Source: Caulifigura coniformis
Lineage (GTDB): Bacteria; Planctomycetota; Planctomycetia; Planctomycetales; Planctomycetaceae
Reading direction: 5' to 3'
Assembly: GCF_007745175.1 (NCBI RefSeq)
Contig: NZ_CP036271.1
Location: 186,001-250,000, forward strand
DNA: 64,000 nt
Shown here: positions 1-64,000 of the stretch, piece by piece
How positions within the stretch are numbered: position 1 is the first letter of the stretch
Layout of the letters: the number at the start of each line of letters is the position of its first letter
Program-made: the position numbers and the translations under genes
The notes under the pieces: generated by a model
The model's input: only the letters and a program-made list of their open reading frames with translations
What the model was told of the DNA's origin: nothing
The model's database searches: none

Positions 1-576
1 ACACGACTGTCGGAGGCAGGCGCCAGCTCGCGCGAGTTGTCCGAAGGACTGCAGGGAGTCGGTGCGGCCGGGGCTCCACTCCGGCAGTTGAGTTCGCAGC
101 TGGCCGGTGTGCAGCGACAGGCCCAGCAGCTCAGCGGACAGACGATCGCACTCAATGTCCAGCCGGCCCTGGCGTCGCTCGCGCAGTTGAGCGGGGCGAT
201 CCAGCGGGTGGCAGCGCAGCTGGCGCAGCTTGGTGCAATGAGCGCCACTCCGGCCATCGGCGGAGGTGGAACAGCAAGGCCGGGGCGCATGCCGACGGGA
301 TTCGACGCCGCGCCGGCATTCTTCACGGCGGGGGAAGTCGTTCTGAATCACGATTCCACGCAGAGACTCGGGACGACGTTTCTGACAGCCCTTCATCGGG
401 GGACAGCCGGCAGTGCGAGCCAGACACGTTCGCTCCCGGAGACAAACGTCCCGGTCTCGACGACTAACAATCATTTCGGCGGCATCACCGTGAACGTCGC
501 GGAGGCTGGCGGCGTCAACGAGGTCATCCGCGACCTGCGCCTGCAGGGAGCGGCCCTGCGCGTCCGACGCGGATAG
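1..576 (+). CDS. C-terminal end of a tail-tape-measure-like protein (5' truncated by window)
   Basis: The frame is open from base 1, so the gene begins upstream of the window; the first in-window start would be a TTG at 37 but nothing marks it as real. The visible 191 codons are Ala/Gln/Leu-rich with heptad-like spacing (GVQRQAQQLSG, LAQLSGAIQRVAAQLAQLG), then a Gly/Pro hinge, then a compact tail with FFTAGEVVLNHDSTQRLGT and a TTNNHFGGITVNV strand. This order (helical rod, then a short C-terminal domain mentioning asparagine-rich 'HFGGITVNV') is common at the end of phage or tail-module tape-measure proteins. The next two genes on the same strand look tail-like too. The assignment is from composition and context, not from a diagnostic motif; a generic coiled-coil structural protein is the alternative. 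Confidence 0.55.
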   Translation, partial: TRLSEAGASSRELSEGLQGVGAAGAPLRQLSSQLAGVQRQAQQLSGQTIALNVQPALASLAQLSGAIQRVAAQLAQLGAMSATPAIGGGGTARPGRMPTGFDAAPAFFTAGEVVLNHDSTQRLGTTFLTALHRGTAGSASQTRSLPETNVPVSTTNNHFGGITVNVAEAGGVNEVIRDLRLQGAALRVRRG

Positions 577-629
577 AGAGCTTCGTCGCGCCCCGCGACA
601 TCACACACCACCAGGGATGGAATCGATCG

Positions 630-1076
630 ATGTGGGTGTTTCAACCTGCGATCTGGAAAGGGGGCGCCCTGTGGCAGCTCCCGAGGCCGGTAACAGCGAT
701 CCGCCTTGCGGATTCGTGGGACTTCGAGAAGTACAAGACGCCGCTCGCCGACGGCGACATGGTGACCGGCCAGTCCCGCAACGGCGTCGACGTGCAGCTC
801 GAAGGGCAGGTCGGGCATGTGGCCGGCTCATTGCGTCTCGATGAGAATGCGATGCTGCTGGCGATGCTCAATCTGCGGACGCGACTCGATGTCGACAACG
901 CGGCCGGACGATTTCGCCTCGTGCTTTATCACGACGCGGCGAGCGGTCAATCGCGGTACTTCGAGAAATGCACCACGGTTCGCTTTGAAAGCGATCTCTC
1001 CGATCCACGGTTGTTCACCTACTCGATCCTCGTTCACGCCTCGTCGCCCGAGCTGGTGACGGCCGTGCTTTCGTAG
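630..1076 (+). CDS. Hypothetical tail-associated protein, 148 aa
   Basis: Small, mostly beta-type protein beginning MWVFQPAIWKGGALWQLPRP with no signal peptide or membrane segment. An AGGGATGG stretch lies just upstream of the ATG. It contains a central LRLDENAMLLAMLNLRTRL helix and a YFEKCTTVRFESDLSDP strand-rich end. I do not recognise a named family. Placed 53 bases after the tape-measure-like gene and 69 before the large hub-like gene, in the same direction, it occupies the slot where siphovirus-type clusters carry a distal-tail or receptor-connector protein. That role is inference from order only. Confidence 0.6.
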   Translation: MWVFQPAIWKGGALWQLPRPVTAIRLADSWDFEKYKTPLADGDMVTGQSRNGVDVQLEGQVGHVAGSLRLDENAMLLAMLNLRTRLDVDNAAGRFRLVLYHDAASGQSRYFEKCTTVRFESDLSDPRLFTYSILVHASSPELVTAVLS

Positions 1077-1145
1077 CGTGCGTCGCGACGCACCTTCAGG
1101 CCCTCGCAGACTCTTTCACCGGCGCCTCGCGCCGAACGCTCATCC

Positions 1146-2735
1146 ATGTCCCGCCGCATCCTACATCATGGACCTGATCCCGGGGCGATGCCGGTCGACA
1201 TCAGCGACCGGGTCCTGGCCGGCTGCTGGTTCGAGTGGCATCGGCAGGGAGGCTGCGGCGCGGGCGAAGTCCGGCTGCGGGATGACTTCGCGGACCGCGG
1301 AGAGATCGAGCCGGGGGACTGGATCTCGATGGAGTCCGGGCCCGGCCTGCGGTGGTACCTGGGACGCGTCGAAACGAAGGAGGCCGCCTATCCGGCTGGC
1401 GTGCGACTGCGACTCGAAGGCATGGGGGTTGAGCTGGGCGAAGTCTACCCCGGAGGCTTTGGTTCGGATGCTGATGGTGTTCCTCCGCAACGCCTGGGAG
1501 CGACGGACCTGTTCTCCCTCGATCCGGATCGCGACCTCGAAACCTTTGACGCGACAGGCGATGCGGCGAGCGTCGTCCGGCTGCTGCTGTCGCGGTATGT
1601 CGAGCCAGCCGCGCACATCACCTACGCCGCCCCGCGCGTGGAAGATTCGCTGCGGCCGGCGGGGGTCGAGAGTCTCAAGGTCCGTGGAGAAGAGTCGGCC
1701 CGTTCATTGATCAAGGAGCTGGCCGTGCGGGCCGGGGCGTCGTCATGGGGGGTGGACGCGGCGGGAGAGTTCTTCTTCCTGCAGCGTCGCACGTCGATCG
1801 AACTCGTCCTGCAGATTGGCCAGAACGTCTCTGAGCTCGAAGAACTTTCCGACCGCGAGCTGTTGTTCAACCGGCTCCTGCTGACAGGGGACTACGTCTA
1901 CGACCGCGCGGATGACACGGACAACATCGCCGTCCGCAGCTATCGCTGGCGCGGGAACTATGTCGAACCCGTGAGCCGTGCGGCCTATGGTGAACGCCGG
2001 CTGCGCCTCTGGATTCCGTGGATTCGCACGCAGGCCGATGCAGTCAGCTTCAGCCGGGAGTTCTTCCGCACTTACAGCCAGCCGCGGCGACGTTACCGCG
2101 TGACGACGGGCGTGATCGACGCGCCGGTGTTTCCCTGGCTGGGCGCCGTGCGACTGAAGAACGCCGCGGGCTTTGACGTCGCCACAGGAATCTGCGACGT
2201 GATCCGCGTGCGGTTCGATCGCGTGCCCCGGATGGAACTGGAGATCGGGCCCGAGGACCCGAGGAACCTGTGGCCGGAACCGGCCCAGGATGAACGCTGG
2301 GAACTGCCGGCCCGGTCGCAGGCACGTGGGGGCAACCTCTCGCTGACGTCGCTGACCGATCCGTGGACGGATGGGGGTGGCGGCGGAGACAGCGGTGGAT
2401 CGGACGCGTCGACGACCGACACCGGGGGCGACACGTCGCTGACGGGCGATGCGTCCGTCGAATCGAGCATGAGCGGCCTGTCGGACCTGTCGAGCTTTTC
2501 GGACGGATTGACGACGGAGGAAGGTACGTCCCTGACCACCGATTCCAATTCCGATCCGGAGTCATCAGGCGGGTCGTCGAGTGATCCGAGCGACGAGTCG
2601 GGGGACGCCTCGACCGGTGGCGCTGGCGACAGTGATGAATCGAGTGACTTCGTCTCGGACGGCAGTGGCGAATCCTCGTTGGACAGCGATGCCTCGTCGG
2701 ACGAGAGCGACGGATCGGACGCTTCTTCCAGCTGA
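1146..2735 (+). CDS. Putative tail-hub-like protein with Asp/Ser/Gly-rich C-terminal tail, 529 aa
   Basis: Residues 1-400 form a globular region; residues about 175-400 (KVRGEESARSLIKELAVRAG, a FFFLQRR strand, then repeated beta hairpins) resemble the general layout of tail hub or 'late control D'-type baseplate proteins, which act at the tail tip. From about residue 404 to the stop the sequence is low complexity, almost only Asp, Ser, Gly, Thr and Glu, and strongly acidic. The ATG at 1146 has no clear Shine-Dalgarno; an in-frame ATG at 1188 after GGGG is a possible alternative. It follows two other tail-like genes and precedes a glycosyltransferase group. The fold is inferred, without a diagnostic motif. 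Confidence 0.6.
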   Translation: MSRRILHHGPDPGAMPVDISDRVLAGCWFEWHRQGGCGAGEVRLRDDFADRGEIEPGDWISMESGPGLRWYLGRVETKEAAYPAGVRLRLEGMGVELGEVYPGGFGSDADGVPPQRLGATDLFSLDPDRDLETFDATGDAASVVRLLLSRYVEPAAHITYAAPRVEDSLRPAGVESLKVRGEESARSLIKELAVRAGASSWGVDAAGEFFFLQRRTSIELVLQIGQNVSELEELSDRELLFNRLLLTGDYVYDRADDTDNIAVRSYRWRGNYVEPVSRAAYGERRLRLWIPWIRTQADAVSFSREFFRTYSQPRRRYRVTTGVIDAPVFPWLGAVRLKNAAGFDVATGICDVIRVRFDRVPRMELEIGPEDPRNLWPEPAQDERWELPARSQARGGNLSLTSLTDPWTDGGGGGDSGGSDASTTDTGGDTSLTGDASVESSMSGLSDLSSFSDGLTTEEGTSLTTDSNSDPESSGGSSSDPSDESGDASTGGAGDSDESSDFVSDGSGESSLDSDASSDESDGSDASSS

Positions 2736-2782
2736 TCCGCACGTGCCGTGCCAACCTTCATTCACTCCAGCGCGAGGATTCC

Positions 2783-3889
2783 GTGTTCTATCGAATCCAC
2801 TCCGACGGCCTGCGGATGGCCGTTGACCTGAGACATCACTACGCGGGCACGGGACGGGCGACGTGCTGGATCATCGGCGGGGGCCCGTCGTTGCGCGCGA
2901 TGCCCTGCGATCGTATCCAGCTGTCACCCGTTCCGAAGTTCGCCGTCAATCTGTGCGGATTCGGGCTGATCCGGCCCGACATCTGGACGGCCTACGACCC
3001 CACCGCCCGGTTCCATCGTTCGACGTATCTCGATGGCTCCGTCCTGAAATTGCTTCCCTCACGGCGAGCGACCGACCTCGTTCCGGGGACGACGCACAAA
3101 GTGGGGGATTGTCCGAGCACACTGTTCTTCGAGCGGGACGGTCAACGCGGCTTTCACAACTTCCTCGGCGACGAGACGACCCGCGAGGAAAACCCCGGCA
3201 TCGCCGACTGGCAGGACTCGCTGGTGCAGGCGATCGATTTGGCCTGGCGCCTCGGTTTCCGCCGGCTGTTCCTGGTGGGGTGCGACATGCACATCGGCCC
3301 GCCGGAGAAACACGTTCGCCGCGCGGGCCTCGGTGGAGTCCGCTACCAGCCGGAGGAATTGCTGCGAGGTTTTTACGATCGCTGTCGTGAGGCGGGTCTC
3401 GACCCGGCCAGTCTCGAGGCAGATGAACCGATTGCGCCCTACCACTTCGACGAAACGAAGTCGCTGGCGGCGGCCCTGCAGACCGACTTCCACTATTACC
3501 GCGTCGTCCAGTACCTGCGGCTGTCGCGGAGGGCCATGTCGCTCGCCGGTCTGGAGTTGATCTCGGCGACACCTTCCAGCCGGCTCAATGCGTTCTTTCC
3601 CTATCGGCCCGTCGACGACCTGCTCGACGACATTGCCGACGAAATCGGCCACCCCGCCCGTGAAGCCACGCGCGGGCAGTACTCGAAGCGGAATGAAATG
3701 GGCGCCCCGCCAGGGGCCCCGATGAAAGACTTCCGCCCGCACAACTGGGGGCCGGCGCCTCGCGCCGCGACGACCCGGGCGAACGTGGTCGGTCGTCGCT
3801 CGACGGCACAGTTGCACCGTGAAGTGCGGCTCACGGCGGCGATCGAAGACCTGCCCGAAATCGAAGTCCCGCTGCAGGAGGAGGGCTAG
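2783..3889 (+). CDS. GGGPSL-motif protein, DUF115 / motility-accessory-factor-like, 368 aa
   Basis: Starts at a GTG preceded by AGGA five bases upstream. Near the N-terminus, ATCWIIGGGPSL is the nucleotide-sugar-binding-like loop seen in DUF115 and Maf-type proteins; it is followed by FAVNLCGFGLIRPDIW and, in mid-protein, FRRLFLVGCDMHI, which fits the second half of a Rossmann-like core. Such proteins are tied to transfer of nonulosonic or other sugars, or occur in phage-encoded carbohydrate modules. The C-terminal 80 residues are basic and Pro-rich. Only 1 base separates its stop from the next glycosyltransferase, so the two are very probably co-translated. The exact substrate is not visible. 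Confidence 0.6.
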   Translation: MFYRIHSDGLRMAVDLRHHYAGTGRATCWIIGGGPSLRAMPCDRIQLSPVPKFAVNLCGFGLIRPDIWTAYDPTARFHRSTYLDGSVLKLLPSRRATDLVPGTTHKVGDCPSTLFFERDGQRGFHNFLGDETTREENPGIADWQDSLVQAIDLAWRLGFRRLFLVGCDMHIGPPEKHVRRAGLGGVRYQPEELLRGFYDRCREAGLDPASLEADEPIAPYHFDETKSLAAALQTDFHYYRVVQYLRLSRRAMSLAGLELISATPSSRLNAFFPYRPVDDLLDDIADEIGHPAREATRGQYSKRNEMGAPPGAPMKDFRPHNWGPAPRAATTRANVVGRRSTAQLHREVRLTAAIEDLPEIEVPLQEEG

Positions 3890-3890
3890 C

Positions 3891-4577
3891 ATGCGAACAG
3901 CGATCGTGATGGCGCAGCATGGGCAACCGCAGCTGACGATCGCCTGCCTGCAGACGCTCCGCAGGCATCACGGGGACGAGCCGCCTGTCGTGCTGGTGGA
4001 TGACGGCAGTCCGCCCGGCGATCTGGAACAGGTGCTGGCAGCGGCGATTGCGAATCTCCAGATCGTCCGGCGGCCCCATCGGGGAGTGACGGCGGCATGG
4101 AATGCGGGGGCGGCGTGCTGCACGGCCGATGTCCTGATCTTCCTCAACAACGACGTCATCACCACCGGCCCCTGGGCCGACAGGCTTGCGGACCTGCTCG
4201 TTGACCGCCGCATTGCGGTCGCAGGCGTCGAGCGCCGGAGGGAGCGACACGTTTCGCCCGAGGTGCTGTCCAGGCTGCCCACCGGGGAATTCGCTGCCGG
4301 ATGGTGCTTTGCTGTTCGGCGCAGCGATTTCGAAGCGATTCATAGCTACCGCTCGGCGCTGCGCCTGTACTTCTCGGACACCGATCTGCAGTCGCGGCTG
4401 CTCGTTCGGGGCGGAACCGGTGGGGAGGGGATCGCGGCGGTTCCATTGCCGCTGAAGCATCTGGGTCATGCCACCACTTCGGCCTGCACGACCCGCCACG
4501 CGCAGTGGCAGGCCGATCGTCGCCGGTTCCAGCGGTTGTGGAAACGCGGCGGAAGCAAACGTCAGGCCTGCCGATGA
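3891..4577 (+). CDS. Family 2-like GT-A glycosyltransferase, 228 aa
   Basis: Start chosen at the ATG immediately after the previous stop, with GGAGGAGG upstream; a longer in-frame opening back to 3819 would only translate the previous gene's end. The protein starts with a TAIVMAQHGQPQLT strand, has the nucleotide-binding VLVDDGSPP turn (residues about 34-42) and the metal-binding-type LIFLNNDV (about 82-89), followed by VAGVERR and an FSDTDLQSRL acceptor-side segment. All match GT-A family-2 transferases that move a sugar from a nucleotide donor. It lacks membrane segments, so it should act in the cytoplasm. Its stop overlaps the next start (ATGA), indicating translational coupling with the following GT-B enzyme. 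Confidence 0.8.
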   Translation: MRTAIVMAQHGQPQLTIACLQTLRRHHGDEPPVVLVDDGSPPGDLEQVLAAAIANLQIVRRPHRGVTAAWNAGAACCTADVLIFLNNDVITTGPWADRLADLLVDRRIAVAGVERRRERHVSPEVLSRLPTGEFAAGWCFAVRRSDFEAIHSYRSALRLYFSDTDLQSRLLVRGGTGGEGIAAVPLPLKHLGHATTSACTTRHAQWQADRRRFQRLWKRGGSKRQACR

Positions 4578-5671
4578 AGCTTCTGCAGGTCTGCAACGTG
4601 GGCCGCATCGTTGGAGGAACGGCGGCCTGTGCCTGGTCGATCACTCGCGCCTTTCCGGACATCGAACACCATGTCGCGTTTCTCTCTCCGATCAGCGAAG
4701 AGACGGATGCGGCTTTTGGTGGCTCACGCCTGTTGCACTGCGAGCGGATCTCGAACTCGCTTGTCCGCGATCTGGGATGCGAGGCGGTGATCCTGCACAA
4801 CACGGCACAAGGCCGTGTTGAACCGATCGAAGCCGCCTGGACGTTGCAGTACGTCCATTCAAAAGGGACGCGCGCGGCGGCTGATTGCACACGGTATTGC
4901 TCGTCGTGGCTGGCGAAGGCGTGCCTCGGCGACCGAGCCACGGCGGACGATGTGCTCTATCAATGTGTCCCCCGCCCGGTCGGTTCTTTGAGGCGCGAGG
5001 TTCATTGTCGGCCGCTGGTCGTCGGCCGGATCTGCACGCCGACGACGGCGAAATGGCCGGCGTCTCTCACTGATTTCTACGCCGACCTCGCGGCCCGGCT
5101 CCCCTGGGTATGGTGGGAGTTCGTCGGTTGTCCGGCGGAGTTCGAACCGGCCCTGCATGGTTCGTGCAACGGCAGGGCGGCGTTCCACCCGGCCGGATGG
5201 AGTGCGCGGTCGCACCTGGCGCGCTGGGATGCACTTCTGTACCACCACCCTTCGATGACCGAGTCGTTTGGGCGGGTGGTTGCGGAAGCGATGCGGGCGG
5301 GCTGCGTTCCGATCGTCGATGCTCGCGGTGGATTCCTGGAACAGGTCACTCCAGCCTCGGGCGAGGTGTGCGCATCAACAACGGAGTTCGCCGAGGCCCT
5401 GGGGAGGCTGAGTGAAGACGGCCGCCGGCTCGCAATGGCCGCCGAGGCGCGGCGGCGGGGAGACGAGTTGTTCTCCCTGGCGTCGTTTCGGGAGCGGCTT
5501 CTGAGGCTTTGGCGAAGCTGCGAAAACCCCGCGCTGCGATATAAAGTCGCAGTGGGTGGTCACAAACTGCGCAGTCCGTCTCCCGTGGCAAGTTTTCCCC
5601 GGTCCCGAGGGAACGGCGTCTTTGAGAGCGACGACCGCCCGGCGCAGAGTCAGTATACTCGGCGGTTTTGA
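4574..5671 (+). CDS. GT-B glycosyltransferase (family 4-like), 365 aa
   Basis: The start ATG at 4574 overlaps the upstream TGA; the longer opening from 4505 lies inside the preceding gene. The N-terminal half opens MKLLQVCNVGRIVGGTAACA, the usual glycine-rich acceptor-domain start. The C-terminal half has the donor-site signature ESFGRVVAEAMRAGCVPI with the ExxxxxxxE spacing of GT-B retaining enzymes, then the EARRRG and LWRSCE helices. The last about 40 residues are low-complexity and basic. With the two upstream genes it forms a three-gene sugar-transfer cassette directly behind tail-like genes. Acceptor and sugar are unknown. Confidence 0.8.
   Translation: MKLLQVCNVGRIVGGTAACAWSITRAFPDIEHHVAFLSPISEETDAAFGGSRLLHCERISNSLVRDLGCEAVILHNTAQGRVEPIEAAWTLQYVHSKGTRAAADCTRYCSSWLAKACLGDRATADDVLYQCVPRPVGSLRREVHCRPLVVGRICTPTTAKWPASLTDFYADLAARLPWVWWEFVGCPAEFEPALHGSCNGRAAFHPAGWSARSHLARWDALLYHHPSMTESFGRVVAEAMRAGCVPIVDARGGFLEQVTPASGEVCASTTEFAEALGRLSEDGRRLAMAAEARRRGDELFSLASFRERLLRLWRSCENPALRYKVAVGGHKLRSPSPVASFPRSRGNGVFESDDRPAQSQYTRRF
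5654..5659 (+). promoter_or_regulatory. Possible -10 element for the MoxR gene
   Basis: TATACT occurs 35 bases before the GTG start of the MoxR gene, inside the last codons of the upstream glycosyltransferase. No convincing -35 hexamer is seen, so this is a weak call; it would give the ATPase its own transcript. Confidence 0.25.
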
Positions 5672-5693
5672 AGCGACACCGCGGGAGAATCTC

Positions 5694-6635
5694 GTGAATT
5701 CTGAGTGGCTCAGGCTGATTCGCAACCTCGAGGACAACATTGGCCAGGCGTTGTTTGGCAAGCCCGAGGTGATCCGTCTGGCGATTGTCGCGCTGCTGTC
5801 GGAAGGCCACCTGCTGATCGAGGATGCGCCGGGCGTCGGGAAGACGTCGCTGGCCAAGGCGATCGCACAGAGCCTCAGCGCCAAGTTCGTCCGCCTGCAG
5901 TTCACTCCCGACATGCTTCCCAGCGACATCCTGGGATCGTCGGTGTTCCTGCCGAACCGGGGCGAGTTCGAGTTCCGCAAAGGACCGATCTTCACGCAGG
6001 TCCTGCTGGCGGACGAAATCAACCGCACCTCGCCGCGGACGCAAAGCGCCCTGCTCGAAGCGATGATGGAGCGGCAGGTCTCGGTGGAAGGCGTCACGCA
6101 CCAGCTCGAACGGCCGTTCTTCGTTCTCGCAACCCAGAACCCGTACGAGTTCGAAGGGACGTATCCGCTTCCCGAGAACCAGCTCGATCGTTTCACACTC
6201 TGCCTGCAGATCGGTTACCCCGAGCGGGCCTTCGAGCGGCAGACGCTGGTCTCCCATCGGGAAGGGGAGCCGGTCGACAAACTGAAGCCGGCAATGAGCG
6301 TGGCTGAACTGGTTCAACTGCAGCAGGCCTCCCGCGCTGTGCGCATCGATCCCTCGATCAACGACTACATCCTGGACATCGTGGATGCGACGCGGCGGCA
6401 TTCGGAGCTGATTCTCGGCACCAGCACCCGCGGCGCGATCACGCTGTACCGCGCCGTCCAGGCGGCCGCGCTGACGGAAGGCCGCGACTATGCCGTTCCC
6501 GACGACGTGAAGCGGCTGGCGGTTCCGGTGCTGGCTCACCGCGTGCAGCCGGCGGGAATGATCCGCGAAGGTCAGCGCAAGCGGGCTCAGCAGGTGATTC
6601 GCCAGATTCTCGGCGAAGTGCGTCCGCCGCAATAA
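5694..6635 (+). CDS. MoxR-family AAA+ ATPase, 313 aa
   Basis: MoxR ATPases are hexameric chaperone-like remodelers. Visible motifs: Walker A DAPGVGKTS (residues about 44-52), Walker B LLADEINR, sensor 1 FVLATQNP, followed by the family marker EFEGTYPLPENQLDRF and the C-terminal lid ending in DDVKRLAVPVLAHR. The GTG start at 5694 gives the normal family length; a longer opening to 5556 would overlap the upstream gene by over 100 bases and adds an unrelated segment. MoxR genes usually head an operon with DUF58 and VWA proteins, but here it stands alone and meets the AsmA-like gene tail to tail, 4 bases apart. Confidence 0.93.
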   Translation: MNSEWLRLIRNLEDNIGQALFGKPEVIRLAIVALLSEGHLLIEDAPGVGKTSLAKAIAQSLSAKFVRLQFTPDMLPSDILGSSVFLPNRGEFEFRKGPIFTQVLLADEINRTSPRTQSALLEAMMERQVSVEGVTHQLERPFFVLATQNPYEFEGTYPLPENQLDRFTLCLQIGYPERAFERQTLVSHREGEPVDKLKPAMSVAELVQLQQASRAVRIDPSINDYILDIVDATRRHSELILGTSTRGAITLYRAVQAAALTEGRDYAVPDDVKRLAVPVLAHRVQPAGMIREGQRKRAQQVIRQILGEVRPPQ

Positions 6636-6639
6636 CGGC

Positions 6640-9600
6640 TCAGCGGACGGCCGTTCGGCCCATCGGCCGGCCCGCCTGTCCCCGTTCGACGGTCTCCCGC
6701 AGCTTCTGGATCGCGGGCGTCACGATCGGAACCTGGGTCGACTGAGTGACGACCGGATTGTCCGTCGTTCCACGGACGCTGATCGCCATCCACCCGCCGC
6801 CGAGCGCTTCGACGATCGGCTTCAGGATCGCGACCCGGCTGCGGGCCTGCGTGATGAACTGCAGGTCGAGCGCCTGGGTGATGTAGCCGACCGTGCCGCT
6901 GCCGGCGAGGCTGATGCTCGTTCCATCAAGCGCGATGCTGGAGAAGTTGAACTGGGCGTTCTTGATGCTGAACTCCCCGGACGCGCTGTTGAACATGAAG
7001 TTCTCGCCCGGGTTGAACGAGAGGAACTGGAACAGCTTGACGAAGACCGGCAGGTCGAGCAGGCGGGCCGGCTGGATCTGGACCCAGTTCTTGGTGCGGT
7101 CATCCGTCACGATCTTCATGGGATCCGAGCCGACGCCGCGGAGGCTGACGAAGCCCCGAATCTCGCCGAACAATCGCTCACGCCATTGGTTGGCCCGGGC
7201 GATGGCCTGGAGCTGCACGTCTTCGACATTGAGCTGCAGGGCGTAGCTCGACCGTTCCTGATTCAGCGGATCGATATTGGCTGTGGCATCGAGTGAGACA
7301 CGTCCGCCGTAAACCGCCGCCTTCAACGAGCGCCCGGCGAACCGGGGCTTCACCTGGCTCGGCTTCATGCTGCTCCATGCGGGAGCTCCCACCGAGACCT
7401 GCGCCCCTTCGACCTGAAAGGGCGACTGCAGGTCGGTAAACGGAAGATCCAGGATCGTCGCCTGCTCGAACGCCGCCGAGCCAACGGCCGAAACGGTTTC
7501 CCCGTCGAACTTGCCGCTGGTGATTCCGATCACGCCGCGGACGTTCTGCATCGGCACTCCGAGCGTGATGTTTCCTCCCTGCAGCGTCGCTTCGGTCGTC
7601 CAGTGGGCCGTCACCACCTCGCTGTTGAGCGCGCCTTTCATGTCGATTCCGAGCTTCAGATCGAACGGATTCGTCGGATTGGCGTGTGTGGCGATGTCTC
7701 GCACCGCCTTCGGAAGCGCGCTTCGCAGTTCGTCGTCGATCAACAGCTTCTTGACCGTGAGTTCCTGAAGGTGGAGCCGCCACCCGGGCGAGGCACCCTT
7801 CACGATTTCGAAGTAGGCGAAGTCCTGGTCATCCCGCCCGCCGGAATCGATGTTGAGGTAGGTCTGGTCGTGGTAGGCCTGCAGGCTGCGCACGATCACA
7901 CGCTCCCCATTCCACTTCGCCGCGCAGTTGAGATGCTCCCAGGCATAGGGAAGGTGCTTCGGCTTGATCCGCACATTCTTCAACTGAATGCTCGGAAGGA
8001 CGACCTGGGCCGGCCGCCCCGGGCTCCAGTGGATCTCCATTTCGTGGATGTCGGCCGAGCCGCTCGGGGCGAGTTCTTCCCAGGCCTTACTCATTTCCGG
8101 CAGCGCCCGGACCGAGGCCGACTGCAGGTCGATGTCCAGGGGCAGCGTCAGGGCCGTGAAGACGAGTTCCAGCTGACCGGGGGCCGGCTGAAGGGCGAAC
8201 GAGCCTTCGCCGGACACCTGGGTGACCCCCTGATCGGAGGCATGGACGCCCCGCAGGGTCCGGAACATCCAGGTGTCGGCCACCGACCGATCGAACTCGA
8301 TCACTCCCGTGACATCCCTGATGTAGTACGGGAAGCGTTCGTAGTTGAGCGTCCCGCGGGAGACTTTCCCGGTCAGGCTCGAGAGCACGAACTTCCGTCC
8401 CGCACCTTCGGGCTTGTGCAGGTGGATGTCCCAGTCGGCCACGCCGCTGGCCTTGAGCGATTCGAGCACCGGGTAGAGCTTCACGAGCGCCGGCTGCTTG
8501 GAATCGGAAAAGGCCCGCAGCAGCTGGGTATCGATCGGCAACTGCGTGACGTTGATATCCAGGGTGAGCGACGCGTCGGCCGACATCGCGCCGAGAACCC
8601 CTTTGAGCGTGACGGGCCGCCCGTTCGCCTGCCCGTAGAACTCGAGCTCGAACCGCGAACCTTCCTGACGCACGCCGCCGCGGATCGAACCGACATGGTA
8701 CGGAAACAATTCGTGCTTCACCGACCCATCGACAACCGACAGCTCCCGCAGCTTGATGGGCACGCCTTCGAAGGCCGAGTTGTACTCGACGTCGATCTTG
8801 AACTTCCCTTCCGGCTCCAGCTGGTCGTAGCGCACCTGCAGCGGCGCGGGAAGGTAGGAGCGGACTTCCGGTCCGATGCTGAGTTCGCTGGCCTGGAACG
8901 TGAAACGCCGTTCCGGCCGCGTTCCCTGAAACTCCCAGTGACCGTCGATGTTGAGCCTGCGATCGCCATTCGAGGCCATCAGGTTGCGGACCACGAGGCC
9001 GTCCTGGTTGATGGCCACATGTCCCTTGAGACCGTACAGCGGGGCGGGGATGTTGGGATTGGTCACCTGCCCGTCGCGCACTTCGGCGATGAGCGAGTAG
9101 GCCAGCGGCTCTCCCTTCTTCCTGCGGGACGCGTTGAACTCGACGCTCAGGTCGGCGTGCAGGCCGAGGTCTTCGAGCGTGTTTCCCGTCGAGATCGCCG
9201 GTTCGAGGACCGGCTCGGCTTCACCAGCGCTCGCGAGCCGGACCGCCCGATTCCGCCGCGCGCGTTCGTTCAACGCCGACAGGGTCGCCACCTGGTCGCG
9301 GGCCGCAGGAGAGACGCCCAGAATCGTCTGCACGATTCCGTTCAGGTCGATCTTGTCGCAGCGGCCCTTCACCGCCAGCGAGCCATGAGCGAAGTCGGCC
9401 CCGGCGCGGAGTTCGATCCGGCCGACGTGCTGGACCTGCCCCTCGATGTCGGTCGTGTATCCGTGTCGCGAGTCGGGAACGGCCGCGACGCGAATGCCGG
9501 CCGCGCGAAACTCGCTCGTGGCGGCGCCGTCGGCCGAGGCCATCTGGACGAGCACGGCCGCGTTCTCGACGATCAGGTCGGGCGGAGCCGTTTCGGAAGG

Positions 9601-10011
9601 ACGGGGGCTCGGGAGGTTACAGTTCCAGGTGGTCAGGTCTTTCCAGTTCGCCGCATCTGCGCACCTCAGGCGGATGAGCGGGTCGGTGATCCTCGCCCGC
9701 TTCACCAGGACCTTCTGCGATTGCAGCAGCAGGTCCATGTCGAGTTCGAGGATGAGCTCCGGTGCTTCGAACAGGGTTCGCCCGTCGGAGCCGTTGAGGA
9801 TGATCCCCTTCACCCGGACCTTTCCACTCCAGTCGGCCTTCGCGCTTTCGAAGGTCAGGTCCCAATCGGGAACCCGTTCCTGGATCTGCCGCAGCAGCGC
9901 CGCCTCGACCATCTTGTCGGTCTTGCGCCACAGAGCATGAGCGCCGATCGCGGCCGCTACGAAGCCGACCATGCCGATGAACAGTGAGCAGCGGAGAATT
10001 CCGCGGATCAT
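6640..10011 (-). CDS. AsmA-like / DUF3971-type giant envelope protein, 1123 aa
   Basis: An N-terminal membrane anchor (residues about 3-25, MIRGILRCSLFIGMVGFVAA) is followed by over 1000 residues of repeated beta strands without cysteine pairs. The C-terminal part has the AsmA-like C-terminal signature region (LLDLPVFVKLFQFLSF, then a FNFSSIALDGTSISLAGSGTVG strand series). Family members are bridge-like proteins that span the periplasm and are implicated in lipid transport to the outer membrane. ATG 10011 is chosen because it puts the anchor at the N-terminus; an ATG 13 codons upstream would add a polyproline stretch. It lies 57 bases behind the GT39-like gene on the same strand, so the pair is likely one operon. 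Confidence 0.8.
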   Translation of the reverse strand: MIRGILRCSLFIGMVGFVAAAIGAHALWRKTDKMVEAALLRQIQERVPDWDLTFESAKADWSGKVRVKGIILNGSDGRTLFEAPELILELDMDLLLQSQKVLVKRARITDPLIRLRCADAANWKDLTTWNCNLPSPRPSETAPPDLIVENAAVLVQMASADGAATSEFRAAGIRVAAVPDSRHGYTTDIEGQVQHVGRIELRAGADFAHGSLAVKGRCDKIDLNGIVQTILGVSPAARDQVATLSALNERARRNRAVRLASAGEAEPVLEPAISTGNTLEDLGLHADLSVEFNASRRKKGEPLAYSLIAEVRDGQVTNPNIPAPLYGLKGHVAINQDGLVVRNLMASNGDRRLNIDGHWEFQGTRPERRFTFQASELSIGPEVRSYLPAPLQVRYDQLEPEGKFKIDVEYNSAFEGVPIKLRELSVVDGSVKHELFPYHVGSIRGGVRQEGSRFELEFYGQANGRPVTLKGVLGAMSADASLTLDINVTQLPIDTQLLRAFSDSKQPALVKLYPVLESLKASGVADWDIHLHKPEGAGRKFVLSSLTGKVSRGTLNYERFPYYIRDVTGVIEFDRSVADTWMFRTLRGVHASDQGVTQVSGEGSFALQPAPGQLELVFTALTLPLDIDLQSASVRALPEMSKAWEELAPSGSADIHEMEIHWSPGRPAQVVLPSIQLKNVRIKPKHLPYAWEHLNCAAKWNGERVIVRSLQAYHDQTYLNIDSGGRDDQDFAYFEIVKGASPGWRLHLQELTVKKLLIDDELRSALPKAVRDIATHANPTNPFDLKLGIDMKGALNSEVVTAHWTTEATLQGGNITLGVPMQNVRGVIGITSGKFDGETVSAVGSAAFEQATILDLPFTDLQSPFQVEGAQVSVGAPAWSSMKPSQVKPRFAGRSLKAAVYGGRVSLDATANIDPLNQERSSYALQLNVEDVQLQAIARANQWRERLFGEIRGFVSLRGVGSDPMKIVTDDRTKNWVQIQPARLLDLPVFVKLFQFLSFNPGENFMFNSASGEFSIKNAQFNFSSIALDGTSISLAGSGTVGYITQALDLQFITQARSRVAILKPIVEALGGGWMAISVRGTTDNPVVTQSTQVPIVTPAIQKLRETVERGQAGRPMGRTAVR

Positions 10012-10065
10012 GCCGCAAGTCGGTGGCGGAGGTGGCGACGGGTGACGCATTCGTCGGGAACGGAA

Positions 10066-10087
10066 GATTCAGGATTCAGGATTCGGG
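10066..10087. repeat. Tandem GATTCAG repeat across the GT39 stop codon
   Basis: Three tandem copies of GATTC(A/G)G lie on the plus strand. Read on the minus strand they encode the last residues and stop of the GT39-like gene (Asn-Pro-Glu-Ser-stop). The same GATTCAGGATTC unit recurs at 41208-41238. Confidence 0.6.
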
Positions 10088-11316
10088 CGTTTGCCGAAGG
10101 TGGCGAACAGGCCGGCCGCGGCGAGGAGACTCATGGGATACTCCGCCGGGAGGCGGTAGCGGATCGAGCCGACGAAAACGGAGTGAATCGCCGCGAAGTA
10201 CAGGACCGGGCCCAGGCACAGCACCAGAGGAATCCATCCGGGCCGCCCTTTCCAGATCCCCAGCAGCGTGCCAGCAAACAGGGGAATGGACGACGCGAGC
10301 ACTGCGATCCACGCGGTCCAGTTGTTGAACTGGCCCGCATTGGGCCAGGGCTTCCAGTACCGGGCCAGCTTGATGAACCCGAGCTCGAGGGCGCGGAGGG
10401 GGTTGTTTTTCGCGAATTCCTTCGCCCGCCGCGCATACTCCTCGTTCATCTCGTATTCAGACATCGTCGCAAGCAGGTTCTCGCGATCGAAGAAGCTCAT
10501 CTCGCTGTCGCCGGTGGCATTGGGGTTCAGGCCGTCGTACAGGCTGGGGCCCATCCAGAGCGTGGTCAGTACGAAGTGTCCCGTGACCCGCTGGTTGCGA
10601 ACGGCCCAGGGCAGAAGCGTCAGGAACGTCGTTGCGCCGAGGACGGCCGCAACGCCCCATGTGATCGGCCTGGCCCGCCCCGCGACGATCGCGCACAGGG
10701 CGACGAATGGGGCCCACAACAGCCAGCTCGGACGCATGTAACACGCCAGGCTGATCAGTGCGCCACAGATGCCGGCTTGGCAGAGCAGTTTGCCAGAAGA
10801 CGCCTTCTGATCGCCGAGGCCCTTCAGCAGCGATGCGGCCGGAATCAGGCTGGCGACCAGTGTCACGGCGAAGACGGTCTCGGAAAGAAACAGTGGTGAG
10901 AACGCGACGAACGTCGGCAGCACGGCGGTGATCGCAGCCGCGAGGAGCGCCGTGCGTACGTCGAACAGGCGTCGCCCGAGGAGATAGACGAGCCAGCAGC
11001 CCAGGGCGGCGACAGCCGAGAGCAACAGTCGTGCTGCCAGGGGGGATTTCCCGAACGTCACGAATGAAAGCGCCAGCACGGCCGGGAAGCCTGGCATGCG
11101 CATCACGCGTCGCGGCGGGGTGTAGTCGGCGTACTCGCGACCTTCCGCGAGATTGTCCGCCAGGTGCCAGTAGCCTGCGGCGTCGCCGGGAATGAGGTCT
11201 TGCCCGGGCGGATTGCGGGGAACGCGTGCGTCGATCGCGATGGCCGCGCCGGCGCGTGCGGTGAAGGCGATTGCCAACACCAGCGCCAATCGCCAACTCC
11301 ATCCGCCGCGATCCAT
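10069..11316 (-). CDS. GT39-type polytopic membrane glycosyltransferase, 415 aa
   Basis: A membrane protein with about 9-10 hydrophobic helices. Residues about 30-70 carry the first-loop region of PMT/ArnT-type enzymes (DLIPGDAAGYWHLADNLA and FPAVLALSFV), which use lipid-linked sugars on the outer leaflet of the inner membrane. ATG 11316 is chosen because an AAAGGGG Shine-Dalgarno precedes it; a TTG six codons upstream is the alternative. The C-terminal codons are made of the GATTCAG repeat. A second, distantly similar membrane protein lies at 55383-56945. Substrate is not predictable. Confidence 0.8.
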   Translation of the reverse strand: MDRGGWSWRLALVLAIAFTARAGAAIAIDARVPRNPPGQDLIPGDAAGYWHLADNLAEGREYADYTPPRRVMRMPGFPAVLALSFVTFGKSPLAARLLLSAVAALGCWLVYLLGRRLFDVRTALLAAAITAVLPTFVAFSPLFLSETVFAVTLVASLIPAASLLKGLGDQKASSGKLLCQAGICGALISLACYMRPSWLLWAPFVALCAIVAGRARPITWGVAAVLGATTFLTLLPWAVRNQRVTGHFVLTTLWMGPSLYDGLNPNATGDSEMSFFDRENLLATMSEYEMNEEYARRAKEFAKNNPLRALELGFIKLARYWKPWPNAGQFNNWTAWIAVLASSIPLFAGTLLGIWKGRPGWIPLVLCLGPVLYFAAIHSVFVGSIRYRLPAEYPMSLLAAAGLFATFGKRPNPES

Positions 11317-11753
11317 CGCACCGCCCCTTTCCAACCGTCCCTGCCGAATCCGTCCCTGGCCGGCCTGATCACGGTCGAATCACCGTGGGATGGTACGATG
11401 CGGCGGGAAAACGGGTCAATATGCTCCGCGGCCGGCAGGAATTGCGGGTCGCAGGAGCCGCTTCCCGAAAGTTTCGACGTGGAGATCAGTCGCCCGCCCA
11501 CAACATCTGGTAGGCGTTCACCTGCTCAAGTGGAATTTGTGCACAAAATCATCAAATTGCTTTACGTCTTGAGCAACTCGGCTTAATTTGCTCGTGCACT
11601 CGCGAGTCGCTTCGGCTTGCGGATGTGAAAGGGTCGGCGGCTCGGAGTCGCTGGCTCCCGCGTCCTGGTTCGCTGTAGGAACGGCGGCCGGACGACTGAA
11701 TGGGGGGAACTGATGGATCGGTTCCGGGTCTCAATTTGAGGGAAGGGATTCCC
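11317..11753. other. Gap of about 440 bases without a convincing gene
   Basis: This lies between the divergent GT39-like gene and a small plus-strand ORF. Open frames on the plus strand exist but continue from the antisense of the GT39 gene and have no recognisable protein features. An AT-richer island at about 11540-11592 stands out against the GC-rich background and is a plausible promoter region for the small ORF; no clear hexamer pair was found. Confidence 0.4.
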
Positions 11754-11924
11754 ATGCTGGCAATCTGCCGTTGCGGTCTGTTCCGCTTTTTCCCGGTGGC
11801 ATCGTGTGGCCTCATTGCGTGGGTGGTGACCAACCGCCTCCGCAAGGTGAAGGCGCCCGCCGTGTCACCGAGTGAATACGAACGTCTCCGCCGGATCTAC
11901 GGCACGCGCCCCAGCATCAACTGA
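11754..11924 (+). CDS. Small hypothetical membrane-like protein, 56 aa
   Basis: Chosen start ATG 11754 has GGAAGGG six bases upstream; a longer in-frame opening from 11700 has none. The product begins MLAICRCGLFRFFPVASCGL, one hydrophobic helix, followed by a basic NRLRKVK patch and a soluble PSEYERLRRIYGTRPS end, so a small single-pass protein is likely. It sits 75 bases before the amidotransferase-like gene, same strand. No family is recognised and a chance ORF is possible. Confidence 0.4.
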   Translation: MLAICRCGLFRFFPVASCGLIAWVVTNRLRKVKAPAVSPSEYERLRRIYGTRPSIN

Positions 11925-11999
11925 GCCCCACGGCCGCGGCTGCCGTGTGTTCTCCGGCCGCAATGGACTGACGCGTCTCGAACGAAGGGAATCGAACCG

Positions 12000-12782
12000 A
12001 TGTGTGCCAAGCCTCTGATTGGAATCAACGCGGATTTTCGTCCTGCCAACAAGAAGGACTCCGTTCCTTTCACCTGGATTAACACGGGCTACTACGACAG
12101 CATTTCGGCGTCCGGCGGCGTGCCGGTGATCATTCCTCCGGTGGCGGAAGACGCGGACCTCAAGCAGATCCTGCAGACGCTGGACGGAGTGGTGCTCACG
12201 GGCTGCAAGCTCGACCTGGACCCGGTGAACCTCGGACTCGAGCGGCATCCTTCGACCCGTCCGATGCCCGCCCGCCGCGAAGACTTCGATCGCCGGCTGG
12301 CCCGCTTCTGCCGCGACATGAAAGTTCCCACGCTGGCCATCGGCGTCGGCATGCAGGAACTCAACGTCGTTTGCGGCGGCACGATCTTCCAGCACGTTCC
12401 GGAAGACGTGATGAAGTCGCTGCACCACCGCGACCCGGTGGAGAGCTGCCTGCGGCACGTCATCGAGATCGTCCCGGAAACTCTGATGGACCAGGTCTAC
12501 GGACCGGGTGAAATCCGCGTGAACAGCGACCACCACATGGCCGTCGACCAGTGTGCTCCGATGTTCCGCGTTTCCTCCACCTCGATGGACGGCGTGATCG
12601 AATCGTACGAATCGATGGAGGACGACTGGTGGGTGATGGGCGTCCAGTTCCACCCCGAGAACCAGTCCGCCTCGGCCCTCGACCTGCAGGTGTTCGAAGT
12701 GTTCCTCCAGGGGTGCAAGGAACAGGCTCACCGCGAAATGCCGACGCTGTCGTTCGAGACGGCCCGGCGGGCTGCGGCGTAA
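12000..12782 (+). CDS. Class-I glutamine-amidotransferase-like (peptidase C26) protein lacking the catalytic cysteine, 260 aa
   Basis: The fold order matches gamma-glutamyl-GABA hydrolase (PuuD) relatives: PLIGINADFR at the start, GVVLTGCKLDLDP (residues 63-75) for the oxyanion region, the nucleophile elbow at 111-122, and GVQFHPE near the end carrying the catalytic His and Glu. Active members read G-I-C-R-G-x-Q at the elbow; here it reads AIGVGMQ, so Gly115 takes the place of the cysteine. The usual GGxD is also altered to GCKLD. The protein is therefore probably not a hydrolase by the normal mechanism. A rho-independent-type terminator follows. A pseudo-enzyme or a changed chemistry are both possible. 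Confidence 0.8.
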   Translation: MCAKPLIGINADFRPANKKDSVPFTWINTGYYDSISASGGVPVIIPPVAEDADLKQILQTLDGVVLTGCKLDLDPVNLGLERHPSTRPMPARREDFDRRLARFCRDMKVPTLAIGVGMQELNVVCGGTIFQHVPEDVMKSLHHRDPVESCLRHVIEIVPETLMDQVYGPGEIRVNSDHHMAVDQCAPMFRVSSTSMDGVIESYESMEDDWWVMGVQFHPENQSASALDLQVFEVFLQGCKEQAHREMPTLSFETARRAAA

Positions 12783-12816
12783 TTGCGACTGTGATCTGAT
12801 TTCTGATTCCCGACAA

Positions 12817-12850
12817 AAGCCCAGGGGGCGCACACCTCTGGGCTTCTTTT
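12817..12850 (+). terminator. Rho-independent terminator after the C26-like gene
   Basis: Stem AAGCCCAG (12817-12824) pairs with CTGGGCTT (12838-12845), loop of 13 bases, followed by CTTTT. It sits 35 bases after the stop. Confidence 0.75.
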
Positions 12851-12958
12851 GCGAGATAGCGGATCGGCGAAGACCATGGAGTCCTTCGACTTGATTCTCG
12901 AAATCTGAGCCGGGACCATTTTGGCAGTCCAACAGGTTCAACTCTCAGGGAGCAGGCG

Positions 12959-13291
12959 ATGGCGATTCCGCACGCACAGCCGGGGCAGGTAATCGATGTT
13001 CGTCCGCTGGGACCGGCTCTCGCCACGGCCAGAACGACCACACTGCTCAAAACGCCTGGCCTGGAGGTGATTCGCCTCGTGTTGCCGGCAGGTAAGGTTC
13101 TCAGCCAGCACATCGCCCCTGGCGCAATCACGGTGCACTGCCTGGAAGGTAAGCTGTTGTTCACCGCCGCTGGCCAGACTCACGAGCTGACGGCCGGCCG
13201 GATGCTGTACCTGGACGCGAAAGAACCGCACTCGGTTGAGTGCGTCGAAGAGGCTTCGTTCCTGCTGACGATCGTGTTGCCCCGCGACTGA
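12959..13291 (+). CDS. Small cupin-domain protein, 110 aa
   Basis: Single cupin barrel: LEVIRLVLPAGKVLSQHIAPG gives the first cupin motif with one His, and LYLDAKEPHSVECVEEAS the second with a His. Upstream is GGGAGCAGG before the ATG. One of the usual metal ligands of motif 1 (G-x5-HxH) is reduced to a single His, so metal binding is uncertain. It stands alone between two terminators or stops and no partner suggests a substrate. Confidence 0.8.
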   Translation: MAIPHAQPGQVIDVRPLGPALATARTTTLLKTPGLEVIRLVLPAGKVLSQHIAPGAITVHCLEGKLLFTAAGQTHELTAGRMLYLDAKEPHSVECVEEASFLLTIVLPRD

Positions 13292-13354
13292 GAAAGTGTC
13301 CTTCACGAGTGGGCACAGTGCGGCTTCGTGATGCGGGCGAGGCATCTCAGGCGG

Positions 13355-14437
13355 TCATGCGTAAGACCCGTCATCATTGTCCCGCGACTTCACTTTCGCT
13401 CCGCTCCGCTCTTTGGCGAAGTAGGGCCCTTTCAGCAGCTCCTGGGTCGATTGCTCGATGCGGTGCATCCGGCCGCCGAGATATTCCACGCGCTGCGCGA
13501 CTTCGTGGGTCGTCTGCTGCATACCGCCCGAAACGAGCGTGACGACTCCCAGGAAGAGCAGCATCTGGCCGGCCGTTGAGACGAGCCAGCCGGTCGACTG
13601 ATACCGCTGGACGGCTTCTCCACCGAAGTAACCCCAGACGACGAGGGCCGTGCCGATCGTCAGCAGGCCGACGCCGAGGTAGGCCAGCAGCTGACCGAAG
13701 ACCGATTCCTGCCGGCCCGGTTTGCGTCCGGCAGCGGCGGCGTAGGTCTCCATGTCGAAATGCGGCGCCTGCAGCACTGCATGGGGACGGTCATCCCGGA
13801 AGTCGCGGTTGGACCATGCCGAAGCGTGCTCGGTCCGGTCCATCGCGGCGTCGAGATTCGTTCGCTCGGGCCGGATCTCGACATGCTGGCGGGCATGTTC
13901 TTCGTGTGCGTTGTCGACGCGGAATTTCCGTGCCTCGGGTTCCCGTTCCCGGCGGGCTTCGGAGCGCGCCGGAGCCGGCCGGCCAGGACGGTGAATCTGG
14001 CGGACAGGCCGGTCGGCCGGCTTCTCACGCGGCGTTTTCGCGGCTTCCGGCTCGCGCGGGCGCGGCGAAGGAAGGAGATCTGCGCCGCCGGAGTGCGACT
14101 CTTCCGCCGCAGCGGGTGCGAGCGGGGGGGCGGACTTCGGCGCTGCCGAAGGAGCGATGTGCGGCCGGGGAACGGGAGCCGGTTCTTCAAGTTCCTGTGC
14201 AGGCGGCTCAGGCTCGGCCGCTGCGGTTGTCGCTGCGGCCACTTCGGGTGGATCGAATGACGTGAGGAGTTCGCTCCTGGACCACCGCTCCAGCAGTTCG
14301 CGGGCGGACTGTGTTTCCGGATGCTGACTTGGAGCGAACACCTTGCGGACTTCTTCGCCGCAGATTGTGCAGAGCAAACGCTGACCGTCGGCGGAGATCT
14401 CCGTCGCGACGTCCGATTGACACTGGGAGCACCACAT
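13355..14437 (-). CDS. Zinc-ribbon protein with two C-terminal membrane helices, 360 aa
   Basis: The first 30 residues hold two CxxC pairs (MWCSQC and LLCTICGEEV), a zinc-ribbon pattern. A long Ala/Pro/Glu-, then Arg/Glu-rich linker follows (residues about 60-230). Two membrane helices (LLAYLGVGLLTIGTALVVWG and GQMLLFLGVVTLVSGGM) come before a helical tail EYLGGRMHRIEQSTQELL. Start ATG 14437 is preceded by GGGGGGAAG; the longer opening to 14530 lacks this and would delay the zinc ribbon. The arrangement is that of a membrane-anchored protein with a cytoplasmic zinc ribbon. Function unknown. Confidence 0.7.
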   Translation of the reverse strand: MWCSQCQSDVATEISADGQRLLCTICGEEVRKVFAPSQHPETQSARELLERWSRSELLTSFDPPEVAAATTAAAEPEPPAQELEEPAPVPRPHIAPSAAPKSAPPLAPAAAEESHSGGADLLPSPRPREPEAAKTPREKPADRPVRQIHRPGRPAPARSEARREREPEARKFRVDNAHEEHARQHVEIRPERTNLDAAMDRTEHASAWSNRDFRDDRPHAVLQAPHFDMETYAAAAGRKPGRQESVFGQLLAYLGVGLLTIGTALVVWGYFGGEAVQRYQSTGWLVSTAGQMLLFLGVVTLVSGGMQQTTHEVAQRVEYLGGRMHRIEQSTQELLKGPYFAKERSGAKVKSRDNDDGSYA

Positions 14438-14606
14438 CCCTGCTTCCCCCCTACCGCGCCGCCATCCTGCGGCTGAATCCGACGACCACACCACGACCAA
14501 TCCGAGCGCCATGCGGCCGCGGCGAGTCACGCTGGAGAATTACGGGAAAACGGGTGAACGCCGCAAGACGAGGTTTGGCCGGGGCAGGGCGGGGCGGGAG
14601 TCCCTG

Positions 14607-14643
14607 AACAAGAAAACCCCGGCTGCCAGAAGCAGCCGGGGTT
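14607..14643 (-). terminator. Minus-strand terminator after the WD40-oxidoreductase gene
   Basis: A perfect 12-bp stem AACCCCGGCTGC (14615-14626) / GCAGCCGGGGTT (14632-14643) with a 5-base loop. On the minus strand it is followed by TTTTCTTGTT. The stem core is shared with the hairpin at 44621-44652. Confidence 0.8.
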
Positions 14644-14674
14644 CGAATCTCCTGCGAGGCCATTGATCGGCCGC

Positions 14675-16864
14675 TTACTTCAATTTCGCCTTCACGATCT
14701 CGGCCGCCTCGGCCCTGGCCTTGGCCATGACGTCCGCGATCGCGACCGGTTTTCCACCCTGCTTCTTGCTTTCGTCCGCAGCGGACATGAAGGCATAGAT
14801 CTCGAGAGTCTCGGCTTCCGTCACGGGAGGAGTGCCGGTCTTGAAGAACCGGGCGATCTCCGCGAGAAGCGGGAAGTACAGCGACTTGGGGCGAACCTTG
14901 GGATCAACCGGCTTTCCCTCGGGATTGTTCAGATCGACCGAGCGGCTCGTCGTTTTCGAAAAAATGCTCAGGCCGTAGGCCGTCTTGGCGCCGCGAATGC
15001 CGCGGAACGTTCCGACGCGGCCGCCGGTCCAGGTTCCGACGGCGAGGTCGAACTCCTCGGTCGACGTGCGGCTGACCGTCTGGCATCCCGTCCCCATCGC
15101 GGTGAACAGGATTTCCACTCCGTGAATCCCGTACCAGTAGAGGTCCGGGTGCGTGGGCTCGAGGGAGCAGGGGCTGAAGGCGTCGGCTCCCATGATTCCG
15201 CCGAACTTGCCGGCGCGGGTGAGCTGGGCGCCCGCCGTAAATCGCAGCGACGACGAGCTGAACACGGGCGTCTGATAGTGCCGGGCGAGCTCATAGATGG
15301 CGATGGCGTCCGCCAGACTGCCGGCGATCGGCTTGTCGACGAAGACCGGCTTGCGGGCCTTCAGCACCGGCAGGATCTGTTCGAGGTGCGGCCGGCCGTC
15401 GTTCGATTCCAGCAGCACGTAGTCGACGTCCTTCAGTAACTCCTCGATCGAGTTGACGATCTTCACATTCTGGGCCAGCACATCCTTCGTGTAGCCCGGC
15501 ACGCGACTGACCGAGCCCTCGATGTCGTTGCTTCCCTTGGGGTAGGCCGCCGTGACACGGAAACCCTGAAGCTCTTTTGCCTGGGGAGCAAACGTCGGGG
15601 TCTTCGGAGCGGTGGGGTCTTTCGGGTTCGGAAGAATGACCGAGTTGAACTCCTTCGAGAACGCGACGCTGTGCGACGTATCCAGGCCGATGATCCCCAC
15701 CTTCTTGAAGGCGCCCTCTTCCTCGGGGAACTTGAGATCAGCCGCGAACTGCGGTCCCAGCGACAGCTTCCAGGGATTGCGTCCGCGGGCCGCTTCCGAG
15801 CGGGGCTCAACCGGAGCGGGCGACTGGGCGTCCGCCTTCAGCACGTCGGCCACACTCCACAGGGCGGCCGTCTTGTCCATCGACACCGTCAGCAGGGTCG
15901 ACTCATCGGGCGACAGAGCAATGCGGGAGACCTTTCCGGTGTGATGCTCGAGCGTCGCCAGCTCTTTTCCATCCGCTGCCGTCCAGACTTTGACGAGATT
16001 GCCGTCCTGGAACCGTCCGCCCGCTCCACTGATGACGCGCGCCCCGTCCTTCATCGGAACGACGCTGTTGACCGGCCTGCCATGCTTCCCGAAATACCCC
16101 CGGGCGATTCCGGTCGACAGGTCGAAGAGGGTGACCCGGTCGTTCATGTCGGCGACATACAGGGTTCCGCCGTCGGGAGAGAATGAAATGTCGGTCGCGC
16201 ACTTCTCCGGAACGACGTCGAGTGCGCGGGCCTCGGTCCCGTCGCTGACATTCCAGACGCGCGCCACACCCGGCCGGCTGAGACGGGTCTCGTCGCCTCC
16301 GGCGGCTGCGATCAGCTTTCCGTCGGCCGAAAAGGCGACGGCGAGCAGCGGTTCACGCACTCCCGAGAGCGCCGGGCGCTCCGAGCCATCTCCCGTGTTC
16401 CACAGGCGGACATCGCCGGTCTCCATCGCGGCTGCGAGGATCTGTCCGTCCGGCGAGACCTTGAGGTCGTTGGTGTAGCCTTTGACCTTCAGGGACCGGA
16501 TGTTGGCGCCGTCCGCCACGTTCCAGAACTCGACGGCCTGGTAACAGCCGGTCACCAGCGTGACGTGGTCGTTCAGCCAGGCGAGACCGCGAACGTAGCC
16601 CGACTTCACGGCGATCTCGCGGGCGACCGTGCGGGTCTCGACGTCGACGATGAGCACCTTGCCATACGTGCCGATGGCGGCACGGCGTCCGTCGCTGGAG
16701 AACGCGACACTGGTTCCCCAGTCGGGAAGCGTAAAAACGGCCAGGGGCTTCGGCCCCGTCGCCGACTTCACACCGAACTGGGCTTCGACAGGCGCTGCAA
16801 CATGGAGCAGGAACAGGAGCGAAAACAGGGACGCCAGGGGACGTCGAGTGGAAAGCTTCATCAT
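14675..16864 (-). CDS. Secreted WD40-repeat / Gfo-Idh-MocA oxidoreductase fusion, 729 aa
   Basis: Signal peptide at residues 1-29 (LASLFSLLFLLHVAAPVEAQ). Residues about 40-345 contain seven or so WD40-like repeats with SPDG and VRLWN / VKVWT endings, forecasting a beta-propeller. Residues about 385-725 are a Gfo/Idh/MocA domain opening KKVGIIGLDTSHSVAFSKEF, with NDGRPHLEQILP and KPVFVDKPIAG (the conserved Lys in the EKP-type motif) and a C-terminal beta-sheet domain. The GxGxxG loop is altered to GLDTSH, a variant I associate with planctomycete members. The propeller-oxidoreductase fusion would let one secreted protein bind and modify a sugar or glycan substrate. It ends in a strong terminator. 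Confidence 0.85.
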   Translation of the reverse strand: MMKLSTRRPLASLFSLLFLLHVAAPVEAQFGVKSATGPKPLAVFTLPDWGTSVAFSSDGRRAAIGTYGKVLIVDVETRTVAREIAVKSGYVRGLAWLNDHVTLVTGCYQAVEFWNVADGANIRSLKVKGYTNDLKVSPDGQILAAAMETGDVRLWNTGDGSERPALSGVREPLLAVAFSADGKLIAAAGGDETRLSRPGVARVWNVSDGTEARALDVVPEKCATDISFSPDGGTLYVADMNDRVTLFDLSTGIARGYFGKHGRPVNSVVPMKDGARVISGAGGRFQDGNLVKVWTAADGKELATLEHHTGKVSRIALSPDESTLLTVSMDKTAALWSVADVLKADAQSPAPVEPRSEAARGRNPWKLSLGPQFAADLKFPEEEGAFKKVGIIGLDTSHSVAFSKEFNSVILPNPKDPTAPKTPTFAPQAKELQGFRVTAAYPKGSNDIEGSVSRVPGYTKDVLAQNVKIVNSIEELLKDVDYVLLESNDGRPHLEQILPVLKARKPVFVDKPIAGSLADAIAIYELARHYQTPVFSSSSLRFTAGAQLTRAGKFGGIMGADAFSPCSLEPTHPDLYWYGIHGVEILFTAMGTGCQTVSRTSTEEFDLAVGTWTGGRVGTFRGIRGAKTAYGLSIFSKTTSRSVDLNNPEGKPVDPKVRPKSLYFPLLAEIARFFKTGTPPVTEAETLEIYAFMSAADESKKQGGKPVAIADVMAKARAEAAEIVKAKLK

Positions 16865-16949
16865 GCGGAGACGATTGCGGGAGAGAGGCGGGGCAAAAGC
16901 AGTGGGATCAGCGCCCGGTCGACGCGGCGCGGCCGGCCAGGCGGGGGGA

Positions 16950-17999
16950 TTAACGCAGAGACGACCGCTTTTCCCCGATCAGCGCGACAAGCGCCTTCTG
17001 GGGATCAGCAAACTTCTTCAGGCCCTCTTCCATCAGCGTCTCTTCGAGCTTCTGGAAATCGACCTTGGCATCGATGTCGGCCAGAACTTCCTTCGGCGGC
17101 AGCTTGTCCACCATTCGCTGGAATGTTTTGGCCGGCATCTTCTGGATCGCGGCGTTCGTCGCCGGCGGATTGGTCTGGATGTCTGCACCGGCCAGCGCCG
17201 CGACATATTTGTCCGCCGGGTCCTTATCGCTCTTCACGCCGGTACTGGCGAAGATGATCTCCTGCTGCAGCGGGAGCTTCTTGTCCTTCCAGAATTCCGC
17301 ATTCTCGGCCCACAGGCGCTGCGCGTTGACGATGCCGACCAATCCCTGGGCGGCCGGGCTGAGCGTGGGAACCTGCTTGGCCGTGTACACGTCAATTCGG
17401 CTGACGAAGATGCTGTAGACCGACTTGAACGCCTTGAAGTCCCCGCGCTTCTGAGCGCCGCGCCAGATGGCGTCGCGCGCGGCCTGGTACTGCCGCTGCG
17501 AGAAAATGAGGGTGACATTGAGCGGCACGCCGGCCGCGGCGAGATCTTCGAGCGCGGCGAGGCCGGCCGGCGTCGCCGGAACCTTGATCATGCGGTTCAC
17601 GCGCCCTTTGTGCCACTTGGCCCCGAGTTCCACATAGCGCCGGGCCTTGTCGGCGACGGAGAGCGGGCAGGCCGGGTCCTCCAGCAGCGGGTCGAGCTCG
17701 AAGCTCACATATCCATCATTGCCATGGGTCGTTTCATGAACCTTGGCAAACACTTCCTGGGCGCGGCGGACGAGCTTGTCCGTCAGCTGCCAGGCGACGT
17801 CATCGTCGCTTGGAAGCTCTTTCATCAGGTCGCGCAGTTCGGCGTCGAACCGGCCGGTCTTGATGAGGTCGGAAATAATGATTGGGTTCGAGGTGGCGCC
17901 CGTCGCGCCGAACTGACGGTTCTCGATGACGAGGTCGGGATCGACGCTGTCGAGCCAGAGTTTCGTTCCGCAGGCGACGAGGGATTCGAGCGGCGTCAT
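16950..17999 (-). CDS. tal: Transaldolase, 349 aa
   Basis: Transaldolase-family TIM barrel of the pentose phosphate pathway. The N-terminal [10 protein letters not shown] and [12 protein letters not shown] are family signatures, and NRMIKVPAT carries the Schiff-base lysine at about residue 139; [14 protein letters not shown] and the SRIDVY strand follow. ATG 17999 is preferred over a GTG nine codons upstream because GGAGA lies seven bases before it. Length suits the long family members. The gene is divergent from argB across 178 bases that must hold both promoters. Confidence 0.92.
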
Positions 18000-18177
18000 G
18001 GGGTCTCCATCGACAGGTTGGGTCACGCTGTGAGAATACCCTTGGCGAGCGCAGAAAACAGGCCGTTCAAGGTTTGAAAAACGGTCCCTCTGGCCTGTCG
18101 TTTCTCCGTCCTGCTACAACACGCTGGCCTCGCCGGGGCGATGACCGGTGGCGCGGAACGACACATTGAGGATGCTG

Positions 18178-19059
18178 ATGGCCGTGGACGATGCGATTCG
18201 CAAGGCAGAAGTGCTGGTTGAGGCGCTGGCATGGATCCAGCAGTTTCGAGACCGCTATGTGGTGGTGAAACTGGGCGGAAGCACGCTCGACGACGTCGAC
18301 GATGTTCGCCGGTGCCTCGCCGACGTGGTGTTCATGGCGGCCGTCGGGATGCGCCCGATTCTCGTTCACGGCGGCGGCAAGAGCATCAACCGCGCGATGG
18401 AGCAGGCCGGGATCCAGCCGAAGTTCGTTCAGGGGCGCCGCTATACCGACGATGGAACGCTCGAGATCGTCTCGCGGGTGCTGGCCGACGACATCTGCGA
18501 ATTGCTCGTGGAAGAAGTTCGGGCCCTTGGCGGCAGTGCGGTAGCGCTCAACTTCCGGTCACAGAACGTGCTCATCGGCGAACGAACGACGCTGCCAGGC
18601 GCGGATGGAACGCAGATCGACCTGGGACGCGTCGGCGAAGTGGTGTCGGTGAATCGCGATGTCCTCGCGGCCACCTGTCGCAGCGGCACGATCCCCGTCA
18701 TCCCCTCGATCGCACTCGACAAAAAGGGGGGCAAGCTGAACGTCAACGCCGATACGGCCGCCGCCGCCGTGGCGCGATTCCTGCGGGCGGAGAAGCTGGT
18801 ATTCCTCAGCGACGTTCCCGGGATTTTCCGGGACCGCAAGAACCCGGCCACGCTCCTGTCGCACCTCAAATCGGAAGACTGCCGCGCCCTCATTGCCGAT
18901 GGCACGATCGACTCGGGCATGATCCCCAAGGTCGAGGCGTCGCTCGACGCGCTGAACGCCGGCGTCAAGAAGGTGCATATCATTGATGCGGGAGTGCCGC
19001 ATTCGCTGCTGCTCGAGGTTTACTCGAATACCGGCATCGGCACGGAAATCGTGCGTTGA
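18178..19059 (+). CDS. argB: Acetylglutamate kinase, 293 aa
   Basis: Catalyses ATP-dependent phosphorylation of N-acetylglutamate in arginine synthesis. Visible: YVVVKLGGSTLDD (Lys31), ILVHGGGKSINRAM (phosphate-binding glycine loop, residues 61-74), the GRRYTDDGTLEIV substrate segment, NVNADTAAAAVA and LVFLSDVPGIF. Start ATG 18178 has AGGA five bases upstream; a GTG ten codons earlier is possible. Twenty-one bases separate its stop from the mtnA start, so the two are co-transcribed. Confidence 0.95.
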   Translation: MAVDDAIRKAEVLVEALAWIQQFRDRYVVVKLGGSTLDDVDDVRRCLADVVFMAAVGMRPILVHGGGKSINRAMEQAGIQPKFVQGRRYTDDGTLEIVSRVLADDICELLVEEVRALGGSAVALNFRSQNVLIGERTTLPGADGTQIDLGRVGEVVSVNRDVLAATCRSGTIPVIPSIALDKKGGKLNVNADTAAAAVARFLRAEKLVFLSDVPGIFRDRKNPATLLSHLKSEDCRALIADGTIDSGMIPKVEASLDALNAGVKKVHIIDAGVPHSLLLEVYSNTGIGTEIVR

Positions 19060-19080
19060 GTCGTGATGGATGGTGGACGA

Positions 19081-20124
19081 ATGGCGGTTCGTGCGATTGA
19101 GTGGGTCGGCAACGAGACGGGACTCCTGCGTCTCCTGGATCAGACACGATTGCCGACGGAGATTGAGTTCGTCGACTGCCGGACCGTGCCACAGGTGATC
19201 GAGGCGATCAAGATGCTGCGGGTGCGCGGCGCGCCGGCGATCGGCGTTTCCGCCGCCTACGGAATCGTCCTGGCTGCGCACGCGGCGACGGGCGACGCGG
19301 AGTCGTTCCGCCAGTTGATGCGGGAAGCAGACGAAGCGCTCTTCGCCAGCCGGCCCACGGCGGTCAACCTGGGTTGGGCCCTCAAGGAGATGGGGCAGGT
19401 GATTCGCGATGTGGCGTCGCGTCCGCAGGAGGAGCGTCTCCGTGCCCTGCTGGACCGGGCCCGCGAGATCGAATCGGAAGACCAGGAGATGTGCATGGCG
19501 ATGGGCCGGCATGGCGGGCCGCTCCTCGACCACGCGAAGAACGTGCTGACCCACTGCAACGCCGGAGCCCTCGCGACGGCCGGAGAAGGAACGGCTCTCG
19601 CCGTGATCTTTGAAGGGGCCCGCAGAAACCCGGGGTTGCACGTGTACGCCGATGAAACGCGTCCCCTCTGGCAGGGAGCGCGGCTCACCGCCTGGGAACT
19701 CGTGCAGAACAACGTGCCGTGCACCGTCATCTGCGACAACATGGCCGCTTCGTTGATGAAGGGGCGACGGATCGACGCCGTCGTTGTCGGCGCGGATCGC
19801 ATCACGGCCAATGGCGACGTGGCGAACAAGATCGGCACGTATTCCGTCGCCGTCCTCGCGCGGTACCACGGCATCCCGTTCTACGTGGCGGCGCCGAGCA
19901 GCACGTTCGACTTCGAACTCGCCAGCGGCGACCTGATCCCGATCGAACAGCGCGCCGCCGGCGAAGTGGCCGAACCCTATGGAGTGCGACTCGCCCCGAA
20001 AGAGGCCGGGGTCTTCAATCCGGCCTTCGACGTCACGCCGGCCGAACTCGTCACGGGAATCGTCACGGAGAAGGGCGTCATCTCGCCGGTGAACGCGGAC
20101 GCGATCCGCGCGATGCTGCGATGA
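19081..20124 (+). CDS. mtnA: Methylthioribose-1-phosphate isomerase, 347 aa
   Basis: Converts methylthioribose-1-phosphate to methylthioribulose-1-phosphate in methionine salvage. MAVRAIEW and LLDQTRLP at the start, MLRVRGAPAIG, catalytic Cys159 in LTHCNAGALATAGEG, and Asp239 in VVGADRITANGD are all as in the isomerase rather than in eIF2B subunits. ATG 19081 (GGTGGA upstream) matches the family N-terminus better than GTG/ATG 19063/19066. It follows argB closely; no other salvage gene is in the window, so the rest of the pathway lies elsewhere. Confidence 0.93.
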   Translation: MAVRAIEWVGNETGLLRLLDQTRLPTEIEFVDCRTVPQVIEAIKMLRVRGAPAIGVSAAYGIVLAAHAATGDAESFRQLMREADEALFASRPTAVNLGWALKEMGQVIRDVASRPQEERLRALLDRAREIESEDQEMCMAMGRHGGPLLDHAKNVLTHCNAGALATAGEGTALAVIFEGARRNPGLHVYADETRPLWQGARLTAWELVQNNVPCTVICDNMAASLMKGRRIDAVVVGADRITANGDVANKIGTYSVAVLARYHGIPFYVAAPSSTFDFELASGDLIPIEQRAAGEVAEPYGVRLAPKEAGVFNPAFDVTPAELVTGIVTEKGVISPVNADAIRAMLR

Positions 20125-20250
20125 TCGGTTCGCAGCTGCTTGAGCGGCGCGGGAGAATGATTCGACACCCGGACGCGAAGAGGAGCGAGTTCAGTTCCCC
20201 GGCCTGTTAGCATGCAGCGTCGAGATCAACACGCGTGTGAGACTGTCTGA

Positions 20251-21684
20251 ATGCCCGTTCGCGAGACGAACCCGCTGTGTCGTGGATTCCGGCCCCTGTC
20301 GCGCACGCGGCGGGACATGCTCCGCCAGTCGGCTGCCGGTTTCGGCGCTGTCGCTCTCAGCGCGCTGCTCCACGAGCAGTCCTTCGGGGTGGACGGGATT
20401 CACGGGCTGCACCACCCGGCCAAGGCCAGGAGCGTCATCTTCCTCTACATGGACGGCGGCCCGTCGCAGGTCGACACATTTGATCCCAAGCCGTTCCTGA
20501 CGAAGTACGACGGACAGGATCCCGGGAAGCTTTTTAAGGTCGAGGCCACCCAATTCAACAACAACGGGACCGTCCTCGCCAGCCCCTGGAAGTTCCAGCA
20601 GTATGGCGAAAGTGGAATCCCCGTCAGCGACCTCTTCCCCCATGTGGCCCAATGCGTGGATGACCTGGCCGTCGTCCGCTCGATGGTCTCCGAGTTTCCC
20701 GAACACACGTTCGCCAACTACTTCCTGCACACGGGCAGCGGGATTCAGGGGCGGCCTTCGATGGGCGCCTGGACGACTTACGGACTTGGAAGCGCCTCGG
20801 ACAATCTTCCCGGTTTCGTCGTCGTCAACGGCGGGCTGATCCCTCCTGGCGGCCTCGACTGCTTCGGCAACGGCTTCCTGCCTGCCAGTTACCAGGGCTC
20901 CGTCTTCAAGCCGTCGGGGACGGCCGTCGCCAACATCGAACGCCGCGAGCCGACCGCCCAGGCGCAGCGGCGCAAGCTCGACCTCATCAACCAGCTCGAC
21001 GCGGTCTCCATCCAGCAGTACGGCGACCACGAAGCGCTCGACTCGGCCATCCGGAACTACGAGCTCGCCTACGAGATGCAGATGGCCGTGCCGGAACTGA
21101 TGGACCTCGCCCAGGAACCGAAGCACATCCGCGACCTGTACGGGCTGGATGCCGAGTTCAACCACACACGCACCTTCGCGGCCGAATGCCTGCTGGCCCG
21201 CCGGCTCGTCGAACGCGGAGTGAGGTTCGTCGAACTCACCTGCCCCCACGCCGCAGGCGACCGCTGGGACCAGCACAAGGAACTGGTCAAGGAGCACGGC
21301 CGGAATGCGCTCGCCGTTGATCAGCCGATCGCGGCGCTCCTGACCGATCTCAAGCAGCGGGGCATGCTCGACGAGACGCTGGTCGTCTGGGCGGGCGAGT
21401 TCGGACGAACTCCGTTTGCCCAGGGCAAGGACGGCCGCGACCACAACCAGTATGGCTTCTCGATCTGGCTGGCCGGCGGCGGAATCAAAGGGGGAACTAT
21501 CTACGGTTCGACCGATGAATGGGGCTACAAGGCGATCGAAGGCCGGACCGAAATCCACGACCTCCACGCCACGATGCTGCACCTGCTCGGCGTCGATCAC
21601 ACGAAGTCGACGTTCCGCTTCGGCGGCCGCGATATGCGGCTGACCGATGTGAAAGGCCACATCGTGCGGGACATCCTCGCCTGA
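20251..21684 (+). CDS. Tat-exported DUF1501 protein, 477 aa
   Basis: N-terminal SRTRRDMLRQSAAG plus a hydrophobic stretch is a twin-arginine-type export signal. The DUF1501 hallmarks, alkaline-phosphatase-superfamily-like, are visible: SVIFLYMDGGPSQVDTFDPK, RSMVSEFPEHTFANYFLHTG, AAECLLARRLVERGVRFVEL, VWAGEFGRTPF and HDLHATMLHLLGVDH. Proteins like this are very numerous in planctomycetes and usually sit beside DUF1549/1553 genes; here no such partner is adjacent, unlike the copy at 44751-46031. Its substrate is not known. The next gene is convergent, four bases away. Confidence 0.9.
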   Translation: MPVRETNPLCRGFRPLSRTRRDMLRQSAAGFGAVALSALLHEQSFGVDGIHGLHHPAKARSVIFLYMDGGPSQVDTFDPKPFLTKYDGQDPGKLFKVEATQFNNNGTVLASPWKFQQYGESGIPVSDLFPHVAQCVDDLAVVRSMVSEFPEHTFANYFLHTGSGIQGRPSMGAWTTYGLGSASDNLPGFVVVNGGLIPPGGLDCFGNGFLPASYQGSVFKPSGTAVANIERREPTAQAQRRKLDLINQLDAVSIQQYGDHEALDSAIRNYELAYEMQMAVPELMDLAQEPKHIRDLYGLDAEFNHTRTFAAECLLARRLVERGVRFVELTCPHAAGDRWDQHKELVKEHGRNALAVDQPIAALLTDLKQRGMLDETLVVWAGEFGRTPFAQGKDGRDHNQYGFSIWLAGGGIKGGTIYGSTDEWGYKAIEGRTEIHDLHATMLHLLGVDHTKSTFRFGGRDMRLTDVKGHIVRDILA

Positions 21685-21688
21685 ACGA

Positions 21689-24600
21689 TTACTCCAGGCG
21701 CTGCATGTACTTCTCGAACAGCCGGGTCTGCTTGCTCGTCGGCTCGTAGGGCATCCCCGCCACGAACACGCCTTTGATCTGGGTCGTGGGCTGCAGCGGA
21801 TTGCCGTCCGTGATGACCAGGTCGGCCAGCTTCCCTTTGGTGATGGAACCGGTCTGGTCGCCAAGTCCCAGGATCTTCGCCGTGCTGAGCGTCACTCCCT
21901 TCAGTGCTTCCTCTTCCGGTAGCCCGTACGCGACAGCAATGCCCGCTTCAAACGCGACGTTCCGGCTGTTGGTCGGCTGATCGGATCGGAAGCAGAACTC
22001 GACGCCCGCCTCGTGCAGCCGTCCGGCATTCGCGTAGGTCGCGTCGAACGGATCAAAGCTGTCGACGGGCACGCGCATCGTGCGTCCGAGAATGCAGGGG
22101 ACCTTTCGTTCCGCCAGCACGTCGGCCATTTTCCAGGCGTCGCTCGCGCCGGTGAGGATCACTTTGACATCCTGCTCGGCGGCGAAATTGAGGGCCTGAG
22201 CCATGTGCTTGCGGGTGTTGGCTTCGATCAGCAGCGGCCGCTCTTTCTTCAGACAGGGACGCATCGCCTCGTAGCGCGGGTCCATCACGATGGGCGTCGC
22301 CGATCGCTCGCCGGATTTCGCCGCCGTTTCGTCCCGCGTGCGGGCCGCGTCATACAGCTTCGCCTCGGCGAAGAAGTCCGAAATGTCTTCGACCGATTTC
22401 GAATCGTCGGGCCAGTTCAGTCTCAGGCCCGCGTAGTAGTTGCGAACCATCTTCTCGGCCGTCCATCCACCAGTCTGCACGAGCGACGCGTGTCCGCATA
22501 CGAGTCCGCCGACGGGCTGTACGAGCGCCATTGTGACGCCTCCGGCGCGATTCACCGGGATCAGTTCGGATTCGGCGTTCACGCTGATCCCCGCCCGGAG
22601 GTCCGGCTGCAGCCGGCCGATCTCGGCTGCGTCGACCGTCTCGACGACTTTGGCCACTTCCGAGAGACCCAGCGTCGTGCCGGCATCGATCAGACCGGGA
22701 TAGACATGGAGCCCGGCCGCATCAATCAGGCCGGCGTTCTCAGGAATCGTGACGTCTTTCCCCACGGCGGCGATCCGGTCGCCATCGATCAGGACGACGC
22801 CCTCCGAGATGGCCGGTCCGTCAACGGGGTGGATCGTCGCGCCGGTGATCGCGTACAGCCCTGGCTTTCCTGCGGGCAAGTCAAACTTTCTGGCCCGCAC
22901 GTCTTTCTTTGCCAACCCCATCCCGGGCTTCGCCGGACCGCGGGCCGCGGCCGCAGGAGACATCGCCGACGGCTGCTTCGCCCGCTGAAAGACGACGTTG
23001 CCTTCGATGACCGTCATCTCGCAGCGCGTGAAGCCGTTGAAGGGATGGCCGTTGAAGATCGCGAGATCCGCATCCTTGCCGACTTCGAGCGAGCCGACTC
23101 GGTCGAAGATCCCAAGCTCCTTCGCCGCATTCACCGTGACCATCCGCAGCGCATCCTGCCACGGCATGTTGCCGTAGCGAAGCGATTTTGCGGCCTCGAG
23201 ATTCATGTGCCGCATCAGCTCGGCATCATCGCTCTTGATCACCGTGTTGATGCCGGCCTTGTTCAGGACGGTCGTGTTGTAGGGAACGGCGTCATATGCC
23301 TCGATCTTGTAGGCCCACCAGTCGGAGAATGTGCTGCAGCTGGCGCCGTGGGCGGCGATTTCGGGAGCGATCTTGTAACCCTCGAGCACGTGCTGCAGCG
23401 ATCGCACGCGGACGCCGACTTCCTCCGCGGCGCGGAGCAGCATCAGGATTTCGTCAGCCCGGTAGCAGTGGCTGTGGATGAAGTTCTCGCCGCTGACGAT
23501 CGCCGCCAGCGTTTCCAGACGCAGGTCCCGACGCGGCGGGAGCAGGTCGTCCGCCTTGTCGCCGGCCGCCTTCCGGGCCTCTTCAAAGTGCATCCATTCC
23601 CGCCGGTAGTCGAGCCCTTCGTAGAACGCACGTTTGATCGTCGCCTCGACGCCGAGCCGCGTATTCGGGAACCGGCCGGTGCGGAACTTCACGTTCTCAC
23701 CCAGGGCGAACTTCACGCCCGGAGGGACATCCGGCATGAGATGGTTCTTTGCCGATTCACCGACCTTCAGCTTGACGATCGCATGCTGGCCTCCGATGGA
23801 GTTGGCCGAACCGTGCAGCAGGCGCACAGTCGTCAGTCCCCCTGCCAGGGCGCGGTATTCATTCGGGTCGTCGCTCTGGAGGACATCCCCGACGCGCACT
23901 TCGCAGGTGATCGATTCGGACGACTCGTTGATCCCGCTGGTATTGCCTCGAAGCATGATGTGGCTGTGGGTGTCGATCATTCCGGGCATCACCCACAGGC
24001 CGGCCAGATCGATCACGTCCATCCCCTCGTCGGGAGTCACGTCTTTCCCGATCGCCGCGATCTTCCCGCCGCGCACAATGATGGACGAGTTCTTGAGGAC
24101 CTCGCCTGTGCCGGTGATGATCGTGCCGCCCTTGAGGAACAGGTTCCCCGTCGGCTTCACATGTCGCTGGCGACGATCGGCCGGAGTTTCGGTCGGAAGG
24201 TCGATGTTGGGCTCTGGCTTCGCGGTCTTTTCGGAGTCATCGTCGAGCGCGAGTTTGACAGGCGGCTTCTCGTCCGTTTTCTTTGGGTCGGAATTCTCAA
24301 CAGCCGTCGACGGCTTCTTCGTGGCCGACCATCTGGCCGGCGCTCCAAAGGGCGACTCCAGAGTTCCCTCCAGTTTCGGCTCATCCTTCGAACCGGTCTG
24401 TTTTCCGGCGAACTTCAGTTCGATCTGCTTCGAGCCTGCACCGATCTCCACCCGGAACTTCACGTTCTGGCCGGCGAGGGAACCGCCGAGGACCCGCCCT
24501 GAACCGGTCGGGCTGGTGAACTCGCCTTCGAAACGGGAGCCGCTCGACTTGAGCGAAAGCGTCCCTTCGGTCGTGGTCATCTCGCCTGCAGCGATGGCCA

Positions 24601-26185
24601 GTTTCCATTCGCCCGCCAGAGCGCTCGCATCGGCAGGCAGGTCATCGACCTTGTCGCCGGCCGGCGCGTCTTCTTTCCTGGAATCGTCCTTCGCATATTC
24701 GAACAGGTAGCCGTCTGCGATGACGTAACGGACCTTCGTCCCCTCCTGCTCCAAGGGCTTCGACAGCACGACGACGTTGCCCCAGCGTCCCTTCTCGAGC
24801 GTCCCGGCGCGTTCACCCAGCCCCAGGATCGCCGCGGCATTCGTCGTCAGGCCGGCGAGGGCGTCCTCTTTTGAAAGGCCTTCCTTGATCGCCTTCCGCA
24901 GGTTGGAGAACAGCTCGCCCTCTTTCAGGTTCTTCGAACTGAAAGCAAACGGAACCTTCGCGGAAGCGATCTTCGCCGGCCCGCTGACCCGCAGCGTCCA
25001 TTCGGCCTGCCGCGATTCGCGGACTCGCTGCGGGGCGGCAAACTCGTCGGCGAGTTTTCCAGCCTCCGGCTTCTTGAGCTTGTTCTTCTTCTCGATCTCC
25101 TCGGGCGAATCGCCGAAGTCGATCTCGAAGACGACCGGCGCTCCCGCCTCCCTGATCCGCTCGACGCGGTCGGCGGCAGAATGTCCGCCCCAGAGCACCG
25201 GCTTGAACTGGAACTCGGCTGCGAAATCGAGGGCCCGGTCGATCCGATCGGCCGACTCCGCCCGGAACAGCGCCCTGGTGCGACCTTCCAGCAGATCGTT
25301 GATCGCGTCCAGGACGTCATCCTGTGGCGGACGGGCAACCCCCTCGACCCCCTTCGCGTACAGCGCCTGGTGCTTGCGAGAGCGCTCGGCGTCGAGCATG
25401 GCCTGGCGCAGGTGGGCGAACACACCGAGCCCAACGGTCGGATAGGCGTAGCCCTCTTCCTGCGACGCCGTCCGCCGTGACGACGATTCGGGCGCCGACG
25501 AACGGGGCGGGGGACTCATATCGAGCGACTGAAACCGGGTCGCCGGCAGCAGCGACTCCCGTGGAGGGGCACCGCTGAGTGCCACGACGCAGCCTTCACC
25601 TGCCAGGATCGGCTCCGCGCGAATCGCATGGGCCGTCGTGAAGCCCAATTTGCGCAACGACTCGGCCGACGACGAAACCGTCAGCTGCGTGGCCACCTGA
25701 AATTCCGGAGTGATTCCCCGGCGATTGTCTTCCGGCATCCCGGCGAAGGCGAATCGCCCCGATTCCGGGGAGCGGCGCTTCTGCGGCTGCGGCCCATTCT
25801 CCCGATTCCAAAGATCATCCCGCGCCGCATCAATGAACCCGGCGTAGACGACCGATCCCTTTCCGTCGATCACCCGGGCATCGGCCGGAGGGGCCACGTC
25901 TTTCCCGACCGATTCGATCAGGCCTCGTCGGATGACGACGGTCGCCGAGTCGAGTTCCTCACCCGGCTCGATGACGACTCGGGCATCCCGGATGGCGATG
26001 CAGTCGACCTGGAAGCCGGCCGCGCGTTGCGTCGGTCCGGCGGCCTGGGGAACGGTACCGCCTGGCAGGAGGGCCAGAACCAGGGCCAGGATCGGCAGTG
26101 CCTGCCGCAGTCGGGAGGCAGGCAGAATTCGGTCGAAAGCGGCTAAAGAAGCGCCAGGACCACGAAATTCGTTCACTCGTCGCAT
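21689..26185 (-). CDS. Giant secreted protein with three amidohydrolase-like domains, 1498 aa
   Basis: ATG 26185 is the start: longer openings would run into the divergent gene's promoter, and from here a hydrophobic export segment follows (residues about 28-43). Domain 1 (about 55-480) starts FQVDCIAIRDARVVIEPGEE and ends in an AILGLGERAG region. Residues about 505-620 are an unrelated beta domain starting ALAGEWKLAIAAGEM. Domain 2 (about 680-1095) starts KGGTIITGTGEVL and has the HxH metal motif DTHSHI near 738, plus FIHSHCYRADE and SDDAEL. Domain 3 (about 1110-1490) starts TGATIHPVDG. Domains 1 and 3 have lost the HxH (FIDAARDDL and LIDAGTTLGL). Only domain 2 is likely to be catalytic. Confidence 0.85.
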   Translation of the reverse strand: MRRVNEFRGPGASLAAFDRILPASRLRQALPILALVLALLPGGTVPQAAGPTQRAAGFQVDCIAIRDARVVIEPGEELDSATVVIRRGLIESVGKDVAPPADARVIDGKGSVVYAGFIDAARDDLWNRENGPQPQKRRSPESGRFAFAGMPEDNRRGITPEFQVATQLTVSSSAESLRKLGFTTAHAIRAEPILAGEGCVVALSGAPPRESLLPATRFQSLDMSPPPRSSAPESSSRRTASQEEGYAYPTVGLGVFAHLRQAMLDAERSRKHQALYAKGVEGVARPPQDDVLDAINDLLEGRTRALFRAESADRIDRALDFAAEFQFKPVLWGGHSAADRVERIREAGAPVVFEIDFGDSPEEIEKKNKLKKPEAGKLADEFAAPQRVRESRQAEWTLRVSGPAKIASAKVPFAFSSKNLKEGELFSNLRKAIKEGLSKEDALAGLTTNAAAILGLGERAGTLEKGRWGNVVVLSKPLEQEGTKVRYVIADGYLFEYAKDDSRKEDAPAGDKVDDLPADASALAGEWKLAIAAGEMTTTEGTLSLKSSGSRFEGEFTSPTGSGRVLGGSLAGQNVKFRVEIGAGSKQIELKFAGKQTGSKDEPKLEGTLESPFGAPARWSATKKPSTAVENSDPKKTDEKPPVKLALDDDSEKTAKPEPNIDLPTETPADRRQRHVKPTGNLFLKGGTIITGTGEVLKNSSIIVRGGKIAAIGKDVTPDEGMDVIDLAGLWVMPGMIDTHSHIMLRGNTSGINESSESITCEVRVGDVLQSDDPNEYRALAGGLTTVRLLHGSANSIGGQHAIVKLKVGESAKNHLMPDVPPGVKFALGENVKFRTGRFPNTRLGVEATIKRAFYEGLDYRREWMHFEEARKAAGDKADDLLPPRRDLRLETLAAIVSGENFIHSHCYRADEILMLLRAAEEVGVRVRSLQHVLEGYKIAPEIAAHGASCSTFSDWWAYKIEAYDAVPYNTTVLNKAGINTVIKSDDAELMRHMNLEAAKSLRYGNMPWQDALRMVTVNAAKELGIFDRVGSLEVGKDADLAIFNGHPFNGFTRCEMTVIEGNVVFQRAKQPSAMSPAAAARGPAKPGMGLAKKDVRARKFDLPAGKPGLYAITGATIHPVDGPAISEGVVLIDGDRIAAVGKDVTIPENAGLIDAAGLHVYPGLIDAGTTLGLSEVAKVVETVDAAEIGRLQPDLRAGISVNAESELIPVNRAGGVTMALVQPVGGLVCGHASLVQTGGWTAEKMVRNYYAGLRLNWPDDSKSVEDISDFFAEAKLYDAARTRDETAAKSGERSATPIVMDPRYEAMRPCLKKERPLLIEANTRKHMAQALNFAAEQDVKVILTGASDAWKMADVLAERKVPCILGRTMRVPVDSFDPFDATYANAGRLHEAGVEFCFRSDQPTNSRNVAFEAGIAVAYGLPEEEALKGVTLSTAKILGLGDQTGSITKGKLADLVITDGNPLQPTTQIKGVFVAGMPYEPTSKQTRLFEKYMQRLE

Positions 26186-26372
26186 GCAAATTACCCAGAT
26201 TAAGGCCGGGGCGACTCTAACAGCCGAAATGACGAGCGGCCACAACGGTTTATCAGGAACGCCAGCCGAAAACCGCCGTTGCGGCTCTTTTTTCAGGCGG
26301 CGTATAAGCCCGGACGGTATCCCCGTCGCGACTTGCGACGTTTCGTCCGATTTGCCCCCGGCCTGATCCTTC

Positions 26373-27602
26373 ATGGTTCGCCTGTTCGTCATGACGCTCA
26401 TTCCAGCAGCCCTGATGGGCTGCGGAGGGCGGTCGTACAAGGTGGACCACCCCGTGGTCGGACCGGCTCCGCCGCGCATTTCGGCGAGCCGCGCGATGGC
26501 GATGGCGGACGAAGATCCACAGGCCCGCGGACAGTCGGACCACGTCCAGCTCGTCTCGACCAGTTCCGACAGGACGAAGCCGTTCGAAATGACCGACGTC
26601 ATTGCGACGGTGAACGGCAAGCCGATCCTCGTCGCGTCCGTCCTCGGCCCCTCCCGGGCGCAGGTCGAAACCATCCGCAAGAAGGTTCCGCCGGCGCAGT
26701 TCCGCCAGATCCAGGAACAGACGCTCCGCGAGCAGCTCCCGACTCACGTGGAGCAGGCGATGATGGTCGCCGTCATGGAAACCAAGCTGAACGCCGACCA
26801 GACCAAGGCGGTCAACAGCCAGATCGACATGCTCTTCGAGAAACAGCTCGAAGACATGCGGTCCGGAATGGAAAAGCGACTCGGACGTCCCTGCTCGATC
26901 GCCGACCTCGAGGCCGACATCCAGGGCCAGGGCATGACCATTTCCGTCATGCGGAAAATGTTCGGCGACAAGGCCCTGGCCCAGCAATACATCATGGGCA
27001 AGCTCGAGAAGGCCGAGCCGATCAGTCGGCCCGAACTGCTGGCCGCCTACCGCGAACGCGTCCAGGAATTCAGTGAAGCCCCTGCCGTCAAATGGCAGCA
27101 GATTCAGGTCTCCTACAAGAACTTCGACGACGAAGCCCAGGCCCGCCGGCATGCCCAGGCGGCCCTCACCGAGCTTCGTCAGGGCGTCCCGTTCAAGGAC
27201 GTCGCCGGCAAGTACTCGGACGGTCCCGACGCCGCCAACGGCGGAAACTGGGACTGGACCCAGTATGAAAGCGTCCTCAACGAGCTGCGCGACCCGCTGT
27301 CGAAGCTCCCTCCCAGGACACCCAGTGAAATCATCGCGACGCCCGTCGGCCTGCAGATTGTGCAGGTGGTCGAGCGACGCGAGTTGACGACGAAGCCCTT
27401 CCAGGAAGTCCAGGAGCAGCTTCGCGAGGAGATTGCTGATACGCGCCACAAGGCACGCATCAAGTCGATCCTTGAAGAGCTTCGAAAGGAATGCGTCGTC
27501 ACGACGATTTTCGATGAAGCGGACCCCTCTGATCCGGCAACTCCCGCCGCTCCCGGAGCCGCTCCACAGGCATTTCCCACGAATTCCCCGGAAGGGGGTT
27601 GA
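26373..27602 (+). CDS. Parvulin-type (PpiC/SurA-like) peptidyl-prolyl isomerase lipoprotein, 409 aa
   Basis: Lipoprotein signal MVRLFVMTLIPAALMGCGG with a lipobox ending at Cys17. A helical chaperone-like region (residues about 80-230) precedes a parvulin domain (about 235-345) with VKWQQIQVSYKNFDD, ARRHAQAALTELRQGVPF, YSDGPDAANGGNWDW and TPVGLQIVQVVERRE. Such lipoproteins help fold outer-membrane proteins. Its position 229 bases ahead of the secretin gene suggests that role here. The C-terminus is Pro/Ala-rich. A palindromic hairpin overlaps the stop. Confidence 0.88.
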   Translation: MVRLFVMTLIPAALMGCGGRSYKVDHPVVGPAPPRISASRAMAMADEDPQARGQSDHVQLVSTSSDRTKPFEMTDVIATVNGKPILVASVLGPSRAQVETIRKKVPPAQFRQIQEQTLREQLPTHVEQAMMVAVMETKLNADQTKAVNSQIDMLFEKQLEDMRSGMEKRLGRPCSIADLEADIQGQGMTISVMRKMFGDKALAQQYIMGKLEKAEPISRPELLAAYRERVQEFSEAPAVKWQQIQVSYKNFDDEAQARRHAQAALTELRQGVPFKDVAGKYSDGPDAANGGNWDWTQYESVLNELRDPLSKLPPRTPSEIIATPVGLQIVQVVERRELTTKPFQEVQEQLREEIADTRHKARIKSILEELRKECVVTTIFDEADPSDPATPAAPGAAPQAFPTNSPEGG

Positions 27603-27622
27603 CCGTGTTTCGCACGGTTCAA
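27599..27622 (+). terminator. Hairpin overlapping the stop of the parvulin gene
   Basis: TTGACCGTG pairs with CACGGTTCAA around a TTTCG loop. There is no T-run, so it may slow or protect the transcript end rather than terminate alone. A second stem, CTGGCG (27637-27642) / CGCCAG (27649-27654), follows. Confidence 0.45.
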
Positions 27623-27831
27623 TAACTACGCCCCTCCTGGCGTTCCCTCGCCAGATCATGTCCCCCCTTTTCGCGGATTGAAGAGTTGTCCGGTTGCTTC
27701 AGCAGGTGTTCCCCACGCCTGCCGGAGACCAATGGGCCGGCAACAGGCGGAAGCGTTCGCAACCGCTTTTCGATCCACATCTCCCAAGTCACTTCACGTC
27801 ACCTCAGCCCCCTCGAGTGGTGATTTCAGTC

Positions 27832-30800
27832 ATGGCGCGACATCGACACAACCAGCACGGATCGGGCCTCCGCTCGAAGGAGGGATCCGCCACCGCCAAG
27901 ATCCTTGGTTTGGTGGTCTTCAGCGGCCTTGCAGCAGGCAGTGCCTGGCTGGCCGGCGGACTGCGGGCACAGGAACGCCCGCCCGCAGAAGACAATCCCT
28001 TTGAACAGTACCGCCCGCAGGCGAGTGCTCCGGCAGCGGCTCCCGCTGCCGAGGCCGCTCCGCCTCAGGCCTTCCAGCGCTCGACGCGCACGGTGACGCC
28101 CAACATGGACGTCAACCGCCGTCGTGTGCAGGACCACATGCGGCAGGCCAAGTCGGCCTTTGCCCAGGGCGACCGTGAGGAAGCCGAACGCAATGCCTCG
28201 CTGGCAGAGCGGATGGCCACCCAGATGAAGGTCTCCTTCCGGCCGAACGAGCAGACACCGACGCAGCTCCTGGCGGAAATCCGCGGAGTGCCCGCCGACA
28301 CCATGCTCGCCGGTTCGCGCCCGGCCGGGATGGCGCCGACGAAGCCGACGCCGGAACTCGCCAGCCCGAGCGGTCCCAGCGAAGACTTCCTTGCTAAATT
28401 CAGCGCCGACGCGGTTCCCCAGCCGCCCGTCCGCAAGACGGCCGCCGCCAAGGGCGAACAGACGCCCGAAGACAAGGCCGCACTGGCCGCGTCGCTGCTC
28501 AAGCATGCTCGCGAGAAGATCGAGCTGCAGCACTACGATGAAGCCCGCTCCCTCGTTCTGGAAGCGGAAAGCCTCAATGCCGTCTACGGAAACATCGACG
28601 ACCGGCCCGACCTCGTCATGGCCGATATCGACCGCCGCACCGGGGAGAAGTTCATCTCCGGCAAGCCGCGTCCGATGGTCGCCTCGGCCGAATCGTCGAC
28701 CGACGAAGCCCGGGCGCTGATCGCCCAGGCCCGCCAGCACCTCGCCACCGGCGACGTCGCCAAGGCTCGGACCGCCGCCGAACAGGCCCGGTCGATGAAT
28801 GCCGTCTACTCCCCCGTCGATGACCGGCCGGAACTCGTCCTCCAGGACATCGACGCCCAGGCTCAGGCAGCGGCCGTCGTGGCCTCCGCCGCGCAGCCCG
28901 CGGCTCCCGCCCAGTCGGCCCGCCGCAAGCAGGCCCTGTCGCTCCTGAACCAGGCCCGCCAGGCACTGCAGAAGGGTGACGTCGAAACCGCTTCGACCCT
29001 CGCCGCCGAATGCGAAGCCCTGGAAGTCGCCTACAACGAATTCGAAGACCGTCCGGAAATCCTCCGCGAAGACATCAAGCGTCTCGTCGCCAGCCGCTCC
29101 CGCAAGCAGGAGCCGGTGACGGTGGCTTCGGCCGAAGCTCCGTCGGCTCCGAAGCGTGACCGTGCGGTCATGGACCTCTCCGGCAAGTCGGCTGACGAAC
29201 TGTTCCAGATCGGTCGCCAGGCATATCAGTCCGGCAACCGGGAACTGGCCTACGAAGCGTTCCTCGCCTGCCGTGAGACGGGCGAGAAGATGGAACCCCG
29301 TCGTCAGAAGCAGCTCCAGGACGCGTTGAGCGCCCTGTCGCCGAAGAAGAATTCCATCCAGCAGGCGAGTGCCGAACAGGCCGCTGCCTGGCCCGAACTG
29401 CCGCAGTCTCCTCTCGACCGCCACATGACGGTCGCACAGGTCCGCTACGACAAGGTCCGCACCGAAACGCTGAACGCCATCGTGCTCGCCGAGCGGATGC
29501 GCGATCGTCAGCCGGAGCAGGCCCTCACCAGCCTCGACAACCAGCTGAAGTCGATCGAATCGGCCGGCCTGACGGACGACCAGACCAAGTCGCTCGTCGC
29601 GACTGTCCAGCAGACCCGGAACGCGATCGAAACCTACGCCAAGCAGCGTCAGCCGATCCTGAACCAGGAGCGGAAGAACACGGAAACCAAGGAACTGATC
29701 AAGCGCGACATTGAAACCAAGTTCAAGGTCGAGCAGGAGATCGCGAAGCTCGTCGAAGAATTCAACGACCTCTACGACCAGCGTCGGTATGCGGAAGCTC
29801 ACGCCAAGGCCCTCCAGGCCCGCGAGCTCAACCCGCGTGAACCGGCCGTCGTGATGTGCGTGGAAAAGAGCCGGCTGGCGATGCAGGTCGCCCGCAACGA
29901 AGAGCTGAAGGAAAAGAAGGCCGATTCGTGGCTCGCGGCCATGAACGACGTGGAAGACACGATGGTCTTCGACGTCAGCGACGCGAAGCCGATGGCCTTT
30001 CCGAAGAACTGGGACGCCCTGAGCAAGCGGAAGCCCGGTGCCACGGACGCTGTCGAGTACAGCCAGGCCGAGCTGCAGATCAAACGTGCCCTGAAGGAGA
30101 CGATCTCCCTCAACTTCAACGATGCTCCCTTGTCGCAGGTGATCCAGTACATCGCCGAGCAGAAGGGCATCAACGCGAAGATCGACCAGGCGGCCCTGGC
30201 CGACGAAGCAGTCTCTGCTTCGACCCCGGTGTCGATCAACATTCACGGACTGAAGCTGAAGAGCGCCCTCGATTCGCTGCTGGCCGAAATGAACCTCGGC
30301 TACACGATCGAGAACGAAATGCTCGTCATCACCAGCAAGCTGCGGGAACGCGGCGAACTGGTGCAGAAGGTCTACCAGGTGGCCGACCTCGTGATTCCGA
30401 TCACGGTTCCCGGCTCCTCGGCCGCCCTTCGCCCGGGCACCGGTTACGGTCCCTTCGACAACCAGCTGAACCCCGGTCTGCCGCAGATCGCCAACGGAGC
30501 TGATCCGTTCGCGAACCTGACGGGACTGAACACGCCGAACAACGCTGCGAAGTCGCTCGGCGGAACCGGCAGCAATGCCGACTTCCAGTCGCTGACCAAC
30601 CTGCTGACCGACGTGATCGATCCGCAGAGCTGGTCGGAAAACGGCGGCCAGGCGACGGTCAACTCGCACGAGAGCACGCTGTCGCTGGTCATCCGCCAGA
30701 CGCAGCGGGGTCATGAAGAAATCGCGGACCTGCTCGATCAGCTCCGCCGTCTGCAGGACCTCCAGGTCACCATCGAAGTGCGGTTCATCACCGTCAGCGA

Positions 30801-32061
30801 CGACTTCTTCGAACAGATCGGCGTCGACTTCGACTTCAACATCAACGACTCCGTCGGCGGTCCGACGGTCGACAACCAGTTCAACCCGATCCGTCCCTTC
30901 GGCTCGACCGATCCGACCAACGGCTTCACCGGCGTAGCTACCTCGACGACGGGCGGAACCGGCGGTACGGCGGGCACCTCGGGCACGGGCGGCGGAACGG
31001 CTGGCACGACCGGAACGTCGGGCGGAGCTGGCAACGTCGGCAGCTCGTCTCCCTTCGGAACCGGTCCCCGCCTGAACCTGCTCGGTCGCGACAGCTGGGG
31101 TTCCGGCAAGGTCGTGGGCCTGTCGGGCAACAACCCGCTGACGTTCACGAACGACCTCGACATGCAGTTCCGTCAGGGTTCGTTCGACATCGGTGTGCCG
31201 ACCTTCGGCAACCCGCAGGCAGAAGCCGGTATGCAGTTCGGTATGGCCATCCTGAGCGACCTGGAAGCGTTCCTGTTCGTCCGGGCGGCCCAGGGAGATC
31301 GCCGGTCGAACATCATGTTCGCCCCCAAGGTAACGCTCTTCAACGGCGTCCCCGGCTCGGTCTCCAGCCAGCTCCAGCAGCCGTTCGTGGTGTCGGTGAC
31401 GCCGGTGGTGAGTACCTTCTCGGTCGGCTTCCAGCCGGTGATTCAGACGGTGTTTGAAGGTGTGCAGCTTGGTGTGTCGGCAGTGGTCTCCGCAGACCGC
31501 CGCTATGTCCGCCTCGCGGTCGCTCCCTTCTTCCAGAACATCACGGACGTGTTCACCTTCTCCTTCTTCGGCGGGTCAGGCAGCATCGGCGGCGGTGCGG
31601 TCACCGGCGGTGGAGCCGGCGGCGGTGGCCTCGGTGGCGGCCTCAGCGGCGGAGCCGGTGGCGGTGGTGTCGGTGGCGGTGGAGTCGGTGGTGGAGTCGG
31701 CGGCGGACAAGGCGGTGGTGTCGGCGGCGGCCAGGGTGGACAGACTGGTGGCCAGGGTGGCCAGCAGGGTGGTGGTGGAGCCCTCGGGCAGATCACCCTC
31801 CAGCAGCCGGTGGTCGACGTCGTCAGCGTCAGCACGGTCGTCAGCGTGCCGGACGGTGGAACGGTCCTCCTCGGCGGCGTCAAAACCCTCCGCGAAGGCC
31901 GCAACATGGCCGGCGTCCCGATCCTGAACAAAATCCCCTACGTCAGCCGTCTGTTCAAGAACACGGGTGTCGGTCGCGAAACCCAGAGCCTGATGCTCAT
32001 GGTGACGCCGCGAATCATCATCCAGGAAGAAGAAGAACAGCTCCTGGGCGTCGCGGACTAA
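27832..32061 (+). CDS. Secretin (type II/III GspD/PilQ-like) with long N-terminal repeat region, 1409 aa
   Basis: Forms an outer-membrane export channel. N-terminal export helix (residues about 22-46); a repeat region (100-470) in which a helix-turn-helix unit ends three times in DDRP or EDRP followed by four residues and DI; a coiled coil (about 570-690); an N0/STN-like domain at about 757-850 (ISLNFNDAPLSQVIQYIAEQ); and a secretin C-terminus, VPDGGTVLLGG, PILNKIPYVSRLFKN and LMLMVTPRII, from about 1339. A run of some 75 glycine-rich residues (about 1246-1320) is inserted before the last strands. ATG 27832 is chosen; the frame opens to 27694 but lacks an earlier signal. No pilotin or ATPase gene is next to it. 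Confidence 0.9.
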   Translation: MARHRHNQHGSGLRSKEGSATAKILGLVVFSGLAAGSAWLAGGLRAQERPPAEDNPFEQYRPQASAPAAAPAAEAAPPQAFQRSTRTVTPNMDVNRRRVQDHMRQAKSAFAQGDREEAERNASLAERMATQMKVSFRPNEQTPTQLLAEIRGVPADTMLAGSRPAGMAPTKPTPELASPSGPSEDFLAKFSADAVPQPPVRKTAAAKGEQTPEDKAALAASLLKHAREKIELQHYDEARSLVLEAESLNAVYGNIDDRPDLVMADIDRRTGEKFISGKPRPMVASAESSTDEARALIAQARQHLATGDVAKARTAAEQARSMNAVYSPVDDRPELVLQDIDAQAQAAAVVASAAQPAAPAQSARRKQALSLLNQARQALQKGDVETASTLAAECEALEVAYNEFEDRPEILREDIKRLVASRSRKQEPVTVASAEAPSAPKRDRAVMDLSGKSADELFQIGRQAYQSGNRELAYEAFLACRETGEKMEPRRQKQLQDALSALSPKKNSIQQASAEQAAAWPELPQSPLDRHMTVAQVRYDKVRTETLNAIVLAERMRDRQPEQALTSLDNQLKSIESAGLTDDQTKSLVATVQQTRNAIETYAKQRQPILNQERKNTETKELIKRDIETKFKVEQEIAKLVEEFNDLYDQRRYAEAHAKALQARELNPREPAVVMCVEKSRLAMQVARNEELKEKKADSWLAAMNDVEDTMVFDVSDAKPMAFPKNWDALSKRKPGATDAVEYSQAELQIKRALKETISLNFNDAPLSQVIQYIAEQKGINAKIDQAALADEAVSASTPVSINIHGLKLKSALDSLLAEMNLGYTIENEMLVITSKLRERGELVQKVYQVADLVIPITVPGSSAALRPGTGYGPFDNQLNPGLPQIANGADPFANLTGLNTPNNAAKSLGGTGSNADFQSLTNLLTDVIDPQSWSENGGQATVNSHESTLSLVIRQTQRGHEEIADLLDQLRRLQDLQVTIEVRFITVSDDFFEQIGVDFDFNINDSVGGPTVDNQFNPIRPFGSTDPTNGFTGVATSTTGGTGGTAGTSGTGGGTAGTTGTSGGAGNVGSSSPFGTGPRLNLLGRDSWGSGKVVGLSGNNPLTFTNDLDMQFRQGSFDIGVPTFGNPQAEAGMQFGMAILSDLEAFLFVRAAQGDRRSNIMFAPKVTLFNGVPGSVSSQLQQPFVVSVTPVVSTFSVGFQPVIQTVFEGVQLGVSAVVSADRRYVRLAVAPFFQNITDVFTFSFFGGSGSIGGGAVTGGGAGGGGLGGGLSGGAGGGGVGGGGVGGGVGGGQGGGVGGGQGGQTGGQGGQQGGGGALGQITLQQPVVDVVSVSTVVSVPDGGTVLLGGVKTLREGRNMAGVPILNKIPYVSRLFKNTGVGRETQSLMLMVTPRIIIQEEEEQLLGVAD

Positions 32062-32137
32062 CTGGATGTTCCCTTGATGGTCGCTGCTGTGTCCCCCCGC
32101 GGCAGCGACAGCCCCCTGTGACTCGTCTCAGGGCTCT

Positions 32138-32178
32138 GAGCCGTCGTTCGCCCCCCAAGGCAAACGACGGCTCTTTTT
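32138..32178 (+). terminator. Rho-independent terminator after the secretin gene
   Basis: An 11-bp stem GAGCCGTCGTT (32138-32148) / AACGACGGCTC (32163-32173) with a 14-base loop, followed by TTTTT. It lies about 75 bases after the stop. Confidence 0.85.
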
Positions 32179-32239
32179 CGTTGTGTCGCCTGAATCATCA
32201 GGTTGGCGACCGCCCGAAACGACCACAGCCGTGAGGCCC

Positions 32240-33802
32240 TCAGTTCGAGGAGAACATCGGCCAGCCCATCTCCTCCGCAACGGCCGACTCCTGATGCCCG
32301 TGCGGAAGAACCGACCAGACCTCCACCCGGTTCCGGCCGTTCCGCTTTGCCAGGTACATCGCCTGGTCGGCCGAGTGGACCAGCTCCGACGCCGCTTCGA
32401 GGCTGTGGACCGGATCGACAATCGATCCCCCGACGCTGACCGTCGGCCGCACCACTCCGGTCGCCGTCGTCACCAGCTCACTGGCGACTTCGGCCCGGAT
32501 TCGCTCCCCCAGGCCCTGGAGGCTTCCGATCGTCGGATTGGCGACCAGGATGACCAGTTCCTCTCCGCCATAGCGGGCCACGAAGTCGCTCTCGCGAGTC
32601 GTTCGCTTCACGGCAGAGGCGACCTGCTTGAGGACCATGTCTCCCACGGCATGACCGTGCGTGTCGTTGATTGACTTGAACCGGTCGAGGTCGAGAAACA
32701 GGAGTCCCACCGTCCCCTGGCAACCCCGCGCGTTGCGGATCCATTGCGGAAGCTGGTCGTCGAAGTGCGCCCGATTGAAGAGCCGCGTCAGAACGTCCGT
32801 AATGCTTCGGTGCAGCAGGTCCTCGACCCGGCGGCGCAGACGCTGGTTCTCCTGGTTCACCTGTTGGGCGAGTCCCTGCTCGATCGTCGATTCGAGCGTT
32901 GTCACCGCCAGCTGGCTCAGCTGCTCCATCGCCACGGCGAGAATCTCGCTCGGCTGTCCCCAGGTCGAAATATCTGTTTCCAGGAGATCGCAGTTCTCCA
33001 TGACGTGCCCCTGCACACGTTCGACGAAGCTCTGCACCGCATCCTGCTTCAGACCGAACAGCACATCCGCGAGTTCATGAATGCGGACCAGCGCCATTCC
33101 CTTCTGTGGCTGGCAGAAGTATTCGGCCGTCGCTGCAGAGAGTGCGGCGGCATGTGACAGCAGCAGGTCCGACTCCACCGGAAGGTGGGTGAGTTCTTCC
33201 AGCGACCTCCAGCGATTCCGGACCGCTTCGCTGAACGATTCCGGCATCTGCCAGTGAGCCAGGATCGCCGCTGAAAGCTCCGACCCGCTCGCGTAGTTCG
33301 TGGGATCGGCCTCCTCGCCCGCCAGGAACTCCGGGAATTCGTTGGGCCGCGTTTTCAGGATCGCGAGCGGACCGATTTCGCTCAGGAGGCCGGCCGAGAA
33401 GAACTCGGCCTGGCGTCCGGGCGCGATCATCGCCGCGAGGTCCCCCGAGGCCTGCGCCTGCACCACCGCCCGCAGCCACACCTTACGGTACAGCTTCGAG
33501 AACGGGCCGGGCGTCATCGAGCCTTCACACAGCGAAAAGCACAGCGCCAGCGAAGTGACTTTCTTGATTCCCAGGATATTCAGCGCGCGCCGGAGATCCG
33601 TGACCGGCTGGGCCACTCCCATTCCGACCGAACTCGCGGCGCGAAGCAGCTTCGCCGTCACCGCTGGATCGAACTGCACGATCTCGGCGACCCTGGAAAG
33701 CGGTGTCTCCGGATCGCCAAAGCAGTTCAGGAGTCGAACAGCAACCGCCGGCAAGGTCGGTAGACGCCGCAGTGTCGTAATATCGACGGCCAATCGACGC
33801 AT
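32240..33802 (-). CDS. HDOD-GGDEF protein (diguanylate cyclase), 520 aa
   Basis: The first 280 residues are an HDOD domain (LRRLPTLPAVAVRLLN, IVQFDPAVTAKLLRAASS), a non-catalytic relative of HD hydrolases used in signalling. Residues about 335-510 are a GGDEF domain: LTRLFNRAHFDDQLP, LLFLDLDRFKSINDTHGHAVGD and an intact GGEEL site at about residue 411, with the RxxD inhibitory site (RESD) five residues before it. It should make c-di-GMP and be subject to product inhibition. ATG 33802 has AGGAAGG upstream. It faces the secretin gene tail to tail across a terminator. Confidence 0.93.
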   Translation of the reverse strand: MRRLAVDITTLRRLPTLPAVAVRLLNCFGDPETPLSRVAEIVQFDPAVTAKLLRAASSVGMGVAQPVTDLRRALNILGIKKVTSLALCFSLCEGSMTPGPFSKLYRKVWLRAVVQAQASGDLAAMIAPGRQAEFFSAGLLSEIGPLAILKTRPNEFPEFLAGEEADPTNYASGSELSAAILAHWQMPESFSEAVRNRWRSLEELTHLPVESDLLLSHAAALSAATAEYFCQPQKGMALVRIHELADVLFGLKQDAVQSFVERVQGHVMENCDLLETDISTWGQPSEILAVAMEQLSQLAVTTLESTIEQGLAQQVNQENQRLRRRVEDLLHRSITDVLTRLFNRAHFDDQLPQWIRNARGCQGTVGLLFLDLDRFKSINDTHGHAVGDMVLKQVASAVKRTTRESDFVARYGGEELVILVANPTIGSLQGLGERIRAEVASELVTTATGVVRPTVSVGGSIVDPVHSLEAASELVHSADQAMYLAKRNGRNRVEVWSVLPHGHQESAVAEEMGWPMFSSN

Positions 33803-34059
33803 CCTTCCTAATCACCACGAACTGCTGATCCCGCGGGAGACTCGCAACACTCTTCCTTCGCGCCCGGGGCGCATGCCTGTGCGCAGGCAGGCCCTGAGCG
33901 ATGTACGTCCCGCGAGTGATCGTCCACTCGCCGCGACTGCTTGCGGGTGAACCCGCATCACGCGAGGCATTTCGCCTCGGCGATTCCGACGCACATGGAA
34001 GAACCCAACCCGTTATCGCAATTGTCAGGTTCGCCCGACGATTTGACGGAACGGTTGCG

Positions 34060-35952
34060 TCACAGCAGCGTCAGCGACACGAAATCCCAGAGCTCGTGGA
34101 ACCAGACGAATACCCGGCTTCGGCGGCCGCAATCGATGCGGGCGATCACGCTGGCCCCTGCCCGCTTCGCCGGACCCGATTCTTCCGGGAGCACCGCCGT
34201 CCCTCGGACCACCAGTGATCCCGCGTCGTCTACTTCCGTCCTGTCCCCCACGGCAGAGAGCTGCGTCGTGAATTCTGCCCGGGGATCGGTCCGCAGGACA
34301 TAACGCACCGGAAGCTCAGGAGTCGACTCCCTGGCAGCGAACACAAATCCGGCCGATTTGTCCGGAATCCGGAGGTCGAGTTTCCACGGACCGGCTACGT
34401 CGAGGACGTCGCAGAGATGCTGCCCTCGAACGACGGGACGAGACGCCAGGGCTTCGTCCAGGTCCCAGCGATCAACAACGCCCGCCATCGGACTCCTGAT
34501 GGAAAGTCGACGTTTCTGTTCCTCGATCAGGGCTTGCTGCTCGTTCGCTCCAGCCAGGGCCGCCCGCAACTGTTCTTCCTGCGCGGACAGGTCGCCCGAC
34601 GACTCCCCCGCCGGACGGCGTCCCTGGGCCCGAAGGACCTGGATCGACGCGAGCTGCGCGGTGACCTCGCTGATCTGCCCGGCGACGCGTTCCCCCTCCA
34701 GATCGAGATCAGGACTGCGCAGCTCCAGCAGAGGGGCATCCGGCGTCACCCTCTGGCCATGTCGCACGTGGAGTGTCATGACTACTCCATCCGCCGGCGC
34801 GAAAATCGACCGCACCGTCGCCGGAAGCAGCCGGCCATCCGCTTCCACTTCGAACGGAACAGGAAGCGCCAGGAACAGCGCAGCCGCCATCATGAGTGCG
34901 ACGGCGGTGGCCAGCTTCCATCCTCTCCTCGGTCCGTCCCCCGTCAGACGCCGCCACCAGTTTCCGCGATCCATCGCCAGCGCATGTTGCAGGGCGAGCG
35001 ACGCATGCGGCACGAGCGACCGGCGGCGGGCGACTTCATTCGGATCAGCCGCTGCCGAGAACTGCTCGAGGACAACCGCCCCCACGGCAGAATCCGATGC
35101 CGGCGGAACCAGGGGCAACACGGTGATCCGGCGGGCCAGCCCTTCTTCAGCCAGCGACAGGAGTTCCGCGGTCGCGCTCTCGCCGGTCGACCAGGATCGT
35201 TCCCCGCCCGTCGTCGCCGCAGTTCGGGCGACCTCTTCCACCTTTCGGGCCAGCAACTGCCGACGAGCGACGTCTCCCGGGGTATTGGAAGCAATGATCC
35301 TTGCCTGGCCGTCAAAGGTCCGACAGACCCAGCAGCGATCGGAGCCGAGCGCCTGCTGCAGGCCGGCTGCGATCAGGAGCGCCGTCTCCTGGACCGATTG
35401 CCCCTCATGAAACGAACAGGCGATCTGCTCAACGGCCGACGAATCCGCCACACGCGACCGCGCGACCAGGTAACGGAATCGCGTTTCCACATGTCCGACG
35501 AGTTCGGCAATGGCCTCCAGCAGGCGCATCGGGCGGTCTGTGGGGACCCCCGGCTTCAGCGAGGCTTCGACGGCAATGGCCTCCGGGCCGTGGATCGCCG
35601 CGGCGGCAAGCAGCCGGGTCGGCCGGGAATGAGAATTCCCATTGGCAGACGGATCGTGCTGGAGCCGCTCGAGAGCACGACTCGAAATCGCACGCTGGAG
35701 CTCGTCCGAGGGGATTGTTGGGAACGGCGCCTCCGCAGGAGCGCACGCTTTCAGGACAGCCTCTGCGTCGTTGATCGACCAGACCGCCACGGCGTCGAAC
35801 GGTGCTTCCCGCAGCAACAGCCGCAGAACTTCGCCGTAGTACGTCTGTTCGTCAGTCGCCTGTCTGCCCAACGAGTCCACGGCGACCAGGAGCGCGTCGT
35901 AAGCGACCTGCTCGGCGGCGGTACTGGTCGGAGTTGGGCGACTGGGCTGCAT
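34060..35952 (-). CDS. GAF-domain / HlyD-type membrane-fusion protein, 630 aa
   Basis: Residues about 20-350 comprise one or two GAF-like sensor domains (EIQ-helix region EQTYYGEVLRLLLREAPFDAV and SVQETALLIAAGLQQALG). A single membrane helix (about 375-395, LATAVALMMAAALFLALPVP) follows, then a HlyD-type adaptor: FAPADGVVMTLHVRHGQRVT (lipoyl-like half), a coiled-coil stretch, and RSPMAGVVDRWDLDEALA (second half). It would thus couple a cytoplasmic sensor to a periplasmic export adaptor. Start ATG 35952 is tentative because no strong Shine-Dalgarno is seen; a GTG at 36054 is possible. Divergent from the TolC-like gene 500 bases away. No transporter gene is adjacent. Confidence 0.8.
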   Translation of the reverse strand: MQPSRPTPTSTAAEQVAYDALLVAVDSLGRQATDEQTYYGEVLRLLLREAPFDAVAVWSINDAEAVLKACAPAEAPFPTIPSDELQRAISSRALERLQHDPSANGNSHSRPTRLLAAAAIHGPEAIAVEASLKPGVPTDRPMRLLEAIAELVGHVETRFRYLVARSRVADSSAVEQIACSFHEGQSVQETALLIAAGLQQALGSDRCWVCRTFDGQARIIASNTPGDVARRQLLARKVEEVARTAATTGGERSWSTGESATAELLSLAEEGLARRITVLPLVPPASDSAVGAVVLEQFSAAADPNEVARRRSLVPHASLALQHALAMDRGNWWRRLTGDGPRRGWKLATAVALMMAAALFLALPVPFEVEADGRLLPATVRSIFAPADGVVMTLHVRHGQRVTPDAPLLELRSPDLDLEGERVAGQISEVTAQLASIQVLRAQGRRPAGESSGDLSAQEEQLRAALAGANEQQALIEEQKRRLSIRSPMAGVVDRWDLDEALASRPVVRGQHLCDVLDVAGPWKLDLRIPDKSAGFVFAARESTPELPVRYVLRTDPRAEFTTQLSAVGDRTEVDDAGSLVVRGTAVLPEESGPAKRAGASVIARIDCGRRSRVFVWFHELWDFVSLTLL

Positions 35953-36451
35953 CAAACGGGTGCGATCGGGAGCAAGGACGGACTCCCGCCCAGCATATCC
36001 AACTCCGGGCGGGGAATCGTGAATCCCAGCGCCATGAGTAGAGGGTCGGGTCACAGGTCGAGCGTCGCCCGCCGCGAACGGGAAAGGGACTTACCGGCAC
36101 AATCGTCACAGCTTGCCAGGGTTTCCGGGGGTGTGGCTGGTTGGGCTGGGAAGCTTTGACGTTTACTGAAGTCCTGAGCCGTCGTCTGGGGAAGGTTCTC
36201 CAAACGGCCCGATTGCACGGGCGATGACTGGAGCGCGCTGAAACGGCTGGTCGATGGGACCGACGATGACCGGCAATCCGCCTCCGTGGCGACATGCCGG
36301 CGCCTGGTCCAGGCGACGCGTCCAATGATCGGGATGCGACGGTTGGAAGGCCGGGTGATTGCGCCCCTTGGCAAGGATGCCCCGGAGCATGATGGATCGC
36401 GGGCAGGATCTGGCATTGGTGACGCCGCGCACAGCGCCGGCGGCGCTCGCG
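35953..36451. other. Divergent control region between the fusion-protein and TolC-like genes
   Basis: About 500 bases with no supported gene. It must hold the promoters of both neighbours. At 36301-36315 a 7-bp inverted repeat CGCCTGG/CCAGGCG around a single T is a possible operator. Open frames on either strand here are continuations or shadows without protein features. Confidence 0.45.
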
Positions 36452-38374
36452 ATGCGCGCCGCGATCCTCCTGCTGCTCATCCTGTGCTCGCTCCCCGCCG
36501 GCTGCCGGAATACGAATCCGGCCGAAACCGTCTTCAACGACACCGCGGAAGTCGACGCCGTCATGGCCCGCGTCGACAATCCCGAGGCCGAGCCGATCGT
36601 CCATGAAGCCGTGATCCAGCCGGTCACGCTCAAGACGCTCAAACAGGGAGACCAGCCCGATTACTGGGACGTGTCGCTCGACGAAGTCCTGGGCATCGCG
36701 ATGACGAACTCCCAGGTGCTGCGGGATCTCGGCGCGACGATTCTCCGCGCTCCCGGCCAGGTACAGACCCGCTACACCCGTCTGATCCAGCAGTCCGATC
36801 CTCGCTTCGGCATGGAGGCCGCACTGAGCGCCTATGACGCCCAGCTCTTCGGCTCGGCGATGTTCCAGGACAACTACCACATCGCAAACAACCTCCTGCT
36901 CAGCGGCACCGATTCGCTCTTCTCGCAGGACAAGCACGACTACGTCGCACAGCTCTCCAAGCTGACGGCGACCGGCGGACAGATGAGCCTCCGGTCGCTC
37001 ACCGACTACGACCACAACAACGTCGTCAGCCACCTGTTCCCCACAGCCTGGCAGCAGCAGATGGAAGCCGAGCTGCGCCAGCCACTGCTGCAGGGAGGCG
37101 GCCTGACGTTCAACCGGATCGCCGGCCCGGGAGCCATCCCCGGCGTCTCCAATGGCGTCCTGATCGCGAAGGTGAACAGCGACATCACCGCGGTCGATTT
37201 CGAACGCGGCCTCCGCGACTACGTTAGCGACGTCGTGAATGCCTACTGGGACCTCTACTTCGCTTACCGCGATCTCGATGCCAAACGCCTCGCCGTTTCA
37301 CGCAGCCGTGAAACCTGGGAAGCCTACAAGGTGCAGCAGGACGAAGGGCGGGAATCGGCCGCGGCCGAGGCCCTCGCCCGCGAGCAATACTTCCGGTTCC
37401 AGTCAGAGCTGCAGGACGCCGTCGCCGGCAAAGTCGGACAGCGGACGCAGGACCAGAACGGATCGACTGGCGGCGTGTTCCGCGGCGTGAATGGCGTGCA
37501 GGTGGCCGAGCGTCGCCTGCGGCTGCTCGTGGGCCTGCCGGTGAACGACGGGCGCACGCTGCGTCCCGGCAATGATCCCGAAATCGCGCCGGTCGAATTC
37601 CACTGGGAATCGATGGTCACGGAATCCCTGCGCCGACGTCCGGAAGTCCGCGCGCAGCGGCTGCTGGTGAAGCGCAGGGAACTGGAGCTGATCGCCGCCC
37701 AGAATTTCCTGGCGCCGCGGCTGGATGCCGTGGGTGTCGCCCGCGTCCGGGGACTGGGTCACGACCTGGCGGGGGGCGGAACCGACTCGGGCTACGGCTC
37801 GGCCCTGGATGAGCTCGGGACCATGAAATACCGCGAGTTCGCTGCAGGGCTCGAATTCTCGATGCCGCTGGGATTCCGCCGCGCGCACGCGGCGGTCGAC
37901 AACGCGGAGTTCCTGCTGGCGCGCGAACGGGCCGTGCTGACCGAGCAGGAACGGCAGATCCTCCACGACCTCAGCAACACCATCGCGGATGTCGATCGCG
38001 CCTACGAGCAGGTGCGGACGAACGAGAACCGCTACCTGGCGGCCGAAGAAGCGCTGGCGGGACTGGAAGCCAACCGGCGGGAAGGCCTGACGATCAATCT
38101 CGAACAGCTCCTGGATATCCAGCGGCGGCTGACGGAATCGCAGTCGCGCTACTACCAGTCGCGCGTCGAATACGCGATCGCACTCAAGAACGTGCACGTC
38201 GAGAAGGGGTCGATTCTCGAGTATGCGTCGATGGGAATGATTGACGCGACGACGCCCGAACCGGTTGATCTGCCTGCCGTCCCCCCCGTCGCTCCGACTC
38301 CCGCTGCTGCTCCCGAGGCGTCGGCGACCGCTCCTGACAGTCCTGAGGCCGGATCTTCCGATTCAACGCCGTGA
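36452..38374 (+). CDS. TolC-family outer-membrane efflux lipoprotein, 640 aa
   Basis: Lipoprotein signal with a lipobox LPAGC at Cys18, so ATG 36452 is the start; earlier in-frame ATGs would put the signal internally. The body has the TolC pattern: two long helical repeats, VVNAYWDLYFAYRDLDAKRL, AVSRSRETWEAYKVQQDEGR, DVDRAYEQVRTNENRYLAAE and SQSRYYQSRVEYAIALKNV. It forms the outer-membrane duct of tripartite export systems. The C-terminus is Pro/Ala-rich. It is divergent from a membrane-fusion protein, which suggests a shared export path, although the inner-membrane pump is absent here. Confidence 0.85.
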   Translation: MRAAILLLLILCSLPAGCRNTNPAETVFNDTAEVDAVMARVDNPEAEPIVHEAVIQPVTLKTLKQGDQPDYWDVSLDEVLGIAMTNSQVLRDLGATILRAPGQVQTRYTRLIQQSDPRFGMEAALSAYDAQLFGSAMFQDNYHIANNLLLSGTDSLFSQDKHDYVAQLSKLTATGGQMSLRSLTDYDHNNVVSHLFPTAWQQQMEAELRQPLLQGGGLTFNRIAGPGAIPGVSNGVLIAKVNSDITAVDFERGLRDYVSDVVNAYWDLYFAYRDLDAKRLAVSRSRETWEAYKVQQDEGRESAAAEALAREQYFRFQSELQDAVAGKVGQRTQDQNGSTGGVFRGVNGVQVAERRLRLLVGLPVNDGRTLRPGNDPEIAPVEFHWESMVTESLRRRPEVRAQRLLVKRRELELIAAQNFLAPRLDAVGVARVRGLGHDLAGGGTDSGYGSALDELGTMKYREFAAGLEFSMPLGFRRAHAAVDNAEFLLARERAVLTEQERQILHDLSNTIADVDRAYEQVRTNENRYLAAEEALAGLEANRREGLTINLEQLLDIQRRLTESQSRYYQSRVEYAIALKNVHVEKGSILEYASMGMIDATTPEPVDLPAVPPVAPTPAAAPEASATAPDSPEAGSSDSTP

Positions 38375-38393
38375 TCGAGGCGTTGAGAAGAGT

Positions 38394-38421
38394 GCGTTCC
38401 CAGGCCGACGCCCGGGAACGC
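38394..38421. terminator. Hairpin between convergent genes
   Basis: Stem GCGTTCCC (38394-38401) / GGGAACGC (38414-38421), 12-base loop, lying in the 64-base gap between the convergent TolC-like and Gfo/Idh/MocA genes. No T-run on either side. Confidence 0.45.
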
Positions 38422-38438
38422 CACCGCGACCTCCAGCC

Positions 38439-39878
38439 TCAACCGATCTCCGGAACCTCGTATCCCTTCCGGTATTCCCGCTTCAGGTACTTGTTCCCCT
38501 CGGCCGCTCCCTCGCCGACGAACTTCTCCCCCTTCTCATCCAGCTCGAGCACGCTGCTCAGCTTCACGCTCTTCGAATCGAGCGCCACGCCGTAGTTGTG
38601 CACATGCTCCTGCATCTGGTCGAGAAGGTCGTTCCAGGGCTGGTAGTCCTTCCGCATCGACTCCGCCTTCTCGCGCGTGAAGTCTCCGCCGGCCCGGTAC
38701 GCGATGTTCGCCAGGTTGCACCACCCCGACGAATCGTTCCCGAGTTCGATCTCGGCGTTCAGGATCGACCGGTCCCGCTTCCGCAGCGCGTCCACGAAGT
38801 TCTGCTGGTGGCCGGCCCCGCTGTTCCCCTTGAACTCCCTGATCTTCTTCCCGTCCTTGTCGAAGGCCGCTCCCTTGCCGCGCTGGCCGGAGAAATAGCC
38901 CCCCTCGCAGTGGATGACGTAACCTGACGTCGCCCCGCGGAAGTTCAGCGACTTCTTGTCCCCCGGCGCCGCCGGCAGGTTGCTGAGCCCCAGCAGGACC
39001 GGGATCGAGCCCGTGTCGTAATAGACGAAGTGCACGTTGGGCGTTTCGCCCGCATCGTCCCATCCGAGTCGCCCGCCGCCCGCCATCACGCGCTTCGGCA
39101 TCCGCGGCTTGTCCAGCAGGCCGTTGTTGCGGGCGTCGTCGAGAACATGAACGCCCCAGTTCCCCATCTCCCCGGAGCCGGTGTTCCAGTCCCAGTGCCA
39201 GTCGTAGTGGAACTTCTCACGGAACAGCGGAAGGTCCTGGGCCGGTCCCAGCCAAAGGTCGTAATTGATTTCCTTGGGGATCTCGAGCGGCGTCTTCCGC
39301 TTCCCGATGCTCTGACGCACGCCATACCGCACGACCTCGATGAACTCGATCTGGCCGAGCGCCTTGTCCTCGTGCAGGTATTTCTTGATCTCCGCCTGCA
39401 TCGGGTCCGAGCGCTGCTGCGTTCCCAGCTGCACGATCTTGTCGTACTTCCGGGCCGCCTTCACCACCTGCGCCCCTTCCCATTGGCTGTGCGACAGCGG
39501 CTTCTCGACGTACACGTCCTTCCCCGCCTGCATCGCCCAGATCGACGCCAGGCAATGCCAGTGGTTGCACGTCGTCACGACGACCGCGTCGATCGACTTG
39601 TCCTCAAGCATCCTCCGCAGGTCGGCGTAGGGCGTGGCCTGCGGATACTTCTTGAGGAAGTCTCCCACCCGCTCATTGTCCGGATCGGTGATCGCCGCAA
39701 TTTCCGCTCCGCTGACGCTCGTAAAGGCCTTCGCATCCTCACCGCCGCGGACGCCCAGCCCGATCACGCCGATGCGAACCCGGTCATTCGCGCCATAGGC
39801 CCGCGAAAACGGAACGGCGAGGGACACACCGGCCGCAAGGCCGGCCTTGAGAACGCTTCGACGATTCATGGAGCGCAT
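38439..39878 (-). CDS. Tat-exported Gfo/Idh/MocA oxidoreductase, 479 aa
   Basis: Tat-type signal (MNRRSVLKAGLAAGVSLAV) then a Rossmann domain with IGVIGLGVRGGEDAKAF, VVVTTCNHWHCLAS, KDVYVEKPLSHSQWEG (conserved EKP Lys) and a GNWGVHVLDDAR active-site segment. Enzymes of this family oxidise or rearrange sugars and inositols with bound NAD(P). ATG 39878 is preferred because AAGGTGA lies seven bases upstream; the ATG three codons later lacks this spacing. The secreted or periplasmic form is a planctomycete trait. Confidence 0.9.
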   Translation of the reverse strand: MRSMNRRSVLKAGLAAGVSLAVPFSRAYGANDRVRIGVIGLGVRGGEDAKAFTSVSGAEIAAITDPDNERVGDFLKKYPQATPYADLRRMLEDKSIDAVVVTTCNHWHCLASIWAMQAGKDVYVEKPLSHSQWEGAQVVKAARKYDKIVQLGTQQRSDPMQAEIKKYLHEDKALGQIEFIEVVRYGVRQSIGKRKTPLEIPKEINYDLWLGPAQDLPLFREKFHYDWHWDWNTGSGEMGNWGVHVLDDARNNGLLDKPRMPKRVMAGGGRLGWDDAGETPNVHFVYYDTGSIPVLLGLSNLPAAPGDKKSLNFRGATSGYVIHCEGGYFSGQRGKGAAFDKDGKKIREFKGNSGAGHQQNFVDALRKRDRSILNAEIELGNDSSGWCNLANIAYRAGGDFTREKAESMRKDYQPWNDLLDQMQEHVHNYGVALDSKSVKLSSVLELDEKGEKFVGEGAAEGNKYLKREYRKGYEVPEIG

Positions 39879-39981
39879 GGAATCACCTTCAGGAAGACGC
39901 GAAATCAACATTCTCGAGACAGCAAACTCGACAATACTTCAGCGTAACCGCTCCCTGTCACTCGTGCGACCACTCCGTCGC

Positions 39982-40005
39982 GTGCCACGTCTCTGTGAGC
40001 TGTAC
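39982..40005 (+). repeat. Degenerate copy of a 24-bp palindromic intergenic repeat
   Basis: Opens GTGCCACG and ends GAGCTGTAC; same frame and length as the copies at 40065-40088 and 43537-43560, but with several mismatches in the right arm. Confidence 0.5.
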
Positions 40006-40064
40006 CCTCAACCCGCCATTCCATGAAAAAAGCGGCGTGCAACTTGTTGCCGCCGCCTGGAATC

Positions 40065-40088
40065 GCACGGCCGACACGGCCGTGGCAC
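40065..40088 (-). repeat. Copy of a 24-bp palindromic intergenic repeat
   Basis: On the minus strand it starts GTGCCACGG and ends GGCCGTGC; nearly identical to the copy at 43537-43560 (two differences). It lies between two Gfo/Idh/MocA genes. Confidence 0.65.
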
Positions 40089-40103
40089 GAACCGGACTGA
40101 GAA

Positions 40104-41201
40104 CTACATCCGCAGGTCCAGGTCCTTCCACGTCCGCTCGTCATTCGACGCCAGCACCGCATCCGCAACCGCCTGCGCCCGCGCCCCGTCATCAAATCCC
40201 GGAACGGCCGGCCGCCCATCGACGATCGCCGACGTCAGTTCGTACACCAGGTCATACCGGAACACCGTGCTCGGCACCCCTTCATGCGGATTGCGCGGGC
40301 TGCCGGGCAGTTTCAGGAACTCTTCCGGAACGGCCACCTTCTCCAGCGACTTCCCCTGCTTGCCGAGCAGGATGTGGTTCGGATCCTGCAACCGGTACAC
40401 GGCCGAGCCGAGCGTGCCGTTCACTTCGGCCCACTCGTGGCCGAAGCCATCGTTGTGGTAGCCCTTCATCACGGTGCTCCCTTCCCACACGCCGACGGCA
40501 CCGTTCTGGAATCGGCCGATCAGCGCCGACCAGTCGTCCACTTCCGACGGAGGGCACGGCTTGCCGTCGACCGTCCGGTCCCGCGGGCAGAACGTCGCCA
40601 CCGCACCGCAGATGGTCGTCAGCGGTCCCATCAGGTCCATCGCGAAATCGATGCGGTGGATCGTCATGTCGAACAGGTCGCCGCCCCCGGCCGTCTTCTT
40701 GTACTGACGCCAGCCCCAGCTCGTTTCCGGCCAGTCGAGGAACCGCTGCGACCGGAAATGACGCAGCTCGCCAAGCTCGCCGTTCTTCAGCAGGTGACGC
40801 AGGTACCGCATGGAAGGCGCGAAGCGGTACGTGAAGGCCGTCATGTGACGCACCTTCATCTTCTCGGCCGCCCGGTACATCTCCTTCGATTCCTCGAAGT
40901 TCAGCCCCAGCGGCTTCTCGCACATCACGTGCTTCCCGCCCGCGATGCACGCCAGCGCGATCGGCCTGTGCGTATCGTTCGGCGTCGCGATCACGACCGC
41001 ATCAACGTCGGGATCGGCCGCGATCTCCTCGTAGCTCGTCGTGATCTTCGAGACGCCCCAGTCCTTGATCCGCTTCTCGAGCAGCTCGACGTTGGGATCG
41101 CAGACAGCCACCAGCTCCGATCGCTTGTCGATCCGGATTCCGGGGACGTGGTGGTAATCAGAAACGGCGCCGGCGCCGATGATCGCGTAACGGACAGGCA
41201 T
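40104..41201 (-). CDS. Gfo/Idh/MocA oxidoreductase, cytoplasmic type, 365 aa
   Basis: No signal peptide. Rossmann start VRYAIIGAGAVSDYHHVPG, then VIATPNDTHRPIALACIAGG and HVMCEKPLGLNFEES (EKP Lys), with a GGGDLFDMTIHRID active-site segment in the C-terminal half. The protein should act on sugars in the cytoplasm with NAD(P). No Shine-Dalgarno is evident; the ATG directly abuts a block of GATTCAG repeats. It is followed after a 225-base gap by the Tat-exported homologue on the same strand. Confidence 0.9.
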   Translation of the reverse strand: MPVRYAIIGAGAVSDYHHVPGIRIDKRSELVAVCDPNVELLEKRIKDWGVSKITTSYEEIAADPDVDAVVIATPNDTHRPIALACIAGGKHVMCEKPLGLNFEESKEMYRAAEKMKVRHMTAFTYRFAPSMRYLRHLLKNGELGELRHFRSQRFLDWPETSWGWRQYKKTAGGGDLFDMTIHRIDFAMDLMGPLTTICGAVATFCPRDRTVDGKPCPPSEVDDWSALIGRFQNGAVGVWEGSTVMKGYHNDGFGHEWAEVNGTLGSAVYRLQDPNHILLGKQGKSLEKVAVPEEFLKLPGSPRNPHEGVPSTVFRYDLVYELTSAIVDGRPAVPGFDDGARAQAVADAVLASNDERTWKDLDLRM

Positions 41202-41207
41202 GTGAGA

Positions 41208-41326
41208 GAGGATTCAGGATTCGGGGGTCAGGATTCAGAAAAAGGACGAGGAGCCGGCTCCTGGGATTCGGAGTTTGAATGACATTCAAGCTCCCTGAAT
41301 CCTGGATCCTGGCCCCTGAATCCTCC
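41208..41326. repeat. Nested inverted-repeat block built on GATTCAGGATTC
   Basis: The left arm (41208-41238) carries two GATTCAGG units and a GTCAGGATTCAG unit. The right arm (41291-41326) is an imperfect reverse complement of it. Between them sit GGAGCCGGCTCC (41250-41261, a perfect 12-bp palindrome) and a GAGTTTGAAT / ATTCAAGCTC inverted repeat (41271-41293). The block fills the whole gap between two minus-strand genes. Confidence 0.7.
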
Positions 41327-41329
41327 ATG

Positions 41330-43342
41330 TCACGCGATGTATCCGAACGTCTGCATGAACGCCAGCACCGCCAGCACGAGGAAAAACACCCCCGCCAGCA
41401 GCAGCACCGTCGTGATGAACCACCCCGGCCGCAGAGGTCGGGGCAGCAGGCTGTGGTTGACGTACAGTGTATGCCAGCAGCTGATGCCGAGACCAAAATT
41501 CATCATGTTGGTCGCCAGCTTCACATGCACCGTCGGCTTCGGGAACAGCGTCAGCGTGCAGATGCCCACCACGAAGTACAGGCACAGCACCGAGAAGTAG
41601 ATGTACTTGATCTGGCCCGGATCGACGCGCTGCAGCCGCTTGCTGCCGCTCCAGAGCAGGTCCACCCAACGGCGGACGAATCCGTCGATCATGCCCACCT
41701 GCGCCGTCGACAGCGTCAGGAAGCCGCAGAACAGCGTCATGAACCAGCAGAAGCTCGCCAGGCCCGCGCTGCTTTCCAGCACCCGGTCATACACCCCCTG
41801 CGACGTCATGATGGCCGTCGTCCAGTCGTTCACCGGTGTTCCCCGGCGCAGGAAGACGAGTGACAGCATGCTCGGCAGCGCGATGCCGACGAAACACGCC
41901 GGCATCCACACGATGAACTGGTCGCGACGGACGCGGTTCACCCAGCCCCGCCAGCGCGGAAGCGATTCGGGAGTCACCTCGAACACCGACCCGACGTGAG
42001 ACAGCTTCACGTCCACGCCCCCCACCATGCTTGGAATGGCGCCCACATGGGAGCCCATGCCCCAGCCCTGGTCGCGCGTCAGGCCGCTGATCGGCGTGTT
42101 CGTCAGCCCGCCGTTGCCGGCGATCGCCGCAAACGCCGCCAGAAACGCGATCATGCTCAGGTCGATCGGCGGAATGCCGTGGCCTCCCAGGAGCGACTGG
42201 AAAATATTGACGACGCCGTCGCCGTCCGTGATTCCGTCGCCGTCCAGGTCGACGTACCCCTTCTCGGGAATGCCGTCGTTGTTGGTATCCGTCAGGCGGA
42301 AGAACGGCCCCTTCGAGGGATCAGCGGGAAGCGTCACCGTGACGCTCTCATTCTTGATCCCTTTCACGGTCACCGTGGCGTCCGGTTTTCCGTCCCCGTC
42401 GAGATCCGGCCAGTACAGGTTTTCACCAACGGAAACGAAGAGATCCGGTTTCCCGTCCCCGTCGACGTCCAGCCCGCCGTCGTCCGGCTTCCCGTCCTCG
42501 TTCTTGTCCGGGCCGGTCACGTTCTTGATGAACGCCAGCGTCGGTTCGATCGCATCGGGATGGCCGTCGCCGTCCCAGTCCAGTTCGTCCGGATCGAGGA
42601 TGCCGTTGCCGTTCTTGTCTTCGGCGACACGCGTCGGAATCGTGCCGAACCTGAAGAAGCCCGTCCCGATTTCTTTCCACGTTCCCGCGTTGGAATAGAA
42701 CATCGCCAGGACCAGCAGGAACCCGAGCACGACGACGATCTTGAACGTCATCAGCGCCTTGAGCGAACGATACACCTTCCCGCCGAAGATCAGCGGCGTG
42801 CAGCTCAAGAGGAACACGCCATACGACAGCCACATGATCTTTTGTGGGTCTCCCGGCGTCTCTTCTCCAGGGATCCTCCCGAACACCAGCACGAACAGCG
42901 GCGTCGCCGCGTTCTTCGACAGGTACGGGATGATCGCGCCGACGTCGACGATCAGGTACAGGATCAGCCACAGCGCCGGCCCCGGAAGGGTCCGGAACTT
43001 GCCGTTCATGATCGGCTCGCCGCTGTACAGCGTGTACCGGCTGATCTCGATGTTGTAGATCACCTGGCACAGGATGCTGACCGTCGCCAGCCACAGCAGC
43101 GCACCGCCGTACTTGGCCGTCACCGTCGGCCCCATCAGCCATTCACCGCCGCCGATGGCGGCGCCGCCGGCGATGATGCTCGGGCCGAGCATCGCGAAGA
43201 AGTGCCGGAAATTGAATCCCGGCGCTTCGGGAAGTTCGGCTACGTTCCAGGGCGGGATCGCCTTGGAGCCGACCTGCAGCTTTCGGGAAGAGGACTCTCC
43301 CGGATGGACGGAAGCAACCTCACCCGGGATGGGCTGGGACAT
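41330..43342 (-). CDS. Nramp-like transporter with calcium-binding-loop insert, 670 aa
   Basis: Ten or more membrane helices. MLGPSIIAGGAAIGGGEWLMG (about 51-71) corresponds to the first Nramp helix, but the metal-site DPGN is replaced by GGGE, so the substrate may not be Mn2+ or Fe2+. Residues about 241-380 are a soluble insert with seven Asp/Asn-rich loops of EF-hand/dockerin type (for example DKNGNGILDPDE at 242-253, DWDGDG, DVDGDG, DLDGDG, DTNNDG). By Nramp topology this loop between helices 5 and 6 faces the periplasm. GAGGAG lies upstream of the ATG. Followed by the GATTCAG repeat block. Confidence 0.78.
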   Translation of the reverse strand: MSQPIPGEVASVHPGESSSRKLQVGSKAIPPWNVAELPEAPGFNFRHFFAMLGPSIIAGGAAIGGGEWLMGPTVTAKYGGALLWLATVSILCQVIYNIEISRYTLYSGEPIMNGKFRTLPGPALWLILYLIVDVGAIIPYLSKNAATPLFVLVFGRIPGEETPGDPQKIMWLSYGVFLLSCTPLIFGGKVYRSLKALMTFKIVVVLGFLLVLAMFYSNAGTWKEIGTGFFRFGTIPTRVAEDKNGNGILDPDELDWDGDGHPDAIEPTLAFIKNVTGPDKNEDGKPDDGGLDVDGDGKPDLFVSVGENLYWPDLDGDGKPDATVTVKGIKNESVTVTLPADPSKGPFFRLTDTNNDGIPEKGYVDLDGDGITDGDGVVNIFQSLLGGHGIPPIDLSMIAFLAAFAAIAGNGGLTNTPISGLTRDQGWGMGSHVGAIPSMVGGVDVKLSHVGSVFEVTPESLPRWRGWVNRVRRDQFIVWMPACFVGIALPSMLSLVFLRRGTPVNDWTTAIMTSQGVYDRVLESSAGLASFCWFMTLFCGFLTLSTAQVGMIDGFVRRWVDLLWSGSKRLQRVDPGQIKYIYFSVLCLYFVVGICTLTLFPKPTVHVKLATNMMNFGLGISCWHTLYVNHSLLPRPLRPGWFITTVLLLAGVFFLVLAVLAFMQTFGYIA

Positions 43343-43536
43343 CGCGTCTGCTCCTCGTGAGCGTTCGAATGGAGACGACGTGTGTGCCCGCGGTAGAGAC
43401 GGCGACGCTGCCGAGGCAGGGTCCCGTCGGCCCGCGAGCCGTGAATTTTGAATTCACAGTTAAATCGAACCCGCCGCAATGGTCAAATACTCGGCCCGCC
43501 TCGCGGGGCCGCCTTGCAGCTTTGTCATCATCACAG

Positions 43537-43560
43537 GTGCCACGGCCCTGTCAGCCGTGC
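43537..43560 (+). repeat. Copy of the 24-bp palindromic intergenic repeat
   Basis: Starts GTGCCACGG and ends AGCCGTGC; the central CACGGC / GCCGTG arms can pair. Confidence 0.65.
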
Positions 43561-43643
43561 ATGTGCCAAATGGCTCTCCCGTCCGGCAGGGCGACGCTCC
43601 CGCCGAGCCGCCGATGACGAAAGGGACGCCGAGAATGGGTGGC

Positions 43644-43660
43644 ACTGGCTCCGCCAGTGT
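43644..43660. repeat. Short CACTGGC/GCCAGTG hairpin
   Basis: A 7-bp stem with a 3-base loop, preceded by GGTGG; it ends 46 bases before the start of the lipoate-ligase-like gene. Confidence 0.5.
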
Positions 43661-43706
43661 CGAACGTCCCCAGCGCCCAACCACCATCAAGGCAGGAACA
43701 CCACGC

Positions 43707-44354
43707 ATGCTGGAGGTCATCGTCGAACCCAACGCCCGCTCCGGCGCCGACAACATGGCCATGGATGAGTCCCTCCTCGTCTCCGCCATCGACAAGAAAA
43801 CGCAGACCCTCCGCCTCTACCGCTGGGAAGAACCGACCGTGTCCCTCGGATATTTCCAGAAGGACGACGACCCCGTCCTCACAGGCCGCTTTGCAGGCCT
43901 CCCCAGCGTCCGCCGGCTCTCCGGCGGCGGCGCGCTCCTCCACGACCGCGAGCTGACCTACTCCATCGCTCTGCCGGATGGCCATCCGCTCGCCGACGCC
44001 CCTACCGAACTTTACGACCAGGTCCACGCCGCCCTCGTCGCGTTGCTCAACTCGCTCGGCGCGCCGGCCCATGTCCGCGGCGAAAAGTTCAACGAGCCCG
44101 AGCCGTTCCTCTGCTTCGGACGCGGCGACCCGCGCGACATCGTCCTTTCCGGCTTCAAGATCGTCGGCAGCGCCCAGCGCCGCCGCAAAGGCGCCATCCT
44201 CCAGCACGGCGCGCTCCTCCTCGAGCGCTCTCCCCACGCCCCCGAATTCCCCGGCCTCTTCGACCTCGCCCCCGAAACCCGCCAGGACGACCAACCGCTG
44301 ATGCACGCCATCGCCACCGCCCTCCAACAGATCCCCGCACTGGGGCAGTCGTAA
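43707..44354 (+). CDS. Lipoate-protein ligase A family protein, 215 aa
   Basis: BPL/LplA/LipB fold: MAMDESLLVS early, RRLSGGGALLHDRELTYSIA (residues about 56-75, the conserved glycine-rich ligand site), and GFKIVGSAQRRRKGAILQHG with the catalytic Lys near residue 152. The family attaches lipoate or octanoate to E2 or H proteins, and short planctomycete members may act as transferases. ATG 43707 is the first that directly precedes the domain; the frame extends to 43479 through a repeat-rich, non-conserved stretch. Followed by a series of hairpins. Confidence 0.85.
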   Translation: MLEVIVEPNARSGADNMAMDESLLVSAIDKKTQTLRLYRWEEPTVSLGYFQKDDDPVLTGRFAGLPSVRRLSGGGALLHDRELTYSIALPDGHPLADAPTELYDQVHAALVALLNSLGAPAHVRGEKFNEPEPFLCFGRGDPRDIVLSGFKIVGSAQRRRKGAILQHGALLLERSPHAPEFPGLFDLAPETRQDDQPLMHAIATALQQIPALGQS

Positions 44355-44510
44355 GAGCTGTTGGAGGTCTGTTTCGACACAAAGTCACGAAGGAACAACG
44401 AGAGAGTGGAGCACACTCGAACTCGTTCTCTTTCCTTCTTCGTGTCCCTTTCTGTCTTAATGCCTTCGTGTCAGAGTCAACCGACCATCTGACACCAAGC
44501 CCGACGATCC

Positions 44511-44540
44511 CCCTTGGCGTCTTCGCGCCTTGGCGGTTCC
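44511..44540. repeat. Interspersed 'CGCCAAG' repeat
   Basis: On the minus strand it reads AACCGCCAAGGCGCGAAGA followed by CGCCAAGGGG, that is two CGCCAAGG units. Sequences of this type are scattered in intergenic DNA of many planctomycetes. Confidence 0.45.
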
Positions 44541-44580
44541 AAAACAAAAAAAGCCCCGGCCTCCAAGTGAAAGCCGGGGC
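44541..44580 (-). terminator. Minus-strand terminator after the DUF1501 gene
   Basis: Stem GCCCCGGC (44553-44560) / GCCGGGGC (44573-44580); on the minus strand a run of Ts (complement of AAAACAAAAAAA) follows. Confidence 0.8.
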
Positions 44581-44582
44581 CG

Positions 44583-44605
44583 CTCTGCACGTACGCCGTG
44601 CAGAG
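44583..44605. repeat. Hairpin CTCTGCAC / GTGCAGAG
   Basis: An 8-bp stem with a 7-base loop, between the two terminators; no T-run. Confidence 0.5.
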
Positions 44606-44620
44606 GCGCGGAGGTCGCTC

Positions 44621-44660
44621 GCACCCCGGCTGCTCCAAGGCAGCCGGGGTGCTTTGTGTT
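44621..44660 (+). terminator. Plus-strand terminator-like hairpin
   Basis: A 13-bp perfect stem GCACCCCGGCTGC (44621-44633) / GCAGCCGGGGTGC (44640-44652), 6-base loop, followed by TTTGTGTT. It is placed to stop the lipoate-ligase-like transcript and shares its stem core with 14615-14643. Confidence 0.7.
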
Positions 44661-44750
44661 TGTGTTCACATCAACAAGCCCGGCGTCTCGCCCGGCCCGT
44701 CATTCCGCATGAGGCCATTCTTCGTCCCCAGAACCGGGCTATTTCCAACC

Positions 44751-46031
44751 TCACCCAAACATCTCGCTCACCACTTCCCCGCCGTCCACAATCCGGATCG
44801 GCCGCCCGATCGGACTGAAATTCTCCGTCTTCGGATCCACGCTCAACGCCTTGCAGATCGACGAAAACAGGTCCGGCACCGTCACCGGGCGGTCATCAAT
44901 CGATGATCCATCGGCCGACGATTTCCCGATCACCTGCCCGCCACGGATCCCGCCGCCGGCCACCAGCGCGCTGAACACCCGCGGATAGTGATCCCGCCCG
45001 GCCCGCGGATTGATCTTCGGAGTCCGCCCAAACTCCCCGACCCATAGCACGACCGTTCTCTCGAGCAGCCCGCGCTCCTTCAGGTCGCTGATCAATGCCG
45101 CCATCGGCGAGTCGATCTGCTGGCACAATTGGGGAACGCGCTCGAAGTTCTCGAAATGCGTGTCCCAGCCGTCGAGTCGCACTTCGACAAACGGCACCCC
45201 CTTTTCCACCAGCCGCCGCGCCAGGAGACAACCTTTCCCGAAGTTGCCACGCCCATACTTCGCCTGCACTTCGGCCGACTCGCCGCGCAGGTCGAACGTC
45301 GACACCTGCGGACTCAGCACCATCCGCGACGCCTTGCCGTAGAGCTGCCGCTGGTTTTCCACGACCTGTGTCGCTCCCCGGGCCGCGAATTCCTTTTCGA
45401 GATCGCCCAGGAGCCCGAGCCTTCGGCTGTAACGCAGGTCCGGAACCGTCGCCGCCACGTTGCGCGGCAGGTCCCCCGGGCTCTCGACCACGAACGGCTC
45501 GAAGTCGACGCCCAGAAATCCCGCCCCCTCCGTCCGTCCGATCGACACCACCGCCGGCAGGTCGCTCCCCGGCGTCGCCAGCTCCTTCGCGACCGCCGAG
45601 CCGAAATGCGGATGCTTGAGCCCCCCCGAAGGCAGGTAACCCGTATGCAGCTGGTACTGCGCCCGCTGGTGGTTCCCTTCCTTGTTCGTCAGCGAGCGGA
45701 TCAGCGCGCACTCCTTCAGAACGCCCGCCGTCGCCGGCAGCGAATCCGAAATCTGCACACCCGGGATCGACGTCGAAATCACTTTCGTGCTTCCGCCGTT
45801 CTCATGCTTCGGCTTCGGATCGAAGGTCTCGAACTGGCTCGGCGCCCCCGCCATGTACAGCAGGATCATCGACCGTCCCTGCTTCTTCAGCTCCTCCGCA
45901 TGCAGCCCGCACACCTGCGACAACGACAGCAATCCCGCGGTACTCGCCGCCGTCGAAACCGAACGCAGGAATGAGCGGCGGCTCAGGCAGTCACGATTCA
46001 GCGTGACATATTCGTGCTGGTAAATGGACAT
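44751..46031 (-). CDS. DUF1501 protein paired with a DUF1549/1553 gene, 426 aa
   Basis: Signal with SRRSFLRSVSTAASTAGL, a Tat-like start. DUF1501 marks: SMILLYMAGAPSQFETFDPK, LIRSLTNKEGNHQRAQYQLH, GKGCLLARRLVEKGVPFVEV, LDGWDTHFENF, VLWVGEFGRTPKINP, and an end with VTVPDLFSSICKALSVD. It lies 142 bases after the DUF1549/1553 gene on the same strand, the standard planctomycete arrangement in which the two proteins are thought to act together. Ends in a double hairpin terminator region. Confidence 0.92.
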   Translation of the reverse strand: MSIYQHEYVTLNRDCLSRRSFLRSVSTAASTAGLLSLSQVCGLHAEELKKQGRSMILLYMAGAPSQFETFDPKPKHENGGSTKVISTSIPGVQISDSLPATAGVLKECALIRSLTNKEGNHQRAQYQLHTGYLPSGGLKHPHFGSAVAKELATPGSDLPAVVSIGRTEGAGFLGVDFEPFVVESPGDLPRNVAATVPDLRYSRRLGLLGDLEKEFAARGATQVVENQRQLYGKASRMVLSPQVSTFDLRGESAEVQAKYGRGNFGKGCLLARRLVEKGVPFVEVRLDGWDTHFENFERVPQLCQQIDSPMAALISDLKERGLLERTVVLWVGEFGRTPKINPRAGRDHYPRVFSALVAGGGIRGGQVIGKSSADGSSIDDRPVTVPDLFSSICKALSVDPKTENFSPIGRPIRIVDGGEVVSEMFG

Positions 46032-46173
46032 CGTTCACCTGGCTTCGAATCAGAGACAGGAACATCACATCGCAACAGGCCCGGCGCCGCCGGCTCAGTC
46101 AGTCAGAGTCCAGACGGCCTCTGTCGGAGAAGACCAGCTGGGCCGGCGGCCTGCCGTGCATCGCGTGATTCCG

Positions 46174-47976
46174 TCATCGCTTCGTCAGGAACTCGCTGCT
46201 GTTCAGCAGCGACCAGAAAATGTCTTCGAACGCCTCGTTCCTCCGGCCCACGGTCTTGATGTAGGCCAGATTGATTTCCCGTTCCTTCTCCGTCGGCTCC
46301 CGCGACAGCACTCTCAGGTACAGCTCATCCAGCGCCGCCCCGTCATCGCTGTTCTGCGTCAGGATCCGCCCCAGCGCCGTATCGCCAGTCGCCCGCGTGA
46401 GCGGAGCAATCGTGTCCGCGTTCATCATGAACAGCACCTGGGGAATGTTCCCCAGGATGTCCGCCTGTGGCGTTGAGGGGTCGTAACCGAACAATTGCTG
46501 GAATCCCCGCCGACCCGAGTTGCCTCGGCCGTACGGGCCCCGCCGCATCGATGCCAGGCCCGGCATCTCTTCCACACCCAGCACCTGCGCCATCGCGTTG
46601 TAGATCTGGTCCGATCGCAGCCTCGTCGGCGTTGCGGCCGCGAACTTCACCGTGTCGTTCGGACTCCCGGCCAGCTGCCGCTGGTACGCCTGCGTGGAGG
46701 TGATCGTCCGCAGCAGCCATTGAATGTCGTAGCCGTGGCTTGCAAACCCGTTCGCCAGCGCTTCCAGCACGTCTTCCTGCACGCCGCTCCGCTTGGGCCC
46801 CATGTCGTCGATCGGCATGAAGAACCCTTCGCCAAGCAGCTCACCCCACATCCGGTTGACGAACGCCTTCCGGAACCACGGATTCGATTTCGACGTGATC
46901 GCCTTCGCCAATGCTTCCCGACGATCAAGGTCGCTCGAGTTCCCCCTCTGCCGCTGGCCGGAGAGGAAGAACACTGGCTGCATCATCGTTCCCTTCGCCG
47001 TCGGGTCATTGAGGTCCGGCATGTAGTGCTCGGAAGAGCCTCGCCCTTCGCGCGGCGGCGCCGGCAGCCCTTCGATCTCCTTCATGCTCAGCGCGCCATC
47101 CTTGTCGGCGTCCCCCTGCGAGATCAGAAATCCGAACAGCCGTTCGAATCGCGGCGAGGCCTTGGCCTCAGCGGCCGTCACTCTTCCGTCGCGGTTGCGA
47201 TCGACAAATCGAGCCAGCTCCGCCGGTTTCGGACGAACATCCGGCCCCGAGAACGACGTCACTTCAAAGTCGAGAAGCCCTGCATCCGGCTGCCGCCGCA
47301 CCGACACCCGTGGAAGGTACGCCGCCAGTTCGTGGAACTGCTCGCGCTTCCACCCGTCGGTCGGATGGTCATGACAGTTGGCGCACTGCAGCTGAATTCC
47401 CAGGAAGATCCGCGACACCTCGGCCGCGATCTCCTCTGCGTTCCCCGTGTGCGCAAACATCAGTGCCGTCTGCCCGTCGTCCTGCACCTTTCCCGTCGCC
47501 GTGATGAGCGCCGTCGTGATCTCCGACCACGGCCGGTTTGCCGCCAGCTGCGCCGTCATCCATTCCTCGAACACGCCCTGCGCCCCGCGCGCCCGCTGCT
47601 CCGTCGCATGCCCAAAAATTACTTCGCCCCAGTAAGCTGCCCACAGGTCCGAGTACCCCTTCGAATCCAGCAGCCTGTCAATGAGCTTCGCCCGCTTGTC
47701 CGCATCGGGATCCAGTCCGAACAGCGTCACTTCCCGCGGCGTCGGAATCGTCCCCGCCAGGTCCAGGCTCACCCGCCTCAGGAAGTCTTCATCGGAAGAA
47801 ATGCCTGCCGGAGTCACCCCCGCGGCCTCAAAACTCTTCTCGAGCAGCCGGTCGATCTCCCGGGCCATCTTCACTTCGGAGGGATGCTCCCGGCGTCCCT
47901 CCGGGACTTCCCCCTGCAGGGAAGCGGTCGCCAGGCACACCAGTCCGATCAGCAGGCAGCGAGCGACGGAATTCAT
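46174..47976 (-). CDS. DUF1549/DUF1553 cytochrome-like protein with internal EF-hand pair, 600 aa
   Basis: Signal peptide (MNSVARCLLIGLVCLATAS); GGAGGAG stands before the ATG, which rules out the longer opening to 48129. The DUF1549 half (about 35-240) has LDLAGTIPTPREV and one heme-type CxxCH motif at 198-202 (QCANCHDHP). Residues 259-270 (DRNRDGRVTAAE) and 289-300 (DADKDGALSMKE) are two EF-hand loops. The DUF1553 half (about 330-600) holds RREALAKAI, NRMWGELLGEGF and DILGNIPQVLFMMNA. With the adjacent DUF1501 protein it forms a secreted pair of unknown chemistry. Confidence 0.9.
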   Translation of the reverse strand: MNSVARCLLIGLVCLATASLQGEVPEGRREHPSEVKMAREIDRLLEKSFEAAGVTPAGISSDEDFLRRVSLDLAGTIPTPREVTLFGLDPDADKRAKLIDRLLDSKGYSDLWAAYWGEVIFGHATEQRARGAQGVFEEWMTAQLAANRPWSEITTALITATGKVQDDGQTALMFAHTGNAEEIAAEVSRIFLGIQLQCANCHDHPTDGWKREQFHELAAYLPRVSVRRQPDAGLLDFEVTSFSGPDVRPKPAELARFVDRNRDGRVTAAEAKASPRFERLFGFLISQGDADKDGALSMKEIEGLPAPPREGRGSSEHYMPDLNDPTAKGTMMQPVFFLSGQRQRGNSSDLDRREALAKAITSKSNPWFRKAFVNRMWGELLGEGFFMPIDDMGPKRSGVQEDVLEALANGFASHGYDIQWLLRTITSTQAYQRQLAGSPNDTVKFAAATPTRLRSDQIYNAMAQVLGVEEMPGLASMRRGPYGRGNSGRRGFQQLFGYDPSTPQADILGNIPQVLFMMNADTIAPLTRATGDTALGRILTQNSDDGAALDELYLRVLSREPTEKEREINLAYIKTVGRRNEAFEDIFWSLLNSSEFLTKR

Positions 47977-48214
47977 CAGACTCCTCCCGCTGGACAGACC
48001 GGTCGAACTTCCAGAACCGTTCGGAACGATGGCGGAGCAGTGAATCCGGGGGAGGATGCGAGAGCCTCCGCCACCGTCCGAAAGGTTGCTGGGAATGGAA
48101 CACGGAAACCAACCCCGCGGTTCCGGCAATTCCGCCCAACCTCAGCCAGAAAGCCGCGATGCCTCACGGAATGACAATTCCAGGACGCTCGCGCAAGCCA
48201 CTACCCACTACCCA

Positions 48215-51200
48215 TCAACTGATCGAAAACTCATCCAGACTCAACGCCGTCTCATGCCCCTCCTCGCCCCCCGGCCTCTCATCCCCGTCCCGGCCCGGCG
48301 AAGAACCCGACATCCAGTCCGGACCCGGCGCCGCATAAGGACGGAACTTCTCGATCGCCCCCCGGTCCTCGCGATACAGGATCGCCCGACCCGTCCCCAG
48401 GCGTGAAGCCAGCGGCGAATCGATCAGGTTGCTCGAATCGGCCGCGTTCATCGGGAACAGGATCCGCAGCTCGAAGTCGCGGAGCATCTGCCGGCTGAAC
48501 CACCGCTCCACGTTGTTATACGAGTCGGCCCAGATCACGCAGTGCAGTCCCAGCTCCGGTCCCCCCGTCAGCAGCTGTGAGAACTGCTTCGCTGGCGATG
48601 CCGTCTGCTCGCCGCTGCCACCGAATCCGCCGCCGAAGCCGAAGTCGTCTTCCGCCCGCCTCAGGTCGCGGAAGCGGCTGAGGTTGTAGACGAACACGCA
48701 CGACGTCGGGAACAGCGTGTCGCGATCCCCGTCCCGTCGCTCACGCTCGGCCGTCAGGTTCGAGAGCGCCCCCGCAGCCTGGCTCGGCGCGACGCGCCGG
48801 AACTTCGCTCCCAGCATCTGCTCCAGCTGCGACCACACCTCCCGCACAGGATCATCCGCCGCGCTGCCGTCGAAGAGCGTGACCGCCGGTTCATCGGCAT
48901 CGGCCGACTGCGTCGCCAGCGCGATCGCCGCCGCCGCCAGGATCCCCTGGACCGCTTCCTGATCCTGCCCGACCAGCAACACGTTCGCGCTCGACTGCCG
49001 CTCCAGCACGATGCTCGTCGGGTCGCCGATTTCCACGGCGTCCCCCAGCCAGATTCGCGGCGCTGTCCGCCGCCGCGGCTCGACCGCTCCTGTCGTCGCC
49101 ATCTGCCGCAGCACCCGGTTCTGCGACAGGTCCGAAGGAATGTTCCCCTCGAAAATGATCGGCGACTCGACTCCCACCTCGCGCGCGTCAGCCATCTGCT
49201 CGAGATCCCGCAGGTACTGCTCGCGCTTGTCGTCCGGCAGCCACGCGATCTGGAACGGATGGTTCCCTTCCACCAGGCCGTTCGCATCGTTGTAGATCGC
49301 TTCACCCGGACGCGACAGCAGCCTCGCGGCCGTGTTGTCTTCGCTCAGGATCAGGTGCGCATCCGCCTCGCTGCACTGCAGCGCTACCCGCACGGCCACC
49401 TGCCCCAGCGTGCTGCGGGCGAGCGTGTAGGCCCCGCCCAGCGTCTGCGATCCCAGGATCACATGAATGCCGAACGCACGCCCCTGCCGCACCAGGCGGT
49501 CCAGCAGCAGTGCGGCCGTCTGCGCGTAGCGGTCGTCCTCCGTGAAGAACTCCTGGAATTCGTCGATCACGAGCAGCACGCGCGGCATCGGAATGTTCGG
49601 GTTCCCGTTGCGGAATCCCGTCACATCCTGCGCCCCGTGCTTGCGGAACAGCTCGCCGCGTTCCGCCATCAGCTCGTCCAGCCGCGTCAGCGCGCTCACG
49701 CCGAACTCGCGATCGCTCTCGATCGCGATCACCCGTGCATGCGGCAGATGGAATTGCGCGTAATCCTTGAACTCGACTCCCTTCTTGAAGTCGATCAGGA
49801 AGAACTGCAGTTCGTCGGGGCTGTAATGCAGCGCCAGGTTCGTGATCAGTCCGTGCAGGAACGTCGATTTTCCCGAGCCGGTCTTGCCGGCGATCAGCAT
49901 GTGCTGCGAGGTTCCCTGGCCCAGCTGCACATGCTGCAGCTTCACCGCCCCCGCCCGGCCCATCGGAATGTCGATGCCGCGACGGCTGTCCAGCGACCAC
50001 CGCTCCCGCTCGGACGGCGCAATCCGCTCGAACGACACTTCGACCCGCCGCGCCCCCTTCGCCGCCGCACCCGCCGACTTCACGATCTGCGAAAACAACT
50101 CCGGACCCGGAGGCGCCTCCGCAATCAGCGGCCACCGCGACAGCGCCGGGTCGACCGAATAGAACGACGGAGTTCGCGAATCGACCACCGGTTCTTCCGT
50201 CGCGGCCGGAAGCGATTCCAGTGCCAGCGGATCGGCCGCATCGTGCACCCAGTCAAACCGCCCCGTCCTCTTCGACGGCGGATCATTCCACTCGAACACG
50301 TTCATCGACGGTTCGATGTCCGCCAGGTGGAAATTGTTCGGAAGCTGCAGCTTTCCATCGACCGACATCAGCACATACACGCCGCAACGCGGACCGCTCG
50401 TGATGATGCTCGTCAGCCGCCGCGCCGCGATCTCCGAGAACTTGGCCGGGAAATCGCGGATGACCACGATGCGGTAAGGCTCCGCCACTTCACCCGCGTG
50501 CCGGTTGTAGTCTTCCAGCGTCGGGAACTCGTTCCGCAGGTACGTCTGCAGCACGTTCTCCATATGTTCCGTCAGGTCGGCCAGCCGGGCCTCGATCTGG
50601 TTCGGCTCCGTCCAGATGCGGCTCGTCACCAGCATCTCATCCACGTCGGCAAGATGCATGAATCCCGCGAAGCTGTCCCCCAGGCCGACCGGATCGATCA
50701 GCGTGAACCGCAGCGTCCCGGGCGGCAGCGCCGTCAGCAGCCGCAGCATCGCCGTCTGCAGGATCGGCAGCGCCGCCGCGCGACCTTCCGGCGAACGTGA
50801 CTTGAGCAGCAGCGAAGGCCGCTCCGGAAACTTCAGGTGCGCCGGGATCGTCAGCTCGCTCCGGCGCGGAGCCAGCCGTGCGTCGCCCGAGATCGCGTCG
50901 GGCCACTCGTGCAGATTGACCCCGAACGTTCCCAGCGGGATGCCGGCCGGAATCGTTCTCGGACGCGCGATGTCGCGCCCCGCCAGTTCGCTCCAGGACG
51001 GGAACGCCCGCTGGCTCTCCAGCTCGGCCTCATCAACCGCCCCCTGGAAGTCCCCCAGCGATTTCTCCCAGCCCACCTTCAGTTGCGACCATGCGGCCGA
51101 CACCTCTCGCTGACGCTGCGCCATCTGCTCGGCCACCTGCGCCTTCAACGAATCGGTCGCCGCGTGAAAATTCGACTCGATCGTCTCGAGAGTCGATGTG

Positions 51201-52330
51201 TGCCAACGGGTCAGATCGCCCAGCCGGGTGGCCCGCAACTGGTCGGCCGCCGCGGCCCGCTGTCGATACGCCTGCTGCGTCGCCGCGATCGCCGCTTCTT
51301 TTCGGCCCCGGATATCGGCGATCCGGGTGTTGTAAGTGGTCCGGTAACGCTCGAGCGTTTCCTCGCGTTTCGCATCGACCCGCGCCTGCTCTCGCAGCAT
51401 CACCGGTTCGCGGGCCGCAACGTCCTTCTGCGCCAGCTGCATCCACCGTTCATGAATCACGCGGGCATTCGCCAGTTCCTGTTCCCATCGCCGGAAGATC
51501 GCGTTCTGGCCGCTCATCGCAATCACGTACAGCACGAGCAGGACCACAACCGCCGCGAGTGCTCCCCCCAGCAGCGACAGCAGGATCCATTCGCTCGATG
51601 ATCGCCCGGTCGTGATGTTGGCCACCGACGGATCGACGACGAAATACACGACCGCCGTCGCCGCCGCGACGAGAATCAGAAACGCCACAGCCGGCCACCA
51701 CGACAGAAACAGCTTCGGCAGCTTCAGTCGCCCCAGCTCGTTCACATGGTCGGTCGTCTCGTTGATCGTCGCCTGGAACTGCTCCTGAACTTCATCCAGC
51801 GACTTCGCGACCTCCACGTCCGCTTCGTAGTCACGCACCCGGTACTTCCGCTCGGCCGCGGTGCTCTCGAAAACACTCGCGATCCCGCCCAGGGCCGTCG
51901 TCTGGTCTTCCTGCGTTCGCTCGATGGCATGCACGAATCGCTCGTGCTGCCGACGGGGGCTGTCATCCGAGTCGTCGGCCATCACCGACGAAACGACCCA
52001 CGTGCTGTCATTGTGCTGCCGCTCGAGGGCCGCCGTTTCCGCGTCGTGCGATCGCACCAGTTCACGCAGCGCCGCATCGCGGTCCCGCTGTGCCTGGGAG
52101 TGCTCCGTCTGGTGCTCGGTGGTCAGCGCGTCCAGCGCGCCTGCACGCTGCGATTCGGTCGTCGACAGGTCGGCCGCGTGCCGGCGTTCCGTCTCGGACA
52201 ACTGGTCCTGCAGCGCCGCGAGTTGCGGATCCTTCCTGTGGACCAGTTCAGCCATCTGCGCCTCGCGCTGCCGGCGAAGCGAGATGGCCGCCTCGAACTC
52301 CGCGAGCAGGTCACCCGGACCATGTGACAT
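48215..52330 (-). CDS. Coiled-coil membrane FtsK/SpoIIIE-family ATPase, EccC/EssC-like, 1371 aa
   Basis: An N-terminal coiled coil (residues 1-205) leads to two membrane helices (207-232 and 248-272), then a second coiled coil (280-440). Three ATPase-type modules follow. Module 1 (about 490-700) has no Walker A but keeps YRIVVIRDFP. Module 2 (about 770-1060) is intact: Walker A AGKTGSGKSTF near 813 and Walker B VLLVIDEFQEFF near 918, with the FtsK signature LVIDEFQ and GIHVILGSQTLGG. Module 3 (about 1085-1330) has a decayed Walker A (VGQDQEAVQG). This tri-module, two-helix layout is that of type VII secretion motors, but no WXG100 or other ESX gene is present. Start ATG 52330. Confidence 0.82.
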   Translation of the reverse strand: MSHGPGDLLAEFEAAISLRRQREAQMAELVHRKDPQLAALQDQLSETERRHAADLSTTESQRAGALDALTTEHQTEHSQAQRDRDAALRELVRSHDAETAALERQHNDSTWVVSSVMADDSDDSPRRQHERFVHAIERTQEDQTTALGGIASVFESTAAERKYRVRDYEADVEVAKSLDEVQEQFQATINETTDHVNELGRLKLPKLFLSWWPAVAFLILVAAATAVVYFVVDPSVANITTGRSSSEWILLSLLGGALAAVVVLLVLYVIAMSGQNAIFRRWEQELANARVIHERWMQLAQKDVAAREPVMLREQARVDAKREETLERYRTTYNTRIADIRGRKEAAIAATQQAYRQRAAAADQLRATRLGDLTRWHTSTLETIESNFHAATDSLKAQVAEQMAQRQREVSAAWSQLKVGWEKSLGDFQGAVDEAELESQRAFPSWSELAGRDIARPRTIPAGIPLGTFGVNLHEWPDAISGDARLAPRRSELTIPAHLKFPERPSLLLKSRSPEGRAAALPILQTAMLRLLTALPPGTLRFTLIDPVGLGDSFAGFMHLADVDEMLVTSRIWTEPNQIEARLADLTEHMENVLQTYLRNEFPTLEDYNRHAGEVAEPYRIVVIRDFPAKFSEIAARRLTSIITSGPRCGVYVLMSVDGKLQLPNNFHLADIEPSMNVFEWNDPPSKRTGRFDWVHDAADPLALESLPAATEEPVVDSRTPSFYSVDPALSRWPLIAEAPPGPELFSQIVKSAGAAAKGARRVEVSFERIAPSERERWSLDSRRGIDIPMGRAGAVKLQHVQLGQGTSQHMLIAGKTGSGKSTFLHGLITNLALHYSPDELQFFLIDFKKGVEFKDYAQFHLPHARVIAIESDREFGVSALTRLDELMAERGELFRKHGAQDVTGFRNGNPNIPMPRVLLVIDEFQEFFTEDDRYAQTAALLLDRLVRQGRAFGIHVILGSQTLGGAYTLARSTLGQVAVRVALQCSEADAHLILSEDNTAARLLSRPGEAIYNDANGLVEGNHPFQIAWLPDDKREQYLRDLEQMADAREVGVESPIIFEGNIPSDLSQNRVLRQMATTGAVEPRRRTAPRIWLGDAVEIGDPTSIVLERQSSANVLLVGQDQEAVQGILAAAAIALATQSADADEPAVTLFDGSAADDPVREVWSQLEQMLGAKFRRVAPSQAAGALSNLTAERERRDGDRDTLFPTSCVFVYNLSRFRDLRRAEDDFGFGGGFGGSGEQTASPAKQFSQLLTGGPELGLHCVIWADSYNNVERWFSRQMLRDFELRILFPMNAADSSNLIDSPLASRLGTGRAILYREDRGAIEKFRPYAAPGPDWMSGSSPGRDGDERPGGEEGHETALSLDEFSIS

Positions 52331-52575
52331 AGTCAGCTTCTCAGTGGATCCAAACCGCCACAAAGGACTGCCGCAGAAGGGCGAGTCGCGAAGGGTTCCC
52401 AGATTCTACGCACGCACCCGGCGAAATGCCTGCCGCAATCCAGGAACACAGTCCCCAGCCGATACAACACCGGCAAAGAGAAAGACGACCGCCCCAACTC
52501 CCGACTCCCGAGTACCGTTCCCGCTCCGCCGCCCGGTACGATGTCCCCCCCTTCACGCCCTCGAGGGAGACTGCG

Positions 52576-54909
52576 ATGAATCTGCTGCGCCCGCTCACCT
52601 GGATGCTCCTCCTGCTGCCATCGGCCGCCTTCGGCGAATGGACGCCCGTCCCCGGCAAGCCGATGACCCGCTGGGCCAAAGACGTCAAACCCGAGACGCC
52701 CCTCCCCGAATACCCCCGCCCGCAGCTCGTCCGCGAGAAATGGCAGAACCTCAACGGGCTCTGGTCCTACGCCATCACCCCGCTCGCGAGGCCGGTGATC
52801 GCCGACGAGAAGCAGGACCGCCGCGGACAGATCGCCCCAGACGCGGCCGGCGAACCGGGTGAAGCTCCGACCAAATGGGACGGCGAAATCCTCGTCCCGT
52901 TCTGTCCCGAATCGGCCCTCAGCGGTGTCGGCAAAACCGTCGGTCCCAACAGCCGCCTCTGGTACCGCCGCACGTTCAACGTCCCGGCCGACTGGAAAGG
53001 CCAGCGTATCATGCTGAACTTCGGCGCCGTCGACTGGGACTGCACCGTCTGGCTCAACGGCAGGAAAATCGGCGACCACCAGGGAGGCTATGACCCGTTC
53101 TCCTTCGACATGACCGAGGCGATCAGGCCCGACGGCGATCAGGAACTCACCGTCGCCGTTTGGGACCCCAGCCACCTCGGCGTCCAGCCCGTCGGCAAAC
53201 AGCACACGAATCCCCACGGCATCTGGTACACGCCCGTCACCGGCATCTGGCAGACGGTGTGGATGGAGCCGGTTTCGAAGGGAGCCATCGATTCGGTCGT
53301 GACTTACACGAATTTCCATAAGCGGATGCTCAACGTACGGATCAAGTGGTCCGGGTCTCAACAGGGCGACATCTGCAAGCTCACCATTCTCGATGGCGAT
53401 AGGATCGTTGCCGAAAACGGTGGGACCGCGACAGCATCATCCGGTGATTTGACGATCGGAGTACCGGCCGATGATCTGAAGCCATGGACTCCCGAGTCGC
53501 CATTCCTGTATCGCGTCTATGCCACCGTCGAACGGAACGGGAAGCAGATCGATGAGGTCTACAGCTACGCCGCGTTCCGAGAAATCGAACTCAAAAAAGA
53601 CTCCGCCGGCGTCAACCGACTCTTCCTCAACAACAAGCCCGTCTTCCAGTACGGCCCGCTCGACCAGGGCTGGTGGCCCGATGGCCTCTACACCGCTCCG
53701 ACGGATGCGGCCCTGAAATACGACATCGAGATCACGAAGGATCTCGGCTTCAACATGTGTCGCAAGCACGTGAAGGTTGAGCCCGCCCGCTGGTACCACT
53801 GGTGCGACAAGCTCGGCCTCCTCGTCTGGCAGGACATGCCCAACGGCGACAAGAACATCGGCCGCGACAAGCCCGATATCGAACGCACCCCTGCCAGCGA
53901 GGCCGTCTACCGCAAGGAATGGACCGCCATCGTCAACGCCACGAAGCACTTCCCCTGCATCGTCGCCTGGGTCCCCTTCAATGAAGGCTGGGGCCAGTTC
54001 AAGACCAACGAAATCCTCGACTGGACCCGCACCCTCGACAGCACCCGTCTCATTGATGGCCCCAGCGGCTGGGTCGACCGCAAAGGGGGCGACATGATTG
54101 ACGCCCACATCTATCCCGGCCCGGGAATGCTCCCCATCGAAGACAAACGCGCCAGCGTCCTCGGGGAGTTCGGCGGCCTCGGCCTCCCCGTCGACGGTCA
54201 CACCTGGCTCGACAAGAACAACTGGGGCTACCGCAGCTATGAAACGAAACAGGCCCTGAACGACGCTTATTCCGATTTGCTCACGCAGATTCCCGTGCTG
54301 ATCGGCCAGGGCCTCTCGGCCGCCGTCTACACGCAGACGACCGATGTCGAAATCGAAGTCAACGGCTTCCTCACCTATGACCGCGAAGTCCTCAAGTTCG
54401 ACAAGGACCGCGTGCAGAAACTCCACGCCCGACTCCACGAGCCGCCGCCGTCCCTCAAGGTCCTCGTCCCCACCTCGGAACAAGAGCCGCAGGCCTGGCG
54501 GTATACAACGGACAAGCCGGCCGACGACTGGATGCAGCCCACCTTCAACGACGGCGCCTGGAAACAGGGGCCCGGTGGATTCGGAACGAAAGGGACTCCG
54601 GCCGCCGTCATCGGCACCGAATGGAACACGAAAGACATCTGGCTGCGGCGGACGTTCGAACTGAAGTCGACCGACGTCGATGAACTCAGCCTCCGCGTTC
54701 ACCACGACGAAGACGCCGAGATCTCCATCAACGGCCGGCTCGTGAACTCGCTGAAACGGTTCTCCACCGAGTACGGACCGGCCGCCATCGCGTCCGAAAT
54801 CAAGTCGGCGCTGAAGGTCGGCACGAATGTCATGGCGGTGCACTGTCGGCAGACCGGTGGCGGCCAGTACATCGACGTCGGCTTGAATGAGCTTCGATGG
54901 AAGCGATAA
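52576..54909 (+). CDS. Glycoside hydrolase family 2 (beta-galactosidase/glucuronidase-like), 777 aa
   Basis: Signal peptide (LLRPLTWMLLLLPSAAFGEW) after a GAGGGAGA Shine-Dalgarno, so ATG 52576 is the start. GH2 order: sugar-binding domain (LWYRRTFNVP, AVDWDCTVWLNGRKIG, GIWYTPVTGIWQTVW), an Ig-like domain, and a TIM barrel with acid/base Glu470 (WVPFNEGWG) and nucleophile Glu531 (VLGEFGG). A C-terminal beta sandwich with DLQ-type jelly-roll strands (WLRRTFELKSTD) follows. It should split beta-linked terminal sugars outside the cytoplasm; the exact sugar cannot be told from sequence. Confidence 0.9.
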   Translation: MNLLRPLTWMLLLLPSAAFGEWTPVPGKPMTRWAKDVKPETPLPEYPRPQLVREKWQNLNGLWSYAITPLARPVIADEKQDRRGQIAPDAAGEPGEAPTKWDGEILVPFCPESALSGVGKTVGPNSRLWYRRTFNVPADWKGQRIMLNFGAVDWDCTVWLNGRKIGDHQGGYDPFSFDMTEAIRPDGDQELTVAVWDPSHLGVQPVGKQHTNPHGIWYTPVTGIWQTVWMEPVSKGAIDSVVTYTNFHKRMLNVRIKWSGSQQGDICKLTILDGDRIVAENGGTATASSGDLTIGVPADDLKPWTPESPFLYRVYATVERNGKQIDEVYSYAAFREIELKKDSAGVNRLFLNNKPVFQYGPLDQGWWPDGLYTAPTDAALKYDIEITKDLGFNMCRKHVKVEPARWYHWCDKLGLLVWQDMPNGDKNIGRDKPDIERTPASEAVYRKEWTAIVNATKHFPCIVAWVPFNEGWGQFKTNEILDWTRTLDSTRLIDGPSGWVDRKGGDMIDAHIYPGPGMLPIEDKRASVLGEFGGLGLPVDGHTWLDKNNWGYRSYETKQALNDAYSDLLTQIPVLIGQGLSAAVYTQTTDVEIEVNGFLTYDREVLKFDKDRVQKLHARLHEPPPSLKVLVPTSEQEPQAWRYTTDKPADDWMQPTFNDGAWKQGPGGFGTKGTPAAVIGTEWNTKDIWLRRTFELKSTDVDELSLRVHHDEDAEISINGRLVNSLKRFSTEYGPAAIASEIKSALKVGTNVMAVHCRQTGGGQYIDVGLNELRWKR

Positions 54910-54942
54910 GCCCGGAGCAGCGGGCAGAGGTCGCGTCGTCAG

Positions 54943-55269
54943 TCAGCGGTCTTCGGAATTCGCCGTCGCGGAAGGAACCAGCGGCGAACCGGTCGTGCAG
55001 CAGCGGAACATGAGCGTCTGGCCCGCCGCGCTCATTACGACCATGCGGAGGTCGTCAAAGCCGGTCCGTTGCAGCAAGGCGGTTTCACCGACGTGCAGGA
55101 CCTGAGCGGGAGGCAATTCCCAGCGGATCTGACCTCGCCAGGTCGAGTCCCCTTTTTCGAGACCCCGGTAGAACAGCCCCTGGACATCACCCAGTTTGAG
55201 GCGATGGTCGGCCGTCCAGAGCGATCCCTGGAACGGAAACTTTTCGGTTGAGAGTGGTGGGCGCGGCAA
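54943..55269 (-). CDS. Doubtful small ORF, about 108 aa
   Basis: Frame on the minus strand beginning at a TTG; the upstream in-frame stop at 55300-55302 leaves no ATG. The product has a plausible soluble composition (FPFQGSLWTADHRLKLGDV, WELPPAQVLHVGE) but I recognise no family. A start ATG at 55303 in another frame could join it only through a frameshift. It may be a small unknown gene or a decayed remnant. Confidence 0.4.
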   Translation of the reverse strand: MPRPPLSTEKFPFQGSLWTADHRLKLGDVQGLFYRGLEKGDSTWRGQIRWELPPAQVLHVGETALLQRTGFDDLRMVVMSAAGQTLMFRCCTTGSPLVPSATANSEDR

Positions 55270-55382
55270 GACAGTGGCCTTCCTGGGGCATCCAGGCGGT
55301 CATGTTCAGCGCCACGCAACGACGGGCACAATCGTGGATGACCGGCAGAGCGTCAAGATGATTCGTGCGACCATCGAGCCGA

Positions 55383-56945
55383 TCAGGGATTGAGAAACTC
55401 GACGACTCCGTCCTCGATCCCGCGGCGCTCGAATCGCAGGAGCGTGATCCCCGGGCGCGATTCGCCGACCGTCGACCGGAAGCCGGCCGAGCGCAGGAAA
55501 CTGGCGAAGACTTCGATCGACTGCGCGTTGAGATCCGTGTCGTTCGCCCCCACGATCCTGACCTGCCGGATCTCCGGGGCCTTCAGCAGCGACAGGTACT
55601 GGCGCGACAGCGGACCACCCACGTCCCACAGGATCGGAATGGGCAGAGCGCGATCGGACTGCGTGTAAAACGGACCCAGGCGACAGGCCACGTAAGACTT
55701 GAGACGCGGGTAATCCGCAAGCATCGGCAACAGGATCCCTTCCGCCAGACCCGACTGCGTGAAGACGAGAACACCCGGATCACCCATCTCGGACGCGAGC
55801 TCGACTCCCACCTGTTTCCACTCTTCTTCGATCGGATTGGCCAGCCGGGCGGCCGTCCCGGGCGAGAAGCTCATGCTCCACGCCGTGAAACCCAGAAGCC
55901 CTGCGACAAGGCAGGCCGCCACCGGGGGAATCGCCACACGAGTCGCGGCCAGTCCCACCGCCAGCGCCGAAGCGGGAACGATCATCACTCGATAGCGCGG
56001 GCTCGCGAGCATCGGACTCCCCAGAAGCGCCATCGTCGCGATCATCGTCAGGGGAACGAGCCACAGGAACAGGGGCATCCAGATCGTCCCCCCTCCCTCC
56101 AGCCCCTGCTGCCCATCACGACGACGTCTGTGAAAATGGGCCCACGCGCATGACAGCAAAACCAGCAGCAGGGCGAACAACGTCCACGGCGCCCCGAAAG
56201 CCTCCAGCACCGTGGGAGGAATCCGCTGGAATTCGATGAGCCCGCTCCACTCCCGCAGCCTGAGAAGAGCAGGCAGCAGCGGCACGCACGCCATGCCCAC
56301 CACGATGACGGCCACGAGCGCGGTCGACGGGCGGGCGTTCCGCCGCGAACGGCGTACATGCCACGCTGAGAAAACGAGCACGACCGACTGGGCCGCGACG
56401 AGCGGGGCCGTGAGATAGTGAGTCCAGCACAGGGCGATCGCAGAAACCGTCCAGGCCGCCAGCCATCGACGCTCCGCAGGCGCTGAACGCCAGCGCAGCA
56501 GACAGGCCATCGACAACGACGCGAGCAGCAGTACCAGGCCGTAGCATCTCGCAAAACGGACTTCATCCAGCATTCCGGGATGCCAGGCGACGATCAGCGC
56601 GGCCAGTCCCCCGCACAGGGGACCGGCAACGATGCGGCCAAGCCAGAACCCGGCCGGAACCGCGAGGACATACGCAGCCAGCGACGGCACTCGAAAGACC
56701 GTTTCCGAGTGTCCGCCCATCGCGAGGGCCAAACGTTCGAGGAGATGGGAGAGCGGCGGAAGGACGGCGACTTCTTCACAGCGATTCCAGAGTTCGCTGA
56801 CGGTCGGCGCTCCGGAGCAGTAGTAGGAAACGTGTTCGTCCAGCGCCAGCGCCTGGCCGCGCAGCGCCGGAGCGCAGAGCGCCAGCGCGGAAAGGATGGC
56901 CACGACCAGAAGCCCGAAGCCCCAGCGATCATCCGACGTGCCCAT
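55383..56945 (-). CDS. Polytopic membrane glycosyltransferase-like protein (GT39 type), 520 aa
   Basis: About eleven hydrophobic helices from residue 10 on, then a soluble C-terminal domain (from about 400) ending VVEFLNP. The first loop has LDEHVSYYCSGAPTVSELW and VLPPLSHLLERLALAMGGHS, positions that correspond to the acidic catalytic loop of PMT-type enzymes. ATG 56945 is preceded by GGAA; an earlier opening to 57119 has no family support. It is not closely similar to the GT39-like gene at 10069. The substrate is unknown. Confidence 0.75.
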   Translation of the reverse strand: MGTSDDRWGFGLLVVAILSALALCAPALRGQALALDEHVSYYCSGAPTVSELWNRCEEVAVLPPLSHLLERLALAMGGHSETVFRVPSLAAYVLAVPAGFWLGRIVAGPLCGGLAALIVAWHPGMLDEVRFARCYGLVLLLASLSMACLLRWRSAPAERRWLAAWTVSAIALCWTHYLTAPLVAAQSVVLVFSAWHVRRSRRNARPSTALVAVIVVGMACVPLLPALLRLREWSGLIEFQRIPPTVLEAFGAPWTLFALLLVLLSCAWAHFHRRRRDGQQGLEGGGTIWMPLFLWLVPLTMIATMALLGSPMLASPRYRVMIVPASALAVGLAATRVAIPPVAACLVAGLLGFTAWSMSFSPGTAARLANPIEEEWKQVGVELASEMGDPGVLVFTQSGLAEGILLPMLADYPRLKSYVACRLGPFYTQSDRALPIPILWDVGGPLSRQYLSLLKAPEIRQVRIVGANDTDLNAQSIEVFASFLRSAGFRSTVGESRPGITLLRFERRGIEDGVVEFLNP

Positions 56946-57090
56946 GAAGATTCCGGTGACGACCCGTTGACGACATGCCGTGCGCTTCCGCGGCCCTGAA
57001 GAACACCGCGGACGGATCATTGGATCCGGCAAATCCCGGGTCAATGTCCGAAAGACAGAGTCACCCGCGCGACGATCCGGAATGCACCCT

Positions 57091-57118
57091 CTTGAACACG
57101 TGCAGAGTGCTTTTAGCA
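57091..57118 (+). promoter_or_regulatory. Possible promoter of the candidate small RNA
   Basis: TTGAAC (57091-57096) and TAGCAT (57113-57118) are 16 bases apart, a moderate match to the vegetative promoter pattern. Predicts a start near 57125 on the plus strand. Confidence 0.3.
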
Positions 57119-57119
57119 T

Positions 57120-57202
57120 GGCAGGTGCAGGAGGCAGCGGATCCGTTAGATCGGCCCAATGGCTGCGTCGACCTGATTAACTGCCTCCTGCCGCCTTTTT
57201 TC
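57120..57202 (+). ncRNA. Candidate small structured RNA with terminator
   Basis: In the 363-base gap between two minus-strand genes, a GCAGGAGGCAG arm (57127-57137) pairs perfectly with CTGCCTCCTGC (57181-57191), enclosing about 43 bases that can fold into smaller hairpins (for example GCC-CAAT-GGC). CGCC then TTTTTT follow. A promoter-like pair stands upstream. No coding frame there is convincing. Structure and terminator are visible; expression and function are inference. Confidence 0.45.
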
Positions 57203-57244
57203 ACGCTCATCGCGTTCCGGCAAGCCGATGCGCGAGACGGTTGT

Positions 57245-57288
57245 GGAAGGTGCCGTGGTCCAAGGGGGGCCGCGGCACTTTCCTTTTC
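57245..57288 (+). terminator. Second hairpin with T-run near the end of the diguanylate cyclase gene
   Basis: GGAAGGTGCCG (57245-57255) / CGGCACTTTCC (57273-57283), one G-U pair, then TTTTC. It has better pairing on the plus strand, but lies 20 bases after the minus-strand stop and may act in either direction. Confidence 0.5.
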
Positions 57289-57308
57289 TGATGAGCCGCC
57301 AGACGCAA

Positions 57309-58229
57309 TCAGGCGGAGCAGGCTGCGAGAGCCATTTCGGGCTCCGGCTCCAGCCAGCGCGTGACGCAGTTGCGACCGTTTGACTTGGCCGAATAGAGCG
57401 CCTCGTCGGCCAGCTCGAGCACGCTCGGCGGGACCTTCGCCCGCAACTGGGCGACGCCGAAACTGCAGGTCACATGCACAGGCCTGTCGCAGTAGAGGAA
57501 TCGCAGGTCTTCGATCGCCTGGCGGAGGCGTTCCGCCACCTCCAGCGCTTCGTCCGCAGTCGTCCCCGGAAGCAGGATGGCGAGTTCTTCGCCGCCGTAC
57601 CGGCAGACGACGTCGCGCGGACGGCATTGTTCATTCAGGACAGTCGCAATCCTGCGCAGGACTTCGTCGCCGAACCCGTGGCCATACTTGTCGTTGATGG
57701 CCTTGAAGTGGTCGACGTCGGCCATGATGCAGGCCAGCGGCTCACCCGTCCGCCGCGAGGCGGTCAGTTCGACGGTCATCTGGGCGTCGAGGTAGTGACG
57801 ATTCCACAGGCCGGTCAGGCCGTCGATCATCGCCTTGCGGGCGAGCAGGTTCATGAGTTCGCGGGTCCGCAGTGAAGCTCGAACGCGGGCCCGGAGCTCA
57901 GCCGCGTCGAACGGCTTCGCGATGTAGTCGACGGCGCCCAGGTCGAGGCCGCGGATCTTGTCGCTCGTCGAAGCAGCGCCGGACAGGAAGATGACCGGGA
58001 TGTCCCTCGTCTCGGGATACGACTTCAGCTCGGCGCACACCGAGAATCCGTCGCGTCCGGGCATGTCGACGTCCAGCAGGATCAGATCGGGCCCGATCGT
58101 GCGGGCCTCCTTGATGCCGGTGATCGGATCATAGGCCGAGGCGACCGTCACCTGCTCTTTCGCGAGCCGGACGCGGACCAGGGCCTGGAGGTCAGGCGAA
58201 TCATCGATGACGAGAACTTTAGGATTCAT
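57309..58229 (-). CDS. REC-GGDEF response regulator (PleD-like diguanylate cyclase), 306 aa
   Basis: Receiver domain (residues 1-120) with acidic pair VIDDSPD, phosphoacceptor Asp53 (LLDVDMPGRDG) and Lys105 in AKPFD. The GGDEF domain (about 135-300) has ADVDHFKAINDKYGHGFGDE, an intact GGEEL at 212-216 and the RxxD inhibitory site RPRD at 203-206. Phosphorylation of Asp53 should raise c-di-GMP synthesis. ATG 58229 overlaps the preceding gene's end by 11 bases, so it is translated with the hybrid kinase. Confidence 0.95.
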   Translation of the reverse strand: MNPKVLVIDDSPDLQALVRVRLAKEQVTVASAYDPITGIKEARTIGPDLILLDVDMPGRDGFSVCAELKSYPETRDIPVIFLSGAASTSDKIRGLDLGAVDYIAKPFDAAELRARVRASLRTRELMNLLARKAMIDGLTGLWNRHYLDAQMTVELTASRRTGEPLACIMADVDHFKAINDKYGHGFGDEVLRRIATVLNEQCRPRDVVCRYGGEELAILLPGTTADEALEVAERLRQAIEDLRFLYCDRPVHVTCSFGVAQLRAKVPPSVLELADEALYSAKSNGRNCVTRWLEPEPEMALAACSA

Positions 58230-60435
58230 GGCAAAGCTCGCGAGCCGTCTCGTACCCCTCAACAGAGCGGACGAGCGTCAGCAGGGACTGAATTTCGGAA
58301 TGAATGGAAGGCAGCGGATCTTGATTCTTGATGGCGAGTTCGGCCCCCGCCGCGCAGGTGGTGATCTCCTGGAAGCCGTAGCCGCCCCCCGCCCCTTTCA
58401 ACTGGTGCAGGGACCGCTGGAGAGCGGGAAGGTCGTCCCGGCGCAGCTGTTCGGTCAGGCTCGCCATGCGTGAGGGAAGAACTTCTACGAACTGGGCGAC
58501 GAGTTCGGCCATGTCCGGGTCGTCAGCGAACTCACTGCGGATCTTCGCGATGGAATCCTGCGCCGCCGCCGACGGAACGGACTCGATGCCTTCCGGCATC
58601 AGGCGGGCAACCGCCGACAGCAGCGCCGATCTCGCGATCGGCTTCGTCAGGTAGTCGCTGCATCCCGCGTCGAGACACTTCTGGCGGTCTCCTGACATCG
58701 CGTGGGCTGTCAGCGCGATGACCGGCAGGTGGAACCCCATGCTCCGGAGTTGCCGGGTCGCCGTATAGCCATCCATTTCCGGCATCTGCATATCCATCAC
58801 CACGAGATGGAACTCTTCGTGGATGATCGCCTCGATGGCGGCGCGGCCGTTTTCGGCGACGACCACTTCCGCTCCCGCCTTCCGCAGGATCTGCGACAAG
58901 AGCTTCTGGTTATCGAGGCCGTCTTCCGCGAGGAGGATCCGCCCCCTCAGGCGGATCAGGTAATCGGCCCGATCCGTCGTCGAGAGGCTCGATTCATTCA
59001 GCTGCTGCACCATCTCGAGTTCCGTCACCGGGCCGCCGTTCACCGAGAACCGGAACACGCTGCCCACAGTCGGGAGCGACTCGACCGTCAGCTCTCCACC
59101 GAGGAGTTCCACGAGACGCTTGCTGATCGCCAGGCCGAGCCCGGTGCCCCCGTAGCGGCGGGTCATCGATTCATCGGCCTGCGTGAAGGGCTGGAACAGG
59201 CGGTCGAGCTGCTGAGGAGTCAGGCCGACGCCAGTGTCTGTCACCGCGCAGTTCACGAAGCAGTTGCCGTCGCGAGTCTCGCTCGAAACATGGACCCGGA
59301 CGTGTCCGTGGTCGGTGAACTTGACCGCATTGGAAACCAGGTTGACGAGCAGCTGCTTGACCCGCAGCGGATCGGTCAGCACGGTCTTCGGAACCTGCTC
59401 GCCGAACGTCAGCTGCAGGTCGATCTTCTTGGCGATCGCCACCGGCCGCATCAGCGAGGCGACGTCGGCCGCGATCTGCGAGACGTCGACGGGAATCTGC
59501 TCGATCGTCATCCGGCCCGCTTCGATGCGGCTGATGTCGAGGATGTCGTTGATGAGGTCGAGCAGATGCCGCGCGCTGCGGCGGATCGTCTGCAGGGCTT
59601 CCCGGCGCTCCTCGGGAGACTGGTCCCATTCGAGGAGCGTGTCGGCGAACCCCATGATCGACGTCATCGGAGTCCGGATCTCGTGCGACATGTTCGCCAG
59701 GAATGCCGACTTGGCGCGGTTGGCCCCTTCCGCAGAGGCCGTCGCCGCGGCGAGTTCGGACGTGCGGAGATCGATCAGGTCTTCCAGGTGCTCCTGGTGC
59801 AGCTCGCGGCGGGCGGTCTGAATCGCCATCTCGCGCTGGTCGGCGACGCCGCGGCGGATCGAGATCACCAGGAAGATGTCTTCAAACAGGACCCAGGCGG
59901 CATGCTCCAGCCACCGGAAATGCCCGGGCGAAGCGGCGCCGAAGATCGTTTCGGGCCAGAACAGCCCCCGGATCAGGTGATCTGAAGCGGTGACGATCGT
60001 CGGCGCGATCAGCAGCTTCCAGTCGCGATAGGCCGCAATGAAAGCGAGCGAACCGAAGATATGGAAATGCGTTTCGATCCGACCGCCGGTGATGTGAATC
60101 AGCAGCGACGAAAACAGAACCTGAGCCACGGCGATCGTCTGTCGAGTGATCGCATCGCCCGGAAACTTCCATGCGAAGAAAATCGGCAGGCTGCAGAGCG
60201 CCCCGCCGAGGAACACGGCGAGCCACAGATGCGGATGGACGCTGCTCAGCGTCCCCTGCCAGGTCGCCGGCGTGATGACGGCGGCGGCGATGATCGCTGC
60301 GAGCCACTGCAGAAGCAGCAGCGCCACGAACATGCGGTCGGTTCGCTGGTACACCTTGCGCCGTGAGGCGTTGTCGATTTCCTGGGCGCGGCGGCGCACA
60401 GCGTCGTCATTGAGCCAGATCGGGGTTTCAGACAT
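58219..60435 (-). CDS. Hybrid histidine kinase with HPt domain and GGRIETHFH membrane sensor, 738 aa
   Basis: Five or six N-terminal membrane helices (residues about 35-195) include the conserved sensor motif GGRIETHFHIF (117-127) with His123 and His125. Kinase: His251 in ANMSHEIRTPM, N box NLVSNAVKF, G boxes DTGVGL and GGTGLGLAIS. Receiver: phosphoacceptor Asp548 (VVMDMQMPEMDG) and Lys598. HPt: His677 (LHQLKGAGGG). It can thus run a complete internal phosphorelay and most likely passes phosphate to the next protein's receiver. It follows the thioredoxin-fold gene after 11 bases. Confidence 0.93.
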   Translation of the reverse strand: MSETPIWLNDDAVRRRAQEIDNASRRKVYQRTDRMFVALLLLQWLAAIIAAAVITPATWQGTLSSVHPHLWLAVFLGGALCSLPIFFAWKFPGDAITRQTIAVAQVLFSSLLIHITGGRIETHFHIFGSLAFIAAYRDWKLLIAPTIVTASDHLIRGLFWPETIFGAASPGHFRWLEHAAWVLFEDIFLVISIRRGVADQREMAIQTARRELHQEHLEDLIDLRTSELAAATASAEGANRAKSAFLANMSHEIRTPMTSIMGFADTLLEWDQSPEERREALQTIRRSARHLLDLINDILDISRIEAGRMTIEQIPVDVSQIAADVASLMRPVAIAKKIDLQLTFGEQVPKTVLTDPLRVKQLLVNLVSNAVKFTDHGHVRVHVSSETRDGNCFVNCAVTDTGVGLTPQQLDRLFQPFTQADESMTRRYGGTGLGLAISKRLVELLGGELTVESLPTVGSVFRFSVNGGPVTELEMVQQLNESSLSTTDRADYLIRLRGRILLAEDGLDNQKLLSQILRKAGAEVVVAENGRAAIEAIIHEEFHLVVMDMQMPEMDGYTATRQLRSMGFHLPVIALTAHAMSGDRQKCLDAGCSDYLTKPIARSALLSAVARLMPEGIESVPSAAAQDSIAKIRSEFADDPDMAELVAQFVEVLPSRMASLTEQLRRDDLPALQRSLHQLKGAGGGYGFQEITTCAAGAELAIKNQDPLPSIHSEIQSLLTLVRSVEGYETARELCHES

Positions 60436-60446
60436 GGAAGTCGGTG

Positions 60447-61112
60447 TTATTCGGTCCGCCCGCAGAGGCCCGCGGCGCGACAGGGAGATTCGAGAGGACA
60501 GCCGTAAACCTTGGTGCGGGTGAAATCCCGACCGGAGCCCGTGGAATTCAGGACGATCGCTTCAATCGCCGTTCGCCCGGCACTCACGCCCGAGTGCCCC
60601 CGCCCGACAGTCACCCCACCGTGAAAGGCGAGGCTGCCATCCGGCATGTAGAGGAGCGCTTCGCCGGATGTCGTGGCGCCGAATCGGCGATGTTCAGTTC
60701 CGCTCACGTCAACAAACGCGGGACCCGCATTGATCGCACGGACGGTTTCCCAGTGCTCGGTGTCCTCGCTGCGCCACGGGGCGTCCCCCCGTTCCAGGAA
60801 CACGAACTGCATGTCGAGCTTGTCCCCGCAGCGGTGATGCAGGGCTGCGACCTCTTCGAGGCTCGCCCGCGTGCACGGGCACTTCGGATGGACGAACACG
60901 ATCAGCATCGGCTTGCCGAGAGGAGCAACGCAGACGGCGTCCTCCGGGAATCGCGTGGCGACGTCGTGGTCGGGCGCGGCCGTCTTCTCGTGCCGCATCG
61001 CGACGGCGAAGCCGGCGGCGACAGCCGCGAGCCACAACACGCCGACAAGAACGACGGTCAACCCACCCGCTCGCGGGTGGTGGAAAAGGTCTGGGCGGCC
61101 GTGCGCGCGCAT
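60447..61112 (-). CDS. Membrane-anchored thioredoxin-fold protein with CPCT site, 221 aa
   Basis: A single helix (residues about 16-38) anchors a periplasmic domain. LIVFVHPKCPCTRASLEEVA has a CxC active-site-type motif (C-P-C-T) at about residue 80, followed by QFVFLERGDAPWR and a GEALLYMPDGSLAFHGGVT strand. The C-terminal end has VYGCPLESPC and GLC. These traits are like those of SCO/RedB-type redox proteins. ATG 61112 puts the helix at the N-terminus. Eleven bases before the kinase, it probably supplies or senses a thiol/metal state. Substrate unknown. Confidence 0.78.
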   Translation of the reverse strand: MRAHGRPDLFHHPRAGGLTVVLVGVLWLAAVAAGFAVAMRHEKTAAPDHDVATRFPEDAVCVAPLGKPMLIVFVHPKCPCTRASLEEVAALHHRCGDKLDMQFVFLERGDAPWRSEDTEHWETVRAINAGPAFVDVSGTEHRRFGATTSGEALLYMPDGSLAFHGGVTVGRGHSGVSAGRTAIEAIVLNSTGSGRDFTRTKVYGCPLESPCRAAGLCGRTE

Positions 61113-61435
61113 CTCGAGCTCGAACGTCGGGGAAATCACGGCGCGGTACCGCCGTCGGGTGAGAGTGCGCCTGCCGCTGGGAGGAGGCAGGTTTTGCACA
61201 CTGTGCGTGTGGCTCTGGAGGTGCAGTCCGGGCGACACAGCAACACTAGGTCGAATATTGCGACTTGCGCTGGCTTGTTGCCAAAAAGACGCAACAGAGG
61301 CGTAGGCCAGTCCACATATGCCTGAGAAGCCGGCTTCAGCGACCGCTGGCGGCTAAGGTCAGGTGGCAGGAACTGTTAGGGATTTCCCCTCACCAGGAGG
61401 CGAAAGTCGCGGTTTGCTACCGGTGTTGCCTTCGT
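61113..61435. other. Gap of 323 bases upstream of the redox-sensor operon
   Basis: No supported gene. On the minus strand, TTGGCA (61279-61284) and AATATT (61254-61259), 19 apart, are a weak promoter pair for the operon. A perfect 12-bp palindrome GAAGCCGGCTTC lies at 61326-61337 and may be an operator or leftover repeat. Confidence 0.35.
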
Positions 61436-62551
61436 TCAACGCCCCGGCGCGGACGGTTCCCCCTTGAGAACCCGCTCAATCAGCGCGTACGCCTTTTCCC
61501 GCATCGCGTCCGGAAAATCGTGCTCGCAGTCCGGGTGGGCCACTTCGAGCCGGTCCGGAACTCCGAGCAGCTCGTACACCGGCCGGGCCGCGGCAACCAC
61601 GCGGTCGACACTTTCGTGCCGGAAATTGGAGTCCTTCAGCGGCGCCGCAATGAAGACGTGACGCGGGGCCAGAGCCCCGACCAGCTCGTGAAAATCGTAG
61701 GGAATCTCCGCGAGACGCCCCCGGTACGCGGCCAGCCGCGGAAGATAACGGGTCTGGCACCACCCCTTTTCAGGCATCCAGACCGACTCCACCCCGCCGT
61801 AGTAATCGAGATACGAGTCGAGCCCGCACGACGAAACGATGACTTTCACGCGATCGTCGAACACCGCTGTGTAAACGGAATTGTGCCCTCCCAGCGAGTG
61901 GCCGATCGCAGCGTAGTTTCCCGGCTGCACGGAGGGCAGCGAGTCGAGCAGATCGAGACCGCGGATGTTGTCCCAGATGGCCTTCAGCGTCCCGCTCTCC
62001 CAGCCCAGCGCCTTGATGTCCGGCTGGTACTTCGCAAGGAGCGGATAGGAAGGAGAGAGTGTCACGAATCCACGCTCCGCCAGCTCGCTGGCGTATTGCC
62101 GGTTCGCTTTCCCTCCGAGACCGACGACGACTCCGTTTCCGACGGCGTTGTCGGTCGGATGCAGGCAAAGCACGGCAGGAACCCGGATTTTGGAGTCCGC
62201 CAGGACCGATTTCGGAATGGTGAGATATGCAGGAACGCGGCCGCCCGGCTCGGAGGAATATTCGATCCGCCGGAGCACGTAACTTCCACGATCGATCTCT
62301 TCGAGCACCGTCATCTCGAGATCGCACCTCTTCTCAGGGCCCGGAAGTTTTCCGGCGATCGATTCGAATGCCGCGACGATCGAGGCGCGGCGTTTTTCCC
62401 AGTCGGCCTTGGTTTTCACAGGCGCCGCGACGCCCGAATCGTCGCGAAACACGAGCAGGTTCTCGCGCGGCAGTCGCTGCGGCGCGTCGGCCGCGGCGAT
62501 CAGAAAGAGACTGGCGAGCAGGCAGATGACAATCGTCAGTCGCGAAAGCAT
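61436..62551 (-). CDS. Secreted alpha/beta hydrolase (acetyl-esterase/dienelactone-hydrolase-like), 371 aa
   Basis: Signal peptide (LTIVICLLASLFLIAAAD). The alpha/beta-hydrolase fold shows VPAVLCLHPTDNAVG (oxyanion region), the nucleophile elbow IGHSLGGHNS with Ser at about residue 219, and a C-terminal CEHDFPDAMREKA with the catalytic His. Planctomycetes carry many such esterases for acetylated polysaccharides. ATG 62551 gives the full signal. No close partner is in the same direction. Confidence 0.87.
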   Translation of the reverse strand: MLSRLTIVICLLASLFLIAAADAPQRLPRENLLVFRDDSGVAAPVKTKADWEKRRASIVAAFESIAGKLPGPEKRCDLEMTVLEEIDRGSYVLRRIEYSSEPGGRVPAYLTIPKSVLADSKIRVPAVLCLHPTDNAVGNGVVVGLGGKANRQYASELAERGFVTLSPSYPLLAKYQPDIKALGWESGTLKAIWDNIRGLDLLDSLPSVQPGNYAAIGHSLGGHNSVYTAVFDDRVKVIVSSCGLDSYLDYYGGVESVWMPEKGWCQTRYLPRLAAYRGRLAEIPYDFHELVGALAPRHVFIAAPLKDSNFRHESVDRVVAAARPVYELLGVPDRLEVAHPDCEHDFPDAMREKAYALIERVLKGEPSAPGR

Positions 62552-62819
62552 CGTCTGGAATCCTGATTGAAACGGTTGTTCCTGCGGAATGAACTGGCAG
62601 GTCGGGCGCGGCCTGGTCTGGGCCGGAGCATATCACCGGCATTCGCAGAATTCCCCGCGGTAGGGGGGGCGTGTTACACTTCGGGGCATCATTCGTTTGA
62701 GTTGCTGCGGACAGACAGGCCATGTGGCCTCTCGGATCCGGCGGCAGCGCGATCCGGAGGCACAACAGTGCCGGCCATCGATCGCGAACATCCGTACTGC
62801 GGCGAGGAGAGTTGTCGGC

Positions 62820-64000
62820 ATGAGTTCGGAACCAGGAACCGGCGCGACCCAGGAGTCTGCAACTCCTGTTCAGTCAGATGAGGCGTCGGCCGTGGCAGTG
62901 GCGTCGGCTGCGGAAACTTCTCCGGAGGCCGCCGCTGCAGGAGAGGCTCAGCGTCCCAAGGTGCGACTCAATCCGGCTGCGGATCCGGGCCAGCTCAAGG
63001 CGCGCCCCTCGATCGATGCACCGGAAGCCTCCGCATCGGAACCCGCCGCCGCGGATGTCCCCGCTGAAGAGGCCCTGGCGGCCGCCGCGAAGGCGGAAGT
63101 GACCATGTCGTCGCTTCCCCCCGCTCCGCCGGCCCGCGCGGTCGAAATCCCGCGCGACGTCTCCCTCGACGCCGACACCGAGGCTGCGATCGCCGCCGCC
63201 ATCGCCGGCGGCGGACTCGATGCCCAGCCCGTCCCAGTGACGCCCCCTCCGTCCTCGACGGAAGAGGCGGACGCCGATGCTCCCCCCGCCTCCGACCTCG
63301 CCTCGGGGACGAAACTCACCGGAACCGTCCAGACGGTCCACGGCGACAACGTCTTCCTCGATTTCGGCCTCCGCACCACGGGCGTCGTTTCGCTCCGTCA
63401 GTTCCCCCCCGCGAAGCCTCCCCAGGCCGGCGACAAAGTCGATGTCGTCGTCGACCGCGTCGATGAGAAGGACGGCCTGGCCCTCTGCAACCTGCCTCGC
63501 GGCCGGTCCAAGGTCTCCGGCGACTGGGACGCCATCTCCGTCGGACAGGTCGTCGACTGCTTCGTCGAAAAGACGAACAAGGGCGGCCTCGAAGTGAAGT
63601 GCGGCTCGCTCCGCGGCTTCATGCCCGCCAGCCAGGTGGAGATGGGCTACGTCGCTACCCTCGATTCCTACGTCGGCCAGAAGTTCCGTGCCCAGGTGAC
63701 GGAAGTGAAGCCGGCCCGCCGTCGGCTCATCCTCTCCCGCCGCGCCATCATCGCCGAAGAGCGTGAAGCGGCCGAGAAGGAGGCGATGCAGAACCTCGGT
63801 CCCGGACAGTCGCTGACCGGCCGCGTGAAAACCATCAAGGACTACGGCGCGTTCATCGACCTCGGCGGCGTCGACGGCTTCCTGCACATCGGCCAGATGA
63901 GCTGGGTCCGCATCAACCATCCTTCGGAAATCCTGAAGGAAGGGCAGCAGGTCGAAGTCCAGGTCCTCTCAGTCGATAAAGACACGAAGAAGATCAGCCT
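62820..64000 (+). CDS. rpsA: Ribosomal protein S1 (3' truncated by window)
   Basis: Starts at ATG 62820 with GAGGAGAG eight bases upstream and is open to the last base. The first about 158 residues are Ala/Pro/Glu/Ser-rich and unstructured-looking. S1 domains then begin: TKLTGTVQTVHGDNVFLDFG (about 165-235), the domain with GQVVDCFVEKTNKGGLEVKC (about 240-320), and LTGRVKTIKDYGAFIDLGG (from about 330). S1 binds mRNA leaders on the 30S subunit. The long acidic leader is unusual compared with the E. coli protein, but fits planctomycete S1 proteins. The promoter would lie in the 268-base divergent gap upstream. Confidence 0.93.
   Translation, partial: MSSEPGTGATQESATPVQSDEASAVAVASAAETSPEAAAAGEAQRPKVRLNPAADPGQLKARPSIDAPEASASEPAAADVPAEEALAAAAKAEVTMSSLPPAPPARAVEIPRDVSLDADTEAAIAAAIAGGGLDAQPVPVTPPPSSTEEADADAPPASDLASGTKLTGTVQTVHGDNVFLDFGLRTTGVVSLRQFPPAKPPQAGDKVDVVVDRVDEKDGLALCNLPRGRSKVSGDWDAISVGQVVDCFVEKTNKGGLEVKCGSLRGFMPASQVEMGYVATLDSYVGQKFRAQVTEVKPARRRLILSRRAIIAEEREAAEKEAMQNLGPGQSLTGRVKTIKDYGAFIDLGGVDGFLHIGQMSWVRINHPSEILKEGQQVEVQVLSVDKDTKKIS

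Follow-up and report, generated by a model that had tools for sequence, protein, structure and literature searches.

A calcium-loop domain in the TM5-TM6 loop of an Nramp-related transporter from Caulifigura coniformis and its relatives

The window, a 64,000-nucleotide stretch that forms part of the single 6.76 Mb contig of the Caulifigura coniformis genome, carries one uninterrupted frame for a transporter, with two oxidoreductase genes and a divergent lipoate-protein ligase-type gene beside it (Table 1). The same gene order, lplA (68% identity over 192 residues), transporter and first Gfo/Idh/MocA oxidoreductase (86%), is found in a genome of the same genus (L052). A DUF1501 and PSCyt2/PSD1 gene pair (44754-48129) adjoins the locus, and neither an Rfam family at gathering score nor a tRNA was found in the 64-kb window.

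Table 1. Features of the transporter locus (positions in the window; residue numbers of the transporter in brackets)
Feature	Position	Strand	Remark
Nramp-related (NF037982) transporter gene, 670 aa	41330..43342	minus	intact ORF; 133.4 bits
Gfo/Idh/MocA oxidoreductase, downstream, 128 bp after transporter	40104..41201	minus	adjacency kept in L052, 86% identity
Second Gfo/Idh/MocA oxidoreductase	38439..39911	minus	not found beside the L052 gene
Lipoate-protein ligase A/B-type gene, upstream, divergent	43479..44354	plus	beside the L052 gene too
TM1 motif GGGE (64-67) in place of Nramp DPGN	43142..43153	minus	profile alignment
TM6 with GNGGLTN (398-422), IAFLAAFAAIAGNGGLTNTPISGLT	42077..42151	minus	N415 invariant in A1 and A2
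Insert domain, TM5-TM6 loop (240-376), ~140 residues	42215..42625	minus	between conserved P236 and N379
Loop 1, DKNGNGILDPDE (242-253), 12-residue EF-hand-type	42584..42619	minus	ligand columns D/N/E in 47/47
Loop 2, DWDGDGHPDAIE (255-266), 12-residue EF-hand-type	42545..42580	minus	ligand columns D/N/E in 47/47
Loop 3, DKNEDGKPD.. (279-287)	42473..42508	minus	not conserved; low model confidence
Loop 4, DVDGDGKPD.. (292-300)	42434..42469	minus	mostly conserved where aligned
Loop 5, DLDGDGKPD.. (313-321)	42371..42406	minus	aligned in about half of rows
Loop 6, DTNNDGIPE.. (352-360)	42254..42289	minus	variable
Loop 7, DLDGDGITD.. (365-373)	42215..42250	minus	ligand positions 1, 3, 5, 9 kept

The transporter scores 133.4 bits against the NCBIfam model NF037982, "Nramp family divalent metal transporter" (Nramp_1), for which the curated cut-off is 50, and the same model matched all 51 rows of our alignment A2 at E <= 0.001. 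A2 comprises 51 of 81 proteins, those of the best 80 of 586 loci plus the window; left out were two rows with X, eight in which the N-terminal anchor was missed by the pattern and, by hand, 20 near-copies and cut-off or badly started rows. An AF2 model of the transporter built from the 51-row alignment has a pLDDT of 86.8 and a pTM of 0.88. In VIA-align its best match is DraNramp (6c3i; Z 29.5, rmsd 3.1, 379 residues aligned), with BfraNramp, human NRAMP1 and DMT1 at Z 28.6-29.4, the YcsG model at Z 27.6, EleNRMT at Z 27.4 and carriers outside the Nramp group at Z 23.9 and below. Taken together, the NF037982 match, the model and this ranking indicate that the protein is an Nramp/LeuT-fold carrier. 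Its likeness to the canonical Slc11/Nramp proteins (DraNramp, BfraNramp, DMT1) extends over ~364-402 residues, with the best rows at Z 28.6-29.5, and its TM1 can be aligned with that of BfraNramp. By contrast with these proteins, it lacks both DPGN and MPH (the latter not found in the predicted TM6, residues 398-422), gives no match to the Pfam Nramp model PF01566 at E values up to 10, and carries an insert of ~140 residues between TM5 and TM6.

The profile alignment with BfraNramp sets ggGEW opposite DPGNW, in agreement with a preliminary description of this DNA, which had noted the replacement of DPGN by GGGE. All rows of alignment A1 read GGGEW or AGGEW at this position, L034 alone having GAGEW, and the distant members looked at read G-x-G-E, with or without the insert. 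The motif is thus a mark of a wider group and was rejected as a correlate of the insert; of the proposed pairing of an altered metal site with a calcium sensor, the altered site stands, but it is not tied to the insert. The window's own genome contains a single PF01566 match at E <= 0.001, at ~2.03 Mb (L001, G000:C1:2035232-2036392), whose TM1 reads G-S-G-E and not DPGN, so that by the PF01566 test this genome is without a canonical Nramp.

Excerpts of PMC10606218 describe Pfam 1566 as the Slc11 family together with "orphan" and NRMT outgroups that differ at the metal site. The window transporter shares its fold with the NRMT protein EleNRMT and with YcsG (by Z score) and, like the Slc11 outgroups as these excerpts describe them, is without the Slc11 metal-site residues; the excerpts on NRMT, orphan, YcsG and PxpT proteins mention no calcium-loop insert, whereas the window transporter has one. 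As for substrates, NrmT is reported to transport Mg2+ and an outgroup member probably Mn2+ (PMC4072509), YcsG is argued to import Mn2+ and raises cell Mn2+ (PMC10448178), and PxpT, an Nramp-family protein that shares 50% identity with YcsG and is argued to carry 5-oxoproline, is needed for growth on that compound (PMC13274462). The protein treated in PMC8041893 keeps DPGN and was set aside. Given the absence of DPGN, the lack of a Pfam Nramp match and the catabolic neighbours described below, a metal is a doubtful substrate for the window transporter.

The insert had been placed in the preliminary description at about residues 241-380 (window 42203-42622), between helices 5 and 6 and presumably in the periplasm. 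The AF2 model agrees, with predicted TM5 (190-216) and a broken TM6 (398-424) on its two sides, and by analogy with DraNramp this loop presumably lies outside. The flanking residues P236, invariant in A1 and A2, and N379, kept in at least 90%, are common to members without the array. Lysines and arginines total 20 for the loops presumed to face inwards and 19 for those presumed to face outwards, 14 of the latter in the TM5-TM6 loop, a count that does not discriminate the topology. Seven D-x-[DN]-x-[DN]-G-x-x-[DE] motifs start at residues 242, 255, 279, 292, 313, 352 and 365, and none occurs in the rest of the protein. Shuffles of residues 240-378 gave a mean of 0.06 motifs and a maximum of 2; with seven reached in 0 of 5000 shuffles and the host matched to DraNramp at Z 29.5, the reported seven calcium-type loops in a large insert of an Nramp-fold transporter were borne out. 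Aspartate accounts for 19% of residues in the insert and for 2% elsewhere in the protein. Loops 1 and 2 match the 12-residue EF-hand-type pattern, while the other five match only its 9-residue part.

In the full AF2 model the insert is predicted to be beta-rich, its 10-residue blocks scoring 82-93 except at 271-290 (58-59) and 351-360 (61), and no helix is modelled between residues 229 and 379; a model of the insert alone (27 rows) is weaker (pLDDT 75.9, pTM 0.67). Foldseek of the insert model against solved structures returned 115 matches with E values of 10 or less, none better than E 1.3; VIA-align against 600 chains gave none at Z >= 2, and the insert profile matched no sequence of a solved structure at E <= 0.01, negative results that carry no proof. 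Loops 1 and 2 lie back to back, their starts 13 residues apart with no helix between them. Both have D/N/E at positions 1, 3, 5, 9 and 12, as in a 12-residue EF-hand loop, but the insert as modelled has no helix-loop-helix layout; at E <= 1, matches to three EF-hand Pfam models were obtained for 4, 6 and 8 of 27 inserts, the window insert not among them. Pfam FG-GAP_3 matches the window insert at E 7.9e-5 with 23.6 bits, below its cut-off of 26.9, and 15 of the 27 inserts at E <= 1, and no propeller was matched in the fold searches; TSP_3 matches one of the 27 weakly (E 0.53). Dockerins consist of two loop-helix repeats ~22-24 residues apart. The earlier comparison of the loops with dockerins was therefore dropped: loops 1 and 2 start 13 residues apart without an intervening helix, and no dockerin model is among the Pfam matches.

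The insert shares its loop consensus with the Dx[DN]xDG proteins (EF-hand, FG-GAP "calcium blades" and thrombospondin type 3), and loops of this type placed between strands are known to bind Ca2+ (PMC3123361). It differs from these in that loops 1 and 2 follow directly on each other and lack EF-hand helices, that the host is an integral transporter and that no solved fold was matched. A precedent for how such an insert might work structurally is Tk-subtilisin, in which a calcium insertion of 25 residues binds four Ca2+ and is needed for folding (PMC3123361). It too is a calcium-loop insertion inside a host fold, although its host is a soluble protease unrelated to the window transporter.

The loops are present in 47 of the 51 A2 rows. 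Every one of these 47 has D, N or E in the ligand columns, which are 1, 3, 5, 9 and 12 in loops 1 and 2, and 1, 3, 5 and 9 in loop 7; the positions between the ligand columns hold mostly other residues, and these vary; loops 3 to 6 are variable across the rows. Among the 67 loop-bearing rows of the tree set described below, 63 have normal spacing in both head loops (the exceptions being L082, L018, L021 and L022) and 63 in the last loop (L059, L018, L021 and L022); L082 has extra residues inside loop 2 and L059 inside its last loop, and L018, L021 and L022 carry a single loop only. Between the window and L052, dN is 0.34 and dS 1.30 for the insert (dN/dS ~0.26), and dN 0.24 and dS 0.70 for the core (~0.34). 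As judged from the alignments, the ligand positions of loops 1, 2 and 7 are under strong constraint, as for metal ligands, and calcium would be the ligand. With so few conserved sites per transporter, the calcium buffering suggested earlier seems unlikely.

The domain is real and common to many relatives. In the same-genus protein (L003/L052) this site is occupied by four such loops in an unbroken frame, over 131 residues against 141 in the window. A whole-protein search of 59 genomes, the window's own and those of relatives, gave a match in 49 at E <= 0.001; the 49 distinct open reading frames considered comprised L001, the 30 best loci and a further 18 that were selected by hand, and of these frames 18 carry one loop or more, one (L034) has a loop-free insert and 30 have none. 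In 81 genomes of the window's family, its own included, a query of TM1-5 matched 60 at E <= 1e-30. A query of TM5 plus loops 1 and 2, with matches judged by query range, gave 28 matches through loop 2 in 26 of the 81 genomes, three weak matches running past loop 1 (G353:C125, G351:C63 and G331:C521; 36-41% identity) being excluded from the 28, and 11 further matches of at least 49% identity that stop no earlier than the end of loop 1. This is a fairer count than that in the best 80 of 586 loci, which were ranked by likeness to an insert-bearing query, so that the share of loops there is no frequency. The NF037982 family is far wider than the loop-bearing subfamily; in a phylum-wide draw it was matched in 157 of 294 genomes at E <= 0.001, and in 111 over the cut-off. 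Loop-bearing records among the best 80 of 586 loci are titled Planctomycetota, Acidobacteria or Verrucomicrobiales and are metagenome assemblies, with groundwater, palsa, ALOHA and Red Sea among their titles.

Such arrays recur at one site in many genomes, and that of the window is a single open frame with a dN/dS of ~0.26 against L052; a misassembly or frame error was rejected on these grounds. Likewise, conserved transporter blocks on both sides of the insert in the A2 rows led us to reject a separate protein fused by error. Relatives have 0, 1, 3 and, by a loose count, up to 9 loops at the one insertion site, and the domain is absent from L014, L016, L017, L019 and L020; with relatives that have no loop or only one, the domain is dispensable for the carrier.

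To trace its history, a tree of 102 cores was computed with the insert columns omitted, from the window, 76 of the 80 loci (four cut-off ones dropped) and 25 hand-picked members of the 49 open reading frames; the method was a quick one, with SH-aLRT as the only support and one very long branch (L001). The states at its tips (loops 67, none 21, other insert 14) need 7 changes, against a mean of 32 when shuffled, and loops are found in two clades. Between these clades the cores are 38% and the head modules 61% identical (520 pairs), while pairs within the larger loop clade, with cores at 55%, have head modules at 62%, no higher. The high identity between clades may reflect motif constraint or transfer of a cassette; since the head module is no more alike within the larger clade, motif constraint alone may explain the 61%. 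The proteins of L057 and L065, both from metagenome assemblies, have cores 97.4% identical and arrays of 124 and 76 residues (L057:6634-7062, L065:6634-6918) at 68% identity, and the L057 array resembles those of L070 (69%) and L067 (65%), with cores at 52%. In these sequences it looks as if the middle part of the array had been exchanged.

Other variations were seen along the family. A clade of 14 rows (L112-L123, L125 and L128) has another insert at the same site, of 139-161 residues by the cut used and without Asp loops; Pfam gave no match above chance for three of its rows or for L034, which has the same kind of insert. L076 (5998-9458) holds tandem paralogues, the first with a three-loop array and the second with the short TM5-TM6 loop, and L061 a second, loop-free paralogue downstream that is interrupted by unread bases. 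Insertions also occur in other loops predicted to lie outside, in TM3-TM4 of L035 (1019-2965) and in TM7-TM8 of L010, L012, L015, L021 and L022. The transporter of L097, which is the locus of L011 (G030:C6:107606-109514), changes frame after TM7 and so occupies two frames; the frameshift lies either in the gene or in the assembly.

An oxidoreductase, SMP-30 lactonase or related catabolic gene lies on the same strand at most 200 bp away in 19 of the best 80 of 586 loci (L053, L057, L065, L072, L074, L103, L104, L105-L108, L111, L117, L119, L121, L126-L128 and L131), in a scan whose seeds were picked after the neighbours had been seen and whose sole background figure is the frequency of Gfo/Idh/MocA genes, which are common (42 matches in the window's own genome). 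L052 is a twentieth such locus among these 80 and the window an additional one; in the other 60, some with short flanks, no catabolic neighbour was seen, although gene calling was crude and overlooked even the transporter in L052, L068, L078, L112 and L124. Four of the 19 (L117, L119, L121 and L128) have the other insert, and six (L105-L108, L111 and L126) are one close group sharing an operon. This operon (~830-12200), in which the transporter is loop-bearing, encodes a 2-hydroxyacid dehydrogenase, an epoxide hydrolase-like protein, Ldh_2, a cyclase, an SDR and the E1 and E2 of a 2-oxoacid dehydrogenase, E2 not being seen in L106; its genes may give a hint of what is transported. A universal stress protein gene adjoins the transporter in L059, L060, L062, L064 and L085, and the adjoining gene has no Pfam match in L077, L079, L081 and L098 (for L079 and L098, copies were scanned). 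Overall, the catabolic neighbours, which are of sugar or hydroxy-acid type, lean towards an organic solute as substrate but fall short of proving it.

The reading that we favour, and hold about equally likely to be right or wrong, is that of a GGGE LeuT-fold carrier whose TM5-TM6 outer loop is a calcium-stiffened, mainly structural periplasmic domain, and whose substrate may be an organic solute. The outer loop would have expanded into a calcium-binding domain with a fixed base, in which two EF-hand-type loops stand back to back on the TM5 side and a single DxDxDGxxD loop lies on the TM6 side; between them, DxDxDGxxD loop-plus-strand units would vary in number and kind among relatives. Periplasmic calcium would fold and stiffen this domain. 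In LeuT-fold carriers the TM6-type helix moves with the outer gate, and in the window transporter the domain would sit where TM5 leads into that helix. Its main job would then be structural, as a calcium-stabilised cap or scaffold that, more speculatively, brings order to the outer gate or anchors a partner in the periplasm or at the surface. The neighbour genes and PxpT suggest, as a weak and speculative step, that the substrate is perhaps a small organic solute, such as a sugar-acid or hydroxy-acid, and not a transition metal.

The position of the domain, joined directly to TM6 in the predicted outer loop and with kept loops at both membrane-near ends in sequence, would also fit a sensor or gate in which occupancy by external Ca2+ acts on the outer gate and thereby switches transport or tunes it. 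We regard this as unlikely: relatives do without the domain or have fewer loops, the loop number varies freely, and the domain is present in all of the records with groundwater, palsa, ALOHA and Red Sea in their titles, which fits poorly with one calcium set-point. A variable middle on a fixed base, together with relatives that have no domain, argues for a structural or docking part rather than a fixed-site sensor. Docking itself, with the calcium domain binding a periplasmic protein or polysaccharide and the transporter serving as its anchor, would account for the different middles on nearly identical carriers (L057 and L065) and for the unlike insert that a further clade carries at this site, either of which fits a partner-specific part; yet no recurrent partner gene adjoins most of the best 80 of 586 loci, the insert has no fold match and its loops are not in a dockerin layout, and we consider this reading quite improbable.

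A divalent-metal carrier, whose loops would gather Mn2+, Ca2+ or Mg2+ near the transporter entrance, is suggested by the Nramp fold, by the NCBI name of NF037982 and by what the cited excerpts say of relatives, YcsG raising cell Mn2+ (PMC10448178) and NrmT-type proteins moving Mg2+ or probably Mn2+ (PMC4072509). It is nevertheless improbable in view of the change from DPGN to GGGE, a TM6 without MPH, the missing Pfam Nramp score, the many loop-free GGGE members and the catabolic neighbours in 20 of the best 80 of 586 loci. Variable length and number, and the many relatives without an array, are what would be expected if Asp-rich repeats were a functionless, low-complexity expansion tolerated in an outer loop. 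That reading is disfavoured and very unlikely, given that all 47 rows keep the ligand columns of three loops and that spacing is normal in 63 of 67, that the insert has a dN/dS of ~0.26 and that its records are titled with different phyla. A wider proposal would see a novel design among LeuT-fold carriers: a modular calcium domain subject to recombination, placed in the outer loop beside the mobile gate helix, with three loops as its fixed base and a middle that can be exchanged, which couples external calcium to organic-solute uptake in planctomycetes and their kin. We doubt strongly that it will hold in full.

To our knowledge, outer-loop regulatory domains are rare in bacterial LeuT-fold carriers. 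The preliminary description had taken the architecture to be undescribed, and we likewise found no description of a calcium-loop domain on an Nramp-like transporter in the open-access papers searched. Members of the subfamily carry 0, 1, 3 or as many as 9 loops at a single site, and L076 has a tandem pair with and without the domain, a natural series that makes possible a direct test of whether external calcium steers the outer gate of a LeuT-fold carrier. The label "Nramp family divalent metal transporter" on planctomycete proteins may mislead as to their substrate. If the modular proposal were true, the L057 and L065 arrays and the insert of the other clade would mark out the TM5-TM6 loop as a general port at which domains for regulation or docking are received.
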